A DNA stretch of 59,015 nucleotides from Burkholderiales bacterium (lineage in GTDB: Bacteria > Pseudomonadota > Gammaproteobacteria > Burkholderiales > Burkholderiaceae_C). Numbering within the stretch: the stretch's first letter is position 1; each line of letters begins with the position of its first letter. Below are positions 1 to 59,015 of the stretch, in pieces. The notes beneath the pieces are model-generated. The model made no database searches. It worked only from the letters and a program-made list of their open reading frames with translations, and had not been told where the DNA came from. The DNA is taken from positions 1 through 59,015 of the forward strand of contig RXJV01000093.1 of NCBI GenBank assembly GCA_003963075.1, given 5' to 3'. A program made the translations under genes and the position numbers.

Positions 1-1
1 G

Positions 2-433
2 CTGGTGGCCGGCTCGCTGTACGCGCTGTTCGCCGGCGTCTACTACTGGGGCCCGAAGTGGACCGGCGTGATGTATTCCGAGACCCGCGGCAAGATCCAT
101 TTCTGGGGCTCGTTGATCTTCTTCAACATCACCTTCTTCCCGATGCACTTCCTCGGCCTGGCCGGCATGCCGCGTCGCTATGCCGACTACCCGATGCAGT
201 TCGCCGACTTCAATGCCATCGCGTCGATCGGCGCCTTCGGCTTCGGCCTGATGCAGGTCTATTTCTTCCTGTTCGTCGTCGTCCCGATGATGCGCGGCCA
301 GGGCGAAAAGGCGCCGCAGAAGCCGTGGGAAGCCGCTGAGGGCCTGGAGTGGGAAGTGCCGTCGCCGGCGCCGTTCCACACCTTCGAGGAGCCGCCCAAG
401 CTGAATGCCGCGGCCACCAAGATCATCGGCTGA
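2..433 (+). CDS. ctaD: Cytochrome c oxidase subunit I, C-terminal part (cut by window start)
   Basis: This is the last ~143 residues of the catalytic heme-copper subunit of the aa3-type cytochrome c oxidase, an inner-membrane enzyme that reduces O2 and pumps protons. The visible part has the final transmembrane helices and the family signature around FFPMHFLGLAGMPRRYADYP, followed by a soluble tail. The start codon and the heme and CuB ligands lie upstream of the window. The gene is followed at 10 bp by a small assembly ORF and then ctaG and ctaE, the standard Burkholderiales cta order. The assignment is from recognisable sequence; only the N-terminus is unseen. Confidence 0.96.
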   Translation: MVAGSLYALFAGVYYWGPKWTGVMYSETRGKIHFWGSLIFFNITFFPMHFLGLAGMPRRYADYPMQFADFNAIASIGAFGFGLMQVYFFLFVVVPMMRGQGEKAPQKPWEAAEGLEWEVPSPAPFHTFEEPPKLNAAATKIIG

Positions 434-443
434 GGCAGGTCCA

Positions 444-554
444 ATGACGCCCGAGCAGCGCAAGGCCAACCGCCGTCTGGCCCTGATCCTGTTGACGGTG
501 GCACTGGCCTTCGGCGTCGGCTTCGTCGTCAAGATGACGATGCTCGGCCACTGA
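444..554 (+). CDS. Cytochrome oxidase small assembly protein (36 aa)
   Basis: A 36-residue ORF sits between ctaD and ctaG. It starts MTPEQRKANRRLALILL, has one hydrophobic helix (about residues 12-30) and ends KMTMLGH. Position, length and the basic N-terminus followed by a single helix match the tiny protein usually annotated in Burkholderiales as a cytochrome oxidase small assembly protein. Its role is inferred from constant linkage with ctaD/ctaG. The start ATG at 444 is 10 bp after the ctaD stop, and the stop is 13 bp before ctaG, so it is almost certainly co-translated with them. It is too short for ordinary ORF length cut-offs. Confidence 0.8.
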   Translation: MTPEQRKANRRLALILLTVALAFGVGFVVKMTMLGH

Positions 555-567
555 GGCGGACGCCACC

Positions 568-1182
568 ATGCCGTTCCGGTCGCTTGCCGCTGCCCTGCAC
601 CGCGACAACCGCCAGCTGTTCGCCAAGCTGGCCGTCGTGGCGGCGCTGATGTTCGGCTTCGGCTATGCGATGGTTCCGCTCTACAAGGCCATCTGCAATG
701 CGCTCGGCATCAACGTGCTGTCGCTGTCCGAAAAGCAGACCGCGCTTGCCGAGAAGGGCGTGGCCAACGGCAACGGCCAGATCGACTTCAGCCGCGAGAT
801 CACGGTCGAGTTCGACGCGAACGCCCGCGGCCCCTGGGATTTCAAGCCCGCGGTGCGGCATCTCACCGTGCATCCGGGTGAACTCACCCAGGTCATGTAC
901 GAGTTCAAGAATGTGCAGGACCGCATCATGGCCGCGCAGGCCATCCCGAGCTACGCGCCGATGCAGGCCGGCGCGCATTTCAACAAGCTCGAATGCTTCT
1001 GCTTCAACGAATACACGCTGAAGCCGGGCGAGAGCAAGCAGTGGCCGGTCGTCTTCGTGATCGACCCCAAGCTGCCTAAGGACGTGAAGACCATCACCCT
1101 GTCCTACACCTTCTTCGAGGTGGCCGGCAAGGGCGGGGTCAAGCTCGGCGAGGCAGCCCAGGCCCGGGGGGCTGCACTGTGA
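568..1182 (+). CDS. ctaG: Cytochrome c oxidase assembly protein CtaG/Cox11
   Basis: This 204-aa protein delivers copper to the CuB site of oxidase subunit I. It has a short cytoplasmic N-terminus, one transmembrane helix (about 18-38) and a periplasmic immunoglobulin-like domain. The copper-binding CFCF motif is present with Cys143 and Cys145, and Cys43 lies just after the helix, as in Cox11. Length is typical. ATG 568 is chosen because it begins the usual N-terminal helix and follows the small assembly ORF by 13 bp. The end overlaps the next GTG start. It depends on copper supply, which relates it to the copper genes at 17994-35126. Confidence 0.96.
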   Translation: MPFRSLAAALHRDNRQLFAKLAVVAALMFGFGYAMVPLYKAICNALGINVLSLSEKQTALAEKGVANGNGQIDFSREITVEFDANARGPWDFKPAVRHLTVHPGELTQVMYEFKNVQDRIMAAQAIPSYAPMQAGAHFNKLECFCFNEYTLKPGESKQWPVVFVIDPKLPKDVKTITLSYTFFEVAGKGGVKLGEAAQARGAAL

Positions 1183-1421
1183 GTGCGCCCGGCCAGGATC
1201 TGAAGGACGCCGTGGGCCGCAAGGCCTCGCTGGGCCAGACGATCTCGGCCGTGGCCTGGAGTTTTTTCGGCGTGCGGCGGGGCCGCGATCATGAGCGCGA
1301 CATGGCCAGGCTCAACCCTGTGCATGTGGTGATTGCGGGCGTGCTCGGCGCGGCCTTGTTGGTGTTGATGCTGGTGCTGCTGGTCCGCTGGGTCGTCGGC
1401 AGCGGCGTGGCCGCGGGCTGA
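1179..1421 (+). CDS. DUF2970 family small membrane protein
   Basis: This 80-residue protein starts with GTG at 1179, overlapping the ctaG stop, so translation is probably coupled. It has a polar N-terminal half with SAVAWSFFGVRRGRDHERD, then a single transmembrane helix at about 50-73. This layout is that of DUF2970 proteins, which sit between ctaG and ctaE in many Burkholderiales. The function is unknown; a role in oxidase assembly is inferred only from position. Confidence 0.85.
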   Translation: MSAPGQDLKDAVGRKASLGQTISAVAWSFFGVRRGRDHERDMARLNPVHVVIAGVLGAALLVLMLVLLVRWVVGSGVAAG

Positions 1422-1467
1422 GGCCGGCGGCGGATCGGTTGGAATGAGCGAGAACTAGGAGAACGAC

Positions 1468-2352
1468 ATGTCGGCAGTGACCACTTCGGGCAAGGCCCCG
1501 TACTACTTCGTCCCGGCGCCCTCGCGGCACCCGGTGATGGCCGCCATCGGCCTGTTCTTCGTCATCCTCGGCGCCGGCCAGTGGGTCAACGGCCACGAGT
1601 GGGGCATGTACTCGCTGTTCGGCGGTCTGGCACTGTGGGCCTTCGTGCTGCAGCAGTGGTTCCGCGAGGCCATCAGCGAGAGCGAGGGCGGCCTGTACAG
1701 CGACCGCATCGACATCTCCTTCCGCTGGAGCATGGGCTGGTTCATCTTCTCCGAGGTGATGTTCTTCGCGGCCTTCTTCGGCGCCCTCTACTGGGCCCGC
1801 GTGTTCTCGGTGCCGTCGCTGGGCAGCCTGGACAACGCGCTGCTGTGGCCGGATTTCAAGGCCATCTGGCCCAGCGTCGCACCCGGCTTCACCGGCGCAC
1901 CGGCCGGCACGGTCGAGGCCTTCAGCACCATGGGCCCCTGGCCGATCCCGACGCTGAACACCGCGCTGCTGCTGACCTCGGGCATCACGCTGACCATCGC
2001 CCACCACGCCCTGATCGCCGGCCAGCGTACCAAGACGATCTTCTGGATGTGGATCACCGTGGCCCTGGGCGCCACCTTCCTCGGCTTCCAGGCCTATGAA
2101 TACCACCATGCTTACACCGAGCTCAACCTCAAGCTCAGCTCCGGTGTCTACGGCTCCACCTTCTTCCTGCTGACCGGCTTCCACGGCTTCCACGTCTGCG
2201 TCGGCGCGCTGATGCTGCTGTTCATCACGCTGCGCCTGATGAAGGGCCACTTCACGCCGGAGCGCCACTTCGGCTTCGAGGGCGCGGCCTGGTACTGGCA
2301 CTTCGTCGACGTGGTGTGGCTGGGCCTCTACGTCATCGTCTACTGGCTCTGA
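1468..2352 (+). CDS. ctaE: Cytochrome c oxidase subunit III
   Basis: This 294-aa protein is the third core subunit of the aa3 oxidase. It is predicted to have seven transmembrane helices and shows characteristic stretches such as GWFIFSEVMFFAAFF and the C-terminal WYWHFVDVVWLGLYVIVYWL, with conserved helix Glu and His residues. A clear ribosome-binding site (AGGAG, 6 bases upstream of ATG 1468) supports the start. The gene closes the ctaD-ctaG-ctaE part of the operon, and a strong intrinsic terminator follows 26 bp downstream. Confidence 0.97.
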   Translation: MSAVTTSGKAPYYFVPAPSRHPVMAAIGLFFVILGAGQWVNGHEWGMYSLFGGLALWAFVLQQWFREAISESEGGLYSDRIDISFRWSMGWFIFSEVMFFAAFFGALYWARVFSVPSLGSLDNALLWPDFKAIWPSVAPGFTGAPAGTVEAFSTMGPWPIPTLNTALLLTSGITLTIAHHALIAGQRTKTIFWMWITVALGATFLGFQAYEYHHAYTELNLKLSSGVYGSTFFLLTGFHGFHVCVGALMLLFITLRLMKGHFTPERHFGFEGAAWYWHFVDVVWLGLYVIVYWL

Positions 2353-2378
2353 GCCAGGGCCCTGGGCAACCCCGCTTG

Positions 2379-2402
2379 AGCGCCGCAGCCGCGGCGCTTT
2401 TT
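2379..2402 (+). terminator. Intrinsic terminator after ctaE
   Basis: A perfect 8-bp GC-rich stem (AGCGCCGC / GCGGCGCT, 2379-2386 with 2391-2398) and a 4-base loop run directly into TTTTT. This is a textbook rho-independent terminator for the + strand ctaD-ctaE transcript. There is no T-run on the other side, so it is not an obvious terminator for the opposing DUF2909 gene. Confidence 0.9.
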
Positions 2403-2415
2403 ACTTGCGGCCGTG

Positions 2416-2631
2416 TCAGGCCTTCAGTGGCAAGCCGGTCGGGTGGATCCAGCCCAGCTTCCAGCACAGCAGGATGACCAGAAACAACGCCACCGACACG
2501 CCGACCCGCACCGCCAGTGCGCGGGCCATGTTGGGGCTCTTCTTGTCGCCGCCCTTGCGCAGCATGAAGAAGCCGGCTGACGCCAGTGCGCCAAGGATGC
2601 CGATGAAGGCGATCAGGATCACAAAGCTCAT
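2416..2631 (-). CDS. DUF2909 twin-transmembrane small protein
   Basis: This 71-aa protein consists of two hydrophobic helices (about 3-23 and 43-63) joined by a basic loop, RKGGDKKSPNMARALAVR. That pattern is typical of the DUF2909 twin-transmembrane family, which is found beside cytochrome oxidase assembly genes in Beta- and Gammaproteobacteria. It is the only minus-strand gene inside the cta cluster, convergent with ctaE and divergent from SURF1, with only 30 bp between the two start codons. No biochemical function is known to me. Confidence 0.85.
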   Translation of the reverse strand: MSFVILIAFIGILGALASAGFFMLRKGGDKKSPNMARALAVRVGVSVALFLVILLCWKLGWIHPTGLPLKA

Positions 2632-2661
2632 GCGCTGGCATTATCCGCGCCGCGCATCGCC

Positions 2662-3369
2662 ATGCTGACCGCTCGGGCCGCAGGGGCTCTGGCAGCTGCC
2701 GTGCTCGGCGCAGGCCTCACCGCGCGGTTGGGCGTCTGGCAGCTCGACCGTGCCGAGCAGAAGCTCGCGCTGCAGGCCGCCGTCGACGCCGAAGCCGGCC
2801 GCCCGGCCCTTGCCAACGGCGAGCTTGGATCCGGCAATCCGCTGCATCGCCGCGTGCAGCTGCGCGGACATTGGGTCGCCGAGCGCAGCGTCTGGCTTGA
2901 CAACCGCCCGATGGACGGGCAGGCCGGCTTTTTCGTCGTGACGCCGTTGCGCCTGACCGGCCGCAGCGAGGCCATCCTCGTGCAGCGGGGCTGGGTCCCG
3001 CGCGACCCGCGCGACCGCACCCGGCTGCCGCCGTTGCCGGCGCCGGCTGGCGAGGTCGAGGTGCAAGGTCGGCTGGCGGCCTCGCCCTCACGGCTTTTCG
3101 AGCTTGGCCCCGGCGCGGCCGGGCCGATCCGGCAGAATCTCGACCCGGCGGCGTATGCCGTCGAAACCGGCCTTGCGCTGCTGCCGCTGACCGTCGTGCA
3201 GACCGCGCCCACCGGCCCCGACGACACGCTGCTGCGCCATTGGCCGGCGCCCGACCTTGGTCTTCAAAAGCATTACGGCTACGCCTTTCAATGGTTCGCG
3301 CTCTGCGCGCTGATCGCCGGTCTCTATGTCTGGTTCCAACTCCTCCGCCCGCGGCTCCGCAAGCCCTGA
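2662..3369 (+). CDS. SURF1 family cytochrome oxidase biogenesis protein
   Basis: This 235-aa inner-membrane protein helps insert heme A into oxidase subunit I. It shows the SURF1 architecture: an N-terminal helix (about 6-24), the GVWQLDRAEQK segment right after it, a periplasmic domain with VWLDNRPMDGQAGFFVVTPL and LVQRGWVPRD, and a C-terminal helix preceded by HYGYAFQWFALC. ATG 2662 is taken as start because the first helix begins there. It overlaps the next gene by 44 bases in another frame. It begins the second transcription unit of the cluster, after the terminator at 2379-2402. Confidence 0.93.
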   Translation: MLTARAAGALAAAVLGAGLTARLGVWQLDRAEQKLALQAAVDAEAGRPALANGELGSGNPLHRRVQLRGHWVAERSVWLDNRPMDGQAGFFVVTPLRLTGRSEAILVQRGWVPRDPRDRTRLPPLPAPAGEVEVQGRLAASPSRLFELGPGAAGPIRQNLDPAAYAVETGLALLPLTVVQTAPTGPDDTLLRHWPAPDLGLQKHYGYAFQWFALCALIAGLYVWFQLLRPRLRKP

Positions 3370-4018
3370 ACCCCTGAGCTTCGCGGTCCACAGCCTGCCG
3401 GACCCGCGCATCGCGACGCAGCAACGCGCCGGCCGCCTGAAGATGCTGCTGGTGCTGGCCCTGTGTGCCGCGCCGGTCATCGCGTCCTATTTCACCTTCT
3501 ACGTGGTGCAGCCACGCGGCCAGGCCTATGGCGAGCTGATCACACCGGCGGTCGAGATGCCCGCCGACCTGCCGCTGAGCGATCTGAACGGCCAGGCCGT
3601 CGCGCCGGCCTCACTGCGTGGCCAGTGGCTGCTGATCGCGGTGCAGCCGGGGGGCTGTGGCTCCGATTGCGAGCGCCAGCTCTATGTGCAGCGCCAGCTG
3701 CGCGAGATGCTGGGCAAGGAGCGTGAGCGTGTCGACAAGCTCTGGCTGATTCCGGACGCCGCCCAGCCGCGCGCCGAACTGCTGGCCGCGTTGTCGCAAA
3801 AGGGGGCCGAGGTCACCGTGCTGCGCGTGCCCCAGGAGCGCCTGCAGGCCTGGCTGCAGCCCGCCAGCGGCCAGGCCCTGGGCGCGCATTTCTACATCGT
3901 CGACCCGCTCGGCCGCTGGATGCTGCGTGCGCCGGGTGAGCCGGATCCCAAGAAGCTCAAGGCCGACCTCGACAAGCTGCTGCGCGCCAGCGCGAGCTGG
4001 GACAAGCCGGGTCGATGA
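3326..4018 (+). CDS. SCO/thioredoxin-fold-like membrane protein of the cta cluster
   Basis: This 230-aa protein has one transmembrane helix at about 40-62 and a periplasmic domain that resembles SCO/peroxiredoxin folds. It contains LRGQWLLIAVQPGGCGSDCERQLY, where the SCO CxxxC copper site appears as C-G-S-D-C, and an HFYIVDPLGRWMLR strand near the end. It sits between SURF1 and ctaA in many Burkholderiales and is usually left as hypothetical. It overlaps SURF1 by 44 bases and ctaA by 4 (ATGA), so it is part of the same operon. The start could instead be internal, at the Met just before the helix. A role in copper or thiol handling during oxidase assembly is inferred. Confidence 0.75.
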   Translation: MSGSNSSARGSASPEPLSFAVHSLPDPRIATQQRAGRLKMLLVLALCAAPVIASYFTFYVVQPRGQAYGELITPAVEMPADLPLSDLNGQAVAPASLRGQWLLIAVQPGGCGSDCERQLYVQRQLREMLGKERERVDKLWLIPDAAQPRAELLAALSQKGAEVTVLRVPQERLQAWLQPASGQALGAHFYIVDPLGRWMLRAPGEPDPKKLKADLDKLLRASASWDKPGR

Positions 4019-5121
4019 GCATGAACGAGCTGCTGCTTCCCCTCGGACAGGTGGCCGCGATCGGTGGCGCGGTCGCCCTCGGCCCGCTGATCTGGTGGCG
4101 CCAGCGCTCGCGCGACAGCAGCTCGGCGGGCCGGCTGCGCGCGCTGACGCTGCTGGCCCTGTTCCTGACCTTCGACCTCATCGTCTTCGGCGCCTTCACG
4201 CGCCTGACCGATTCCGGCCTCGGCTGCCCGGACTGGCCCGGCTGCTACAGCGCCGCCAGCCCGGTCGGTGCCCATGCCCACATCGAGGCCGCCCAGACCG
4301 CCATGCCGACCGGCCCGGTCACCCATGCCAAGGCCTGGATCGAGATGCTGCACCGCTACCTCGCCAGCGGCGTGGGCCTGCTGATCCTGCTGCTGTGCGT
4401 GCTGAGCTGGCGCCACCACCGCGCGCCTGTCCAGCGGGCCGGCGAGGCCGCGCCGTCGCCCTGGTGGCCGACGCTGACCCTGGCCTGGGTCTGCGTGCAA
4501 GGCGCATTCGGCGCGCTGACGGTCACGATGAAGCTGTTTCCCGCCATCGTCACGCTCCATCTGCTGTTCGGCATGGGCCTGCTGATGCTGCTGGCCTGGC
4601 AGCGCGAGGCCTATGCACCGCGGGTGCTGGCGGCGCCGTCGGGGCTGCGTGCGGCGGTCGCCGCCGTGCTGCTGCTCGTGCTGGCCCAGGTCGCGCTGGG
4701 CGGCTGGGTCAGCACCAATTACGCGGTGCTGGCCTGCGACGAGTTCCCGACCTGCCACGGCGGCCAGTGGTGGCCGCAGCTGGACTTCGCCCAGGGCTTC
4801 AGCCTCTGGCGCGAACTCGGCCAGCGCGCTGACGGCGGCTACCTCGGCTTCGAGGCGCTGGCCGCCATCCACATGGCCCACCGCCTCGGTGCCCTGGTCG
4901 TCTTCACGGCCGTCATCGCGCTGGCGATCGTGTTGCGCCCTCATGCGGCCCCCTGGTCACGCTGGCTGCTGGCTGCCGCGGGCTGGCAACTGGCCTCCGG
5001 CCTGTCCAATGTCGTGCTGGACTGGCCCATCGTCGCGGCCCTGGCCCATACCGCAGGCGCTGCCGCGCTGCTGGGCCTGCTCACCATCTTGCTCGCGCGC
5101 ACCGGGCGCGCACATCCCTGA
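4015..5121 (+). CDS. ctaA: Heme A synthase (COX15/CtaA)
   Basis: This 368-aa polytopic membrane protein oxidises the C8 methyl of heme O to make heme A for the aa3 oxidase. Conserved features seen include [23 protein letters not shown] near residue 60, the [13 protein letters not shown] heme-ligand His helix, [14 protein letters not shown], and a repeat of the pattern in the second half ([36 protein letters not shown]). Length and eight-helix layout are typical. The ATGA overlap with the preceding gene implies translational coupling; ctaB starts two bases after its stop. Confidence 0.96.
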
Positions 5122-5123
5122 CC

Positions 5124-6029
5124 ATGGCTTCCTCGTCCACCGCCAGTGCCCTGGTGCACAGCCCGCGCTGGCAGCAGTACTACCAGCTGACCAAGCCGCG
5201 CGTCGTCCAGCTCATCGTGTTCTGCGCCGCCATCGGCATGGCCCTGGCCGTGCCCGGCCTGCCCACGCTGGCCCAGTCGCTGACGATGCTGGCCGCCATC
5301 GCCGGCATCTGGCTGGTGGCCGGCGCCGCCGCCGCCTTCAACTGCCTGATCGAAGACGGCATCGATGCCCGCATGAAGCGCACCGCCTGGCGCGCCACCG
5401 CCAAGGGCGAGCTCAGCCGCCCGCAGACCCTGGCGTTCTCGGCGCTGCTGTGCGGTATCGGCATGGCCATCCTCGGGGTCTATGTCAACGTGCTGACGAT
5501 GTGGCTGACCTTCGCCACCTTCGTCGGCTATGCGGTGATCTACACCGTCATCCTGAAGCCGATGACACCGCAGAACATCGTCATCGGCGGCGCCTCGGGC
5601 GCGATGCCGCCGGTGCTGGGCTGGGCCGCGCTGCGCGGCGACCTCGGGCCCGAGCCCTGGCTGCTGTGCCTGATCATCTTCCTGTGGACGCCGCCGCACT
5701 TCTGGGCCCTAGCCCTCTACCGCGCCGAAGACTACGCCCGCGCCGGCCTGCCGATGCTGCCGGTCACCCATGGCAACGACTACACGCGGCTGCAGATCCT
5801 GCTCTACACCTGGGTGCTATTCGCGGCCACGCTGCTGCCCTTCCTGGCACGCATGAGCGGCTGGTTCTATCTGGCCAGCGCCGTCGCGTTGGGCCTGGCC
5901 TTCTGCGGCTATGCCTTCCGCCTCTGGCTGTCGTACTCGGAGATGCTCGCGCGGCGGACCTTCTGGTTCTCCATCTGGCATCTGTCGCTGCTGTTTGCAG
6001 CCCTGCTGATTGACCATTACCTCGCATGA
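5124..6029 (+). CDS. ctaB: Protoheme IX farnesyltransferase (heme O synthase)
   Basis: This 301-aa UbiA-family prenyltransferase adds a farnesyl group to heme B to give heme O, the substrate of CtaA. The first prenyltransferase Asp motif is seen as [18 protein letters not shown], with a [13 protein letters not shown] start region, a [21 protein letters not shown] loop and [14 protein letters not shown]; nine helices are predicted. It follows ctaA by 2 bp and overlaps the SCO gene by 4 bp (ATGA), so ctaA-ctaB-sco form one coupled unit. Confidence 0.96.
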
Positions 6030-6640
6030 ACACCCGCCGCATTGCCCTTGCCGCCGTCATGGCACTGACCGTGGCCGCTCTCGCCGGTTGCCAGAAGGCC
6101 GGCCCCGACAGGCCGGCCTTCAAGGGGGTCGACCTCACCGGTGCCGAATACGCCCGCACCCTCAACCTCAGCGACCAGGACGGCCGCGCCCGCTCGCTGG
6201 CGGACTTCAAGGGCAAGGTGCTGGTGGTTTTCTTCGGCTACACCCAGTGCCCCGACGTCTGCCCGACGACGATGGCCGAGGTGGCCGAGGTCAAGAAATC
6301 CCTCGGCGCGGACGGCGACAAGGTGCAGGGCATCTTCGTCACCGTCGACCCCGAGCGCGACACCGCGCAGTTGCTCAAGGCCTACCTCGCGAGCTTCGAC
6401 CCCAGCTTCGTCGGCCTGCGCGGCAGCGCCGAGCAGACCCAGGCCGCGGCCAAGGAGTTCAAGGTCTTCTACGCCAAGGTGCCGGGCAAGACGCCCGAGA
6501 GCTACACAATGGACCACACGGCCGCGAGCTTCATCTTCGACACCGAGGGCCGCGTGCGCGTCTACGCCCGCTACGGCGCCGGTGCCCAGCCGCTGGCGGA
6601 CGACATCAAGCTGCTGCTCGCCGAAGCCGGCAAGCGCTGA
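6026..6640 (+). CDS. SCO1/SenC family copper chaperone (lipoprotein)
   Basis: This 204-aa periplasmic copper chaperone is predicted to metallate the CuA site of cytochrome oxidase. It has a lipoprotein signal ending LAGC (Cys22), a thioredoxin fold and the SCO copper site: C75-P-D-V-C79 plus His164 in YTMDHTA. The VDPERDT motif is also present. The first four bases overlap the ctaB stop (ATGA). It ends the cytochrome oxidase biogenesis operon. Unlike the degenerate SCO-like protein at 3326, all copper ligands are intact. Confidence 0.95.
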
Positions 6641-6701
6641 CGGCGCCCGGCCGCGCCGCTTCCTACAATCGGCGCGCCGTCCCGACTTCGCTGAGCGCGC
6701 C

Positions 6702-7931
6702 ATGCCTGTCAACTTCACCGCCCCCGACCCCGCCTCCCTGTTGCCCGTGCCCGGTGTGCGCCTGGGCGTGACCATGGCCGGCGTGCGCAAGGCCAATCGG
6801 CGCGACCTCAGCGTCATCGCGCTGGACGAGGGCGCGGCCGTCGCCGGCGTGTTCACGACCAACCGCTTCTGCGCCGCGCCGGTGCAGGTCTGCCGCGAGC
6901 ACCTCGCCGCCGGCTCGGCCATCCGCGCGCTGCTGATCAACACCGGCAATGCCAATGCCGGCACCGGTGCCGACGGCCTGGCCCGTGCGCGCCAGACCTG
7001 CCAGGCCCTGGCCGAGCGTCTCGGTTGCCGGCCCGAGCAGGTGCTGCCGTTTTCCACCGGCGTCATCATGGAAACGCTGCCGGTCGACCGCATCGTCGCC
7101 GGCCTGCCCGCCGCGCTGGAGGCGCTGAAGGCCGACCACTGGGCCGAGGCCGCCGCCGGCATCATGACGACGGACACGGTCCCGAAGGCCGCGTCGCGCC
7201 GCATCGAGATCGCCGGCGTGCCGGTCACGCTGACCGGCATCTCCAAGGGCGCCGGCATGATCCGCCCCAACATGGCGACGATGCTGGGCTTCATCGCCAC
7301 CGATGCGCATATCGCGCCGGCGCTGCTTCAGCCGCTCGTGAAGGAAGCCGCCGATGCCTCCTTCAACCGCATCACCATCGACGGCGACACCTCGACCAAC
7401 GACTGCTTCATGCTGATCGCGAGCCGCCAGGCCCGCCATGCCGAGATCACCGCGCTCGACAGTGCCGAGGCGCAGGCCCTGCGCAGCGCCTTGATTTCGC
7501 TGGCCCAGGAACTGGCCCAGGCCATCGTGCGGGATGGCGAGGGCGCCACCAAGTTCATCACGATCACGGTCGAAGGTGGCCGCGACGAGGCCGAGTCCAA
7601 GCTCGCGGCCTACGCGATCGCCCACTCGCCGCTGGTCAAGACGGCCTTCTTCGCCAGCGACCCCAACCTGGGCCGCATCCTGGCGGCGGTCGGCTATGCC
7701 GGCATTGCGGACCTGGATCAGGGCCTGATCGAACTCCACCTCGACGATGTGCATGTCGTCAGCCGCGGTGGCCGCCGGCCCGAGTACCGCGAGGAGGATG
7801 GCCAGCGGGTGATGAAGCAGAGCGAAATCACGATCCGCGTCGGCCTGAATCGCGGTCCGGCCCGCACGACCGTGTGGACCTGCGACCTCAGCCACGACTA
7901 CGTCAGCATCAACGCCGACTACCGCAGCTGA
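6702..7931 (+). CDS. argJ: Bifunctional ornithine acetyltransferase / N-acetylglutamate synthase
   Basis: This 409-aa enzyme of arginine biosynthesis transfers acetyl from N-acetylornithine to glutamate and can also use acetyl-CoA. The autoproteolysis site is present as PNMATML, where cleavage between Ala192 and Thr193 makes Thr193 the catalytic nucleophile of the beta chain. Also seen are [24 protein letters not shown] and the late [22 protein letters not shown] 6702 is chosen because it begins the usual N-terminus (MPVNF); the reading frame stays open upstream but that part overlaps the SCO gene. The long version (bifunctional) is inferred from general similarity only. Confidence 0.96.
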
Positions 7932-8036
7932 CGGACCGCCGTCCCGGGCGGCACCATCCCGGCAAAACCCGATGTGACGATCGGCGCCCCCCGCGGTTGC
8001 CGATGACAATCCGCGCCTCACGAAACCCGGACCCCA

Positions 8037-10163
8037 TTGATGAAGCTCACCCTGTCCGCACTCGCCCTTGCCGCCCTGTTCGCCACCAGCGCCCAGGGCC
8101 AATCGATCAGCTACCCCGTCACCCGCAAGGTCGACCAGGTCGACGCCTATCACGACACCGCGGTGGCCGACCCCTACCGCTGGCTGGAGGACGACAACAG
8201 CGCCGACACCAAGGCCTGGGTCGTGCAGCAGAACGAGGTCACCGACAAATTCCTCGCCGCCATGCCGCAGCGCCTGCCGGTGCGCAAGCTCTACACCGAG
8301 CTCTATGACTTCGAAAAGTTCGGCATCCCCTTCCGCGAGGGCAAGCGCTATTTCTGGACCCACAACAGCGGCTTGCAGCCCCAGAGCGTGCTCTACACGG
8401 CCACCTCGCTGAAGGACGCGCCGCAGGTGGCGCTCGACCCCAACACGCTGAGCAAGGACGGCACGGTGGCCTTGAGCGGCGTCGCGCCCTCGCGTGACGG
8501 CAAGCTGCTGGCCTATGGCGTGGCCGGCGCCGGCTCCGACTGGCAGACCTGGAGGGTGCGCGATCTCGCCACCGGCCAGGACCTGCCGGACACCATCGAA
8601 TGGGTCAAGTTCAGCAGCGCCGCCTGGACCGCCGATGGCAAGGGCTTCTTCTACGCCCGCTTCGATGCCCCCAAGGAGGGCGAGGCGCTCAAGGGCTCCA
8701 ACTACTTCCAGAAGCTCTACTACCACCGCCTGGGCACTCCGCAGGCCGAGGACGTCCTCGTCGCCGAGAACCGCGATGACAAGGAATGGCGCTTCGGCAC
8801 CGAGGTGTCCGACGATGGCCGCTTGCTGCTGATCAGCGTCGTGAAAAGCGGCAGCAAGAACGGCCTGATGGTGCTGCCGCTGCCGCAGGGCGCGTTTGCC
8901 GGCGGCAAGCCGCAGCCGGTCACGCTGCAGTTCGACGCGCAGTACCGCCCGGTCGCGGTGCTGGGTGACAAGATCATCGTCAAGACCGACCGGGACGCGC
9001 CCCGCGGTCGCCTGGTGGCCATCGACCTGAAGAACCCGGCCCCGGCCGCGTGGAAGACCCTGGTCGCCGAAGGCCCTGATGCGATGACCGGCGCCTCGGC
9101 CGTTGGCGGCCGCTTCCTGCTGAGCTATCTGCATGACGCCGCGACCTTGGTGCGCGTGCATGCCGCCGACGGCAAGCGCCTGGGCGAGGTCAAGCTGCCG
9201 GGCATCGGCACGGCCGGCGGCTTCGGTGGCCGCTGGGACGACAAGGACACCTTCTTCAGCTACACCAGCCTGACCGCGCCGACCGAGATCCACCGCTACG
9301 ACATCAGGACCGGCAAGGTCGAGCTGTTCAAGGCGCCCAAGACCGCCTTCAACACCGACGAGTTCGAAACCCGCCGCGAGTTCGTCACCAGCAAGGACGG
9401 CACGCGCTTCCCGATCTTCATCGCCGCCAAGAAGGGTCTCAAGCTTGACGGCCGCAACCCCACGCTGCTCTACGGCTACGGCGGCTTCAACATCTCCACC
9501 ACCCCCACCTACGGCGTCACCGCGGCGACCTGGCTCAAGATGGGCGGCGTCTATGTCATCGCGTCCATCCGTGGCGGCGGTGAATACGGCTCCGCCTGGC
9601 ACGATGCCGGCACCCAGCTGAAGAAGCAGAACGTCTTCGACGACTTCATCGCCGCCGGCGAATGGCTGGTCAAGAACAACATCGCCAGCCCGGCCACGCT
9701 GGCCATCAACGGCGGCAGCAATGGCGGCCTGCTGGTGGGCGCGGTCACCAACCAGCGCCCGGAGCTGTTCGCTGCGGCGGTGCCGCAGGTGGGCGTGATG
9801 GACATGCTGCGCTACCAGAACTTCACGATCGGCTGGGCCTGGGCCACCGACTACGGCACCAGCGACAACGCCGAGATGTTCAAGGCCCTGTACGCCTACT
9901 CGCCGCTGCACAACATCAGGAGCGGCGTGAAATACCCGGCCGTGCTCATCACCACCGGCGACCACGACGACCGCGTCGTGCCGGCGCACAGCTTCAAATA
10001 CGCCGCCACGCTGCAGGCCGCCGACACCGGCCCGGCACCCAAGCTGATCCGCATCGAGACCAACGCCGGCCATGGCGCGGGCAAGCCCACCGCCAAGATC
10101 ATCGAGGAGCGCAGCGACATCCTGGCCTTCATCGCGAACACGATGAAGCTCGAAGTCAAGTGA
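8037..10163 (+). CDS. Prolyl oligopeptidase family serine peptidase (S9A), exported
   Basis: This 708-aa peptidase cleaves short peptides after proline or related residues. It has an N-terminal signal peptide (about 1-22, ending SAQG), a beta-propeller domain starting with DPYRWLEDDNSADTKAWVVQQN, and a C-terminal alpha/beta hydrolase domain. Catalytic elements: Ser561 in NGGSNGGLL, the DHDD motif at 642-645 and His679 in NAGHGAG. The RGGGEYG motif of the family is present. The start is one of two adjacent ATGs (8037, 8040). Periplasmic location is inferred from the signal. The stop overlaps the start of the following acetyltransferase. Confidence 0.94.
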   Translation: MMKLTLSALALAALFATSAQGQSISYPVTRKVDQVDAYHDTAVADPYRWLEDDNSADTKAWVVQQNEVTDKFLAAMPQRLPVRKLYTELYDFEKFGIPFREGKRYFWTHNSGLQPQSVLYTATSLKDAPQVALDPNTLSKDGTVALSGVAPSRDGKLLAYGVAGAGSDWQTWRVRDLATGQDLPDTIEWVKFSSAAWTADGKGFFYARFDAPKEGEALKGSNYFQKLYYHRLGTPQAEDVLVAENRDDKEWRFGTEVSDDGRLLLISVVKSGSKNGLMVLPLPQGAFAGGKPQPVTLQFDAQYRPVAVLGDKIIVKTDRDAPRGRLVAIDLKNPAPAAWKTLVAEGPDAMTGASAVGGRFLLSYLHDAATLVRVHAADGKRLGEVKLPGIGTAGGFGGRWDDKDTFFSYTSLTAPTEIHRYDIRTGKVELFKAPKTAFNTDEFETRREFVTSKDGTRFPIFIAAKKGLKLDGRNPTLLYGYGGFNISTTPTYGVTAATWLKMGGVYVIASIRGGGEYGSAWHDAGTQLKKQNVFDDFIAAGEWLVKNNIASPATLAINGGSNGGLLVGAVTNQRPELFAAAVPQVGVMDMLRYQNFTIGWAWATDYGTSDNAEMFKALYAYSPLHNIRSGVKYPAVLITTGDHDDRVVPAHSFKYAATLQAADTGPAPKLIRIETNAGHGAGKPTAKIIEERSDILAFIANTMKLEVK

Positions 10164-10606
10164 TGGCGGCGCTCGTTTTGCGCGACCTGGGCCTCGGCGA
10201 TGCCGACGCCCTGATCGCGCTCTACGAGCACCTGAACCCGGGTGACGCGCCGCCCTCGCCCGAGGCGGTGCGCGCCGTGTTCGGCCACCCGGGGCTGCGG
10301 CACTTTGGCGGGTTTGTCGATGGCGTGCTGGTGGCGAGCTGCAACCTGGCCGTCATCCCCAACCTCACCCGCGGTGGGCGGGCCTACGGCGTCATCGAGA
10401 ACGTCGTCACCGATGCCGCCTGCCGCGGCCAGGGCCATGGCCAGGCGCTCATCCGGCATGCCGTCGCGCAGGCCTGGGCGGCGGGCGCGTACAAGGTCGT
10501 GCTGACCACCAGCCGCAAGGACCCCGCCGTCTGGGCCTTCTACGAGCGCTGCGGCTTCGACAGCGGCGACAAGCGCGCCTTCGTGATCCGCCGGCCTGTG
10601 GGCTGA
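10163..10606 (+). CDS. GNAT family N-acetyltransferase
   Basis: This 147-aa protein of GNAT fold has the acetyl-CoA loop in DAACRGQGHGQALIRHAV, preceded by the YGVIENVVTD strand and followed by YKVVLTTSRKDPAVWAFYERCGF. The substrate is unknown. ATG 10163 overlaps the stop codon of the peptidase (TGATG), so translation is coupled with it; a functional link with peptide or amino-acid metabolism is only suggested by that coupling. Confidence 0.88.
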   Translation: MAALVLRDLGLGDADALIALYEHLNPGDAPPSPEAVRAVFGHPGLRHFGGFVDGVLVASCNLAVIPNLTRGGRAYGVIENVVTDAACRGQGHGQALIRHAVAQAWAAGAYKVVLTTSRKDPAVWAFYERCGFDSGDKRAFVIRRPVG

Positions 10607-10621
10607 GGCGTTAGCCGCGGC

Positions 10622-11950
10622 TCAGAAGTTCACCGCCTTGGTCTTCATGCCGCGCGCCACCAGCGTCGCGTTGATCAGCTGCGCCTGCTCGCGGCTGGCA
10701 AAGGGCCAGACCGTCGCGCGCCAGCCTTCCGGGGTCTGGATCACATCGGCCTGCAGCGCCTGCGGGTCGCCATGCACGCCGGCCAGGCCGGCCTTCATCC
10801 GCGCCAGCAGGGCCTCGGCCTCGGCCTTGCTGCCCGGCGGCCCCACCAGCGCCACCACCGTCTGCCCCGACTTGGAGGCCATCCGCGCCAACAAGGGGTC
10901 GGCGGGCAGCGGGCGGCTCAGGTCCGCCGCGGGCTCGGGCTTGTTGCCGGCCTCGGGGCCGGGCCGCTTGCCTGCGGCCGAGGCCGGGCCGGCCGCCTGG
11001 GCGGCGGCGGGCTTGCCGCTGCGCAGCAATGGCGGGCGCTCGATGCCGTCGACCCGCTGCACCAGCCGAGGCCGGATGTCCGGGGCCGCCGAGGCGCCGC
11101 CCTCCGGCTCCGGCGCGCTCGCGGGAGGCTGACCGGCCTCGCCCGGCGATGATGCTGGCGATGATGCCGCCATCGCTGCCGGCATGGATGCCGCCGCCGA
11201 CGCGGCCTCGGCGGCTGCCGCCGTGCTGGCTGCCGCGGCGGGCGCCGCCGCCGAGGCCGGCAGCGGCGCCGAAGCCGGCCGGCCGGAGCCATCGGCGGGC
11301 GACGCCTGCGGCGCGGCAGGTGCCCGCGCGTCCGACCAGAGCAGGAGGCCGAGGCCGCCCGCGGCCAGGGACAGCACGCCGGCCGCGGCGCCCAGGCGCA
11401 GCGGGTCCCAGATGCGCCGCCCGATGATCTGCGACGGAATGCCCCGCCCGGCCAGCAGGCGGCTGCGACCCGCCTTGGCGTCGATGGCCGCGGTCATCAG
11501 GTACAGCTCGAAGGGCCAGCCTTCGTGTTTGCCGGCCTCGGCCTCGTCGATGACGACCACGCGCCAGGGCCGGGTCTCGGGCGCCGCGGGGGGCTCGCTG
11601 AACCCATGCTCCAGCGCGAATCGCTCGACCCGGGCCGGGCTCAGGCCGGGCAGGAACTTTTCGTTGAAGGCCCGCCACTGCGTGCGCGGGCGCCGGTTCA
11701 GGCGCCGCATCAGGCCCGCCATCCGCTGCATCAGCAGGGCGCCGCGCGACGGCGGCGTGTGCTCGTGGATCGCATCAAACGCGCTGACCACATCGGTCAG
11801 CACCGGCTCGACCACGCCGCTGGCCTGCGCCGACGCGCGCACGAAGGGCAGGGCCACCACGCCGATGCTGTGCACCTCGTCCACGCGCACGCGCCGCGCG
11901 AGCGGATGACGGTTGTGCCAGTCGACGATCTGTTCGGCGAGACGCTCCAT
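10622..11950 (-). CDS. SPOR-domain-like protein with conserved N-terminal cytoplasmic region
   Basis: This 442-aa protein has three parts. Residues 1-~180 are a charged, probably cytoplasmic domain I do not recognise, with FNEKFLPGLSPARVERFALEHGF. A single transmembrane helix follows at about 185-205 (LGAAAGVLSLAAGGLGLLLW), then a long Ala/Pro/Ser-rich periplasmic linker. The C-terminal ~80 residues look like a SPOR fold (VVALVGPPGSKAEAEALLARMK, GWRATVWPFASREQAQLINATL). SPOR domains bind denuded peptidoglycan at division sites; that this one does is inferred. It is the last gene of a minus-strand set with the esterase and a GNAT. Confidence 0.7.
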   Translation of the reverse strand: MERLAEQIVDWHNRHPLARRVRVDEVHSIGVVALPFVRASAQASGVVEPVLTDVVSAFDAIHEHTPPSRGALLMQRMAGLMRRLNRRPRTQWRAFNEKFLPGLSPARVERFALEHGFSEPPAAPETRPWRVVVIDEAEAGKHEGWPFELYLMTAAIDAKAGRSRLLAGRGIPSQIIGRRIWDPLRLGAAAGVLSLAAGGLGLLLWSDARAPAAPQASPADGSGRPASAPLPASAAAPAAAASTAAAAEAASAAASMPAAMAASSPASSPGEAGQPPASAPEPEGGASAAPDIRPRLVQRVDGIERPPLLRSGKPAAAQAAGPASAAGKRPGPEAGNKPEPAADLSRPLPADPLLARMASKSGQTVVALVGPPGSKAEAEALLARMKAGLAGVHGDPQALQADVIQTPEGWRATVWPFASREQAQLINATLVARGMKTKAVNF

Positions 11951-12008
11951 GACTTGTTGATCTTCGTTGAACGGTGCCGCCCCTCGCGGCAGGAACAGCG
12001 GCTGGAAC

Positions 12009-12668
12009 TCAGCCCAGTTGCTTCAGCAGCCAGGCATTCAGGTCGGCGATTTCTTCCATGCAGACCGAGTGCGGCATCGGGTAGTCATGCCACTCGACCT
12101 CGTGGCCCAGTGCGCGCAGCGCATCGCGGCTGGCCGTGCCGCGGGCCGGCACGACGATGTCGTCCTGCGTGCCGTGCGCCAGGAAGACCGGCAGATCGGC
12201 ATTGGCCGGCGAACGCTCAGCCGCCGTCGTGCCGGCAAGCGGCAGATAGCCCGACAGGCCCACTGCGCCGGCCAGCCGTTCGGGGTAGCGCAGCGCCGTC
12301 ATCAACGCCATCGCACAGCCCTGCGAAAAGCCCATCAGCACGACACGCTGTGCCGGCACGCCGCGCTCGCGCTCGCGGTCCACCAGGGCCGCGATGGCCG
12401 CCTGCGAGGCCCGCAGGCCAGCCTCGTCCTCGCGCCTGACGAGGTCGGCGCCGAGGATGTCGTACCAGGCCCGCATCACATAGCCGCCGTTGATCGTCAC
12501 CGGCCGTTCCGGCGCATGCGGGAACACATAGCGCACCGGCCCGATGGTGCGCAGGTCCAGCTCGCCACAGATGGGCACGAAGTCATGCCCGTCGGCGCCC
12601 AAACCGTGCAACACGATGATGGCCGTGCGCGGGTTGGGGGCGGTCTCGATCTCATGGGTTGGCAGCAT
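12009..12668 (-). CDS. Alpha/beta hydrolase, phospholipase/carboxylesterase family
   Basis: This 219-aa serine hydrolase belongs to the carboxylesterase/acyl-protein thioesterase-like family. It has the opening LHGLGADGHDF, the nucleophile elbow GFSQG with Ser116, Asp169/170 in HGTQDD and His200 in MPHSV. The frame extends 15 codons further upstream, but that stretch overlaps the preceding GNAT gene; ATG 12668 gives the usual start (MLPTHEIETAPNPRTAIIVL) and overlaps the GNAT stop by 17 bases. The natural substrate is unknown. Confidence 0.9.
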   Translation of the reverse strand: MLPTHEIETAPNPRTAIIVLHGLGADGHDFVPICGELDLRTIGPVRYVFPHAPERPVTINGGYVMRAWYDILGADLVRREDEAGLRASQAAIAALVDRERERGVPAQRVVLMGFSQGCAMALMTALRYPERLAGAVGLSGYLPLAGTTAAERSPANADLPVFLAHGTQDDIVVPARGTASRDALRALGHEVEWHDYPMPHSVCMEEIADLNAWLLKQLG

Positions 12669-13110
12669 GGGGTTTCCAGTCTTCAAGGCGCAGTTCAAAG
12701 CGTTTGTCGCCATGGGCGTCCAGGCCTTCGGCCAGCGGCCGCCAGCCGGCCCGGCGGTAGAAGGCCTCGGCGCGGGAGTCGGGCTGCGTGCCCAGGTCCA
12801 GCCGGCGGTGGCCCTGGGCGAACAGCCAGTCCACCATCACATCGTGCAGCAGGCGGCCGTAACCGCGGCCGTGCAGTGCCGGGTCCACGAACATCGCCCA
12901 GATGTGGCCGTCGCGCGCGTCGCCGATCGAGAAGCCGGCGATGCGGCCGGGCGCCAGCTCGATCACCCAGCCGCGGCCGTGGTCTTCCAGGTAGGCATGA
13001 AGCTCGGCGTCCGTGATGCGGCCGGGCGTGAGGGTGTTTTCGGTGACGGCGTAGCGCACGCGCCAGAGCTCGGGCGTGTCGTCGCGGGTGGCTTGTCGAA
13101 GCAGGGACAT
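12652..13110 (-). CDS. GNAT family N-acetyltransferase
   Basis: This 152-aa acetyltransferase starts MSLLRQATRDDTPELWRVRY, a normal GNAT N-terminus, so ATG 13110 is preferred over an upstream ATG at 13164. The acetyl-CoA-binding segment reads ALHGRGYGRLLHDVMVDWLFAQG, followed by FYRRAGW. It also has IWAMFVDPALHGRG, the typical beta-4/alpha-3 region. The substrate is unknown. It is first in a minus-strand set with the esterase and the SPOR protein, and divergent from the histidine phosphatase. Confidence 0.86.
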   Translation of the reverse strand: MSLLRQATRDDTPELWRVRYAVTENTLTPGRITDAELHAYLEDHGRGWVIELAPGRIAGFSIGDARDGHIWAMFVDPALHGRGYGRLLHDVMVDWLFAQGHRRLDLGTQPDSRAEAFYRRAGWRPLAEGLDAHGDKRFELRLEDWKPHAANP

Positions 13111-13162
13111 CGCGTCATTGTCGCGACAGCCGGCACCGCGCAGGCCGAGCATCATGCGCGGC

Positions 13163-13834
13163 ATGGGAAGCCTCTACCTTGTCCGCCACGGCCAGGCCAG
13201 CTTTGGCGCGGCCGACTACGACCAGCTCAGCGCCACCGGCCGTGCGCAATGCCGCCACCTCGGCGCCTACTGGCAGGCGCGGGGGCAGCGCTTCGACGCG
13301 GTGTTCATCGGCACGCTGCGCCGGCATGCGCAGTCGCTGGCGGCTCTGGTCGAGGGCTATGGCGAGGACCTGCCTGCCACCGCGCTGCCGGGCCTGAACG
13401 AGTACGACAGCGAGGCGGTGGTGCGCGCCATCCACCCCGGGCCACTGGCGCCGCCGCGCGATGCCGAGACGGTGAAGCAGCACTTCCGGTTGCTGCGCCA
13501 GGGCCTGCTGGCCTGGATGGCCGGCGAAACCGCCCCGGCGGGCATGCCCTCGCATGCCGCGTTCGCAGCCGGCGTGGCCGATGCGCTCGACCGCGTGCGG
13601 GCCGTCGGCGTGGGCCGCCAGGTGCTGATCGTCTCCAGCGGCGGCCCGATCGCCACGGCCGTGGCCCAGGTGCTGGCCTGCCCGCCGGAGACCTTCGTCG
13701 AGCTCAACCTGCGCATCCGCAACTCGGCCGTCACCGAGTTCGCGTTCAACCCCAAGCGCCACCACCTCGTCAGCTTCAATGTGCTGCCGCACCTGGACAC
13801 GCAGGACACGCGGGGCTTGATCACGCACGCTTGA
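13163..13834 (+). CDS. Histidine phosphatase superfamily protein
   Basis: This 223-aa protein carries the phosphoglycerate-mutase-like phosphohistidine motif at its start (LYLVRHGQASFG) and a second catalytic region with VSSGGPIATAVAQ. The more usual second-His motif (SHG) is SSGG here, so one catalytic position appears altered and activity is uncertain. ATG 13163 puts the RHG motif near residue 9, as normal; ATG 13154 is an alternative. It is divergent from the GNAT gene, and the methyltransferase follows 14 bp after its stop. The substrate cannot be told from sequence. Confidence 0.85.
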   Translation: MGSLYLVRHGQASFGAADYDQLSATGRAQCRHLGAYWQARGQRFDAVFIGTLRRHAQSLAALVEGYGEDLPATALPGLNEYDSEAVVRAIHPGPLAPPRDAETVKQHFRLLRQGLLAWMAGETAPAGMPSHAAFAAGVADALDRVRAVGVGRQVLIVSSGGPIATAVAQVLACPPETFVELNLRIRNSAVTEFAFNPKRHHLVSFNVLPHLDTQDTRGLITHA

Positions 13835-13848
13835 GACAATCCGGCTCG

Positions 13849-15087
13849 ATGTTCACGAGCCTGATCACCCCGCCCCCCGCCGCCACCGCGCCCGCGCACG
13901 AGCGCTTTCTGCACCTGGTGCGCCTGGCGTTGGCCAGCGGCCAGTTCGGCAAGCTGCTGCTGTCGGGGCCGGTCGCTGACGACCAGGATGTCGAGCGGCT
14001 GACCGTGCGGGCCATCGAGCTGCGCGGCGAGCCCTGCTTGAGCTTCCTGTGGCGCCACCGCACCAAGGACATCACCAAGAACCATGCGCCCGAGGCCGGC
14101 CTGGCCGAGCTGGCCGCGCTGCTCGGTGCGCGCTTTCGCAATGCCCATCTGCACACGGCCGCCGAGGAGGTGCAGTTCGCGGTCAGCCGCAAGGGCCGCG
14201 AAACGCTGCGGGTGACGCGCGTCGAGGCGGCCGCCGAGGCGCCCGCCCCGGCGGCGCACGACAAGGCCAAGCACCGGCCGCTGGAGATGGCCCACCCCGT
14301 GTGGGCGGCGCTGGGGCTCACGCATCTCGTCAAGGGCGAACCGGCGCTGGTGCCGGCGATGGCGCGCAAATGGAAGCAGATCAACCGCTTCGTCGAGATC
14401 CTGTCGGCCGCGGTCGACGAGGCCGGCTTGACCGGCCCGGTGCGCGTGGCCGACTTCGGCTCGGGCAAGGGCTATCTGACCTTTGCGGTACACGACTGGC
14501 TGCAGGCCCAGGGCCTGGCGCCGCGCGTCACCGGCATCGAGCTGCGCGACGACATGGTCAGGCTGTGCAATGCCGTCATCGAGGGTGAGCACTTGAGCGG
14601 CATCCGCTTCGACCAGGGCGATGTGCGCACCCAGGCCGTGCAGCCGCTGGACGTGATGATCGCGCTGCACGCCTGCGACATCGCCACCGACCATGCCCTG
14701 CACGTGGGCCTGCAGAGCGGCGCGCGCATCATCATGAGCTCGCCCTGCTGCCACAAGGAGCTGCGCCCGCAGATGACGCTGCCGGCGGTGCTGCGGCCCA
14801 TGCTCCAACACGGCATCCACCTCGGCCAGGAGGCCGAGATGGTGACCGACTCGCTGCGCGCCCTGCTGCTGGAGAGCCAGGGCTACCGCACCCAGGTGTT
14901 CGAGTTCATCGCGCTGGAGCACACCAGCAAGAACAAGATGATCCTGGCGGTGAAGACGCAAGGCCCCGCCGCCGAGGCCCTGGCCGCGCGCCGGCCCGAG
15001 CTGCTCGCGCAGATCGCCGAGATCAAGCGCTTCTACGGGTTGCGGGAGCAGCGGCTGGAACAGTTGCTGGTCGCGCCAGCAGCCTGA
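13849..15087 (+). CDS. SAM-dependent methyltransferase (Methyltransf_32-like)
   Basis: This 412-aa protein has a variable N-terminal domain (1-~150) and a class I methyltransferase domain with SAM motif I as VADFGSGKGYLTFAV, followed by GIELRDDMV and IALHACDIATDHAL. The SSPCCHKEL segment is characteristic of the Methyltransf_32 family, whose members include RNA-modifying enzymes. The frame is open far upstream, but that part is antisense to other genes; ATG 13849 is 15 bases after the phosphatase stop codon. The actual substrate is unknown. Confidence 0.88.
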   Translation: MFTSLITPPPAATAPAHERFLHLVRLALASGQFGKLLLSGPVADDQDVERLTVRAIELRGEPCLSFLWRHRTKDITKNHAPEAGLAELAALLGARFRNAHLHTAAEEVQFAVSRKGRETLRVTRVEAAAEAPAPAAHDKAKHRPLEMAHPVWAALGLTHLVKGEPALVPAMARKWKQINRFVEILSAAVDEAGLTGPVRVADFGSGKGYLTFAVHDWLQAQGLAPRVTGIELRDDMVRLCNAVIEGEHLSGIRFDQGDVRTQAVQPLDVMIALHACDIATDHALHVGLQSGARIIMSSPCCHKELRPQMTLPAVLRPMLQHGIHLGQEAEMVTDSLRALLLESQGYRTQVFEFIALEHTSKNKMILAVKTQGPAAEALAARRPELLAQIAEIKRFYGLREQRLEQLLVAPAA

Positions 15088-15102
15088 ACCGCGGCTCAGG
15101 CT
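15081..15102. terminator. Hairpin between convergent genes
   Basis: A 7-bp inverted repeat, AGCCTGA (15081-15087) and TCAGGCT (15096-15102), begins at the methyltransferase stop and lies before the convergent PEP-CTERM gene end. No T-run follows on either strand, so termination is only suggested by the position. Confidence 0.4.
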
Positions 15103-15121
15103 GCGTGGCCGCGACGCACGC

Positions 15122-15700
15122 TCAGCGCTTGCTGCGGCGCTGGGCGGCACCCAGGGCCAGCAGGCCTGTGAGCAGCAGCATCCAGTGGGCCGGTTCAGGC
15201 ACGAGAGCCGCCTGCTCGACGCCGCTCAGGTGCAGGCTCCAGAAGCCGCCCTTCTGGTCGTTCTTGTTGATGTCGTAGCCCGGCTGGTTCCAGACTGCTA
15301 GCGCGATGGGATCGGCGTTGTCGTACGCGAAGCCCTGGGCCAGCGTCGTGCCGATGGCGTCGTTAGAGCTGGCATCGAGCACGAGGCGGTAGCTGCCGGC
15401 CGACAGGGCGGTGAACTGCAGGCCGGCGTCGTAGAAGCCGGCTGCGGCGTCAATGGCGCTGCCGCCATCGTTGTCGGCGTTGACGATGGTGCCGCCGCTG
15501 GCAAGGAAGACCTGTGGGTCGAAGTTCAGGCCGGACTGCCAGGAATCGGTCCACAGGCTGACGCTGCTGCCAGCCGCGACGCTGAAGTCGACGATGACGA
15601 GGTCCTTCTGATTGACGATGTTGCCGGAGAAGTTGTAGAGCGCAGCCTGGGCGCTGAAGGACAGCGCGGCGAGTGCGAGCGAGACGATGGTCTTGGTCAT
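15122..15700 (-). CDS. PEP-CTERM sorting-domain protein
   Basis: This 192-aa exported protein has a signal peptide ending FSAQA and a C-terminal PEP-CTERM anchor: VPEP, a hydrophobic helix (WMLLLTGLLALGAA) and a basic end QRRSKR. Such proteins are recognised and cut by an exosortase, usually encoded elsewhere; none is in this window. The middle is a beta-rich domain with SAGSYRLVLDASSNDAIGT, similar in style to other PEP-CTERM proteins, with no enzymatic motif. ATG 15700 is chosen because it begins the signal peptide. It lies 29 bp downstream of phoD on the same strand and could be co-transcribed with it. Confidence 0.88.
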   Translation of the reverse strand: MTKTIVSLALAALSFSAQAALYNFSGNIVNQKDLVIVDFSVAAGSSVSLWTDSWQSGLNFDPQVFLASGGTIVNADNDGGSAIDAAAGFYDAGLQFTALSAGSYRLVLDASSNDAIGTTLAQGFAYDNADPIALAVWNQPGYDINKNDQKGGFWSLHLSGVEQAALVPEPAHWMLLLTGLLALGAAQRRSKR

Positions 15701-15729
15701 GATGTTTCCGTGTGCCTTGCAGGTGAGGA

Positions 15730-17430
15730 TCAGGGCGCCAGCGCGGGCGGGTTGGCGCGATTGGGCGTCTGCGCCGAGGCGCGCAGATGGTTCTCGCCGT
15801 TGCGGACTTCGAAGGCCGCGGCAAAGGTCTCGATATTGCTCGGGCTCGCGACCGTGTCGACATACCACCACTCGCCAACGACGCGATCGCGGTTCACATC
15901 CATCAGCAGGTAGCCGCGCTTGGTCAGCTGCAGGTATTTGAAGTGCGGGTTGTAGAACTGCAGGCCCGCGGTCACCGAGGGCAGCTGTTCAGGCTTGACC
16001 AGGATCTCGAAGCCGGGCGAGGTCACCGACGTGCCGACAAACTCGACCGCCAGCGAACCCTCGCCGGTGGTCTTGTTGTAGCCGCCGGCAGCCACCACCG
16101 GGTTGTAGGGATTCGGGTGCAGGTCGGCGGCCCAGCTGCTGTGGATATCGCCGGTCAGCACGACGACGTTGTTGACCTGCGGGTTGTTCGCGTCGCCCTT
16201 GATGCCGGCGAAGATGCGGTTGCGTGCGGGCTCATAGCCGTCCCACTGATCGCTGTTGAGGAAGAACAGGCCCGGGTCGGCCGGATTCGCGCTGGGCGCC
16301 TTGAGCTGGGCAAACATGACGCCCTGGCCGAGCAGCTTCCATTGGGCCTGCGAGGTGCGCAGGCGGTTGATCAGCCAGGCCTCTTCGGCGTCGCCCAGCA
16401 TTGTGCGGCTGGTGTCGCCATAGCCGGGATCGTTGGTCGAGAAGCCGGGGCCGAAGACCGTGGTGTGGACCGACGTCGTGATCTGCTCCGAGCGGGCGTT
16501 GACGCGCTCTTCCAGCATCAGCAGGTCGGCCAGGTCACCGTAGGCGAAGCCGCGGTGGTTGTCACGCCGGTTGTTCACGTCGACCGGGCGCACCGGCATC
16601 CACTCGTAATAGGCCTGCAGGGCCGCGGTGACGCGGGCGTTCCAGTCGCCTTCGGTGGCCGGCTGGTGGTTCTCGGCGCCGTCCTTCCAGCTGTTGTTGG
16701 CGGTTTCGTGGTCGTCCCAGATCGCGACCAGCGGATGCTGGCGGTGCATGGCCTGGGAGTCGGCGTCACGCTTGTACTGGGCATGGCGCTGGCGGTAGTC
16801 GGCCAGCGAGATGAGCTCGGTGGCCGGCTCGGGCGTGCGCGCGATGCCGTACTGGCCGGCGCCGTATTCGTAGATGTAGTCGCCCAGGTGCATGACCAGG
16901 TCGAGGTCGGCCCGCGCCGCGATGCGCCCGTAGGCATTGAAATAGCCGTAGGCGTGGTTGGAGCAGCTGACGACCGCGAAGCGCAGGCTGGCCACATTCG
17001 TGGTCGGCAGCGTCTTGGTGCGGCCGACCGGGCTGGTCACGCCCTCGGCGCTGAACTGGTAGTAGTAGGTCGTGCCGGGCTGCAGGCCGGCGGCGTCGAC
17101 CTTGACCGTGTAGTCGCGGCCGGGGTTGGTCTTGGTGCTGCCGCGCTGCACGACTTGGGAGAGCGCCGGGTCGGTGGCGACCACATAGGTCACGGCCACG
17201 GCCGGCTTGGCGCTTGCCGGCGTCACACGCGTCCACAGGATGACGCGGTCGGCGAGTGGGTCGCCACTGGCCACGCCGTGCTGAAAGACGGTGTTCACCG
17301 CCGCTTCGGCCGCGAGCGGCAACAGGCCGGGTGCGGCCACCAGGGCGGCGGCGCCGGCACTGGAGCGCTTGAAGAAGTCGCGGCGGCTGCTGCCGGGCCG
17401 CGCGGGCTGGACTTTGGAAGGACGACCCAT
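15730..17430 (-). CDS. phoD: Alkaline phosphatase D family protein (PhoD), Tat-exported
   Basis: This 566-aa phosphodiesterase/alkaline phosphatase is exported folded: the start carries a Tat motif with Arg16-Arg17 (SRRDFFKRS) before a hydrophobic stretch. An N-terminal fibronectin-like domain (VFQHGVASGDPLADRVILWTR) precedes the metallophosphatase domain. Metal-site motifs seen are FAVVSCSNHAYG, HLGDYIYEYG, WDDHETANNSW and LTGDIHSSWA. The family uses Fe and Ca at the active site. A reasonable ribosome-binding site (GAGG) precedes ATG 17430. I looked for a PhoB box upstream and could not identify one confidently. Confidence 0.95.
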   Translation of the reverse strand: MGRPSKVQPARPGSSRRDFFKRSSAGAAALVAAPGLLPLAAEAAVNTVFQHGVASGDPLADRVILWTRVTPASAKPAVAVTYVVATDPALSQVVQRGSTKTNPGRDYTVKVDAAGLQPGTTYYYQFSAEGVTSPVGRTKTLPTTNVASLRFAVVSCSNHAYGYFNAYGRIAARADLDLVMHLGDYIYEYGAGQYGIARTPEPATELISLADYRQRHAQYKRDADSQAMHRQHPLVAIWDDHETANNSWKDGAENHQPATEGDWNARVTAALQAYYEWMPVRPVDVNNRRDNHRGFAYGDLADLLMLEERVNARSEQITTSVHTTVFGPGFSTNDPGYGDTSRTMLGDAEEAWLINRLRTSQAQWKLLGQGVMFAQLKAPSANPADPGLFFLNSDQWDGYEPARNRIFAGIKGDANNPQVNNVVVLTGDIHSSWAADLHPNPYNPVVAAGGYNKTTGEGSLAVEFVGTSVTSPGFEILVKPEQLPSVTAGLQFYNPHFKYLQLTKRGYLLMDVNRDRVVGEWWYVDTVASPSNIETFAAAFEVRNGENHLRASAQTPNRANPPALAP

Positions 17431-17993
17431 GCTGCACCTCGTGTGTCAGGCTGCGGCACCGGCCGCAACTCAGGCGCCCAGCATCGGTGGCGGCGGTGAA
17501 ACGATGGCGATATGGGAGGGGGTCCGAACGGATCATGCGGCGGGCGCCGCACAACCGGCTGCATGCCGCGCGCAGCAAAACCGCAAAAAGATGACCCCGG
17601 CCGGCGCAGGCCGGTCGGGGCGCAAGAGCGCTTCACGCCGCCCGGGACACCCCCGAGGGGGCATGGGGCTGCGGCGTGGATCACAGCGCAGGCGGCCGAT
17701 CGCGGGCGACACCGAGGGCGGTGACGCGGTCGAGGCCGACACATGGTTTCTCATGGTCGCGGGCGGATCGCGTTACCGCCTCGCCAGGGGCCGCAGCGTT
17801 GCCGGGGGCCGTGCACTGGTGACGGGATGGATCATCGTTGCAGCGCGACGCGAACAATGCCGCGATCAGCCGGCGCACGTCCGACCTTTTCGGCGCAGTC
17901 ATGCCCGTGGCAGTTGCTCATGGCACTGCTTCGCGATCAAACGCTGCGGTCCGTCGCGTTTGTGTCATGGCCCTGACCAGTGTCGAGCACGCG
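17431..17993. other. Intergenic region upstream of phoD, no gene seen
   Basis: This 563-bp stretch separates the phoD start from the end of the repeat lipoprotein gene. Short open frames on both strands lack start context and look like high-GC noise (Arg/Pro/Ala-rich). It should contain the phoD promoter. TGTCAT at 17972-17977, with CTGACC downstream, resembles half of a Pho box but lacks a well-spaced partner. Confidence 0.5.
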
Positions 17994-20900
17994 TCAGCGC
18001 TTCGTGATTAGCTGGGACACCGGATACCCGCTCATCGTTCCCACGGCGCCATACCCGGCGATGCTGGTGGCCGTCATGCAGACGGCGCCCATCATGCCGC
18101 CAGGGGCGCAGTCGGCGTAGGCCAGCTTGGCAATCTGGGCCGCGGTCAGTGGTGTGAATGGGTTGTCTGGCACAAAGATCAGGATCGAGGAGTTCTGGAT
18201 GCTGGTGGCATAGCGCGCGGGAAAGCCGGCATACACGCCCCCCACGCCAATGCCCGCTGCCGGCGACCAGCCATCACCACCGGCGGCCGTGGAGAAGGTG
18301 CTGGTGGTGTTCTTCGCAAAACTCGCGACGAAGCGACCCCCGAGCGTGCTGTCGCGCCAGGTCTGGAGCTGGTAGGTCAGCGGAACCTGCGTCATGTCGA
18401 AGAACGGCGCACTGCCGATGGCGTTGCCACTCATGGACTCGGTCAGGCGACCGGTGAGGCCAGTGATGGCCCCGGTGGTCGAGTTGAGCACGAAGGAGCC
18501 GGTGAAGATCGAGTCCCGAGGCTGGGTGTCGGGCTCGTAGAAGCGGGTCATGACATCGAACGTCGTCAGCACCTCGACGGGCGCCGAAGTGCTGCCGGTG
18601 CCGACCGCATTGCTGGCGGCGAGCGCGAATGTGTAGCCGGCGCAGGTACTGGGGCAGCTCACGGTGACTGGCAGTGCGGTCCCCTGGGCCGTGATGCCCG
18701 CCGGGCTGGAGGTGACGGTGTACCGTGTGATGGCGCTGCCACCGCTGCTCACGGCGGTGGCCGTTACGAGCACCTGGCTGATGCCGTTGCCCAGGCTGGC
18801 CGTGACCCCAGTGGGTGCGGCGGGCGCCGACATACCGGGCGGAAGTTGAACCGCCAGGGTCAAGGTGACCTGTGGTGCCGCGTTGTAGCTGCCGTTTCCG
18901 GCCTGGTTGGCCGAGATCACGCAGTCTCCCAAAGCGCTTGCGGTCACCAGACCGCTGCCGGTGGCGACGCTGCAGACGGACGGGCTCAGGCTGGCCAGGT
19001 TCACGGGCAGGCCGGACGTGGCCGTTGCATTCACGGTGGCGCTGCTGCCCAGGGTCAGCACCGGCGCAGCGCCGAAGCTGATCGTCTGGTTGGGATCGGG
19101 GGCGATGGCAATCGACTGCGTCACGGTTGCCGCCGCCGCCCACGTGGCATTGCCCGGTTGGCTGGCCGCGATGGTGCAGGTGCCGGGCGACAGGCCCGTT
19201 ACCACCCCTGTGCTGCCGCCCACCGAGCAGTTGGTGCTGAGGCTGCTGAACGTGACCGGCAGGCCCGAGCTGGCGGTGGCACGCACGGTGCCGGTGCTGC
19301 CGACGCGCACCGCCGGGGCCGCGCCGAAACTGATGGACTGTAGGGCTGCCGTGACGGTCAAGCTCTGGGACAACTGTGGGGCTGCAGCCCAGAGCGAGTC
19401 TCCTGGTTGGTCGGCGGCGATGCGGCAGATGCCTGGCACAGATGCCGTGACCACACCGGTTGCGGAGGCCACGCTGCAAATCGAAGGCGTCAGGGTGCTG
19501 TAGACGACCGGCAGGCCCGAGCTTGCTGAGGCCCGGACCGTGGCGCTGCCACCCGCAGCGAGCAGGGGGGCTGCGGCGAAGCTCAGGCCTTGCGGCATGC
19601 CGCCCACCGAGAGGCTCACGGTGACCTGGGCGGCGGGCGCCCAGGTGCCGTCGCCGGATTGACGGGCCGCGAGGGTGCAGGTGCCCGCCATCAGCCCGGT
19701 CACGAGCCCGCTGCTGCTGCCGACGCTGCAGATGGCCGTGCTCAAGCTCGCGTATGTCGCGGGGAGGCCGGAGGTCGCTGTGGCTCGCACCGTGGTCTGG
19801 CCGTTGACGACGACGTCGTTCGGCGGGGCGAACGACAGGGTTTGAGGCGCGACCGTGTTGCTCAAGGTCTGCACCGCCTGGGGAGCCGCCGCCCAGGTGG
19901 TGGTGCCGGGCTGGCTCGCCGCGATGGTGCAGGCGCTCACGGTCAGGCTGGTGACCAGCCCGGTGGTGGTATCGACGGTGCAGGCTGCCGGCGTCAGCGT
20001 ACTGTAGGAGACGGCCAGGCCGGAGCTCGCCGTTGCGTGCACGGTGGCCGTGCCGCCCATGGCGAGGGCCGGGGCGGCAGCAAAGCTGACGCTCTGGGCC
20101 TGGCCAGCCACGGCGAGGGTCAGCGTGGCCTGCGGCGCGGCAGCCCAGCTGCCATTGCCTGCTTGGGTGGCCACCAGCGTGCAATTGCCGATCAGCAGCC
20201 CCGTGACTCTGCCTGCTGGCGTCGTGGTGCATGTCTGTGGCGAGGCGCTGGCGAAGCTGACCGGCAACCCGGAGCTGGCCGTGGCCAGGGCCGTGGACGC
20301 ACCGTTCACGACCAAGGTGGGCCTGGCGCCGAAGCTGAGGGTCTGCGCCATGCCGGCCACGGGCAGGCTCAGCACGACCGGCGCTGCGGCGCTCCAGGTG
20401 CCATCACCCGCCTGGCTGGCCTGCAGCAGGCATTGGCCCGCGCTGAGCGGGGTGATGCCGCCGCGGGTGGCATCCACGGAACAGATGACCGGCGTCAACG
20501 AGGTGATGGTGGCCGGCAGTCCAGAGCTGGTGGTGGCCCGCGCGAGGGCCGGGCTGCCCACGGTCAGCGTGGCGGGCGTGGCGTTCAGCGTGATGGCCTG
20601 GGTGGCGCGGCTGACCGTCGTGGACTGCTGGGCTTGCGGCGCTGCCGCCCAGAGGGTGGCACCGGCCTGGTCGGCAGCCACGGTGCAGGTACCCGCTGCC
20701 AGCGCCAGCACCGCACCCGAAGGTGAGACGCTGCAGACCTCGGGCGTCAGGCTGCTCCAGCGAAGTGCCAGGCCGGAACTGGCGCTGCCGGTCGCCGCGG
20801 TGCTGGTACCCACCAACAGCGGCGCGAGTGCGGCCACGGTGATTTTCTGGGCCGCACCCCTGATGGTCACTGTCTGAACCACCGGTGCGGCCGGGCTCCA

Positions 20901-21470
20901 CTGGCTGTTGCCGGGCTGCTCGGCGGCTACGGCGCAGGTGCCGGCGGCCATGGCCACGACCACGCCACGGTCTGGGTCCACGCTGCACAGCTCCGGCGTC
21001 TGGCTCGAATAGCGCACGGCCTGGCCCGAGCTCGCGGCGGCCGCGGCTGCGACCGTGTCGCCCACGACGAGCGCGGGCAGGGTATCGAACGCCAGGCTTT
21101 GGGTGCGGCCCGACACGTGGATGACCGGGGTGGCTTGGGGTGCGGGAGCAAAGCGGTCGTTGCCCCCCTGGAAAGCGCTGATGCTGCAGTCACCAATGCT
21201 CACGCCCTGCACCAGCCCGGTCGCAGCATCCAGGGTGCAAACGGCGGGCGTCAGGCTGCTGAGGCCCACGGACAGGCCGGACGACGCCGTGGCCGACACC
21301 GTGGCCGTGCTGCCAACCTGCAGCGTGGGCGCGTCGCCGAGGCGGATGCTTTGCGCGTCGTCGCGCACGCGCGGGCCGCTATCGCCGGCGGCACCGCCGC
21401 CGCAGGCGGTCAGCACTAGGGCGCCGGCAAGGGCGGAGCCCACGGCGCGGAGCAGGGGAGTCAGAACCAT
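17994..21470 (-). CDS. Large lipoprotein: ten two-Cys repeats plus a C-terminal domain shared with the neighbouring PEP-CTERM protein
   Basis: This 1158-aa protein begins with a lipoprotein signal (LTAC, Cys23). Residues 40-879 are ten tandem ~84-residue immunoglobulin-like repeats, each with the pattern SSGLP...C-S-V...G-x-C-x-I-A and two cysteines. Residues ~880-973 are fibronectin-III-like. Residues 974-1158 form a domain clearly homologous to the PEP-CTERM protein at 23697, including the motif ADCAPGGMMGAVCM. ATG 21470 overlaps the stop of the TonB receptor gene, so the two are translationally coupled; the frame is open upstream but lies inside the receptor. I infer a surface-exposed, extended stalk presenting a (possibly copper-binding) head near the receptor. 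No known family name fits the head domain. Confidence 0.8.
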   Translation of the reverse strand: MVLTPLLRAVGSALAGALVLTACGGGAAGDSGPRVRDDAQSIRLGDAPTLQVGSTATVSATASSGLSVGLSSLTPAVCTLDAATGLVQGVSIGDCSISAFQGGNDRFAPAPQATPVIHVSGRTQSLAFDTLPALVVGDTVAAAAAASSGQAVRYSSQTPELCSVDPDRGVVVAMAAGTCAVAAEQPGNSQWSPAAPVVQTVTIRGAAQKITVAALAPLLVGTSTAATGSASSGLALRWSSLTPEVCSVSPSGAVLALAAGTCTVAADQAGATLWAAAPQAQQSTTVSRATQAITLNATPATLTVGSPALARATTSSGLPATITSLTPVICSVDATRGGITPLSAGQCLLQASQAGDGTWSAAAPVVLSLPVAGMAQTLSFGARPTLVVNGASTALATASSGLPVSFASASPQTCTTTPAGRVTGLLIGNCTLVATQAGNGSWAAAPQATLTLAVAGQAQSVSFAAAPALAMGGTATVHATASSGLAVSYSTLTPAACTVDTTTGLVTSLTVSACTIAASQPGTTTWAAAPQAVQTLSNTVAPQTLSFAPPNDVVVNGQTTVRATATSGLPATYASLSTAICSVGSSSGLVTGLMAGTCTLAARQSGDGTWAPAAQVTVSLSVGGMPQGLSFAAAPLLAAGGSATVRASASSGLPVVYSTLTPSICSVASATGVVTASVPGICRIAADQPGDSLWAAAPQLSQSLTVTAALQSISFGAAPAVRVGSTGTVRATASSGLPVTFSSLSTNCSVGGSTGVVTGLSPGTCTIAASQPGNATWAAAATVTQSIAIAPDPNQTISFGAAPVLTLGSSATVNATATSGLPVNLASLSPSVCSVATGSGLVTASALGDCVISANQAGNGSYNAAPQVTLTLAVQLPPGMSAPAAPTGVTASLGNGISQVLVTATAVSSGGSAITRYTVTSSPAGITAQGTALPVTVSCPSTCAGYTFALAASNAVGTGSTSAPVEVLTTFDVMTRFYEPDTQPRDSIFTGSFVLNSTTGAITGLTGRLTESMSGNAIGSAPFFDMTQVPLTYQLQTWRDSTLGGRFVASFAKNTTSTFSTAAGGDGWSPAAGIGVGGVYAGFPARYATSIQNSSILIFVPDNPFTPLTAAQIAKLAYADCAPGGMMGAVCMTATSIAGYGAVGTMSGYPVSQLITKR
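18834..21353 (-). repeat. Ten tandem ~84-aa protein repeats inside the lipoprotein gene
   Basis: Ten in-frame units of about 252 bp encode residues 40-879. Each starts with a Q-x-[IL]-x-F-like strand, contains ATASSGLP or a close variant, two conserved cysteines about 16-17 residues apart, and ends in a W/Y-x-AAPQ segment. The units have diverged in DNA sequence, so the array is old rather than a recent expansion. Confidence 0.85.
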
Positions 21471-23692
21471 AGGCTCACCGAGGTGTTGAAGGAGCGGCCG
21501 GCGCCGGGCACCACAGTGCCCCAGGGGATGCCGGCCGAAGTCATCGAGCGGCCCTGCCCGAGGTAGGCCCCGCCGAGCGGCGAGGCGTAAAGGCGGTTGA
21601 ACAGGTTGTCGATGGCGAAATCGATCCGGGCGTGAGGCCACTCGTAGCTGGTGCGCAGGTGCGCAAGCGCGTAGCCAGGCGTCGTCATCTCATTGCGCAC
21701 ATGCGAGACGCGCTGCTTGGCCGCCACGGCCTGAAGTTCCAGCACGCCGGTCCAGCCGCCACGCTGATGCGTCACCGACAGCTTGAGCTGGTCTGGCATC
21801 AAGTTGTAGAGGCCGTCGCCTGTGGCGAGGTTGTGCCCCCGCAGCACCGCCATCTGGAACGCCGCATCCCAGGTGCCGCTGTCGCCGCGAGCCAGCCGCT
21901 TGCTGCCTGACAGGTCAAGCCCGCGCAGGCGTGCCGGCGCGTTGGCGTACTGCAGCAGCACGAATCCGTTGGTCGTATTGACATTGGCGGCGCTGCACTG
22001 CCCGAAGTCACACCGTTTGGCGTCCATGAAGTCACGCACGTGGGTGGCGTAGGCCGCGAGCTTGAGCAGCCAGTCCTCGCCAGTCTCGTCCTGCCAGCTC
22101 GCATTGAGGGCGAGCGTGTGGGCAATCTCCGGTCGCAGCCCCGGCTGACCGACATAGCCATTGCCGTCACCGACGAAGTTGTTCATCAAGGCGGCCATCG
22201 GCTGCCTCGACCACGGGTAGCGCTGGTAGAGATTGGGCGCGTGGCCCTTGCGCGCGAGGCCGATCTCGTAGGTCTGGCCGGCATCGGGGTGGTAGCGCGC
22301 GGTGATCACCAGGTCCAGCAGGGTGTCGCTGCGACGGTGCCGTGCAGCGTTGAACGCGGCAGCCTCATTGCCCCAGATCGCGCCCAGGCCGTTGTCATAG
22401 CCTTGCACGGTGGCCGCATCGGTCACGACCTGATCGGCGCGCAGGCCGGCGAGCGTGGTCCAGTCGCTGCGCCAGTGGCCTTCCCACTCGGCAAACGTGC
22501 CCGAACGCAGGCGGCGTCCGTCGTCGATGTTCCAGAAGGCATTCGGCCCCATGGAGCCGCCCACGGGAGGCCACCAGTCGTACAGCACATACGTCTGGCG
22601 TTCGATGCCCACGCGCAGCAGATCGGCGTCGCGCAGGTCGATGTCGGCTTCGGCCTGCAGGCCGCGGGTGGTCGCCTCGGTGAGCATGGGCATGCCGTAG
22701 CCGTAAAAGTAGCGGTCAGGGCCCATGTCCATCGCATGGTTCACGTTCTGTTGCCACCACCGCGCCTTCAGCTGCCCCCAGTCGAACTGCCCCGTGTAGC
22801 GCAGGTTGGTCTGGCGGCTGCGGTTGTCCGTCATGTCCATGCGTTGGTTCGGGAAACCTTCGAAACCGATGTGCTGGCGGCCGAGCGTGAGTTGCACGAG
22901 ATGACCGGCGTTGCGCCACGCGGCGCGCAATTCCTCGTTGCGTCCCCGGTAGCTGCTTGAGGCGACCTCGTCGCCCGGGATGACGCGCCCAGTCTCCGAG
23001 CCCGGCACGGCGGGCTTGAAGGCCGCTGCCGCCCGGTAGTTCTGCTGGCGGGACGAAGCTGCCGTGAAGCTCAGGCTCAGCTGTTCAGTGGCCAGGCCGG
23101 CCGACGCGCTCATGCCATGTGCGTGGCCGTTTCTGCGCCAGAAGCTGGTGAGCCGGGCGTGGGTCAGCGGTGGTTCGTCGAAGCCGGCGAAGCGCGGCGG
23201 GGTGGCCTCGACCTGCACCGTGCCGCCGATGCTGTCGCCGCCGACGCTGACCGGGCTGATGCCGGCATAGACGGTCACGCGAGCCACGTTGGACGGGTCG
23301 ATGTATGAGAGCCCCGGGTTCATGTGGTTGGGGCAGGCTGCCACCAGGTCCATCCCATCGACCTGGGTGCGCAGCCGGTCGTCGGCCAGGCCGTGGATGG
23401 CGGGCAGGCTAGAGACGCCGCCCGCCCCGTAGAGGCTGACGCCGGGCAGGTCCTGCAGCAACCGCGCGGTATCTCCGGTGGCCGAGCGGTTGCGCGCGAG
23501 CTGGCCGGCGCTGCTGCGCGAGGTGAAGAGGCCGTCCTCGCGTGCCGTGCCGGTGATGACCTGACGGGGCAGCGGCTGCGCCACCGGCGCGCTGGCGGCG
23601 CCCGGCGGGGCCTCGGGCCCGGCCTGGGCCCATGCAGGTGCAGCAGCCATGACCAGGAACCCGGCCAGCAGTTGGCACAGAGGACGGCACAT
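21461..23692 (-). CDS. TonB-dependent copper receptor (OprC/NosA type)
   Basis: This 743-aa outer-membrane receptor has a signal peptide (ends AWAQ), a plug domain (VITGTAREDGL, DTARLLQDLPGVSLYG, IHGLADDRLRTQVDGMDL) and a 22-strand barrel ending in the aromatic SVSLWF. The plug contains C120-P-N-H-M124 followed by NPGLSYIDPS, and the barrel contains H319-A-M321; these match the CxxxM and HxM copper ligands known for Pseudomonas OprC. Copper transport is therefore inferred with good support. An alternative GTG start lies one codon earlier (23695). It follows the 23697 PEP-CTERM gene closely and overlaps the repeat lipoprotein gene by 10 bases. Confidence 0.92.
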   Translation of the reverse strand: MCRPLCQLLAGFLVMAAAPAWAQAGPEAPPGAASAPVAQPLPRQVITGTAREDGLFTSRSSAGQLARNRSATGDTARLLQDLPGVSLYGAGGVSSLPAIHGLADDRLRTQVDGMDLVAACPNHMNPGLSYIDPSNVARVTVYAGISPVSVGGDSIGGTVQVEATPPRFAGFDEPPLTHARLTSFWRRNGHAHGMSASAGLATEQLSLSFTAASSRQQNYRAAAAFKPAVPGSETGRVIPGDEVASSSYRGRNEELRAAWRNAGHLVQLTLGRQHIGFEGFPNQRMDMTDNRSRQTNLRYTGQFDWGQLKARWWQQNVNHAMDMGPDRYFYGYGMPMLTEATTRGLQAEADIDLRDADLLRVGIERQTYVLYDWWPPVGGSMGPNAFWNIDDGRRLRSGTFAEWEGHWRSDWTTLAGLRADQVVTDAATVQGYDNGLGAIWGNEAAAFNAARHRRSDTLLDLVITARYHPDAGQTYEIGLARKGHAPNLYQRYPWSRQPMAALMNNFVGDGNGYVGQPGLRPEIAHTLALNASWQDETGEDWLLKLAAYATHVRDFMDAKRCDFGQCSAANVNTTNGFVLLQYANAPARLRGLDLSGSKRLARGDSGTWDAAFQMAVLRGHNLATGDGLYNLMPDQLKLSVTHQRGGWTGVLELQAVAAKQRVSHVRNEMTTPGYALAHLRTSYEWPHARIDFAIDNLFNRLYASPLGGAYLGQGRSMTSAGIPWGTVVPGAGRSFNTSVSLWF

Positions 23693-23696
23693 CACG

Positions 23697-24410
23697 TCAG
23701 GCCCTGCGCGAGCGGCGGCGGGCCACGCTGCCTATCAGGCCCAGACCAGCCAGCATCAGCGCATAACTGCCAGGTTCCGGCACGGCTGCCGCAATGGTCT
23801 GCGAGAGGGGGTAGCCATCCATCGTGCCGGTGGCGCCGTAGCCCGCCAGCGACGTGCCCGTCATGCAGACGGCACCCATCATCCCGCCCGGGGCACAGTC
23901 GGCGTAGGCCAGCTTGCTGATCTGGGCCTGGCTGAGCAGGGCCGTCGGCGTGTCAGGCACGAAGATCAGGGCGTAGGCATTGCCCGGGTTGCTCGAGGCC
24001 TTGGGAAAGCCGGCATAGATGCCGCCCACGTTCACACCAGTCTGCGGCGACCAGTTGTCCGCAGGGCCGCCGCATAGCGCGGTCGAGCAGAAGGTGGCCG
24101 TCGTGCTGTTCTTGAACACGGCGGCGAAGGTGCCACCCAACGTTGCGTCGTACCAGCTCTGCAGCTGGTAGTTCAGAGGCAGCCAGGTCATGGTCCCGGC
24201 TGAGGTGCCGGTCATGGACTCGCTCAACAGGCCTTTCAGGCCGGTGACGGTGTGGGTGTCCTCGTCGTAGGTGAAGCTGCCCTGGAAGATCGAGTTCTTG
24301 GGCTGGGTCTGGGGTTCGAGCCAGGTCGTGGTGATGGTGTAGTCGGTCTCATGGGCCTGGGCGGCGCCCAGCGTTGCCAGCAGCAAGGCGGCAAGTGCAA
24401 AAGATTTCAT
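23697..24410 (-). CDS. PEP-CTERM protein homologous to the lipoprotein head domain
   Basis: This 237-aa exported protein has a signal peptide ending AAQA, leaving His20 as the predicted mature N-terminus (HETDYT). Its whole central part aligns with residues 974-1158 of the lipoprotein at 17994: EPQTQPKNSIFQGSF, LPLNYQLQSWYDATLGG, NVGGIYAGFP, KLAYADCAPGGMMGAVCMT and GYGATGTMDGYPLSQ. The C-terminus is a PEP-CTERM anchor (VPEPGSYALMLAGLGLIGSVARRRSRR). It lies immediately before the copper receptor gene (2-4 bp). The shared motif C-x4-MM-x3-CM suggests metal binding, which is inference. The family itself is not one I can name. Confidence 0.85.
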   Translation of the reverse strand: MKSFALAALLLATLGAAQAHETDYTITTTWLEPQTQPKNSIFQGSFTYDEDTHTVTGLKGLLSESMTGTSAGTMTWLPLNYQLQSWYDATLGGTFAAVFKNSTTATFCSTALCGGPADNWSPQTGVNVGGIYAGFPKASSNPGNAYALIFVPDTPTALLSQAQISKLAYADCAPGGMMGAVCMTGTSLAGYGATGTMDGYPLSQTIAAAVPEPGSYALMLAGLGLIGSVARRRSRRA

Positions 24411-24428
24411 GGGGTTCTCCTGTAGGGA

Positions 24429-25292
24429 TCAAAGGGCCGAGTCACGGCGGCGGCGCAGGGCGAGCAGGCCGGCGCCCGCAGCCATCAGCAGCCAGGTCTG
24501 GGGTTCGGGCACGGCAGAGACCGCCGACACGCCGAGCGTCAGCGCGTAGGCCTTGGTCGAATCGGCCAGGCTCTTGCCGGCCAGGTTGTTGCCACCGACA
24601 AAGACCGTGTAGTCGCCGGCTCCGAGGGTGAACGTGCCCGACACGGTGCCGTTGGCCGTGTTGCTGGCGGCAGAACCGCGGTAGATGAAGTTGCTCAGCG
24701 CCGACGCTGTGCCAGCCGGGTCGCCGTCGCCGCCGACCGACCAGTTGCCCAGCGCGTTCCAGCTGCCGTTGGTGGCCAGGTAGTTGTAGCCGGCGCCGGC
24801 AGTGGCCTGCGCGAAGCTGCTGCGCCAGGCCTCGGAGGCGACCGCGAAGTCATGGTCGGCACTGGTCTGCGGCGCCTTGAACGGCGAGAGTGCAGCCAGC
24901 CCCTGGTACACCGAGAACGCCGGCGTCAGGCCGCTGCTGTTGCGGGCCGACTCGGTGATGGTGACCGTCATCGCGTTGTCCAGGTGGAAGCGGAAGGCCT
25001 TGCCCTTGTGGCTGTCGCCCAGGTAAAGGTCGTCCGTGCCAGTGCCGCTGACGAAGGCCGCCTCGTCGGTACGGGGGGTCGTGGCCAGGGCGCTGTTGAA
25101 CACGAGGTTCAGGTCCGACGCATCGGCCCAGCCGTAGTTGCTCGTGACCGATTGCGTGGCAATCGAGGCGAAGCTGCCGTTCGCGAGCGTGCCGAAATCG
25201 CGGCCGCTGTAGCTGATGTGGGCCAAGCTGCTGGCCGAAGCGGCCAGCAGGGTGCTGAGGGCAACGGCCTTCTGAAGGGAGGATTGGGTCAT
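24429..25292 (-). CDS. PEP-CTERM protein with predicted mature N-terminal His
   Basis: This 287-aa exported protein has a signal peptide ending SSLA, so His25 (HISYSGRDFG) would be the first mature residue. The body is beta-rich with VFNSALATTPRTDEAAFVSG, AFRFHLDNAMTVTITESA and TFTLGAGDYTVFVGGNN, and it ends in a PEP-CTERM anchor (VPEPQTWLLMAAGAGLLALRRRRD). A ribosome-binding site (AGGACA) supports ATG 25292. It is 18 bp upstream of the other PEP-CTERM gene and so likely starts the transcript for the receptor and lipoprotein. No enzymatic motif is visible. Copper binding through the N-terminal His is conjecture. Confidence 0.85.
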   Translation of the reverse strand: MTQSSLQKAVALSTLLAASASSLAHISYSGRDFGTLANGSFASIATQSVTSNYGWADASDLNLVFNSALATTPRTDEAAFVSGTGTDDLYLGDSHKGKAFRFHLDNAMTVTITESARNSSGLTPAFSVYQGLAALSPFKAPQTSADHDFAVASEAWRSSFAQATAGAGYNYLATNGSWNALGNWSVGGDGDPAGTASALSNFIYRGSAASNTANGTVSGTFTLGAGDYTVFVGGNNLAGKSLADSTKAYALTLGVSAVSAVPEPQTWLLMAAGAGLLALRRRRDSAL

Positions 25293-25383
25293 GGAATGTC
25301 CTGTGTTGGTCGGGTGAAGTTGCGGCGGGCGCAACCATGGGGATCTGCTGGCCGCCGGTGAGGCGAGCGGTTGGGCGCGGCTC

Positions 25384-25755
25384 TCAACTCCGCGGCGGTG
25401 CCCGAGGCTGAGCTCGTGGCCATGGCGCTGCAGGCGTGGGGCGACGGTCACGCCGCAGCGGCGCCGTGGTCGCGTGCGTCTGTCCCACGGACGCGCCTGG
25501 CGCTGCGGGCATGGGCAGCACAGGGAGGTGCAGCGTGCAATATGCACAGTGCTCGAAGGCGCGGGTCAGTTCGGCGTCTTCCCGCGGATCCGACTGGGCG
25601 CCGATTGGCGTCTGCGCGCTTGTTGAGAAGCACAGGTCGGCCCAGCGCATCCCGCGGCTCAAGCTGACAGCATGCGAAATCGCAGGCGCCAGCGCCGCCG
25701 CCACGAAGGCCGCGACGGCGAGCCAGACCGTGAGCCCGACGTGGCGACGGTTCAT
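25384..25755 (-). CDS. DUF2946 family protein (HCxxC motif), copy 1 of 3
   Basis: This 123-aa exported or single-pass protein starts MNRRHVGLTVWLAVAAF and has one hydrophobic helix (about 8-24). DUF2946 features are the LCFSTSAQ segment and H69-C70-A-Y-C73 in FEHCAYCTLHLPVLP, a likely metal- or redox-active Cys pair. DUF2946 genes commonly occur with copper chaperones and TonB receptors, as here. The frame opens further upstream (25869) but that overlaps the next gene; ATG 25755 is more natural. Function is unknown, with a copper link inferred from the neighbours. Confidence 0.82.
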   Translation of the reverse strand: MNRRHVGLTVWLAVAAFVAAALAPAISHAVSLSRGMRWADLCFSTSAQTPIGAQSDPREDAELTRAFEHCAYCTLHLPVLPMPAAPGASVGQTHATTAPLRRDRRPTPAAPWPRAQPRAPPRS

Positions 25756-25801
25756 GGCCAGCGCCTGCAGGCCGGGCACTGCAGCGTGGTTGTCGGTGGC
25801 G

Positions 25802-26245
25802 TCATCGGGCGTCGGCGGGCAGCAGCCGGACTGGGGCACGCACGTCCAGCGTTTCCGTCTTGCTGCCATCGCGTTCGATGGTCAGCGTGACGGCAAGCGT
25901 GTCGCCGGCTTTCAGCGGCTGCTTCAGGCCGGTCAGCATCAGGTGGTAGCCCCCAGGGCTGAGCTTGACGCTCTGGCCCGCTGGCAACGGCAGGGCCGGC
26001 ACGGCACGCATGCGCATCACGCCGTTGTCCATGCGCATTTCATGAATTTCCACGCTGTTTGCCACCGGCGACGTGCCGCCGACCAGGCGCGCATCCGTGG
26101 GCGATCTGAGTTCGACGAACAAGCCCGTGGCCTGCTGGCCAGGAACGGTGGCGCGCACCCAGGGGTCGCGGGCGGTGGTTTGCGCCTGCAGGCTCCCAGC
26201 AGCGAGCCCCAGGGTCACCGCGAGCATGACGAGGCGCCGGCTCAT
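25802..26245 (-). CDS. Periplasmic copper chaperone PCu(A)C
   Basis: This 147-aa periplasmic Cu(I) chaperone has a signal peptide (ends SLQA) and the exact family copper site H-x10-M-x21-H-x-M: His68, Met79, His101 and Met103. In known systems PCu(A)C proteins pass copper to the CuA site of cytochrome oxidase together with SCO proteins. Both SCO and oxidase genes are in this window at 2-6640. The start is supported by a strong GAGGGGGA ribosome-binding site, and ATG 26245 overlaps the stop of the upstream small gene by 4 bases. Confidence 0.95.
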   Translation of the reverse strand: MSRRLVMLAVTLGLAAGSLQAQTTARDPWVRATVPGQQATGLFVELRSPTDARLVGGTSPVANSVEIHEMRMDNGVMRMRAVPALPLPAGQSVKLSPGGYHLMLTGLKQPLKAGDTLAVTLTIERDGSKTETLDVRAPVRLLPADAR

Positions 26246-26463
26246 GGTTGTTCCCCCTCGGGCCGAGGCGATGCGGCGGCCAGCCTCTGGGGTTGGGGGG
26301 GCGCCGTCGTTGCAGCGGTTGGGACGGGATCGGGCTGAGCGGCGAAGTGCTGGCCGACCCACAGCGACGTCTCGAAGATGGCCAGCACGGCCAGCAGATG
26401 TGCAGCCAGGAACCAGCGCAAGCGGTTGGCCTGGGCGATGTCTTGGGGGCGGGCTGCGCTCAT
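26242..26463 (-). CDS. Small single-pass membrane protein, unknown
   Basis: This 73-aa protein has a polar N-terminus (MSAARPQDIAQANRLRW), one hydrophobic helix (about 18-38) and a Pro/Ala-rich tail. A GGGGAGG ribosome-binding site precedes ATG 26463. It is coupled by 4-base overlaps to both neighbours (PCu(A)C downstream, the 26460 gene upstream). I do not recognise a family; tight coupling to the copper chaperone suggests a role in the same process. Confidence 0.7.
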   Translation of the reverse strand: MSAARPQDIAQANRLRWFLAAHLLAVLAIFETSLWVGQHFAAQPDPVPTAATTAPPQPQRLAAASPRPEGEQP

Positions 26464-26711
26464 GCCGCCTCCCCGTGGATTGGGCTGCGGACCTGCAGTT
26501 CATCGCGGCGGGCGCGCTGGCAGTTGCAGGCCGGCACAGAGACCCGGACCGCGTTGGCCGCAGGTGCGGCGTGGGGCGATGCGGGGCGGAGTTGGCCCGT
26601 GGCCATGAGGTAGCCGGTCCAGGCGGTCCACAGCACCATGGCGGCAGCGGTGGCAAGGTTGAGGTGAAAGGCCAGCACCATCAGGCGGGCCAGGAGATCG
26701 CGGGTGTTCAT
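26460..26711 (-). CDS. Small single-pass membrane protein, unknown
   Basis: This 83-aa protein (from MNTRDLLARL) has one hydrophobic helix (about 8-32: VLAFHLNLATAAAMVLWTAW) and a basic C-terminal half with a CNC motif in VPACNCQRARRDELQ. An alternative ATG lies 7 codons upstream (26732). It overlaps the next gene by 4 bases (ATGA), forming a coupled unit with the 73-aa protein and PCu(A)C. No family was recognised. Confidence 0.65.
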   Translation of the reverse strand: MNTRDLLARLMVLAFHLNLATAAAMVLWTAWTGYLMATGQLRPASPHAAPAANAVRVSVPACNCQRARRDELQVRSPIHGEAA

Positions 26712-26796
26712 GTCAAGTCCTGATCGGGCCACGCGTTCAGGGCGTGGCTGGCGAGGTCGCAGAAGCGCACGGGCTGAGACCGTGCGGCGGAGCGGA

Positions 26797-27207
26797 TCAG
26801 GCGGTTTGAGGCGGGGCGCGCGGCGCGCCCGGTGCGGGCAGCGGGCGCAATGCGGCGCTGCAGACGCGTGCCGCGGTGGTGTGAAGGGAGGGGGCGGGCT
26901 GCGTGCGCGGTGGCTGCAGCACAGGCGGCGGGGCCATGCCCTGGGCGGTCAGTACGCAGGCCCAACAGGCGGCGTGGCTGCCCGCTGATTCAGGGGCTGC
27001 GGGCTTGTCGGCGTTCGTGTCGGCTGCACTGCTCAGCCGTCGTGAGCCGTTGCTGCTGCAGATGTCGGCCACGCCGGCGCCCAGGCCGGCCAGGGCCATG
27101 CGGGCCGAGGTGTAGGCTGCCGTTCCCTGCACGCACAGCATGCACAGCACCAGCAACGCCAGCAGCAGGGGCTGGCGCTTGCGGAGGCGGGCGAGGGCGG
27201 CGTTCAT
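26797..27207 (-). CDS. DUF2946 family protein (CxxC motif), copy 2 of 3
   Basis: This 136-aa protein has a basic start (MNAALARLRKRQ), a hydrophobic signal/anchor helix (12-32) and, after an Ala/Asp-rich spacer, HAAC81-W-A-C84VLTAQG, the Cys pair typical of DUF2946. The C-terminal tail is Pro/Ala-rich. Its frame opens earlier (27282), but ATG 27207 gives a sensible N-terminus. It is the first gene after a 153-bp gap following the PepSY gene and may begin the PCu(A)C transcription unit. Function is unknown. Confidence 0.78.
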   Translation of the reverse strand: MNAALARLRKRQPLLLALLVLCMLCVQGTAAYTSARMALAGLGAGVADICSSNGSRRLSSAADTNADKPAAPESAGSHAACWACVLTAQGMAPPPVLQPPRTQPAPSLHTTAARVCSAALRPLPAPGAPRAPPQTA

Positions 27208-27360
27208 GGTCGGCGGCGTGGAGACTCTAATCAGCGCTGGCGTTACGAGATTTGATGTGGCGCAGGGCACCACCAACGGCACGCCGATCCGACGCGGCAG
27301 CGTGCGCTGCGACCCGGAAGCTGTGCGCGCGGAGGGCAGACGAGCGGGATGCCGGCGCCT

Positions 27361-28530
27361 TCATGCGGGCCTCGTCGCTTGCCGCCGCAGCGGCTTGCGG
27401 CGCACTGCAGCCAGCCTGCCGCGCCGCTTGCGCAGCCAGATCACCGTGCCGGTGACGGCCAGCAGCAGCGGCAGCAGGCCTGCTGCGGCAATCAGCACCC
27501 GGCCGGCGAGACCGAGCACCTGGCCGTTGTGCAGCGGCAGCAGCCAGTCGAAGACGGTGTCACCGGGCAGGTTGCGCTCGAAGCGGCGGTCAACGAGCAG
27601 CGCGCCGCTCTGGCGATCCACCCAGACCTCGGAGCGGCCCTCGGCAGCACCCACGCGGCCGGGCTCGCCCAGGCTGACGCGCCAGTGCGGGCCGGAGGCG
27701 CCTGGCAGCCACAGGCAGAGCAGCCGCGCACCGGGCGCATGCCGGAGCGCTGTGGCCACCGCCGCATCGCCATCGAGGTGCGGTGGCGCCAAGGGCTCGC
27801 TCCAACGCGGTCGCGGGCTCATCGTCGCGCCGCTGGCGTTGAGCACGCTGCGGGCCTCACCCGGAAAGGTCATGGCCGCCCCGGTGAGGCCGAGCATCGC
27901 CAGCAGCAGGCTGGCGTAGAAGCCCGCGCTGCGGTGCAGGTCGAAGTGCAGCCTCAGGCCGCGCGCGCCGGGCTTGATGCGCAGGGCCTGGCGCAGGCCC
28001 GCGCGGCTGCGCGGCCACCAGAGCACCAGGCCGGTGATGGCACTGGCCAGCAGGAACAGGCCCGACAGCCCCACCAGCACGCGGCCACGCTCGCCCAGCA
28101 GCAATTGCATGTGCAGCGTGTAGACGGCATTGCCCAGGTTGCGGCGGCCGAAGTCGGCCGTCGGAACGGCCTCGCGCTGGCCCAGCACGCGGGCGCTGGC
28201 CGGATCGACCAGCAGCTCCCACATGCGCGAGTCGTCGCTGGCGCTGGGTGTCAGCCAGACGTGGTGAACATCCTGCGGGCCGCTGGCCGGGAACACCGAA
28301 TGCACAAAGCGATGTGGCTCGGCGGCTTGCGCGGCGGCCAGCACCTCGGCCAGCGGCCGGGCCGGGCCGGCGCTTTGCGGTGTGGCCCAGTCCGGATTGA
28401 GCATGCGGTCGATCTCCGGGCCGAAGGCGAGATAGCTGCCGGACAGGCCCACCAGCACCCACACCGTGGCCAGCACAAGGCCGGTCCAGCGGTGCAGCCA
28501 CAGCCAGGCGGTGCGCAGCTTGATGCCCAT
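27361..28530 (-). CDS. PepSY-associated transmembrane protein (reductase-like)
   Basis: This 389-aa inner-membrane protein has the PepSY_TM layout: an N-terminal helix after WLWLHRWTGLVLATVWVLVGLSGSYLAF, a periplasmic domain, then GLSGLFLLASAITGLVLWWP, an LHFDLHRSAGFYASLLLAMLGLTGAAMTF helix and a C-terminal helix near AGRVLIAAAGLLPLLLAVTG. Such proteins are paired with siderophore receptors and are thought to reduce ferric or metal complexes in the periplasm. ATG 28530 follows the receptor stop by 2 bp, so it is co-transcribed with the 28533 receptor. Confidence 0.9.
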   Translation of the reverse strand: MGIKLRTAWLWLHRWTGLVLATVWVLVGLSGSYLAFGPEIDRMLNPDWATPQSAGPARPLAEVLAAAQAAEPHRFVHSVFPASGPQDVHHVWLTPSASDDSRMWELLVDPASARVLGQREAVPTADFGRRNLGNAVYTLHMQLLLGERGRVLVGLSGLFLLASAITGLVLWWPRSRAGLRQALRIKPGARGLRLHFDLHRSAGFYASLLLAMLGLTGAAMTFPGEARSVLNASGATMSPRPRWSEPLAPPHLDGDAAVATALRHAPGARLLCLWLPGASGPHWRVSLGEPGRVGAAEGRSEVWVDRQSGALLVDRRFERNLPGDTVFDWLLPLHNGQVLGLAGRVLIAAAGLLPLLLAVTGTVIWLRKRRGRLAAVRRKPLRRQATRPA

Positions 28531-28532
28531 GC

Positions 28533-30605
28533 TCAGAAGGCCGTGCCGGCCGACAGGGTCCAGCGCCGGGGCGACTCGATCAGCACCGCATAGCCCTCCA
28601 GGCTGTTGAGGATCTTGCGGTTGCCGAGGTTGTCGACATTCAGCGCCAGCCGCCAGCCGGAGAGCCTGGTGGCCAGCAGCGCATCCAGCCGGGTGTAGGC
28701 CGGGAGCTTGAAATAGGCCAGGCCGGGCTGGGCCGCCTCGCGCGTGCCCACATGCACGGCGCCCAGGCCCAGGTCCCAGCCGGGCGCCGGGTTCCACAGC
28801 GCCCAGGCGTTGCCAGACCGGCGTGCCACGCCGACCAGCTGCTGGTTGAGCTGGGCCGGGTCGGTGTCGCGGGTGACCTTGGCGTCCATGCTGCTGGCGT
28901 TGGCGGTGAGCTTGAGCGTCGGGCTCAGCCGGCCGGCAAGGCTGAACTCGGCGCCCCGGCTGCGCTGCTCGCCGTTGGTGATGCTCAGCGTGGGGTTGGC
29001 CGGGTCACCGGTCAGCACATTGCGTTTGCGGATCTCGAACAGCGCGGCCGTGGCCTCCAGGCCAGGCAGCAGCGTGGCCTTGACGCCGACCTCGTGCTGG
29101 CTGCCACGCTCGGCCTTGAACAGGCTGCCGCCCTGGGCCCGGCCGCCCAGGTTGGGCGAGAAGGACTGGCTGAAGCTGTAATAGACCGAGGTGCCGGGGT
29201 TGAGCAGGTAGAGCGCGCCGAGCCGGGCGGTGGTGGCGTTCTCGGTCTGGCTGTCGCTGGCACTGCCGGCGCTGGCCGGCAGCGCGCGGCTGCTGGAGCG
29301 CACGCGCTCCTGGCGCAGGCCGGCCAGCAGGCGCCAGTCGCCCAGGGTGATCTGGTCTTGCAGGTAGAGGGCCACCGTGCGCCCTGCGCGCTCGGTGCCG
29401 CTGGCGTCGCCGATGGCATAGGGCGGCGTCGAGCCGGGCTGGAAGCGGCGCGGGTCGACGCTGTCCAGGCTGTTGTAGACGCCGCTGTAGCTGAAGACCG
29501 AGCGCTGCAGTTCCAGGCCGGCCAGCCACTGGTGGCTGACGCCGCCCGCGGCCCAGCGCCCGCTGAGCTCGGTCTGGCTGGCATCGTTCGTCGGGTTGTC
29601 GCGCACCTGGGCATAGGCCACGCGGCCCATCGCGCCGAGGCTGTTGCCATCGGCCAGCGGGTTGGCCGAGAAGGCCGGGCTGACGGACACCATGCCGCGC
29701 TTGGCCCAGCTGGTCAGCAGGGCCTGGCGGAACACCAGGCCAGCGCCGAGCTGCTGCTGCAGCTCCAGCCGGTGGCTGATATTGGTGTTGTTCAGCCAGG
29801 TCCAGGGCTCGCTGAGCGTCGTGCTGAACGGCAGGTCGGCCACGCCCGGCACCGCCAGCAGGCCGTTGGACCAGCCACGCCGTTCGGTGCGCTGGAATTC
29901 GCCCTCGTAGGTGAGGCGGGTGTCGGGGCCGGCCTGCCAGCGCAGCACCGGCGCGACCAGCGCGTTGCGGTTTTTCTCCAGGTCGATCCAGGTGCGGCCC
30001 TGGTCCGCGGCGAGGTTCAGCCGACCGGCCCAGGCGCCGCTGCTGCGGTTGGCGTCGACGGTGACGCGGCCGCTGTCGAAGCGGTCCCAGCTCAGGTCCA
30101 GCCGGGTGAAGTCCCGCGCTTCGGGCTGCTTGGTGACGGTGTTGACCGCGCCGCCCGGCTGGGCCGCGCCGTAGAGCACCGAGGCCGGGCCCTTGACGAA
30201 CTCGACGCGCTCGACATTGGCCAGGTCGCGCGGCGTGTAGACCTCGGCGATGCGAAAGCCATTGCGGTAGTTGACCCCGGCGTTCGAGAAGCCGCGGATG
30301 TTGAAGTACTGCGACGTGCTGCTGCCATAGCCGACGATGGGCTGCACGCCGGCCACCAGGTCGGCCAGCGCGTTGGGGTGGCGCAGCGCGCGGTCGCGCA
30401 GCAGCTCGGCATCCACGCTCTGGACGCTGACCGGCGTCTCCTTCAGCGGCGCCGCCAGGCGGGTCGCGGAGCTGGCCTCGGTGGCGAGGTAGTTGCGTTC
30501 CGCGTTGCCGCTGACTTCGACGCGCTCCAGCGCTGTCGGGGCGGTCTGCGCAAAGGCCAGGCCGGCGGCCAGGGCGCAGGGGGAGAGGATGAGGTGGCGC
30601 ATCAT
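28533..30605 (-). CDS. TonB-dependent siderophore-type receptor
   Basis: This 690-aa outer-membrane receptor has a signal peptide (ends GLAFAQ), a plug domain with the siderophore-receptor signature (ETPVSVQSVDAELLRDRALRHPNALADLV, YFNIRGF, VEFVKGPASVLYGAAQPGGAVNTVTK) and a barrel ending RWTLSAGTAF. The start is one of two consecutive ATGs (30605/30602) with an AAGG site upstream; the frame is open further but that segment has no signal sequence. Iron-siderophore uptake is the family expectation; given the neighbours, another chelated metal is possible. The PepSY protein is translationally adjacent. Confidence 0.92.
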   Translation of the reverse strand: MMRHLILSPCALAAGLAFAQTAPTALERVEVSGNAERNYLATEASSATRLAAPLKETPVSVQSVDAELLRDRALRHPNALADLVAGVQPIVGYGSSTSQYFNIRGFSNAGVNYRNGFRIAEVYTPRDLANVERVEFVKGPASVLYGAAQPGGAVNTVTKQPEARDFTRLDLSWDRFDSGRVTVDANRSSGAWAGRLNLAADQGRTWIDLEKNRNALVAPVLRWQAGPDTRLTYEGEFQRTERRGWSNGLLAVPGVADLPFSTTLSEPWTWLNNTNISHRLELQQQLGAGLVFRQALLTSWAKRGMVSVSPAFSANPLADGNSLGAMGRVAYAQVRDNPTNDASQTELSGRWAAGGVSHQWLAGLELQRSVFSYSGVYNSLDSVDPRRFQPGSTPPYAIGDASGTERAGRTVALYLQDQITLGDWRLLAGLRQERVRSSSRALPASAGSASDSQTENATTARLGALYLLNPGTSVYYSFSQSFSPNLGGRAQGGSLFKAERGSQHEVGVKATLLPGLEATAALFEIRKRNVLTGDPANPTLSITNGEQRSRGAEFSLAGRLSPTLKLTANASSMDAKVTRDTDPAQLNQQLVGVARRSGNAWALWNPAPGWDLGLGAVHVGTREAAQPGLAYFKLPAYTRLDALLATRLSGWRLALNVDNLGNRKILNSLEGYAVLIESPRRWTLSAGTAF

Positions 30606-30684
30606 TGAGCAAGCCTTGAGCGGTTGAAGTGTCGGAACGGCGTGGTTTGGTTGGCGCTGCGAGCGCCGGGTGCCGGGCATCGCG

Positions 30685-31638
30685 TCAGTAGGCGTAGTGC
30701 AGCCCCGCCGACAGGCTGCGGCGGGGTTCGATCTGCAGCCCGTTGACGCGTTGGTAGACCGGCAGTTGCACAAAGGCATAGGCCTTGAGCCGATCGCTCA
30801 GCGTGGCGGTCACGCCGGGGCTCAGATAGGCGAGGGTCGAGCCCGAATTCGCCACGTCGGCATTGGCGCCAGACTCGCGGCGTTCGCTGCGCAGGTTGAG
30901 CTGCAGCTGCGGCACCACCGGGCCGCTGCCCACATAGCGCAGGCCCAGGCTCAGGTTGAGGCCGGATCCGGGTTTGAAATCGTCCTTGCGGTTGAGCGGC
31001 AGCTGCAGCAAGGCCTGGGCGAAGTAGTCGATGTTGCGGGCCAGGCTGCCGAAGCGGTAGGCGCCAAGCAGCAGGTCGGTGGAGCCGGTGCCGGGCTGCA
31101 GGCCCCGGTCCAGCGCCTGGCCGGCCTGGGGGCCGGTCGCGAAGTTCACGCTGCTGCGGCCGGTGGGCAGCTTGAGCCCGAACTGCAGGCCCCAGCTGCG
31201 GTCGGCCGCGAGGCCCAGGTAGCGGGCCAGCAGGCGCACATCGCCCAGGCTGGACGAGCGCGACGTGGACAGCTCGGTATCGCCCGCGGCCACCGTGCCA
31301 TGGCTGCGCAGCACATAGGGCAGCTGCAGCGCGAGACCCCAGTCGGGCGAGATGCCGTAGTCCAGCGTGAGCGTGGTGAGGTGGTTGGCGGTGTTGCGCT
31401 GGATTTCCTGCTCGGCCGGGAAGCTGATGCTGCCCCGGTCCACGCGGCGGGTGCCGCTGCGCAGCTCGTCCTGGTTGAAGTAATCGTGCCGCAGGTCGAG
31501 GCTCAGGCCGGTGGCCGATGACAGGCCCTGGCTGACCCAGTCGGAGCTGAGCGTGCAGCCGCAGCTGGAGCAGGCCCAGGCGGCGGGCAGGGAGGTTGCG
31601 AGCAGCGCGGCGAGGGTGGTGCGTGTGAAGGCATGCAT
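30685..31638 (-). CDS. Outer-membrane channel-like protein with mature N-terminal CxxCxC
   Basis: This 317-aa protein has a signal peptide ending AAWA, so the mature chain would start with Cys23 in C-S-S-C-G-C-T-L, followed by a beta-barrel-like sequence (DYGISPDWGLALQLPYV, WGLQFGLKLPTGRSSVNF, LSAGLHYAY). It resembles outer-membrane proteins of the MetA-pathway/phenol-degradation transporter type. The lipobox is not canonical, so the Cys residues may bind metal rather than lipid. A strong AAGGAG site precedes ATG 31638. It sits between a siderophore receptor and ycnI. Metal binding and transport are inferences. Confidence 0.75.
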   Translation of the reverse strand: MHAFTRTTLAALLATSLPAAWACSSCGCTLSSDWVSQGLSSATGLSLDLRHDYFNQDELRSGTRRVDRGSISFPAEQEIQRNTANHLTTLTLDYGISPDWGLALQLPYVLRSHGTVAAGDTELSTSRSSSLGDVRLLARYLGLAADRSWGLQFGLKLPTGRSSVNFATGPQAGQALDRGLQPGTGSTDLLLGAYRFGSLARNIDYFAQALLQLPLNRKDDFKPGSGLNLSLGLRYVGSGPVVPQLQLNLRSERRESGANADVANSGSTLAYLSPGVTATLSDRLKAYAFVQLPVYQRVNGLQIEPRRSLSAGLHYAY

Positions 31639-31658
31639 GGAGGTCTCCTTCTTCGGGT

Positions 31659-32180
31659 TCAGTGGGCGTGTTCGGCGGCCGGGCGTGCCGGCACGACCTT
31701 GAGCCGGGCCGCCGGCGCGGCCACGGCCTTGCCGGCGGCGGGCACCTCGGCCCAGTTCCACTCGCCCTTCACGCAGACCTGGCGCACCTTGAACCACAGC
31801 TCGCCGGGCTCGGCGATGACGGTCGCGCGCACGCTGAACTCGTCGTACCAGGCGTCCTGCAGGAAGTCGGCCTCGGAGTTGGCCGTCCAGCGCACCTCGG
31901 CGAGTTCGTCGGCGATGGTCTTGCCATGGCTCTCATAGGGCTTGGCGAGCGGGGCGCGGGTGGTGGTCAGCGTCCAGCCCGCCTTGGGCACGGGCTTGGC
32001 GCCGCGCAGGCCTTCGGGCAGGGTCAGGATGATCTGCCGGGTGGCCGAGCCGTCGCAGCCGTGGCCAACGCGCAGCACGGCCTTGTAGGGCTTGCCGGTT
32101 TCGGCTTCGGGGGTCTCCAGCGTGATGTGGGCCTGGGCGGCGCTGGCCGCGGCCAGCAGCAGGGCGAGGGATTGCTTCAT
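31659..32180 (-). CDS. YcnI family copper-binding protein (DUF1775)
   Basis: This 173-aa exported protein has a signal peptide ending AAQA and His18 at the predicted mature N-terminus (HITLETPEAE). YcnI proteins bind Cu(II) through that terminal His (a single-His brace) with a nearby Glu and Trp; the VGHGCDGSAT loop (38-47) and Trp98 in VRWTANSEA are present, as is WYDEFSVRATV. ATG 32180 has an AAAGG site. It is located between the CxxCxC outer-membrane protein and a TonB receptor. The His brace here is seen in sequence; copper binding is known for the family. Confidence 0.92.
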   Translation of the reverse strand: MKQSLALLLAAASAAQAHITLETPEAETGKPYKAVLRVGHGCDGSATRQIILTLPEGLRGAKPVPKAGWTLTTTRAPLAKPYESHGKTIADELAEVRWTANSEADFLQDAWYDEFSVRATVIAEPGELWFKVRQVCVKGEWNWAEVPAAGKAVAAPAARLKVVPARPAAEHAH

Positions 32181-32191
32181 GGTGGATGCCT

Positions 32192-34660
32192 TTACAAGTC
32201 GAACTTCAGCTCGGCCGAGTAGCTGCGCTGCGGGTAGTTGTGGAAGTTCCAGTAGCGGTAGTTGTTCAGGTTGTCGATGCCGAAGGCGGCGCTCCATTGC
32301 TTGTCGATCTTCCACAGCACGCGCAGGTCGGCGGTGGCGTACTTGCTGACGCCCATGTAGGCAAAGCCGTTCACGTCGGCGTTGTTCAGCGTGCGGTACT
32401 GGCGGCCGCTGTAGCGCGCGGCGAGGCTGGCGCTCCACTGCTCGTTGAAGCGGTAGGCGGCCAGGGCCGTCGCGCGCCAGCGCGGGATGTTGGGCTGCCA
32501 TTTGCCGAGGGTGTCGCCCGGCGTCACGACAAAGCCGGCATTGGCCTTGATCTTGGAGTCGGTGTAGGTGACGCTGCCCGACAGGTCCAGGCCCTTGAGG
32601 CCCCAGTCCGTCGCGGCCAGCGTGGCCTCCAGGCCGGTGGTGCCGATCTTGTCGATGTTCTGCACGCGGCTGATGTTCTTGTTGGCGGTGGCGTCGAAGC
32701 TGGTCTGCGAGTACAGCGCATCGCGCGTGGTCTCGGCGAACAGGGTCAGCCGGGACTGCAGTGCGCCCCAGCTCGCCTCGGCGCTGAGCTCGCCGGTCCA
32801 GGATTTCTCGGGCTTGAGATTGGGGTCGTTGATGAACTGCGAGTTGGCGGTGGACGTGGCGCCGTAAAGCTCGCTGACCGTGGGCATGCGCACCGCGCGG
32901 CCGAGCGAGGCCTTCAGCACCATCTCGGGTGTGGCCTGCCATGACAGCGCGGCCTTGGGCGACAGGAAGTTCTCGCTGCGCGACGGGTAGCTGATGGAGG
33001 GCGGCGTGCCGGTGGCCGAGAAATCGGTGCGGCCGTCGCGGGCCTGCCAGCGCTCGGCGCGCAGGCCCAGCACGGCCTTCCAGTCGGCGCTGAGAAGCCA
33101 GGCGTCTTGGGCGTAGGCGGCCTGCAGCTGGGTCTTGCCCTGCACGTTGTTGGCCAGCGTGCCGGGAACATCGACGAGGTAGTTGCCGGTGATGTTGGAA
33201 GTCAGGTAGGCGAGCTTGTAGCTGTCCTGCTGCAGGCCCAGGTCGACGACATGGGCCGTGCCGGCCGGGCGCCAGATGCCCTTGACGGCCAGCGTGTTCC
33301 AGCCGGTGCCGCTGCCGTCGGCCAGCGTGCCGGCGCCGCCGGTGAGGGCGCCAGGCTGCGGGTTGGTGGCGGCGTTCTGGCGCTTGTCGTCCTTGTTGTA
33401 GTCGTAGAGGCTGGCGGCGACTTCCCAATCCCATTCGCCGCCGCTGTGGCTCTTGACCGAGACGCCATGCATCGCGTGCTGCAGCTTCTCGCGTGTGACG
33501 GCGAAGTCGCCGCCGGTGGGGCCGGCGAACTGCTTGCCGTCGATGAGGATGAACTCCCTCTTCAAGACCGGGTCCAGCGTGCCCTTGTAGACCGGGTTGC
33601 CGGACGCGTCACGCAGCCAGCTCACCGAGTTGCCGTCCGAGTCATTGCGCCACAGGCCCAGCACATAGCTGGCGCGCACGCTGGGGCTGATGTCGTAGGC
33701 CAGCTTGAGCTTGAGGTGGTCCTGCGTGGTGCTGTACTGCGTGCCGGCGCCGATCAGGTACCAGGGCGCGTTGGCGTTGTTCAGGCCGGCCACGGCGCCG
33801 GTGACGGGCGTGCCTACCGTGCCCGTGGTCGCCGTGGAGGCGAGGCGGGTCGCGAACGTCAGCGGTTGGCCTTCGCTGTCGGTGTGGTTGAGGTTGAGCC
33901 ACCAGCTGAAGGCGCCGTCGCGGCTGCCCACCGAGGCGCTGGCCTGCCAGGCGCGGTACGTGGCTTTGTTGCCGTACAGCTCGGAGGGCTGGGTGCTGGT
34001 GCCCAGCTTGGCATGGGCTTCGAACTTCGTCGGCATGCGGGTCTGGTAGTCCACCACAGCGCCGACCGAGTTGCCGGGGTAGGCGGCCGAGAACGGGCCG
34101 TACATGACGTCCACGCGCTCGATCTCCTCGGGCGTGACCAGGCCCCAGCGCGGCGGGAAACTCAGTCCGCCCACGCCGTTGCCGAGGTAGTTGGACAGCA
34201 GGATGCCGTCCGCGTAAACGGCCGAGCGCGCACTGTTGCCGGTGCCCGAGGCGCGGCTGGACAGGATGGCGTGGTTGTAGTCGCCGATGTAGCGCTTGCG
34301 CACCAGCAGGCTGGGCAGGTACTTGAGCGCGTCTTCCGCGTCGGTGGCGTTGATCGTGCGCTCGATGTCCTCGCGGGTGACGGTCTCGCGGGTGGTCGGG
34401 ATGTTGGTGGGCAGCGAGCTGGGCGCGGCGCCCTGGATGCGCACCAGGTCGAGCTTGCTGCGCGGGGCGGCAGGCGACGAAGCGGGGGCGTTGTTGGCGT
34501 CCGCGGCGGCAAGCTGGGCGGTGGCCTGGGTGGTGGCCTGAGCGGTGGCCGGTGTGTCGGCGCAGTCGCAGTCGTCGCAGGCGAGGGCGGGCGTCAGCGC
34601 GAGGCTGGACAGGGTGGCGCAGGCGGCAGCGGCCGCGCGCGCAAGGGGCGTCTTGTGCAT
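32192..34660 (-). CDS. TonB-dependent receptor with mature N-terminal CxxCxC
   Basis: This 822-aa outer-membrane receptor has a signal peptide ending ALA and then C28-D-D-C31-D-C33, followed by an Ala/Thr-rich linker (34-66), a plug domain (ETVTREDIERTINATDAEDALKYLPSLLVRKRYIGD, VDVMYGPFSAAYPGNSVGAVVDYQT) and a barrel ending SAELKFDL. The frame runs upstream to 35038 but the natural start is ATG 34660 with the signal peptide. It follows the DUF2946 gene by 79 bp and precedes ycnI by 11 bp. The ligand is unknown; the same CxxCxC feature occurs in the 30685 gene, suggesting shared metal handling. Confidence 0.9.
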   Translation of the reverse strand: MHKTPLARAAAAACATLSSLALTPALACDDCDCADTPATAQATTQATAQLAAADANNAPASSPAAPRSKLDLVRIQGAAPSSLPTNIPTTRETVTREDIERTINATDAEDALKYLPSLLVRKRYIGDYNHAILSSRASGTGNSARSAVYADGILLSNYLGNGVGGLSFPPRWGLVTPEEIERVDVMYGPFSAAYPGNSVGAVVDYQTRMPTKFEAHAKLGTSTQPSELYGNKATYRAWQASASVGSRDGAFSWWLNLNHTDSEGQPLTFATRLASTATTGTVGTPVTGAVAGLNNANAPWYLIGAGTQYSTTQDHLKLKLAYDISPSVRASYVLGLWRNDSDGNSVSWLRDASGNPVYKGTLDPVLKREFILIDGKQFAGPTGGDFAVTREKLQHAMHGVSVKSHSGGEWDWEVAASLYDYNKDDKRQNAATNPQPGALTGGAGTLADGSGTGWNTLAVKGIWRPAGTAHVVDLGLQQDSYKLAYLTSNITGNYLVDVPGTLANNVQGKTQLQAAYAQDAWLLSADWKAVLGLRAERWQARDGRTDFSATGTPPSISYPSRSENFLSPKAALSWQATPEMVLKASLGRAVRMPTVSELYGATSTANSQFINDPNLKPEKSWTGELSAEASWGALQSRLTLFAETTRDALYSQTSFDATANKNISRVQNIDKIGTTGLEATLAATDWGLKGLDLSGSVTYTDSKIKANAGFVVTPGDTLGKWQPNIPRWRATALAAYRFNEQWSASLAARYSGRQYRTLNNADVNGFAYMGVSKYATADLRVLWKIDKQWSAAFGIDNLNNYRYWNFHNYPQRSYSAELKFDL

Positions 34661-34739
34661 GAGGAAGCAGATCGGAGTCGGGCCGCGGCCCCGGCGGGGC
34701 GGCGGCGTTCGCCGGGCGAGGCCCGGCACGGCAGGGGAC

Positions 34740-35126
34740 TCAGATCGACGCGGGTGGCGCGCGGGCGCTGGCGGGGCGCCAGGCGTGGGCGGTGACCGGG
34801 GCGGTCCAGAAGCGCTCGGGTGCTGCGGTGACCAGGTCGGCCCGCAGCGCAAACTCGGGGGCCGGTGGCGGCATCGCGAGGTCGGCCGCGGCCAGATGGC
34901 AGGCCGGGCAGTGGCCCTGGGCCAGCAGATCCAGCGCGGCCTCGATGGGCTTGGGCTTGCTGGCCTGATTGGCCGTCGGCGCACGGCAGACATCCTGCCA
35001 GGCCGAGAAATCGCCCCGCGCATGGGCCAGCGCCGCACTGATGCCCGGCGCCAGCATGCCCAGCAGCAGCACGGCCAGCCACCACCAGGTTTGGCGGCGG
35101 GCTTGAGCGCGGGTCAGTGCGGGCAT
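34740..35126 (-). CDS. DUF2946 family protein (HCxxCH motif), copy 3 of 3
   Basis: This 128-aa protein starts MPALTRAQARRQTWWW with one signal-anchor helix (13-35), then WQDVCRAP and H72-C73-P-A-C76-H77 in AQGHCPACHLAAADL, a CxxC with flanking His. The C-terminal third is Pro/Ala-rich. It is the 5'-most gene of the minus-strand island; its start is separated from the divergent thioredoxin-like gene by 85 bp, which probably carries the island's leading promoter. Function is unknown; linkage to metal uptake genes is shared with the other two copies. Confidence 0.8.
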   Translation of the reverse strand: MPALTRAQARRQTWWWLAVLLLGMLAPGISAALAHARGDFSAWQDVCRAPTANQASKPKPIEAALDLLAQGHCPACHLAAADLAMPPPAPEFALRADLVTAAPERFWTAPVTAHAWRPASARAPPASI

Positions 35127-35211
35127 CTCACGATTCTAGGCGGCGTGGCGCTCGGTCATCATCCGGGCCACGCTGGCTGGATGGCCCGCCACGCACCAAG
35201 GGAGAGAACAC

Positions 35212-35748
35212 ATGACAGAGTCACTGGACCGCCGCGATCTGTTAGCCTGGGCAGCCCTCGCAGCGCTGGGCGCCGTATCCGAGGTGCGCGCCGACGAGTC
35301 CGCCAAGCCCGCGTTGGAGCGGGTGGAGCGTCAGGCGCCGCTGGGCCGGACGCTGGATTCGAAGGAGCCTAGGCTGACCGACTTCGACAACAAGGTGGTG
35401 GTGGTCAGCTTCTGGGCGTCGTGGTGCGCACCCTGCCGCGCCGAATTCCCGTACCTGGAGGGTCTGCAAACGGCGGCTGGTGACAAGCTGCAAGTGGTGT
35501 CGGTGAACATCGAAGACCGTAAGACCTTCGTTCGCATCTCGCGGGTCCTGGGGGCGGAATTGCGATTGCTCATGACCTACGACGCCGAAGGCGCCTGCGC
35601 CAAGGCCTTCAAGGCTCCGGGTTCATTGCCCTACACGGTCGTGCTGCGTCGGGACCGAACCGTGGCCGGCATCAAGACGGGCTGGGGAGGTCAAAGCTTG
35701 CAGGAGCTGCTCGACCTGGTCAACGGCGCGCTGGCTTCGCCCACTTGA
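35212..35748 (+). CDS. TlpA-like thioredoxin-fold protein, exported
   Basis: This 178-aa protein has an N-terminal hydrophobic segment with paired Arg (ESLDRRDLLAWAALAALGAV), consistent with export, and a thioredoxin fold with the active site W71-C72-A-P-C75. The TFKAPGSLPYTVVLRRDRTVAG region supplies the cis-Pro (SLPYTVV). It could reduce disulfides in periplasmic proteins such as the DUF2946 or SCO-type proteins. ATG 35212 has a GGGAGAG site. It is divergent from the copper island, which is suggestive but not proof of linked function. Confidence 0.88.
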   Translation: MTESLDRRDLLAWAALAALGAVSEVRADESAKPALERVERQAPLGRTLDSKEPRLTDFDNKVVVVSFWASWCAPCRAEFPYLEGLQTAAGDKLQVVSVNIEDRKTFVRISRVLGAELRLLMTYDAEGACAKAFKAPGSLPYTVVLRRDRTVAGIKTGWGGQSLQELLDLVNGALASPT

Positions 35749-35772
35749 GCGGCCGGTCCGCCTGAGCGACCT

Positions 35773-36993
35773 TTAACCCGCCAGAAGTTCCGTCAGCGCC
35801 CGCGCCACCACCTGCGTCGCCCGGCGCAGGTCGTCCAGCACCAGTTGCTCGTCGGCCCGCTTGGCATTGCTCTCCAGCACCGTGCGCGGCCCGGCGCCGT
35901 AGATGGCGGCCGGGATGCCGTGGGCCGTGTACAGGCGCACATCGGTGTAGAGCGGCGTGCCCGAGGTCGGGATGGGCTCGCCGAACACCGCGCTGGCATG
36001 CTTCTGCAGCGCGTCCACCAGTGGCGCGGCGCCGGGCAGGGGCGTCATCGGGTGGGCGAGCAGCAGGCGCTTGATGTCGAGCTTCACGCCGGGGCTTTGC
36101 GCGACGGCCTGCTCGATCAGCGCGCGCACCTCGGCCTCCACCTCGGCCGGGTGCTCCTCGGGGATCATGCGGCGGTCGAGCTTGAGCACCGCCTTGCCGG
36201 GTACGACGTTGGTGTTGCTGCCGCCGTCGATGCGGCCCACGTTCAGATAAGGGTGGGTGATGCCCGGCACCTTGGAGAGCCGCGTCTTCAGCAGCTCGTT
36301 GTGGGCGTAGAGCGCGGTCAGCAGCTTCGTGGTGGCCTGCAGCGCGTCCACGCCCGTCTCCGGGTAGGCCGCGTGCGAGGCCAGGCCGTGCAGCGTGACC
36401 TCCAGCTGCAGGCAGCCGTTGTGGGCGGTGACCACCTGGTAGCTGAAGCCGGCGGCCAGCAGGTAGTCCGGCTTCGTGAGCTCCTGCTTCAGCAGCCAGC
36501 CCGGGCCCAGCTCGCCGCCGAATTCCTCGTCATAGGTGAAGTGCAGCTCGACCGCGCCTTTGAGCTTGAGCCCCGAGTTCTTGAGCGCCAGCAGCGCGAA
36601 GGTGTAGGTCGCGAAGTCGCTCTTGCTGACCGCAGCGGCGCGGCCGTAGAGCTTGCCATCGACGATCTCCGCACCGTAAGGGTCGTGGCTCCAGCCTTCG
36701 CCGGGCGGTACCACGTCGCCGTGGGCGTTCAGCGCGATCGTGGGGCCATCTTCGGAGAAACGGTGGCGCACGATCAGGTTGGTGATGGACTGCATGCCGG
36801 CCGCCTGCACGTCGGCGGTGGGGACGGTGTGCTTCTCGACGGTGAAGCCCAGCTCGGTCAGCAGCTCGGCGGTGCGGTCGGCATGCGGTGCGTTGTTGCC
36901 GGGCGGGGTGTCGGTGGGGATGCGGAGAAGGGCTTGGAGGAAGCGGACTTCGTCGTCGAAGTGAGTGGCGATCCAGGAGTCGGTCGATGGCAT
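35773..36993 (-). CDS. M20 family metallopeptidase (amidohydrolase)
   Basis: This 406-aa zinc amidohydrolase is of the ArgE/DapE/aminoacylase kind. The metal-binding segments are seen: ALNAHGDVVPPGEGW, TYDEEFGGELG (paired Glu) and the dimerisation loop VTLHGLASHAAYPETGVDAL. The end of the chain has GIPAAIYGAGPRTV. ATG 36993 begins MPSTDSW; a longer frame exists to 37056. It is the last gene of a minus-strand run with puuE and the UraD-AllC fusion, so a role in ureide or amino-acid amide hydrolysis is possible, but the exact substrate is unknown. Confidence 0.88.
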   Translation of the reverse strand: MPSTDSWIATHFDDEVRFLQALLRIPTDTPPGNNAPHADRTAELLTELGFTVEKHTVPTADVQAAGMQSITNLIVRHRFSEDGPTIALNAHGDVVPPGEGWSHDPYGAEIVDGKLYGRAAAVSKSDFATYTFALLALKNSGLKLKGAVELHFTYDEEFGGELGPGWLLKQELTKPDYLLAAGFSYQVVTAHNGCLQLEVTLHGLASHAAYPETGVDALQATTKLLTALYAHNELLKTRLSKVPGITHPYLNVGRIDGGSNTNVVPGKAVLKLDRRMIPEEHPAEVEAEVRALIEQAVAQSPGVKLDIKRLLLAHPMTPLPGAAPLVDALQKHASAVFGEPIPTSGTPLYTDVRLYTAHGIPAAIYGAGPRTVLESNAKRADEQLVLDDLRRATQVVARALTELLAG

Positions 36994-37034
36994 GGCGGGA
37001 GATTCGAGGCTGAGGCGGTTTTGCGATGGGCGGG

Positions 37035-37508
37035 TCAGTCGGAGCACCAGTCCCACTCGATGCCCTGGAGCACACCGTTGCCGATGTGGAAAACCAGATG
37101 ATCCACGCAGATTTCCGCGATCCCACGGTAGACGAGGCGGCGTCCCTCCCGCTTTTCCGGCGGACCGTAGTCACGTAGCAAGGCTTCCACCGGCGTCACG
37201 CCAATCTGCAGGCCCAAGGTGGGGAAATTGCCGCGCGTGAGCTTGAGTTCTGTGACTGCCAGGTCCTTGTCCGTGGCGGTGCCCGAGAGGGACAACTCGC
37301 CCTGGGCCAATTTGACCGCCCTCGGTTTGGCGTACTTGGCTTCAAGCTGGGTGGCTGGCAATGCGTTGCCAAGCAAGGCGGCGGCATAGCCGTGCCCGAA
37401 GGCGTCGAGTGAAACCTTGGCCTCGTGGTGCACACGGGCTTCGGCGGTTTGGGCCGCCACCGGGCCCAGGGACGCGAGCAGCAGGCTCGCGCAAAGAAGG
37501 CGATTCAT
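37035..37508 (-). CDS. Secreted hypothetical protein in the purine cluster
   Basis: This 157-aa protein has a signal peptide (MNRLLCASLLLASLGPVAAQ). The body is mixed, with VSLDAFGHGYAAALLGNALPAT and KLTRGNFPTLGLQIGVTPVEALLRDYGPPEKREGRR, and a late Cys (CVDHLVFHIGNG, WDWCSD). I do not recognise a family. It begins 5 bp after the stop of the UraD-AllC gene and lies before the M20 peptidase, so it is probably co-transcribed with them. Confidence 0.7.
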   Translation of the reverse strand: MNRLLCASLLLASLGPVAAQTAEARVHHEAKVSLDAFGHGYAAALLGNALPATQLEAKYAKPRAVKLAQGELSLSGTATDKDLAVTELKLTRGNFPTLGLQIGVTPVEALLRDYGPPEKREGRRLVYRGIAEICVDHLVFHIGNGVLQGIEWDWCSD

Positions 37509-37513
37509 GAGCG

Positions 37514-39271
37514 TTATCCGTGGAGTTGTTGCAGCAAGGCCGAGAAGGCCTGAACGGCCAACTCCGCATCATCCCCCGTCACCGACTCCAACGGGTTGTG
37601 GCTGATGCCCCCATTGCCGCCACGCACGAACAGCATGGCCTGCGGCAGCAGCTCGTGGATCTTCATCGCGTCGTGGCCAGCGCCCGAGGGTAGCCGGTGA
37701 ATCGGCAGGCCCAGCGTGGTCACGGCCGCCTCCCACCGTGCCTGCCAGGCCGCATCGCTCGGTGCTGCGTCGGCGGCCATCGTGGGTTGCAGCGTGAAGC
37801 TCAGGCCACGGCGCTCGCAGATCTCGGCCAGCTTGGCGCGCACGTCGGCGTCCAGTGCGTCGCGGGCTTCGTCCGTTGTCGCGCGCAGGTCCAGGCTGAA
37901 GCGGCAGCGGCCGGGGATGACGTTGATGGAGCCCGAGGGCACTTCCAGCACGCCGACCGTGGCGACGACGTCGGGCACGCTGGCGGCGCGCGTTTCAGCG
38001 AACAGGATCAGCTCGGCCACCCCTGCGGCCGCATCGCGGCGGTGGCCCATGGGCGTGGTGCCGGCATGGCTGGCCAGGCCGACGATCTCGCCGGTGTAGC
38101 GGCGGCTGCCGTTGATGCTGGTGACGATGCCCAGCGGCAGGTCCAGGCTGTCCAGCACCGGGCCCTGCTCGATGTGCACCTCCACAAAGCCGAGGTAGCG
38201 CCCCGGGTCGCGCTGCAGCGCACGGATGGCCTCCATCGTGCCGGGCAGGCCGGCGGCCTGCATCGCGTCGCGGAGCGTGATGCCGGCGGCATCGGTCTGG
38301 TCCAGCCAGGCAGGGTCGAAGCGTCCGACCAGCGCGCTGGACGCGAGGAAGGTGGCCGGAAAACGCTGGCCCTCTTCCTCGGCAAAGCCCACCACCTCCA
38401 GATCAAACGGCAGGCGCCGACCCGCGCGGTGCAGCTCGCGCACCACCAGCATCGGCACCAGGATGCCCAGCCGCCCGTCGAAGCGGCCGGCCCGCCGCAC
38501 GGTGTCGTAGTGGCTGCCGGTCAGCAGGCGGCGCGGCTCGGCGCCCGTGCCGCGGTAGAGGCCGACCACATTGCCCACCGCGTCGCGGCTCACCTCGTCG
38601 AAGCCGCCCTCGCGCATCCAGGCCATCAGCTGCGTGGCCACGGCGGTGTGGGCCGGCGTGCCGTAGGTGCAGGTCAGGAAGGCCTCGTCCTCGCTGTGTG
38701 CGGCGAGGGCGGCGGCCCAGTCCCACAGCTGCTGGCCGAGCGCGGGCGTCACGCCGAACTTGTCGTTCAGCCGGATCTCGGCGATGCGGTGGATCTGCCG
38801 CAGGCATTCGGCCCGCTCGACGTCCGGGTGGGCGCGCAAGCGGCGCTCGAAGGTCGCGATGATCTCGGCGCGCGTGAAGCCCGTTCCGCGCGGGCCGCGC
38901 ACCGCCAGGATGAAGGGCCAGCCGAAGCGCGCGTTGTAGTCGGCGTTGAGCCGCTGCAGCGTGGCGAACTCCTCAGGGGTGCAGGCGGTGAGGCCGGCCT
39001 TGAGCTGCTCGTTCGTCGACTCGGCCGTCAGCTCACCGGCCACGGCGGCCTTGCCGGCCAGCTCGGGGTGGGCGCGGATCAGGCCCAGCTGTTCGCCCAG
39101 GCTGGCCTCGCGCACCACACGGGCGAGCGCCACCTTCAGCGCGGCCAGCGTCAGAAAGGGTCGGGCCGCGGCGGCGCGCTCGGCGATCCACGGAGAGTGT
39201 TCATAGGTGCCGTCCAGCAGCGCGACGAAGTCCGTCACTCTGGCGGCATTGAGTTGGTCGAGGGTCATCAT
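37514..39271 (-). CDS. Fusion of OHCU decarboxylase (UraD) and allantoate amidohydrolase (AllC)
   Basis: This 585-aa protein has two enzyme domains. Residues 1-~170 match UraD, which decarboxylates OHCU to S-allantoin: FVALLDGTYEHSPWIAERAAA, IRAHPELAGKA and FGWPFILAVRG. Residues ~180-585 match the Zn amidase of the AllC/hydantoinase-carbamoylase family, which hydrolyses allantoate: LTGSHYDTVRRAGRFDGRLG, EEEGQRFPATFLASS, HIEQGPVLDSL, ASHAGTTPMGHRRDAA and PSGAGHDAMKI. The start overlaps the puuE stop (ATGATGA; 39271 or 39268). The fusion joins two steps that flank allantoinase. Assignment of both halves is from recognised motifs. Confidence 0.93.
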   Translation of the reverse strand: MMTLDQLNAARVTDFVALLDGTYEHSPWIAERAAAARPFLTLAALKVALARVVREASLGEQLGLIRAHPELAGKAAVAGELTAESTNEQLKAGLTACTPEEFATLQRLNADYNARFGWPFILAVRGPRGTGFTRAEIIATFERRLRAHPDVERAECLRQIHRIAEIRLNDKFGVTPALGQQLWDWAAALAAHSEDEAFLTCTYGTPAHTAVATQLMAWMREGGFDEVSRDAVGNVVGLYRGTGAEPRRLLTGSHYDTVRRAGRFDGRLGILVPMLVVRELHRAGRRLPFDLEVVGFAEEEGQRFPATFLASSALVGRFDPAWLDQTDAAGITLRDAMQAAGLPGTMEAIRALQRDPGRYLGFVEVHIEQGPVLDSLDLPLGIVTSINGSRRYTGEIVGLASHAGTTPMGHRRDAAAGVAELILFAETRAASVPDVVATVGVLEVPSGSINVIPGRCRFSLDLRATTDEARDALDADVRAKLAEICERRGLSFTLQPTMAADAAPSDAAWQARWEAAVTTLGLPIHRLPSGAGHDAMKIHELLPQAMLFVRGGNGGISHNPLESVTGDDAELAVQAFSALLQQLHG

Positions 39272-40233
39272 TCCCACACGAAGGCGGTCTTGGGGTCGAA
39301 GGGATGCACGGCCTTCCAGTGCCGCGCGATGTCCAGCCGCCGGCACACCCACACGCGGTCGTGGGCCTCGATGTGGTCCAGGAACCTCTGCAGCGCGCGC
39401 ATCCGCCCCGGGCGACCGAGCAGCCGGCAGTGCATGCCGATGCTCATCATCTTCGGGCTGTCGGCGCCCTCGGCGTAAAGCACATCGAAGCTGTCCTTCA
39501 GGTACTCGAAGAAGGGCTCGCCATGGCTGAAGCCCTGGGGCAGCGCAAAGCGCATGTCGTTGCAGTCCAGCGTGTAGGGCACGACGAGGTGGGGCGCCAG
39601 CTCGCCATTGGTCTTCTTCACCTGCAGCCAGAAGGGCAGGTCGTCGCCGTAGTAGTCGCTGTCGTACTCGAAGCCGCCGAAGTCGGCGACCAGGCGCCGC
39701 GTGGCGGGGCTGTCGCGGCCGGTGTACCAGCCCAGGCCGTGCAGTCCGTCGGCAGGGCGGCCGAGGGTGAGGCGCTGCAGGCTGGCCATGGCCTGGGCGA
39801 TGTGGGCGCGCTCGGTGGCTTCGTCCATGCTCTGGTAGTGGATCCAGCGCCAGCCGTGCGAGGCGATCTCGTGGTTGAGTTCGACGAAGGCCTGGGTCAC
39901 ATCGGGTGCGCGCTCTAGCGCCATGCCGACGCCGAACACGGTGAGCGGCAGGGCGCGCTGCTCGAACTCGCGCAGCAGCCGCCACACGCCCACCCGCGAG
40001 CCGTATTCGTAGATGCTCTCCATGCTCAGGTGCCGGGCCGGGTAGCTGGCCGGGTTGAACATCTCGGACAGGAACTGCTCGCTGCCGGCATCGCCATGCA
40101 GCACCGAGTTCTCGCCGCCCTCTTCGTAGTTCAGTACGAACTGCACCGCCACGCGGGCGTTGCCGGGCCACTGAGCGTGGGGTGGGTTCTCGCCATAGCC
40201 GATCAGGTCGCGGGGGTAGCGGGGGGTGTGCAT
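39268..40233 (-). CDS. puuE: Allantoinase PuuE
   Basis: This 321-aa polysaccharide-deacetylase-like allantoinase opens allantoin to allantoate. The opening is characteristic: YPRDLIGYGENPPHAQWPGNARVAVQFVLNYEEGGENSVL. Also seen are NHEIASHGWRWIHY and GWYTGRDSPATRRL. ATG 40233 is chosen because MHTPRYPRDL is the usual N-terminus; ATG 40248 and 40284 are alternatives. Its stop overlaps the start of the UraD-AllC fusion gene. It is divergent from uraH with 32 bp between starts. Acts in the cytoplasm. Confidence 0.95.
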   Translation of the reverse strand: MHTPRYPRDLIGYGENPPHAQWPGNARVAVQFVLNYEEGGENSVLHGDAGSEQFLSEMFNPASYPARHLSMESIYEYGSRVGVWRLLREFEQRALPLTVFGVGMALERAPDVTQAFVELNHEIASHGWRWIHYQSMDEATERAHIAQAMASLQRLTLGRPADGLHGLGWYTGRDSPATRRLVADFGGFEYDSDYYGDDLPFWLQVKKTNGELAPHLVVPYTLDCNDMRFALPQGFSHGEPFFEYLKDSFDVLYAEGADSPKMMSIGMHCRLLGRPGRMRALQRFLDHIEAHDRVWVCRRLDIARHWKAVHPFDPKTAFVWE

Positions 40234-40265
40234 CCCTACACTGTGCATCAAGGACTGGACTTGCC

Positions 40266-40619
40266 ATGGGAAAACTGACAACACATGTGCTCGACACCGC
40301 CCAAGGTTGCGCGGCGGCCGGCATGGCCGTGCGGCTGTACCGTTTCGATGCCGAAGGTCCCAAGTGGCTGCGCAGCCTGGTGTTGAACGCCGATGGGCGC
40401 GCTGACGGCCCGGTGTTGGAGGGCGCGGCCTTCACCGCCGGCCGCTACCGGCTGGTGTTCGAGGTGGCTGCCTATTTCCGCGCCCGCGGCGCGGTGCTGC
40501 CCGAGCCGGCCTTCCTCGACGAGGTGCCGCTGGACTTCGGCATCGCCGACCCCAGCAGCCACTACCACGTGCCCTTGCTGGCCTCGCCGTGGAGCTATTC
40601 CACCTACCGTGGAAGCTGA
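40266..40619 (+). CDS. uraH: 5-hydroxyisourate hydrolase (transthyretin-like)
   Basis: This 117-aa protein converts 5-hydroxyisourate, the product of urate oxidation, into OHCU, the substrate of UraD. Signature parts: an N-terminal LTTHVLDTAQGCAAAGM containing the active-site His, SSHYHVPLLASPWSYSTYRGS with the conserved C-terminal YRGS. ATG 40266 is the start because MGKLTTHVLD is the usual N-terminus. xdhC starts with GTG inside the end of this gene. It is divergent from puuE, linking it to allantoin formation. Confidence 0.96.
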   Translation: MGKLTTHVLDTAQGCAAAGMAVRLYRFDAEGPKWLRSLVLNADGRADGPVLEGAAFTAGRYRLVFEVAAYFRARGAVLPEPAFLDEVPLDFGIADPSSHYHVPLLASPWSYSTYRGS

Positions 40620-41382
40620 GCCGCTGATCCTCGTCACCGTCGCCCGCACCGACGGCAGCGCCCCGCGCGAGGTCGGGGCCTGGATGGCGGTCACCGCCGT
40701 CGGCCTGACGGGCACCGTGGGCGGCGGTCATCTGGAGTTCGACGCCATCGCGCGCGCTCGGGCGGCCCTGGCGGGCGGCGAGCTGGCCGCTGAGGTGCGC
40801 TACCCCCTGGGCCCGAGCCTGGGCCAGTGCTGTGGCGGCGTGGTGTGGCTGCGCTTCGAGCGGGTCGAGGCGGGTGAGGACCTGGCGGAACGGCTACCCC
40901 AGCCGCCGCTGCGGTCGCTGGCGGTGTTCGGCGCCGGTCACGTGGGCCAGGCCCTGGCCGCGATGGCCCGCGAGCTGCCGCTGGCCCTGCACTGGGTGGA
41001 CAGCCGCGAGGGCCAGTTCCCGGCCGGGCCGCTGCCCCGCGGCTGGCGCCAGGAGGCCTGCGACCCGCCCGCGCTAGCCGTGCCCGACCTCGCGCCCGGC
41101 GCGGCCGTGCTGGTGATGACCCACAACCATGCCGAGGACTTCGAGATCATCGCCGCCTGCCTGCGGCGCCAGCGCGAGCGGGGCGACCTGGGCTTCATCG
41201 GCATGATCGGCAGCCGCAGCAAATGGGCGAGCTTCCGTCAGCGGCTGGAGGCCCGGGGGTTCACGGCCGACGACCTGGCGCGCGTGACCTGCCCGATCGG
41301 GGTGCCCGGCGTGGCGGGCAAGCAGCCGGCCGTCATTGCTGTGGCCGTGCTGGCGCAGATCCTGGCGTTGCCACCGGCGTGA
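40609..41382 (+). CDS. xdhC: Xanthine dehydrogenase accessory protein XdhC
   Basis: This 257-aa protein inserts or sulfurates the molybdenum cofactor of xanthine dehydrogenase. It has the XdhC N-terminal region (ILVTVARTDGSAPREVGAWM, GTVGGGHLEFDAI, GQCCGGVVWLRFE) and a Rossmann domain (LAVFGAGHVGQALAAMA, VMTHNHAEDFEIIAACL, GFIGMIGSRSKWASFRQRL). The GTG 40609 start overlaps the end of uraH, so translation is coupled. xdhA/xdhB are not in this window, although the accessory gene is. It overlaps the convergent gene at its 3' end by 50 bases. Confidence 0.94.
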   Translation: MEAEPLILVTVARTDGSAPREVGAWMAVTAVGLTGTVGGGHLEFDAIARARAALAGGELAAEVRYPLGPSLGQCCGGVVWLRFERVEAGEDLAERLPQPPLRSLAVFGAGHVGQALAAMARELPLALHWVDSREGQFPAGPLPRGWRQEACDPPALAVPDLAPGAAVLVMTHNHAEDFEIIAACLRRQRERGDLGFIGMIGSRSKWASFRQRLEARGFTADDLARVTCPIGVPGVAGKQPAVIAVAVLAQILALPPA

Positions 41383-42148
41383 GCAACAGGCTGCGGCCCG
41401 GCTGGGCCTGCAGCACGGCGTCCTGCGTGGCCTGGCGCTCGTAGTCGGCCCAGGCCTGCTGGATCTCGCCGCGCTCGCGCATGCCGCGCAGGGCCTGTGC
41501 CAGCACCGGCACCCAGGCGGTGTGAGCCTCGTGCACACCGTGGTAGAGCGTCGCCTTGGCCAAGGGCGTGGGCACCACACAGACGGCGCCGTGGCGGGTG
41601 ATGACCGGCACCTCGGTCAGCGCCGCGGAGCTGAGCGTGACGGCGTAGTCCGCGGCGCCGCCCGCCAAGTTGAGCATGGCGTCGCTGATGGTGTTGGCCG
41701 GCACGCGCTGGCCCTCGGGCACCAGGGCCTCGGCCGCGACCATGCCGCGCTGCAGGCTCACCCGGCCCCGGGCCAGCTCCTCGCGGCTGATGCTGCGCGG
41801 GCAGGGCGGCCGTGCGAAGGCATAGACCTGCAGCTGCAGCAGCGGCACGTCCACCTTGCGCAGATAGGGGCGTTGCTCGAAAAACGCGTCGGCCCGCATC
41901 GCCACCGCGTCGAGCCGGCCCGCGCGCAACTCCACATCGGTGCGGGGCAGGGGCCAGGGCAGGAACTCGACCTCCAGCCCGAGTGCGCCGTAGGCCTTGC
42001 GCAGCAGCGGCTCGGCCGCGGCGAAGTAGTTGCGCTCGACAGTGGTGGCCATGCGCACCGGTGTCTGCCCGGACGCCGGCAGCGCCAGGCTCGCCAGCAG
42101 CAAGGCCGGCCACGGCACCGGCCGCAAGCGGGGGAGGGGGCAGATCAT
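41333..42148 (-). CDS. Extracellular solute-binding protein family 3-like protein
   Basis: This 271-aa periplasmic protein has a signal peptide (LALPASGQ) and a bi-lobed binding-protein style sequence: VRMATTVERNYFAAAEPLLRKAYGALGLEVEFLPW, AGRLDAVAMRADAFFEQRPYL, and SDAMLNLAGGAADYAVTLSSAAL. No linked ABC membrane or ATPase genes are present, so the ligand and the transporter partner are unknown; a few such proteins act as sensors rather than transport proteins. ATG 42148 places the signal peptide correctly; the frame is open upstream to 42292. Its end overlaps xdhC by 50 bases, convergently. Confidence 0.78.
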   Translation of the reverse strand: MICPLPRLRPVPWPALLLASLALPASGQTPVRMATTVERNYFAAAEPLLRKAYGALGLEVEFLPWPLPRTDVELRAGRLDAVAMRADAFFEQRPYLRKVDVPLLQLQVYAFARPPCPRSISREELARGRVSLQRGMVAAEALVPEGQRVPANTISDAMLNLAGGAADYAVTLSSAALTEVPVITRHGAVCVVPTPLAKATLYHGVHEAHTAWVPVLAQALRGMRERGEIQQAWADYERQATQDAVLQAQPGRSLLLTPVATPGSAPARPQQ

Positions 42149-42328
42149 CGGCCAATTCTGCCGTGCGGCCATGGCCCCCCGGTGCTGCCGCGGCGACGGC
42201 GGCCTCAGCCTGCCTACACTGCGCACTCGTCGCCGCGGTGTCGGCCCGGTGCTGCCGGGCCTGTGGACGCGACGCTCCCGGCCCCACAGCACCCGCCGTG
42301 GTGGGGCGGTCTGACACCTTCACCGCCG

Positions 42329-43621
42329 ATGGACCTCTATCTGCTCGACTGGGCCAACCTGCTGCTGCGCTGGCTGCATGTCATCACCGTGATCGCCTGG
42401 ATTGGCGCGTCGTTTTACTTCGTCTGGCTCGACAACCACCTCGTCAAGCCCACTGCCGACGACCTCAAGGCCAAGGGCGTGGACGGCGAACTCTGGGCCG
42501 TGCATGGCGGCGGCTTCTACAACCCGCAGAAGTACCTGGTGGCGCCGCGCAACCTGCCGGACGACCTGCACTGGTTTTATTGGGAGAGTTACTGGACCTG
42601 GATGAGCGGCTTTGCGCTCTTCGTGGTGCTGTACCTGTTCAACGCCAGCCAGATGCTGATCGACCCGCGCGTGTTCGCCTGGGGCGCGCCCTGGCAGGCG
42701 GTGGCGGCGGCGTTGGCCTTTCTGGCGGTGGGCTGGGGCGTGTACGACATGGCCTGCCGTGTGCTCGGCCGCACCGCCGACGGCCAGATCGGCCATGACG
42801 GCCGTGTGCTCGCGGTGGTGGCGGTCTTCGTGATTGCCGCGAGCTGGGCGGCCTGCCAGCTCTTCGCCGGCCGGGCGGCCTTCCTCATCGTTGGCGCCAT
42901 GCTGGCGACGATGATGACCGCCAACGTGGCGCACTGGATCATCCCGGGCCAGAAGAAGGTGATCGCGCAGATGCGCGCCGGCCAGAAGCCCGACCCCCTC
43001 CATGGCCAGCGCGGCAAGCAGCGCAGCGTGCACAACACCTACTTTGGCCTGCCGGTGCTGGTGGCGATGCTGAGCAACCACTACGGCATGCTTTACCAGC
43101 ACCCGCAGAACTGGGCGGTGCTGGCGCTGTTGATGGCGGCCGGCGTGGCCATCCGCGTGTTCTTCGTGAAGCGACACAAGGGCGTCAACAGCTGGGGCGC
43201 GGTGGTGCTGGCGCTGGCGCTGCTGGCGGGTGTCATCACCTGGCTGGCGCCCAAGCCATCCGCCGGAGCGGACCGTGTGACGATGTTGTCGCATACCGTG
43301 ATTTCACGGCCGGTCGTTGAGGGGGGCTTGGGAGGCGCGTCGTCGCCGAGCACATCAAACATGCTGGCCTCGGCCCAAAGAATCGTTCAAGAGGCTTTGG
43401 AGAATGAAGCCCGCGCGATCATCACGCAGCGCTGCCTGATGTGCCATGCCGGCGAGGCCGCTCAAAAGGGCGTGCGGCTGGACTCGGCCGAGGGCCTGGC
43501 CGCGCACCGCGCGCAGATCTACCAGCAGGTCGTCGTGCAGCGCGCCATGCCGCTGAACAATGCGACCGGCCTCACCGACGACGAGCGGGCGCTGATCGGC
43601 CGCTGGACGCAACAGCCATGA
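42329..43621 (+). CDS. puuD: Urate hydroxylase PuuD (membrane urate oxidase with cytochrome c domain)
   Basis: This 430-aa protein oxidises urate to 5-hydroxyisourate. About eight transmembrane helices (LLRWLHVITVIAWIGASFYF, HGGGFYNPQKYLVAP, ANVAHWIIPGQKK, HNTYFGLPVLVAML) precede a C-terminal cytochrome c domain with heme site C369-L-M-C372-H373. Between ~312 and ~360 is a lower-complexity linker that looks longer than in typical PuuD. Known family members pass electrons to cytochrome c oxidase, encoded at the left end. ATG 42329 is the natural start. The stop overlaps glycerate kinase (ATGA). Confidence 0.94.
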   Translation: MDLYLLDWANLLLRWLHVITVIAWIGASFYFVWLDNHLVKPTADDLKAKGVDGELWAVHGGGFYNPQKYLVAPRNLPDDLHWFYWESYWTWMSGFALFVVLYLFNASQMLIDPRVFAWGAPWQAVAAALAFLAVGWGVYDMACRVLGRTADGQIGHDGRVLAVVAVFVIAASWAACQLFAGRAAFLIVGAMLATMMTANVAHWIIPGQKKVIAQMRAGQKPDPLHGQRGKQRSVHNTYFGLPVLVAMLSNHYGMLYQHPQNWAVLALLMAAGVAIRVFFVKRHKGVNSWGAVVLALALLAGVITWLAPKPSAGADRVTMLSHTVISRPVVEGGLGGASSPSTSNMLASAQRIVQEALENEARAIITQRCLMCHAGEAAQKGVRLDSAEGLAAHRAQIYQQVVVQRAMPLNNATGLTDDERALIGRWTQQP

Positions 43622-44904
43622 CCCTCGACCCCCGCGCGCTGCTGCGCCAGCTCTACGACGTCGCGGTGGCCCGAGCGCTGCCCGGCCAGGTGCTGGCGTC
43701 CCAGCTGCCGCCCCCGCCGAAAGGCCGCACGCTCGTACTGGGTGCGGGCAAGGCCGGCGGCGCCATGGTGCAGGCGCTGGAGGCCGCCTGGCCGGCGGAG
43801 GCGCCGATGTCGGGCCTGGTCATCACCCGCTACGGCCACATCCCCGGCGGCTGGCGGCCGCGGCGCATCGAGCTGGTCGAGGCGGCGCACCCGGTGCCGG
43901 ATGCCGTCGGCCTGGCCGCCAGCGAGCGCCTGCTGGCCCTCACCGCGGGCCTGACCGCGCGCGACCTGGTCATCGGTCTGATCTCCGGCGGCGGCTCGGC
44001 GCTGCTGAGCCTGCCCGCGCCCGGCCTGAGCTTGGCCGACAAGCAGGCGGTGAACCGGGCCCTGCTCGCCAGCGGCGCGGCCATCCACGAGATGAACTGC
44101 GTGCGCAAGCACCTGTCGGCGATCAAGGGCGGGCGGCTGGCGGCGGCCTGCGCGCCGGCGCGGGTGCTGACGATCGCGATCAGCGACGTTCCCGGCGACG
44201 ACCCGGCCGTGATCGCCTCCGGCCCCACGGTGGCCGATGCCACGACCTGCGCTGACGCGCTGGCCATCTGCCGCCGCTACCGCATCGAGCTGCCGCCCGC
44301 CGCCCGCGCCGGGCTGGAGAGCGGTGACTTCGAGACGCCCAAGCCCGGCGACGAGCGCCTGGCCGGCCATGAGTTCGTGATGCTGGCCACGCCGCGGATG
44401 AGCCTGGAGGCGGCGGCCGATGCGGCGCGCGCCCAGGGGCTGGCGGCCCATGTCCTGAGCGATGAGATCGAAGGCGAGTCGCGCATTGTCGGCGGCGTGC
44501 ATGCGGCGCTGGCGCGCGCCGTGGCCCGGCACGGCGAGCCGTTTGCACGGCCCTGCGTGATCCTGTCCGGCGGCGAGACGACGGTGACCGTCGACGGCAG
44601 CCGGCCCGCCGGCCGCGGCGGCCGGGCGACCGAGTTCCTGCTGGGCTGTGCGCTGGCGCTGCAGGGCGAGCCGGGGGTCTACGGGCTGGCGGCCGACACG
44701 GATGGCATCGACGGCGTGGGCCCCCATGCCGGCGCGCTGCTCACCCCCACCAGCCTGGCCCGGGCCCGCGCGCTGGGGCTGAACCCGCAGGCCCTGCTGG
44801 ACGCCCACGACAGCGCCAGCTTCTTCGAGCCGCTGGGCGACCTGCTGGTGCCGGGGCCGACGCACACCAATGTGAATGATTTCCGTGCATTGCTGGTCAT
44901 TTAG
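43618..44904 (+). CDS. Glycerate 2-kinase (MOFRL family)
   Basis: This 428-aa kinase has the GK-II/MOFRL architecture: TLVLGAGKAGGAMVQALE, VEAAHPVPDAVG, LISGGGSALLSLPAPGLSLADKQAVN, MNCVRKHLSAIKGGRLA, ISDVPGDDPAVIASGPT and the C-terminal LAADTDGIDGVGPHAGA. It phosphorylates glycerate, an intermediate reached from glyoxylate released by allantoate breakdown, which fits the PuuD-UraH-PuuE-AllC neighbours. The gene starts with ATG overlapping the puuD stop (ATGA). Product position (2- or 3-phosphate) cannot be told from sequence here. Confidence 0.92.
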   Translation: MTLDPRALLRQLYDVAVARALPGQVLASQLPPPPKGRTLVLGAGKAGGAMVQALEAAWPAEAPMSGLVITRYGHIPGGWRPRRIELVEAAHPVPDAVGLAASERLLALTAGLTARDLVIGLISGGGSALLSLPAPGLSLADKQAVNRALLASGAAIHEMNCVRKHLSAIKGGRLAAACAPARVLTIAISDVPGDDPAVIASGPTVADATTCADALAICRRYRIELPPAARAGLESGDFETPKPGDERLAGHEFVMLATPRMSLEAAADAARAQGLAAHVLSDEIEGESRIVGGVHAALARAVARHGEPFARPCVILSGGETTVTVDGSRPAGRGGRATEFLLGCALALQGEPGVYGLAADTDGIDGVGPHAGALLTPTSLARARALGLNPQALLDAHDSASFFEPLGDLLVPGPTHTNVNDFRALLVI

Positions 44905-44978
44905 CGCGGCGCGCCGCGATGGCGCAGCGCCTGCCGACGGCCTAGACTGGGCCGCACATCATTTGCCGGAGGCCCGAA

Positions 44979-45818
44979 ATGACCGTTGCCGCAGAGCGCT
45001 TTTTCCTCAAGCACCATGCCTTGCCGACGATGCCCGAAGTGGCCTCGCGGCTGCTGAAGAGCTTCGATGACGACAACATCGGGCTGGCCCAGATTGCGGC
45101 GCTGATCGAGAAGGATGCGGCGCTCACGGCCAAGGTGCTGCGGCTGGCGAATTCCGCGCACTACAGCCCCTCGCACCAGATCGCGACGGTCATCGACGCC
45201 GCGCATGCCCTGGGGCTCGAAATCCTGCGCAATCTGGCCATGGCCGCCTGCCTGACCGGGGCCTTCCCCAAGGTGCCGGGCCTGGACCGGGCACTCTTCT
45301 GGCGCCACAGCCTGGCCACGGCCAACTACGCCCGCACCCTGGCGCGGCTGCTGGGCGCTACCGGCAGCACCGCCGACACGGCCTATCTGGCGGGGCTGAT
45401 GCTGCGCACCGGCCAGCTGCTGATGGCCTTGGAAGAACCCCAGCTGGTGGCCGATGTGGAAGCCCACGCGGCCGAGCCGGGCAGCCGCTTTTCTCTGGAA
45501 GAACACCGTTTCGGCTGCACCCATGCCGACGTGACCGCCAGCCTCGCGGCGCACTGGCATTTCCCGGCGCCGCTGATCGCAGCCTTCAAGGACGCCAACG
45601 CGCCACTGGAGACACGGCCCTTCTCGCTGATTGCGGCCGTGCTGCATGTGGCCGAGGTGCTGGCCGACGCCGCCGAGCACCATGACGAGCCCGTGCATGC
45701 GCTGGAGGTGGCCGTGCCCGAACTGGTGGCCCATCTGCACCTGGACCTCGAACTGCTGGCCGCCAAGGTGGCGGCTCTGGGCGACCCGGCGGCCGAGGTG
45801 GAGCAGCTGCTGCGCTGA
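44979..45818 (+). CDS. HDOD domain protein
   Basis: This 279-aa cytoplasmic protein is an HDOD domain through most of its length: LPTMPEVASRLLKSFDDDNIGLAQIAALIEKDAALTAKVLRLANSAHY is the hallmark, followed by HSLATANYARTLARLLG and AYLAGLMLRTGQLLMA. HDOD proteins are regulators, often linked to signalling, biofilm or motility; no output domain is attached. A GGAGG ribosome-binding site precedes ATG 44979. Partners are unknown. Confidence 0.93.
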   Translation: MTVAAERFFLKHHALPTMPEVASRLLKSFDDDNIGLAQIAALIEKDAALTAKVLRLANSAHYSPSHQIATVIDAAHALGLEILRNLAMAACLTGAFPKVPGLDRALFWRHSLATANYARTLARLLGATGSTADTAYLAGLMLRTGQLLMALEEPQLVADVEAHAAEPGSRFSLEEHRFGCTHADVTASLAAHWHFPAPLIAAFKDANAPLETRPFSLIAAVLHVAEVLADAAEHHDEPVHALEVAVPELVAHLHLDLELLAAKVAALGDPAAEVEQLLR

Positions 45819-45884
45819 GCGCGTTGCGAGGGCGGCTCAGGCCCGGCGCCCGCACAATGGGGCGGTGAAGCCGGGAGGATGAGA

Positions 45885-48761
45885 ATGACTGTCAAGTTTT
45901 GGCCAGCGCTGGTGCTGGCCGTGTCGCTGGGCCTGACCCAGGCGCAAACGGTGCCGGCCAAGTCGGCCCCCAAGCCCGCAGCGGCCAAGGCCGCGACCAA
46001 AACCGCCTCTCCTTATCCCGTCGTGCCGGCTGGCGCGGGCTACCGCTTCGGCCCCGCGCCAACCTGGGTCAAGCCGCTGCCGCCAGCGCCAGCGCCTGCG
46101 GCCAAGGCCCGGCCGGCGGCCCATGGCGCCAAGGCGCGCCTGGAGCGGCTGGTGGACGTGCAGGTGCAGCTCGCACCCAAGTCCACCACGGCCACCTATC
46201 TGCATCTGCAGCAGGAGGCGTTGGACACCTCCACGCTGCGCGAGGTGTCGGAGCCGCAGATCAGCTTCAACCCGGCCTACCAGCAGCTCGTCATCCATCA
46301 GGCCGGCGTCATCCGCGACGGCCAGCGATTGGACCGGCTGAAGGACGCCCGCATCGAGCTGATGCGCCGCGAGCAGCAACTCGAGCGCCAGATGATCGAC
46401 GGCGTGCGCACGGCACTGCTCGTCATCAGCGATGTGCGCGTGGGCGACATCGTCGACGTGGCCTACACCCTGGAGGGCGAGAACCCGATCTTCGAAGGGC
46501 GCTATGCGTCGCTGTTCCAGCTGGCGTCCGACGCGCCCATCGGCCGCTTCCATCTGCGCGTTGAGGCGCCGCAAGATCGCAAACTCAACACCAAGGTCAT
46601 CGCGGCCGACCTGGTGCCCGAGCGCTTCGACGAGCGCGGCCGTCAGGTCATCCGCGTCGTGCAGGACGACGTGCCCGCCGTGAACAACGAAGCGGCCACG
46701 CCGCCATGGTTCAAGGTGTACCCGGCGCTGCATATCAGCGAATACGCCAGCTGGGCAGAGGTCGACCAGTGGGCCCAGGGGCTGTTCGCTGGAGATGCCC
46801 CGGCGGCTGGCGTCGCCGAGAAGGCCGCGGAGCTGAAGGCATCCGTGGGTGCGGGCGGCACGCCCGAGCAGCAGGTCGCCGCCGCGCTGCGCTTCGTGCA
46901 GGACGAGGTGCGCTACTTCTCGGCATCGCTGGGCGAGAGCTCGCATCGCCCCAAGCCGGCGGCCAAGACCCTGGTCGAACGCCTCGGGGACTGCAAGGAC
47001 AAGACGCTGCTGCTGAACACACTGCTCGGCGCGATGGGCTTTGACGCCCGGCCCGCGCTGATCTCGTTGGCGCGCAGCCGCGGCATCGGCAACTACCTGC
47101 CCTCACACGACCAGTTCGACCATGTGATCAGCCGCGTGAAGATCGGCGACGCGGTCTACCTGCTGGACCCGACGTTGAACGGCCAGGGCTACGCGCTGGA
47201 GACGCGGGGCTACTTCCGCTACGGCGCTGCGTTGGTCGTGGGCCAGGGGGAGGGGGGTCCACAGCCGATCGCGCCGCCCGCCTTCGCGAAGGATGCACTG
47301 AGCTTCCGCCAGGACTGGAACTTCGCCGACCTGTCCAAGCCCGCGCGCCTGACCACGTCCTTCAAGGCCAACGGCCTGGCCGCAGAGCGCTGGCGCGCCC
47401 ACCTGGCAATGGCTGGCCTCGAGCGTCTGGCGGAATCCATCGGCGGCAGCTATGCGCGACTGTTGCCCGGCCTGGTCAGCGCCGGCCCACCCGAGGTCGT
47501 GGACAACCGCGAGACCAATCAATGGGAACTCAAGCTCAGCTTTGAGCACCCGATGATGGGCCGCTACCGGCGCGGAGCGCTGGAGCTTGAGTTCCCGGCC
47601 GTGGAGCTGGTCGATGCGCTGTCGCTACCGCCCGAGGCGCGCCGCCGCTACCCCTTCATGCTGGACCCGACGAATGCGGTGGAGCTGCGCGTCAGCGTCA
47701 CCGGCCCGCAGCCCGCCGGATCGTCCGTCCCGGCCCCGCAGCAACTGGCCGACAAGCATTTCGCATTCACCAGCCGTGTCGAGATCGACGGCCCCACGGT
47801 GCAGTTCATCAGCCGCGTGGAGCGCCGTGCCGACGAGGTGCTGCCGGCCGACATGGACGGCTACCGTGAGCGCGTGGGCCGTGCGAGGCAGATGCTCAAC
47901 GTGCAGCGCATGCGCATGGGCCTGCTGGACCTCAAGGCGCTGGACAGCAGCTTCGCGGCCGTGAGTACGCGACTGCTCAAGTACCGCAGTGGCGCCAAGC
48001 CCGACGCGCTGTGGCAGCTGATGCAGCTCAACGAGTTCATTCGCGTGGTCGACGACCAGCTGCTGCGCGCCGTCGACCCTAAGGGCAGGTTGGCCGCCCG
48101 TGTGCTGGCCGAGCGTGCCCAGGTGCAGAACCAGCTGGGTGATTTCGACCAGGGGCTGGCCGATGCCGAGCGCGTGCTGGCCATCACTGCCGAGGGCGAG
48201 GAGGCCGCTGCCGCGCTGGAGGCCAAGGGCGTCGCGCTGGTGGGGCTGGCCCGCCCAACCGACGCGCTGGCGGCCTTCAGCCAGCAGGCCCGGCAGGGAT
48301 CGGGCACTGGCAACTGGCTGGGCACGACGCACTACATGCTGGGCGACTATGCCCGCGCCGAGGCCGTGCTGCGCGACAGCGCCACCAACGCGAGCGGCGA
48401 GGCGCGCCAGTTCATGCTGCTGTGGCTCTACCTCGCCGCCGAACGCCAGGGTGGCCGGGGTAAGGCCGCCATCGCCGACGAGCTGGCCTCGGCCGACACC
48501 AGCAAATGGGCGGGTGCGCTGCTGCGCTACCTGGGCGGCAGCCTGGACCGCGACGCGCTGCTCAAGCTAGCCAAGGAAAAGCCCGACACCGAACGTCTGC
48601 GTCTGGCCGAAGCCTATTTCTTCATCGGCCAGCAGCTCGCGGCCCAGGGCAAGCGCGGCGAGGCCTTGCCCTGGTTCGAGCGCACGCTGGCGACTCAGGC
48701 GGTGCCCTATCGGGAGTTCATGCTGGCGCAGTGGGAGCTGAAGCGGGGCACGCCACCGTGA
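45885..48761 (+). CDS. DUF3857/transglutaminase-like protein, large, exported
   Basis: This 958-aa protein has a signal peptide (ends LTQAQ), a Lys/Ala/Pro-rich stretch, a DUF3857 region (LQQEALDTSTLREVSEPQISFNPAYQQLVIHQAG, GDIVDVAYTLEGENPIFEGRY), and a transglutaminase-like core with Cys370 in RLGDCKDKTLLLNTLLGAMGFDARPAL, followed by SHDQFDHVISRV and YLLDPTLNGQG. The last ~330 residues are helical and TPR-like (LGDYARAEAVL, AYFFIGQQLAAQGKRGEALPWFERTL). ATG 45885 has a GGGAGG site at good spacing. The biological role is unknown; a periplasmic cysteine protease/transferase fold is inferred. Confidence 0.88.
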   Translation: MTVKFWPALVLAVSLGLTQAQTVPAKSAPKPAAAKAATKTASPYPVVPAGAGYRFGPAPTWVKPLPPAPAPAAKARPAAHGAKARLERLVDVQVQLAPKSTTATYLHLQQEALDTSTLREVSEPQISFNPAYQQLVIHQAGVIRDGQRLDRLKDARIELMRREQQLERQMIDGVRTALLVISDVRVGDIVDVAYTLEGENPIFEGRYASLFQLASDAPIGRFHLRVEAPQDRKLNTKVIAADLVPERFDERGRQVIRVVQDDVPAVNNEAATPPWFKVYPALHISEYASWAEVDQWAQGLFAGDAPAAGVAEKAAELKASVGAGGTPEQQVAAALRFVQDEVRYFSASLGESSHRPKPAAKTLVERLGDCKDKTLLLNTLLGAMGFDARPALISLARSRGIGNYLPSHDQFDHVISRVKIGDAVYLLDPTLNGQGYALETRGYFRYGAALVVGQGEGGPQPIAPPAFAKDALSFRQDWNFADLSKPARLTTSFKANGLAAERWRAHLAMAGLERLAESIGGSYARLLPGLVSAGPPEVVDNRETNQWELKLSFEHPMMGRYRRGALELEFPAVELVDALSLPPEARRRYPFMLDPTNAVELRVSVTGPQPAGSSVPAPQQLADKHFAFTSRVEIDGPTVQFISRVERRADEVLPADMDGYRERVGRARQMLNVQRMRMGLLDLKALDSSFAAVSTRLLKYRSGAKPDALWQLMQLNEFIRVVDDQLLRAVDPKGRLAARVLAERAQVQNQLGDFDQGLADAERVLAITAEGEEAAAALEAKGVALVGLARPTDALAAFSQQARQGSGTGNWLGTTHYMLGDYARAEAVLRDSATNASGEARQFMLLWLYLAAERQGGRGKAAIADELASADTSKWAGALLRYLGGSLDRDALLKLAKEKPDTERLRLAEAYFFIGQQLAAQGKRGEALPWFERTLATQAVPYREFMLAQWELKRGTPP

Positions 48762-48798
48762 ACCGCCTGCTCGCCCGCTGGCGATGCCGGCGCCGCTT

Positions 48799-48824
48799 CT
48801 GACCCAGCGCGCAGCGCGGGTCAG
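48799..48824 (+). terminator. Stable hairpin after the DUF3857 gene
   Basis: CTGACCC...GGGTCAG (48799-48805 with 48818-48824) and an inner GCGC/GCGC stem form a strong hairpin 37 bp after the stop. There is no T-run, so it may be a non-canonical terminator or 3'-end stabiliser. The rest of the 275-bp gap to 49036 shows no convincing gene. Confidence 0.5.
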
Positions 48825-49036
48825 GAGTGCCGGCTGTCCGCGCGCCACGAGCTGAATGGCGAAGCATGGGCTGCAGCATCGACGTTCATACCCACGGACC
48901 TGCGCCACTCAGAGAAGCAGCACATGGTCTCAGCCGAAGCCATCAAGCGGCACGGCATGCCCTTAGCCTTCGCGAGATCGATGGGTTGTGCTTCGGCGTT
49001 GTGTCAACGAGCCGGCCTGCCACCGGGGCCGCGGAC

Positions 49037-49678
49037 TCAAGGCCTATCGACAGGAAAGTCCGGTCGCAGGTCGCGCAGCATCTCTCGCGTGATGTCGCCC
49101 TGCAGTGAGCAGCCGGCGCGCACCAGGCTGGGGTCGTCCTCGTAGGTTTCGATCATGAAGACGCGCTCGACAGTCCCGGGCTTGGGTGGACCGTTCACGC
49201 TGGCCTCCTTGACCCAGCCCGCCGCGGCTTTCTCGTGGCGCCAGATTTCGGAGCGCACGAAGTAGGGGGTGTCGCCCTGTGCGTCCCGGCGCAGCCGCTG
49301 GCCGTCCCAGATCACGTCCCTGAGCGCGGTCGCGACGTCGGTCAGCTTGCCGCGGACCAGGAAGCCCCAGGACACATCTACACCACCGGGGATGGGCGTC
49401 AGCTCGTCCAGGTAGCCGACGATCTCGAGGCCGTGCAGCCGCAGCGGCTGGCCGAACATCAGGCGCTTCTGGCCCTCCTGCGTCAGACTGGGGACGATGA
49501 AGCTGGCGGCACCGGCCCGGGGCCTGACCTCGGCCTGAGGGCGCAACGCGTCCCTCTGGGCGGCCAACTGCTGAAAGAAGCCTGCGTCGCAACGCGACAG
49601 GCTGGTCATCAAACTGGCCTGCGCGCAGGCTGTGGTGGCAGCGGCCGCGAGGGCGAGGCCGAGGATGAGTCGTTGCAT
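49037..49678 (-). CDS. Secreted hypothetical protein
   Basis: This 213-aa protein has a signal peptide (MQRLILGLALAAAATTACAQ). The body contains SRCDAGFFQQLAAQRDAL, RPRAGAASFIVPSLTQEGQKRLMFGQPLRLHGLEIVGYLDEL and a late AGCSLQGDITREMLRDLRPDFP. Two cysteines outside the signal (30 and ~193) could pair. I do not recognise a family. An AGGGAGA site precedes ATG 49678. It is convergent with the DUF3857 gene and divergent from the Lol permease gene. Confidence 0.7.
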   Translation of the reverse strand: MQRLILGLALAAAATTACAQASLMTSLSRCDAGFFQQLAAQRDALRPQAEVRPRAGAASFIVPSLTQEGQKRLMFGQPLRLHGLEIVGYLDELTPIPGGVDVSWGFLVRGKLTDVATALRDVIWDGQRLRRDAQGDTPYFVRSEIWRHEKAAAGWVKEASVNGPPKPGTVERVFMIETYEDDPSLVRAGCSLQGDITREMLRDLRPDFPVDRP

Positions 49679-49870
49679 GGAGTCTCCCTGGTTGCGTGCT
49701 TGTAGCGCTGGATTGTGGAGGACTGGCCGGTCGGCGGGTCGTGTTGACCATGTGTCGGCGCGCCGCCCTCAGCCTTGCGCCGGCGACGGCTCGCCGAGGG
49801 TTCCTGCCTGTCCGGCCGTGCCCCGCCAGTTACCATCGCGGCCCCATGCCGTACCACGCCCTGCCTCTCC

Positions 49871-51130
49871 ATGCCCCTGCCGTATGAACTCCAGGTCGGC
49901 TGGCGCTATGTGCGCGCCGGCCGGGGTGGGCGGCGCAACCGCTTCATCAGCTTCATCTCCGGCGTGTCCATGGTGGGCATTGCGCTGGGTGTGATGGCGC
50001 TGATCGTCGTGCTGTCGGTGATGAACGGCTTCCAGAAGGAAGTGCGCGACCGCATGCTCAATGTCATCGCCCACGTGGAGCTGCTGGACTACGCCGGCCA
50101 GGCCCTGCCGGATTGGCAGGCCACCGCGGCCAAGGCGCGCGCCCGGCCGGAGGTCATCGGCGCGGCGCCCTTCATTGCGACCCAGAGCCTGATCGCCCAC
50201 GGCGGCGACGACATGCGCGGCGCCGTCATCCGCGGCATCTCGCCGGCCGACGAGGCGCAGGTCACCGGCCTCGGCGCCCAGCTCAAGGACGGCGCCTTCG
50301 CCCGGCTGCAGCCCGGGGCCTGGAACATCGTGCTGGGCGCGGAGCTGGCCCGCCAGCTGCACGTGGGCGAGGGCGACAAGGTCACGCTGGTGGCGCCCGG
50401 CGGGCAGGTGACGCCGGCGGGCGTCGTGCCCCGGCTGCGTGCCTTCACCGTGGTGGGCACCTTCAGCGCGGGCCATTACGAGTACGACTCGGGCCTGGCG
50501 CTGATCCACCTTGAAGACGCGGCCAAGCTGTTCCGCACCGGCGGGCCCACCGGCGTGCAGCTCAAGCTCAGCGATGTGCACGACGCGCGGCGCGTGGCCG
50601 GCGAGCTGGCCCGCGGCGTGGGCCCCAACATCCTGGTGCGCGACTGGACCCGCGCCAACGCGACCTGGTTCGATGCGGTGCAGATCGAGAAACGCATGAT
50701 GGGCATCGTGCTGTCGCTGATCGTCGCGGTGGCAGCCTTCAACCTCGTCTCGACCCTGGTGATGACGGTGACCGACAAGCAGAGCGACATCGCCATCCTG
50801 CGCACCCTGGGCGCGAGCCCGCGCTCCATCATGGGTATCTTCATGGTGCAGGGCGCGGTGTCCGGCGTGATCGGCACGCTGGCCGGCGTGGGGCTGGGGC
50901 TGCTGGTGGCCTTCAACATCGACGTCATCGTGCCGGCCATCGAGCAGGCACTGCATGCCAGCTTCCTGCCGAGCAGCGTCTACCTGATCAGCCAGATGCC
51001 GAGCGATCCGCAGGGCAGCGACATCCTGCCCATCACCCTGGTCTCGCTGCTGCTGGCCTTCCTGGCCACGCTTTACCCCAGCTGGCGCGCCAGCCGCGTG
51101 CAGCCGGCGGAGGCCCTGCGCTATGAGTGA
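49871..51130 (+). CDS. Lipoprotein-releasing ABC transporter permease (LolC/LolE/LolF type)
   Basis: This 419-aa inner-membrane permease helps detach lipoproteins from the inner membrane for outer-membrane delivery. It shows LolC/E features: [49 protein letters not shown] at the start, a periplasmic MacB-like domain, and [33 protein letters not shown]. Only one permease gene is present beside lolD, so this may act as a homodimer (LolF style) rather than a LolC/LolE pair. ATG 49871 is chosen because [13 protein letters not shown] is the usual start. Overlaps lolD by 8 bases. Confidence 0.93.
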
Positions 51131-51800
51131 GCTTGTGCTTCAGGCCACCGGGCTCACGCGGCGATTCCAGGAAGGGCGGCTTGACGTGACCGTGCTGCGC
51201 GGGGTCGACCTGGCGGTGAAGCGCGGCGAAACCCTGGCCATCGTGGGCGCCTCGGGTTCCGGCAAGTCGACGCTGCTGCATCTGCTCGGTGGGCTGGACC
51301 TGCCGACCAGCGGCCAGGTGCAGCTGATGGGGCGCGACCTCGGCCTGCTCGGCGAGGCCGAGCGCGGCGACTGGCGCAACCAGCAGCTGGGCTTCGTCTA
51401 CCAGTTCCATCACCTGCTGCCGGAGTTCAGCGCGCTCGACAACGTGGCCATGCCGCTGCGCATCCGCCGCCAGTCCTCGGCCGCAGCCCGTGCCGCGGCG
51501 GCCGAGATGCTGGCCCGCGTGGGGCTGGGCGAGCGGGTGAACCACCGGCCGGCCGAACTCTCCGGCGGCGAGCGCCAGCGCGTCGCCATCGCCCGGGCCC
51601 TGGTCACGCGGCCGGCCTGCGTGCTGGCCGACGAGCCCACCGGCAACCTCGACCGCGACACCGCCACCGCGGTGTTCGAGCTGATGCTGGAGCGGGCCCG
51701 CGAGCAGGGCACGGCCTTCATCCTCGTCACCCATGACCGCGACCTGGCGGCACGCTGCGACCGGCAGCTGCGCCTCGCCGCCGGTCGGTTTTCTGCCTGA
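51123..51800 (+). CDS. lolD: Lipoprotein-releasing ABC transporter ATPase LolD
   Basis: This 225-aa ATPase energises lipoprotein release with the adjacent permease. Walker A is [10 protein letters not shown] (41-50), the signature is [16 protein letters not shown], and Walker B is [32 protein letters not shown] is the LolD-type Q-loop region. It overlaps the permease gene by 8 bases, so it is coupled. Length matches LolD. Confidence 0.95.
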
Positions 51801-51809
51801 GCCCCTGCC

Positions 51810-52664
51810 ATGACTTCGCGATTTGTCCTGAAGCTCTCCTGCCCCGATCGCGCCGGCATCGTGCATGCCGTCACCGGCGTGCTGCTGCAGCAGGGCGGCA
51901 ACATCCTCACGTCCCACCAGCACGGCGACCCCGACCATGCGCGCTTCTTCATGCGCATCGAGTTCGAGGCGGCGGCCGAAGAGGCGGCGCTGCAGGCCGC
52001 CTTTGCGCCGCTGGCGGCTGAGTTCGTGATGGACTGGGAGCTGGTGGCGCGCAGCCGCAAGACCCGCGTGCTGCTGCTGGTGAGCAAGCTCGGCCACTGT
52101 CTGAACGACCTGCTGTTCCGCGTGCAGACCGGGCATCTGAACGTCGAGATCCCGGCCATCGTCAGCAACCACCGCGACTTCTACCAACTGGCGGCCTCGC
52201 ACAACATTCCCTTCCACCACTTCCCGCTGCTCGGCGCCACCGACGCGCAGAAGGCCGCGCAGGAAGCCAAGATCCGCGAGGTCATGGCCGACAACCAGAT
52301 CGACCTCGTCGTGCTGGCGCGCTATATGCAGATCCTGTCGCCCGAGCTGTGCCGCGACCTGTCGGGCCGCGCGATCAACATCCACCACAGCTTCCTGCCC
52401 AGCTTCAAGGGCGCCAAGCCCTACCACCAGGCCTACGAGCGCGGCGTGAAGCTGATCGGCGCGACCGCCCACTACGTGACCAGCGACCTCGACGAGGGGC
52501 CGATCATCGAGCAGGAGGTCGCTCGCATCGACCACAGCTACACGCCCGACCAGCTCGTGGGCATCGGCCGCGACATGGAGTGCGTGGCGCTGGCGCGGGC
52601 CATCCAGTGGCATGCCGAGCACCGGGTGCTGCTGAACGGCAACCGGACGATCGTGTTCCGTTGA
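51810..52664 (+). CDS. purU: Formyltetrahydrofolate deformylase PurU
   Basis: This 284-aa enzyme hydrolyses 10-formyltetrahydrofolate to formate and THF, supplying formate for purine synthesis and balancing one-carbon pools. An N-terminal ACT domain (LKLSCPDRAGIVHAVTGVLLQQGGNI) precedes a formyltransferase-like domain with LLLVSKLGHCLNDLL, LARYMQILSPELCRDLSGRAINIHHSFLPSFKGAKPYHQA and GATAHYVTSDLDEGPIIEQ. It begins 9 bp after the lolD stop. TatD follows within 11 bp. Confidence 0.95.
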   Translation: MTSRFVLKLSCPDRAGIVHAVTGVLLQQGGNILTSHQHGDPDHARFFMRIEFEAAAEEAALQAAFAPLAAEFVMDWELVARSRKTRVLLLVSKLGHCLNDLLFRVQTGHLNVEIPAIVSNHRDFYQLAASHNIPFHHFPLLGATDAQKAAQEAKIREVMADNQIDLVVLARYMQILSPELCRDLSGRAINIHHSFLPSFKGAKPYHQAYERGVKLIGATAHYVTSDLDEGPIIEQEVARIDHSYTPDQLVGIGRDMECVALARAIQWHAEHRVLLNGNRTIVFR

Positions 52665-52675
52665 AGGAGCGGGCA

Positions 52676-53488
52676 GTGTGGATCGACACCCACTGCCATC
52701 TCGACGCGGCCGAGTTCGACGCTGACCGCGACGCGGTCGTCGCGCGGACGCGCGGGGCGGGCGTCACGCAGGTCGTCATCCCGGCAGTCGAGGCCGCGAA
52801 CTTCGACACCGTGCGGCTGCTGGCCCTCCGCCAAGGCTTCACTTACGCGCTGGGCATCCACCCGCTCTATGTGATGGGCGCCAACGAGGGCGACCTCGAC
52901 CGTCTCGGCGAGGCGCTGGCCACCCATCACATCGACCCCCGCCTCGTCGCCGTCGGCGAGATCGGCCTGGACTTCTTCGTCCCAGGCTTGGACCCGGCAA
53001 CGCAGCAGCATTTTTATGTCGAGCAGCTCAAGCTCGCGAAGCGCTTCGGCCTGCCGGTGATCCTGCATGTGCGGCGCAGCGCCGACCCGTTGCTGGCGGG
53101 CCTGCGCCGCGTCGGCTTCACGCACGGGGGCATCGCCCATGCCTTCAATGGCAGTGAGCAGCAGGCCCAGGCCTTCCTCGACCTCGGCTTCAAGCTCGGC
53201 TTCGGCGGCACGCTGACCTTCGAGCGCTCGCTGCAGATCCGCCGCCTGGCGGCCACGCTGCCGGCGCATGCGCTGGTGCTGGAGACGGATGCGCCGGACA
53301 TCCCGCCGCAGTGGCTCTACAAGACGGCCGAGCAGCGCGCCGCCGGCGAGACCGCGCGCAATGAACCGGGCGAGCTGCCGCGCATCGCTCAGAGCCTCGC
53401 CGAGCTGCGGGGCTGGACGCTCGAACAGACGGCCGAGATCACCTCGGCCAATGCGCGCAGCGCGCTGCCGCGGCTGGCGGCGCTTTAA
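52676..53488 (+). CDS. TatD family metal-dependent hydrolase
   Basis: This 270-aa TIM-barrel hydrolase is of the TatD DNase/metallohydrolase family. The metal-binding residues are in IDTHCHLDAAEFD (DxHxH at the start), with LGIHPLYVMG, VGEIGLDFFVPG (Glu), LHVRRSADPLL and LETDAPDIPPQWL (Asp). The start is GTG 52676, supported by an AAGGAG site 7 bases upstream; no ATG exists in a suitable position. Substrate is unknown. It is followed convergently by the MscS gene, overlapping by 4 bases. Confidence 0.93.
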   Translation: MWIDTHCHLDAAEFDADRDAVVARTRGAGVTQVVIPAVEAANFDTVRLLALRQGFTYALGIHPLYVMGANEGDLDRLGEALATHHIDPRLVAVGEIGLDFFVPGLDPATQQHFYVEQLKLAKRFGLPVILHVRRSADPLLAGLRRVGFTHGGIAHAFNGSEQQAQAFLDLGFKLGFGGTLTFERSLQIRRLAATLPAHALVLETDAPDIPPQWLYKTAEQRAAGETARNEPGELPRIAQSLAELRGWTLEQTAEITSANARSALPRLAAL

Positions 53489-54294
53489 CGGTTGCGCGGC
53501 GCCAGCGGTGTTTCGGGCACCGGGTAGCCGGCCGCGCCGAAGGTGGCGACGATGGCCTTGTGGGTGTCGAAGTAGACCTGCCAGTAGTGGTCGGTGTGGC
53601 AGTAGGGCCGCACGGCCAGCAGCGGGCCTTCGGGCGTGAACTGCAGGATCTCGATGTCCGGCGCCGGGCTGGCCATTACGTGTGGGATGGCGGCGATGGC
53701 GGGCTTGAGGCGGGCGATGGCGTCCAGCGGGTCCACGCTGTGGGCGACCTTGGCGACGCAGTCCACGCGGCGGTGCGGCAGCGTGGAGTAGTTCTGGATG
53801 GCGCTGCCGAAGATGGTGTTGTTGCCGACGATGGTGTGGACGTTGTCGGGGCTGGTGATGGTGGTGCCGAACAGGCCGATCTCGGTCACAGTGCCCGTCA
53901 CGCCGCCGGCCTGGATGAAGTCGCCCACCTTGAAGGGCCTTAGCACCTGCATGAACACGCCAGCGGCAAAGTGGGTGAGGAGACCGCCCCAGGCGGTGCC
54001 GATGGCCAGGCCCGCGCCGGCCAGCAGCGCGGCGAAGGAGGTGGTCTTGACGCCGAAGATGTCCAGGATGGCCAGCACCAGGACGATGTTGAGCAGCACG
54101 CTCAGGATGGAGCGCAGATAGGCCGAGAGCGTCGAGTCGATGCGCTTGCCGCGTTCGAGCGCGAGGGTGAAGACGCGCAGGGCCAGCCCGATCAGCCAGC
54201 GCCCCACCACCCAGGCGGCGATGGCGGCCAGCACCTTGAGGCCGAAGTCCACGCCTTGCGTGCTGAGGAAAGTCCAGATTGCTTCCGTGTTCAT
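53485..54294 (-). CDS. Small-conductance mechanosensitive channel (MscS family)
   Basis: This 269-aa inner-membrane channel opens under membrane tension to release solutes. Two or three N-terminal helices lead to the pore helix FAALLAGAGLAIGTAWGGLLTHFAAGVFMQVLRPFKVGDFIQAGG, rich in Gly/Ala as in MscS, then the beta domain (GTVTEIGLFGTTITSPDNVHTIVGNNTIFG). ATG 54294 has an AAAGGAAG site. Overlaps tatD convergently by 4 bases; 25 bp downstream of the MOSC gene on the same strand. Confidence 0.94.
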   Translation of the reverse strand: MNTEAIWTFLSTQGVDFGLKVLAAIAAWVVGRWLIGLALRVFTLALERGKRIDSTLSAYLRSILSVLLNIVLVLAILDIFGVKTTSFAALLAGAGLAIGTAWGGLLTHFAAGVFMQVLRPFKVGDFIQAGGVTGTVTEIGLFGTTITSPDNVHTIVGNNTIFGSAIQNYSTLPHRRVDCVAKVAHSVDPLDAIARLKPAIAAIPHVMASPAPDIEILQFTPEGPLLAVRPYCHTDHYWQVYFDTHKAIVATFGAAGYPVPETPLAPRNR

Positions 54295-54319
54295 GCTTGC
54301 TTCCTTTGAACCGTTCGAG

Positions 54320-55210
54320 TCAGAGATTGCCAAAGTCGAGTGACAGCTCGACGCGATCGCCGAGCTGAAGCCGGCCTGCGCCGGCACTGCGCAGGTAGAT
54401 GCCGAACCGCACCGGCGCGCCCGGCGCACGCTCGGCACTGAGCCGGGTCAGCGCGTCCAGAGCCTGCGGCTGGGGCTCGGCGCTGCTGGGGTCGACGCTG
54501 GGCACGATGCAGCGCACACAGGGGGCGGTACGACGCAGCCTGAGCGGGCCGACGCGCATCTCGGTGATGAGGTCTTCGATGAAGGCGGGCAGTTCGCTGC
54601 CGTCTTCGGCACCCAGCACGAGGTTGGGCCGGGCGCGCTCGACCAGTCCGGTCAGCGGTTCGGCCAGCGCGTCGCGCCAGGCCTGCAGCGACCCGTCGCC
54701 CACCAGATGCCAGGCGCTGAGCCCGGGCCGGCGACGCGCTTCGTCATCCAGGCGCACCAGGCGCAGCGGCGCACCGGTGGCGGATTGCAGCAGCGCGGCG
54801 GCTGCGTCGCCGGCGTCCCAGCCTTGAAAATGGTCGAAGCCCTGGTGTTCGGCATTCCAGGCGCGCAGCGGGATCGGCGGGCCGGCGTCGTGCGGCACCT
54901 GGAGTGAGGCTCCATCCGACCGAAGTTCAAGATGACCCTCGGTGAGCCGGGCCTGAACGCGTGCGAGTCGAGGGTGGGCGCCCATCCAGGTCAACTCGCC
55001 GGCGGGGTCGGCGACGGCCCAGGCGCGGTCGGCCTCGGGCCAGCCGTGGGCATCGACTTCAAGCACATCGACCGCTTCGCCGGCACAGGCCTTGACCGGG
55101 TAGCGCCACAAGTCGGTGATGCGGGCGACCAGATCGGTCGCCAACGGCCTGCTGCCGAGCGCCGACACTTGCGGGGCTTCGAATCCTGGGTCATTTGCGC
55201 TCTTGTCCAT
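54320..55210 (-). CDS. MOSC domain-containing protein (YcbX-like)
   Basis: This 296-aa protein has an N-terminal MOSC beta-barrel (ARITDLWRYPVKACAGEAVDVLEV) and a MOSC domain with Cys231 and Cys234 in RTAPCVRCIVPSVD, the conserved region carrying the molybdenum-cofactor-linked Cys of the family. The related YcbX reduces N-hydroxylated compounds with a Fe-S partner; no ferredoxin domain is present here. ATG 55210 is preferred to 55246. Its start codon shares bases with the divergent glycosylase start (CATG), so the two genes are head to head. Confidence 0.88.
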   Translation of the reverse strand: MDKSANDPGFEAPQVSALGSRPLATDLVARITDLWRYPVKACAGEAVDVLEVDAHGWPEADRAWAVADPAGELTWMGAHPRLARVQARLTEGHLELRSDGASLQVPHDAGPPIPLRAWNAEHQGFDHFQGWDAGDAAAALLQSATGAPLRLVRLDDEARRRPGLSAWHLVGDGSLQAWRDALAEPLTGLVERARPNLVLGAEDGSELPAFIEDLITEMRVGPLRLRRTAPCVRCIVPSVDPSSAEPQPQALDALTRLSAERAPGAPVRFGIYLRSAGAGRLQLGDRVELSLDFGNL

Positions 55211-55763
55211 GTCAGCATCTTCGCCGCGCCCTTTGGTGGCCGCCAATCCCGCAAACCCCGACGTCGGTGGGCGTCTGTTGGGGCTGGCGCCGGTTTTCGA
55301 TGCCGGCGTGCGGGTGCTGGTGCTGGGCAGCTTCCCCGGCGTGGCGTCGCTTCAGGCGGCCCAGTACTACGCGCATCCGCGCAATGCCTTCTGGCCGGTG
55401 ATGGCGGAGCTGCTGGGCGAGGCCGGCTTGCCGGCGCGGCCCTATGCGCTGAGGCTGCAGGCCTTGCTGGCCCATGGCGTGGGCCTGTGGGATGCGGTCG
55501 CGTCCTGCGTGCGTGTCGGCAGCCTGGACGCGGCCATCGAGTCGGCCGCGCCGAGTGATCTGCCCGACCTGCTGCTGCGCCTGCCCGGCCTGCGCGCGAT
55601 CGGCTGCAACGGCGCGGTGGCGTTTCGCGAGGCCCGCGCCATCCTCGGCGAGCCGGGGCTGCCGCTGCTGAAGCTGCCATCGACGAGCCCGGCGCACGCC
55701 GGCCTCGGCCTCGCCGACAAGATTTCGGCCTGGCGCGCGGCGCTGGGGCCGCATCTCGGCTGA
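55209..55763 (+). CDS. Hypoxanthine-DNA glycosylase (UDG superfamily, deoxyinosine repair)
   Basis: This 184-aa protein has VRVLVLGSFPGVASLQAAQYYAHPRNAFWPVM, the signature of the UDG superfamily family that removes hypoxanthine from DNA, with GLWDAVASCVRVGSLDAAI and the second motif LPSTSPAHAGL. Excision of deaminated bases is a known activity for this family. ATG 55209 is chosen since the domain begins soon after; upstream frame exists to 55116 but overlaps the MOSC gene. The start codon shares two bases with the divergent MOSC start. Confidence 0.9.
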   Translation: MSASSPRPLVAANPANPDVGGRLLGLAPVFDAGVRVLVLGSFPGVASLQAAQYYAHPRNAFWPVMAELLGEAGLPARPYALRLQALLAHGVGLWDAVASCVRVGSLDAAIESAAPSDLPDLLLRLPGLRAIGCNGAVAFREARAILGEPGLPLLKLPSTSPAHAGLGLADKISAWRAALGPHLG

Positions 55764-55780
55764 CCTAGGATGTCCGGGCC

Positions 55781-56557
55781 ATGACGAAGACAAGAACACC
55801 GACCTGGGGCCCGGCGACGCTGAGCGAGTTCGACGGCGTGCGCTTCCTGCACCTGGACTCGATCTGGGTGCAGGGCGCGATGCGCATCCGCAAGCCCGAC
55901 CAATTGGAGCTCGAGTACATCCAGCGCATGTGCGCCTGGATGCTGTGGCGGGAGCCCGCCACGCTGGGCGAGGGCCACGCGGTGCAGCTGGGCCTGGGTG
56001 CGGCGGCGCTGACACGGTTCTGCCACGGCCCGCTGAGGATGAAGACCACGGCGGTTGAGATCAATCCGGAAGTGATCGCTGCCTGCCGGCAATGGTTCCG
56101 GCTGCCGGGCAACGATGCACGGCTGACGGTCGTCAACGAGGACGCGGCGCGCTGGGTGGCCAGTGACGCGCATCTGCAGTCAGTCGATGTGCTGAACGTG
56201 GACCTTTACGACCATGACGCCGCCTCGCCGGTTCTGGACGATGAGGCGTTTTACGCGGCCTGCCGTGGCGTGCTCGCCGACGGTGGGCTGATGACCGTCA
56301 ACCTTTTCGGGCGCAGCGCCAGCTTTGCGCGGAGCGCGCTGCGCATCGCCCGGGCTTTCGGGTCCGACCAGGTCTGGAGCCTGGCACCGACCAAGGAGGG
56401 CAACACGGTCGTCGTGGCGGCCCGCGGTGTGCAGGTGCCGCATCGCGAGGTGTTGGAGCAGCGCGCGGCTAACATCGAGACACGCTTCAAGCTGCCGGCC
56501 CGCAAATGGCTGCGCCTCGTGAGGCCGTTGCCGATGAGCATCCTGCAAGCGCTTTGA
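55781..56557 (+). CDS. Spermidine-synthase-like protein
   Basis: This 258-aa protein has a spermidine-synthase fold with VQLGLGAAALTRFC (motif I), TAVEINPEVIAACRQWFRLP and VDVLNVDLYDHDAASPVLDDEAFY. The catalytic Asp/Tyr pattern of true polyamine synthases (D-x-x-D at the active loop) is only partly kept, so it may be a related aminopropyl- or methyltransferase-like protein. Its genuine substrate is uncertain. ATG 55781 follows the glycosylase stop by 17 bp; the GspE gene follows 11 bp after its stop. Confidence 0.82.
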   Translation: MTKTRTPTWGPATLSEFDGVRFLHLDSIWVQGAMRIRKPDQLELEYIQRMCAWMLWREPATLGEGHAVQLGLGAAALTRFCHGPLRMKTTAVEINPEVIAACRQWFRLPGNDARLTVVNEDAARWVASDAHLQSVDVLNVDLYDHDAASPVLDDEAFYAACRGVLADGGLMTVNLFGRSASFARSALRIARAFGSDQVWSLAPTKEGNTVVVAARGVQVPHREVLEQRAANIETRFKLPARKWLRLVRPLPMSILQAL

Positions 56558-56568
56558 GCCCGACACCG

Positions 56569-58374
<1,806 letters not shown>

Positions 58375-58584
58375 TGGAGGTGTCGAACCCTTCGTGCCGC
58401 GCCAGATCAGCTTCGACACGGCACCTGCCGTTGGTTAGCAGATCGCTCGCTTCGGGTGAGGTTGGCAATGTGGCGGATGGCTGTGCTGAGCGGCGGGGGT
58501 TCGAGCGCTGACTTGGCGCCCAGGGCGCTCAATCCATGCCTGGTCTGGGTCAAGGCCAATTTCGCGTTTGTTCTCCATAGAGGC

Positions 58585-58614
58585 TTGCGTGAGTAGAAAA
58601 TCCTGTGCTACAGT
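58585..58614 (+). promoter_or_regulatory. Possible sigma70 promoter upstream of a stem-loop
   Basis: TTGCGT (58585-58590) and TACAGT (58609-58614) have 18-base spacing, the latter preceded by TGTGC. Transcription would begin near 58620, at the foot of the hairpin. CCTGTG/CACAGG (58602-58607, 58615-58620) forms an inverted repeat around the -10, possibly an operator. Identified by pattern only. Confidence 0.45.
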
Positions 58615-58620
58615 CACAGG

Positions 58621-58668
58621 CTTCGCTGATCACGGATCTGCCGAGAGGCGGTGATGAGGTTGGCGAAG
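58621..58668 (+). other. Nested stem-loop in the rrn upstream region
   Basis: CTTCGC (58621-58626) pairs with GCGAAG (58663-58668), TGATCAC (58627-58633) nearly pairs with GTGATGA (58651-58657), and GCC-GAGA-GGC caps the structure. The nested arrangement suggests a structured RNA leader or small RNA beginning at the promoter-like element just upstream. No known RNA family was recognised. Confidence 0.45.
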
Positions 58669-58760
58669 GAGGCGGAGCTGGTCTGAAAAGTCCGGCGCGG
58701 GCTTCAGTCTTCTAGGCTCGTTGGCTGTTTGAGAGTTTTCGAAAAATTTTCAAAAAGCAC

Positions 58761-58789
58761 TTGACGACGCTGCGAAGGCAAGCAAGAAT
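58761..58789 (+). promoter_or_regulatory. rRNA operon promoter P1
   Basis: TTGACG (58761-58766) and AAGAAT (58784-58789) with 17-base spacing, preceded by an A/T-rich stretch (58742-58757) that looks like an UP element. It precedes the same GAATCTxGCxTCTTTGCTGCTGAC downstream segment seen at P2, so both belong to the 16S leader. Confidence 0.75.
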
Positions 58790-58886
58790 CTCGCCTCTTT
58801 GCTGCTGACGAACCGAATGCAACGCATCAGTTTGGAGTGGCAAATGCAAGTCGGCAAGTAATGCGAAAAGAAATTTTCAAAAATAC

Positions 58887-58916
58887 TTGACGACAACAAA
58901 AAAAGCAGATTAGAAT
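58887..58916 (+). promoter_or_regulatory. rRNA operon promoter P2
   Basis: TTGACG (58887-58892) and TAGAAT (58911-58916) with 18-base spacing, preceded by AAATTTTCAAAAA (58871-58883), an UP-like A/T tract. A copy of the P1 block lies 126-127 bp upstream. Both drive the 16S-23S-5S operon whose first gene begins outside the window. Confidence 0.8.
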
Positions 58917-58989
58917 CTTGCTTCTTTGCTGCTGACAACTAAACGTAGTCAGCAACGCAAACAAAGAGTAAGTGCTCCGAGTTTTGCGA

Positions 58990-58999
58990 TGTTCTTTAA
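58990..58999 (+). promoter_or_regulatory. rrn boxA antitermination element
   Basis: TGTTCTTTAA at 58990-58999 matches the Burkholderiales boxA (consensus TGCTCTTTAA) read by the Nus/SuhB antitermination complex. It stands just before the end of the window in the pre-16S leader. No rRNA gene bases are inside the window. Confidence 0.8.
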
Positions 59000-59015
59000 G
59001 AATTCACAGCCGATA

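Follow-up and report, generated by a model that had tools for sequence, protein, structure and literature searches.

The window, the whole stretch of 59,015 nucleotides analysed here, contains a packed run of three minus-strand genes, coding for a PEP-CTERM protein, a TonB-dependent receptor and a lipoprotein, in which the receptor is flanked by two putative surface proteins bearing the same domain. The stop codon of the PEP-CTERM gene and the GTG start codon of the receptor gene were 1 base apart, and the receptor and lipoprotein genes overlapped by 10 bases. This agrees with an earlier sequence-only reading, which had placed a TonB receptor between the two genes on one strand.

The lipoprotein (1158 aa; positions 17994 to 21470, minus strand, as for all features below) starts with an ATG at 21470; its lipobox reads LTAC, and the Cys is encoded at 21404. 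Nine Big-like repeats, spaced by about 84 residues, were found by motif search and one that the motif missed was seen in the translation, giving about ten, the number first claimed. Pfam Big-like and Big_2 models scored above cut-off on these repeats; an fn3 match was weak (below cut-off). The shared domain is C-terminal. The PEP-CTERM protein (237 aa; 23697 to 24410) consists of a signal peptide recognized by eye, the second copy of the domain and a sorting tail, for which PF07589 gave 36.7 bits against a cut-off of 20.7. Two genes matching the exosortase model PF09721 above cut-off were present in the genome, so that both a tail and an exosortase, the two marks of an exosortase substrate, were found. 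The lipobox and the PF07589 score bear out the lipid and PEP-CTERM anchors that had been proposed for the two copies.

The gene set first described was probably incomplete. Directly upstream, on the same strand, are a second PEP-CTERM protein, PEP2 (24429 to 25292), whose mature N-terminal His, assigned by eye, is encoded at 25220, and a DUF2946 ORF (25384 to 25869). The window also carries an ORF for a PCuAC copper chaperone (25802 to 26656; PF04314, 129 bits), a second DUF2946 ORF (26797 to 27282) and a PepSY_TM gene; the true starts of the first DUF2946 ORF and of the PCuAC ORF probably lie inside these ORFs. The two DUF2946 ORFs scored 47.0 and 38.6 bits with PF11162 (cut-off 23.7), are located upstream of copper genes and have CXXC and RAPP motifs separated by 44 residues in the first and 45 in the second. 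In all three respects they resemble CruR, in which the spacing is 45; according to the available text of PMC9426467, genes with such ORFs in Bordetella are shut off upon addition of copper.

The receptor and the shared domain

In a profile search of the PDB, the receptor (21461 to 23695) had OprC as its best match (E = 1.5e-33), and the heme receptor PhuR gave E = 1.4e-15. The profile aligned the plug motif CPNHM (CxxxM; 23321 to 23335) and the motif HAM (HxM; 22730 to 22738) with C143/M147 and H323/M325, the copper ligands of OprC (PMC8610252, available text), and all four were present. CPNHM was found in 80 of the 83 related receptors and HxM in 82; the exceptions were confined to two receptors truncated at contig ends and one ORF that was short or broken, and the receptor lacking HxM was a truncated one. 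Among the 37 Pfam-matched plug stretches of the genome, only that of the window receptor had CxxxM. The copper model TIGR01778 gave 100.4 bits, well short of its cut-off of 472.45, so the receptor may work like OprC yet is not filed under that model. The heme model TIGR01785 scored higher (118.9 bits), both values being far below the cut-offs, and in alignment A3 (49 of the 79 near-full-length receptors, at less than 72% identity) the heme model was matched by 49 of 49 and the copper model by 48 of 49 at 1e-20. Given that OprC was the best PDB profile match and that the four copper ligands are present, a heme receptor is thought unlikely.

Residues 969-1155 of the lipoprotein (the C-terminal 187; 18006 to 18566) and residues 22-206 of the PEP-CTERM protein were identical in 108 of 191 alignment columns (57%, E = 2e-66), and the four segments that the sequence-only reading had named as shared were all present, confirming the homology it proposed. 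The full domain was matched at only these two places in the whole genome. None of nine weaker matches (35 bits or less) extended beyond query residues 147-237; eight began at residue 176 or later, so that chiefly the sorting tail was matched. No Pfam or NCBIfam model reached its cut-off in any of 87 members (87/87), in keeping with the first description of the domain as one that could not be named. The AlphaFold2 model of the 188-residue copy in the PEP-CTERM protein (23790 to 24353) was confident (pLDDT 97.4) and matched no fold in the PDB at E ≤ 0.001; sequence searches of the PDB gave no match either, the best E values being 0.16 and 0.054. These searches thus placed the domain in no known family.

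Alignment A2 (87 rows: 85 of the 106 domain copies at the loci collected, plus the two window copies) had 18 invariant columns, of which four were Met (M47, M159, M164 and M178; P = 8e-4). Several conserved residues lie in the segment C-x4-MM-x3-CM (domain residues 153-164; 23862 to 23897), where M159 and M164 were present in 87/87 rows, M158 in 84/87, and C153 and C163 in 86/87 each, both being absent from the same row. The Cys pair was also lost in two further copies, and 22 low-scoring copies retained Met at most of these positions. Invariance of the GMMG..CM letters is partly built in, because one of the two search patterns holds them; neither pattern includes M47 or M178. No invariant His was found across the 87 rows. 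A histidine brace was considered and rejected for the shared domain, since the mature N-terminal His (assigned by eye) of the window PEP-CTERM copy was not kept in other copies.

From the invariant methionines we infer that the domain itself may capture copper and hand it on. Alternatively, the domain might serve as a partner of the receptor without itself binding a metal ion. As TbpB or HpuA do for iron, it would then either gate the receptor or provide a docking site for a copper chelate, a chalkophore or a secreted copper protein. The available text of PMC10957091 reports an interaction of OprC with the secreted copper protein azurin, and that of PMC12914433 has CrtA, another copper receptor, importing chelated copper. 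The Cys pair, lost as a pair in one of the 87 rows and in two further copies, is more like a disulfide than a metal site, and the domain model had no match to a known metal-binding fold. However, the four Met stay unchanged in 87/87 rows and largely persist in the low-scoring copies, and the receptor carries the ion-binding site of OprC; we therefore regard a partner that binds no metal as unlikely.

Linkage of the domain to the receptor across genomes

A same-strand copy of the domain adjoined a relative of the window receptor in 83 of 85 loci, as determined from stop-to-stop frames; the homologues are thus linked to OprC-type receptors, and the partner is encoded together with its receptor, as in bipartite receptors. 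The 76 named loci came from a search with two peptide patterns, being the distinct ones among the best 80 of 90 matches. The 85 include three duplicate pairs (80 distinct among the 83 receptors) and some loci that share one genome. Taxon labels included Betaproteobacteria, Myxococcales and Desulfuromonadales, and may be wrong for the many loci that come from metagenome bins. When the 83 loci were recounted from domain positions (copies above 90 bits), the domain was only upstream of the receptor in 39, only downstream in 33 and on both sides in 11. One locus (L092) had an additional copy on the opposite strand, and another (L030, Roseateles cellulosilyticus) had its genes in the order of the window. 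At two loci (L051 and L062) the domain was found beside PCuAC, with no receptor in the genome at E ≤ 1e-30.

Within the bacterial family of the window, the domain was found in 9 of 399 genomes (single-sequence search), which rules out a general gene of the family. The receptor was found in 45, and all nine domain genomes were among these (P = 1.4e-9, ignoring kinship). One of 72,556 plasmid records (Ideonella) carried the domain. Receptor relatives with a CxNHM plug often occur without the domain: of the 36 domain-less receptor genomes, all in the window's own family, 31 yielded loci (in the other five the receptor was fragmented or located at the end of a contig) and 31/31 had no domain, so that the domain is dispensable for the working of such a receptor.

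The receptors of the domain loci formed one clade (SH-aLRT 99) in a quick tree with 30 of the 31 domain-less loci (the one omitted was broken into short segments) and seven of the eight OprC loci tried (one was not recovered); the program warned of long branches meeting. The anchor of the domain needed seven changes, at least four of them forced. Anchors were assigned from the tail that follows the domain, and the lipobox search was crude (43/55, some of them false matches). One receptor clade together with repeated switches of anchor indicates that the partnership was kept and the anchor was not. Many matrix proteins and adhesins are PEP-CTERM proteins or have Big-like repeats, and a GGDEF/EAL gene, for c-di-GMP turnover, was located within 7 kb in 16 loci, a frequency like that of the copper genes and in itself no pointer to copper. 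The domain might accordingly be an adhesin of the matrix or biofilm whose place in a copper locus is incidental; this is hardly credible in view of the single receptor clade, the same-strand adjacency in loci labelled from several bacterial groups and the linkage retained while the anchor was swapped.

Recurrent neighbour clusters comprised PCuAC (17 loci), DUF2946 (13), MbnP (12) and a MauG-type peroxidase (11), the last three being named from one annotated member each. Taken with the complete OprC site and the linkage, these neighbours make the predicted copper link of the locus well supported. Buffering is one possible role of metal-binding proteins at the surface, and the proteins described here might sequester copper for protection and not feed a receptor. 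This is very improbable: the domain is coupled to an importer-type receptor, no efflux or oxidase gene occurred among the six annotated recurrent neighbour clusters, and the CruR-like ORFs have Bordetella counterparts that silence genes in response to added copper (PMC9426467, available text). As the domain is nearly always beside the same kind of receptor in several bacterial groups, it is probably a copper-catching partner at the cell surface. Of the two-component surface copper capture system proposed from the sequence, the copper link stands with the complete OprC site and the 83/85 linkage; the two-component part does not quite fit the 39/33/11 arrangements and a third surface protein.

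A putative copper-acquisition system and its relatives

We consider it likely that the locus serves copper acquisition through an OprC-type TonB receptor with dedicated surface partners, including a new accessory domain. The shared domain would be held outside the cell, on a lipid anchor and Ig-like repeat stalk or by PEP-CTERM sorting, and would bind copper, most likely Cu(I), through its invariant Met; the Cys pair would form a disulfide. It would present the copper to the methionine track and the CxxxM-HxM site of the receptor, which would import it with TonB energy. PEP2 may contribute another copper site at the surface, the CruR-type leader ORF would probably silence the genes under copper-replete conditions, and PCuAC would carry copper onward in the periplasm. 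A bolder version has, in our view, an even chance: that the domain represents an undescribed extracellular fold for Cu(I) binding, organized around four invariant Met, and that together with the receptor it makes up the first bipartite receptor for copper, in which it loads the OprC-type methionine track from interchangeable lipid or PEP-CTERM anchors, here with a CorA-like third surface protein.

The closest known receptor is OprC/NosA (TIGR01778; PDB 6FOK), with which the window receptor shares the CxxxM and HxM ligands at the same profile positions, an aligned Met-rich stretch and the best PDB match; it differs in its low TIGR01778 score, its separate clade and its accompanying surface proteins. 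CorA/MopE of methanotrophs (4BZ4, 2VOV) are surface-located and copper-repressible, with a suggested role in copper acquisition (PMC3912023, available text). The four best PDB folds for the model of PEP2, which is of moderate confidence (pLDDT 73.6), were MopE and CorA (E 1e-5 to 4e-5; TM-scores 0.42-0.47 by query length). Unlike them, PEP2 has a PEP-CTERM anchor, and the shared domain had no fold match to CorA/MopE. Since sequence searches of PEP2 against CorA/MopE gave no match up to E 10, PEP2 is not filed as a member and resembles these copper proteins in predicted fold only. The CorA/MopE copper site consists of two His and a kynurenine derived from Trp; PEP2 has invariant H1, H71 and W31 (alignment A4, 16 of 18 homologues), at most candidate residues for such a site, the invariance of H1 being by construction because A4 was cut at that His. 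The mature N-terminal His was visible in 17 of the 18 homologues.

The zinc exoprotein ZepA, likened here by its description in the available text of PMC10957091, is likewise an exported PEP-CTERM metal-binding protein, and its interaction with an outer-membrane receptor has been proposed there; it differs in binding zinc with histidine ligands, whereas the shared domain has no invariant His. The CruR-CrtA-PepSY_TM copper operon of Bordetella (PMC9426467 and PMC12914433, available text) parallels the DUF2946 leader ORF, TonB receptor, PepSY_TM and PCuAC of the window, but the available text of PMC12914433 mentions no surface partner. CrtA, unlike the window receptor, has no conserved Cys or Met.

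In TbpB-TbpA and HpuA-HpuB a surface lipoprotein and a TonB receptor are encoded together and take iron from host proteins; the likeness to the present locus is the surface partner encoded with a TonB receptor, and the iron from host proteins is the difference. We know of no copper example of such a bipartite receptor, and none appeared among the papers listed in literature searches, which turned up no experiment either. Few copper importers have been characterised, OprC and CrtA among them, and how copper is gathered outside Gram-negative cells is poorly known (PMC8610252 and PMC12914433, available text). The domain, with 188 residues, a confident model and four invariant Met, is a compact test case. 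A surface partner specific to a receptor would extend the two-part logic of iron uptake to copper, and would provide a function for a set of surface proteins, so far unnamed, whose genomes bear such labels as Betaproteobacteria, Myxococcales and Desulfuromonadales.

Gene order and the shared domain in the window

Five genes follow one another on the minus strand, in transcription order a DUF2946 ORF (25384-25869), the PEP-CTERM protein PEP2 (24429-25292), a domain-bearing PEP-CTERM protein (23697-24410), the TonB receptor (21461-23695) and a lipoprotein of 1158 aa (17994-21470). The stop of the domain-bearing PEP-CTERM gene and the receptor start are one base apart, and the receptor gene shares 10 bases with the lipoprotein gene. 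The sequence-only reading had claimed that the C-terminal part of the lipoprotein is homologous to the PEP-CTERM protein and that the two flank the receptor, and this was borne out by the gene order and by the match of lipoprotein residues 969-1155 with PEP-CTERM residues 22-206 (57% identity, E 2e-66). Genome-wide, full-domain matches were found in these two places only, along with nine weaker ones, chiefly to the sorting tail. More genes with copper markers lie upstream on the same strand (26797-35126). There, a siderophore-type TonB receptor (28533-30779) is followed by a PepSY_TM gene (27361-28797), and a further TonB receptor (32192-35038) is headed by a third DUF2946 ORF (34740-35126) with CXXC and RAPP 45 residues apart.

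No Pfam or NCBIfam cut-off was reached by any of the 87 aligned domain members, and a PDB sequence search with the domain profile gave nothing convincing (best E 0.054). The AlphaFold2 model built from the 87 sequences was mostly beta (pLDDT 97.4, pTM 0.92). In a Foldseek comparison of this model with 350,542 PDB chains the best hit had E 0.14 and none reached E<=0.001, so that the predicted fold is an unrecognised one within this comparison.

M47, M159, M164 and M178 (domain numbering) were present in all 87 rows and M158 in 84, and Met made up 4 of the 18 invariant columns versus 4.0% of all residues (P 8e-4). The search patterns used to gather the loci favour part of this Met motif, while M47 and M178 fall outside them. 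The alignment contained no invariant His. C153 and C163 occurred in 86 of 87 rows, the single exception having neither, and two more domain copies outside the alignment also lacked both. This paired loss suggests that the two cysteines form a disulfide, which would leave Met as the candidate ligands. The main rival to binding of copper ions by the domain is that its ligand is a copper chelate or copper protein, or that it acts as a gate for the receptor. Upstream of the PEP-CTERM domain gene, L034, L035, L037, L038, L044, L054, L058, L059 and other loci from compared genomes carry a tandem paralogue that has diverged from the domain (about 50-90 bits); it lacks the EPxTQP motif, and most of the invariant Met positions are still M in it.

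The receptor and its linkage to the domain

The receptor scored 100 bits with the copper model TIGR01778 and 119 bits with the heme model TIGR01785. Since both scores are far under the cut-offs, the family models leave its predicted substrate unsettled. When a profile of 49 receptor relatives was compared with solved structures, the best match was OprC (E 1.5e-33), followed by PhuR as the next protein (1.4e-15). In the profile alignment CPNHM of the receptor falls on OprC C143 and M147, HxM falls on H323 and M325, and the GMPM stretch aligns with a Met-rich OprC segment. The CxxxM-HxM site of OprC is reported to bind copper (PMC8610252). Among 37 plug stretches of this genome CxxxM was found only in this receptor, and the genome gave no TIGR01778 match at E<=1e-100.

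For comparison, 85 loci were used, namely the window, 8 from genomes of its family and 76 from named genome contigs. In 83 of them a same-strand domain copy adjoins a receptor related to that of the window, with gaps between the stop-to-stop frames of at most 123 nt. Domain copies above 90 bits stood only upstream of the receptor in 39 loci, only downstream in 33 and on both sides in 11. In the two exceptions, L051 and L062, a PEP-CTERM domain protein adjoins PCuAC, and no receptor was found in these genomes at E<=1e-30. CPNHM was present in 80 and HxM in 82 of the 83 domain-linked receptors; those lacking either were two receptors truncated at contig ends and one ORF that is short or broken.

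Among 399 sampled genomes of the family, the domain was found in 9 and the receptor (E<=1e-60) in 45, and all 9 fell within the 45 (P 1.4e-9, kinship disregarded). The domain profile of 87 members found no domain in any of 31 further receptor loci. These loci (L135-L165) represent a broader family of receptors in which the plug is mostly CxNHM. A tree built from 86 receptors grouped the 49 that bear the domain in one clade (SH-aLRT 99) and placed 30 domain-less ones outside, the latter all from the window's own bacterial family, the sole group searched for them. Because receptors of the window's family share this one clade with records (many being metagenome bins) whose labels read Myxococcales, Anaeromyxobacter and Desulfuromonadales, the domain tracks the receptor lineage and not the species.

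Anchor type changes while the receptor is retained. A PEP-type tail was present in 52 of 107 domain copies above 90 bits and absent from 55. In 51 of these 55 the domain is the C-terminal part, and 43 of the 55 showed a lipobox pattern in a crude search that includes some false hits. On a tree of 87 domains, 7 anchor changes were needed, at least 4 being forced by supported branches, and the window's lipoprotein copy sits within a mainly PEP-CTERM portion.

PEP2, neighbouring genes and the proposed copper route

Of the 18 loci in which PEP2 was detected, 13 have it upstream and 2 downstream of the receptor on the receptor's strand, and 3 have it on the opposite strand. By eye, a His directly follows the AxA-like signal-peptide end in 17 of the 18 homologues, and W31 and H71 were invariant in 16 aligned rows. 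The PEP2 model was moderate (pLDDT 73.6). A PDB fold search with it gave just four matches at E<=0.001, all to MopE and CorA (E 1e-5 to 4e-5), which are reported as surface copper proteins of methanotrophs (PMC3912023). No sequence similarity of PEP2 to MopE or CorA was detected, so the modelled resemblance is limited to the fold, and any copper site of PEP2 may differ from those of MopE and CorA. The model makes PEP2 a possible example, outside methanotrophs, of a CorA-like surface copper protein.

Genes recurring within 7 kb of the domain were PCuAC (17 loci), a GGDEF/EAL protein (16 loci, e.g. L031:4943-7309), a DUF2946 cluster (13), MbnP (12), a MauG-type di-heme peroxidase (11) and a Crp-like regulator (7); except for PCuAC, each cluster was named from one annotated member, and these six are the annotated part of a larger set of recurrent clusters. 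The GGDEF/EAL neighbour is no pointer to copper. In the two upstream DUF2946 ORFs, CXXC and RAPP are separated by 44 and 45 residues, the same arrangement as in CruR. CXXC of CruR is reported to sense copper and shut down the genes behind it, and its reported operon partners include OprC-type receptors, PcuAC and MbnPH-like genes (PMC9426467).

No description of this system was found among the listed titles and abstract openings of the open-access literature searched, which leaves most subscription papers and all of bioRxiv outside. Within that literature ZepA, reported as a zinc-binding PEP-CTERM exoprotein (PMC10957091), was nearest in concept. Any step going further than homology, linkage and site residues is our inference. 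In the most economical account, the domain, perhaps with PEP2, would capture copper at the surface and hand it over to the OprC-type receptor for import, and a CruR-type leader would repress the locus with copper.
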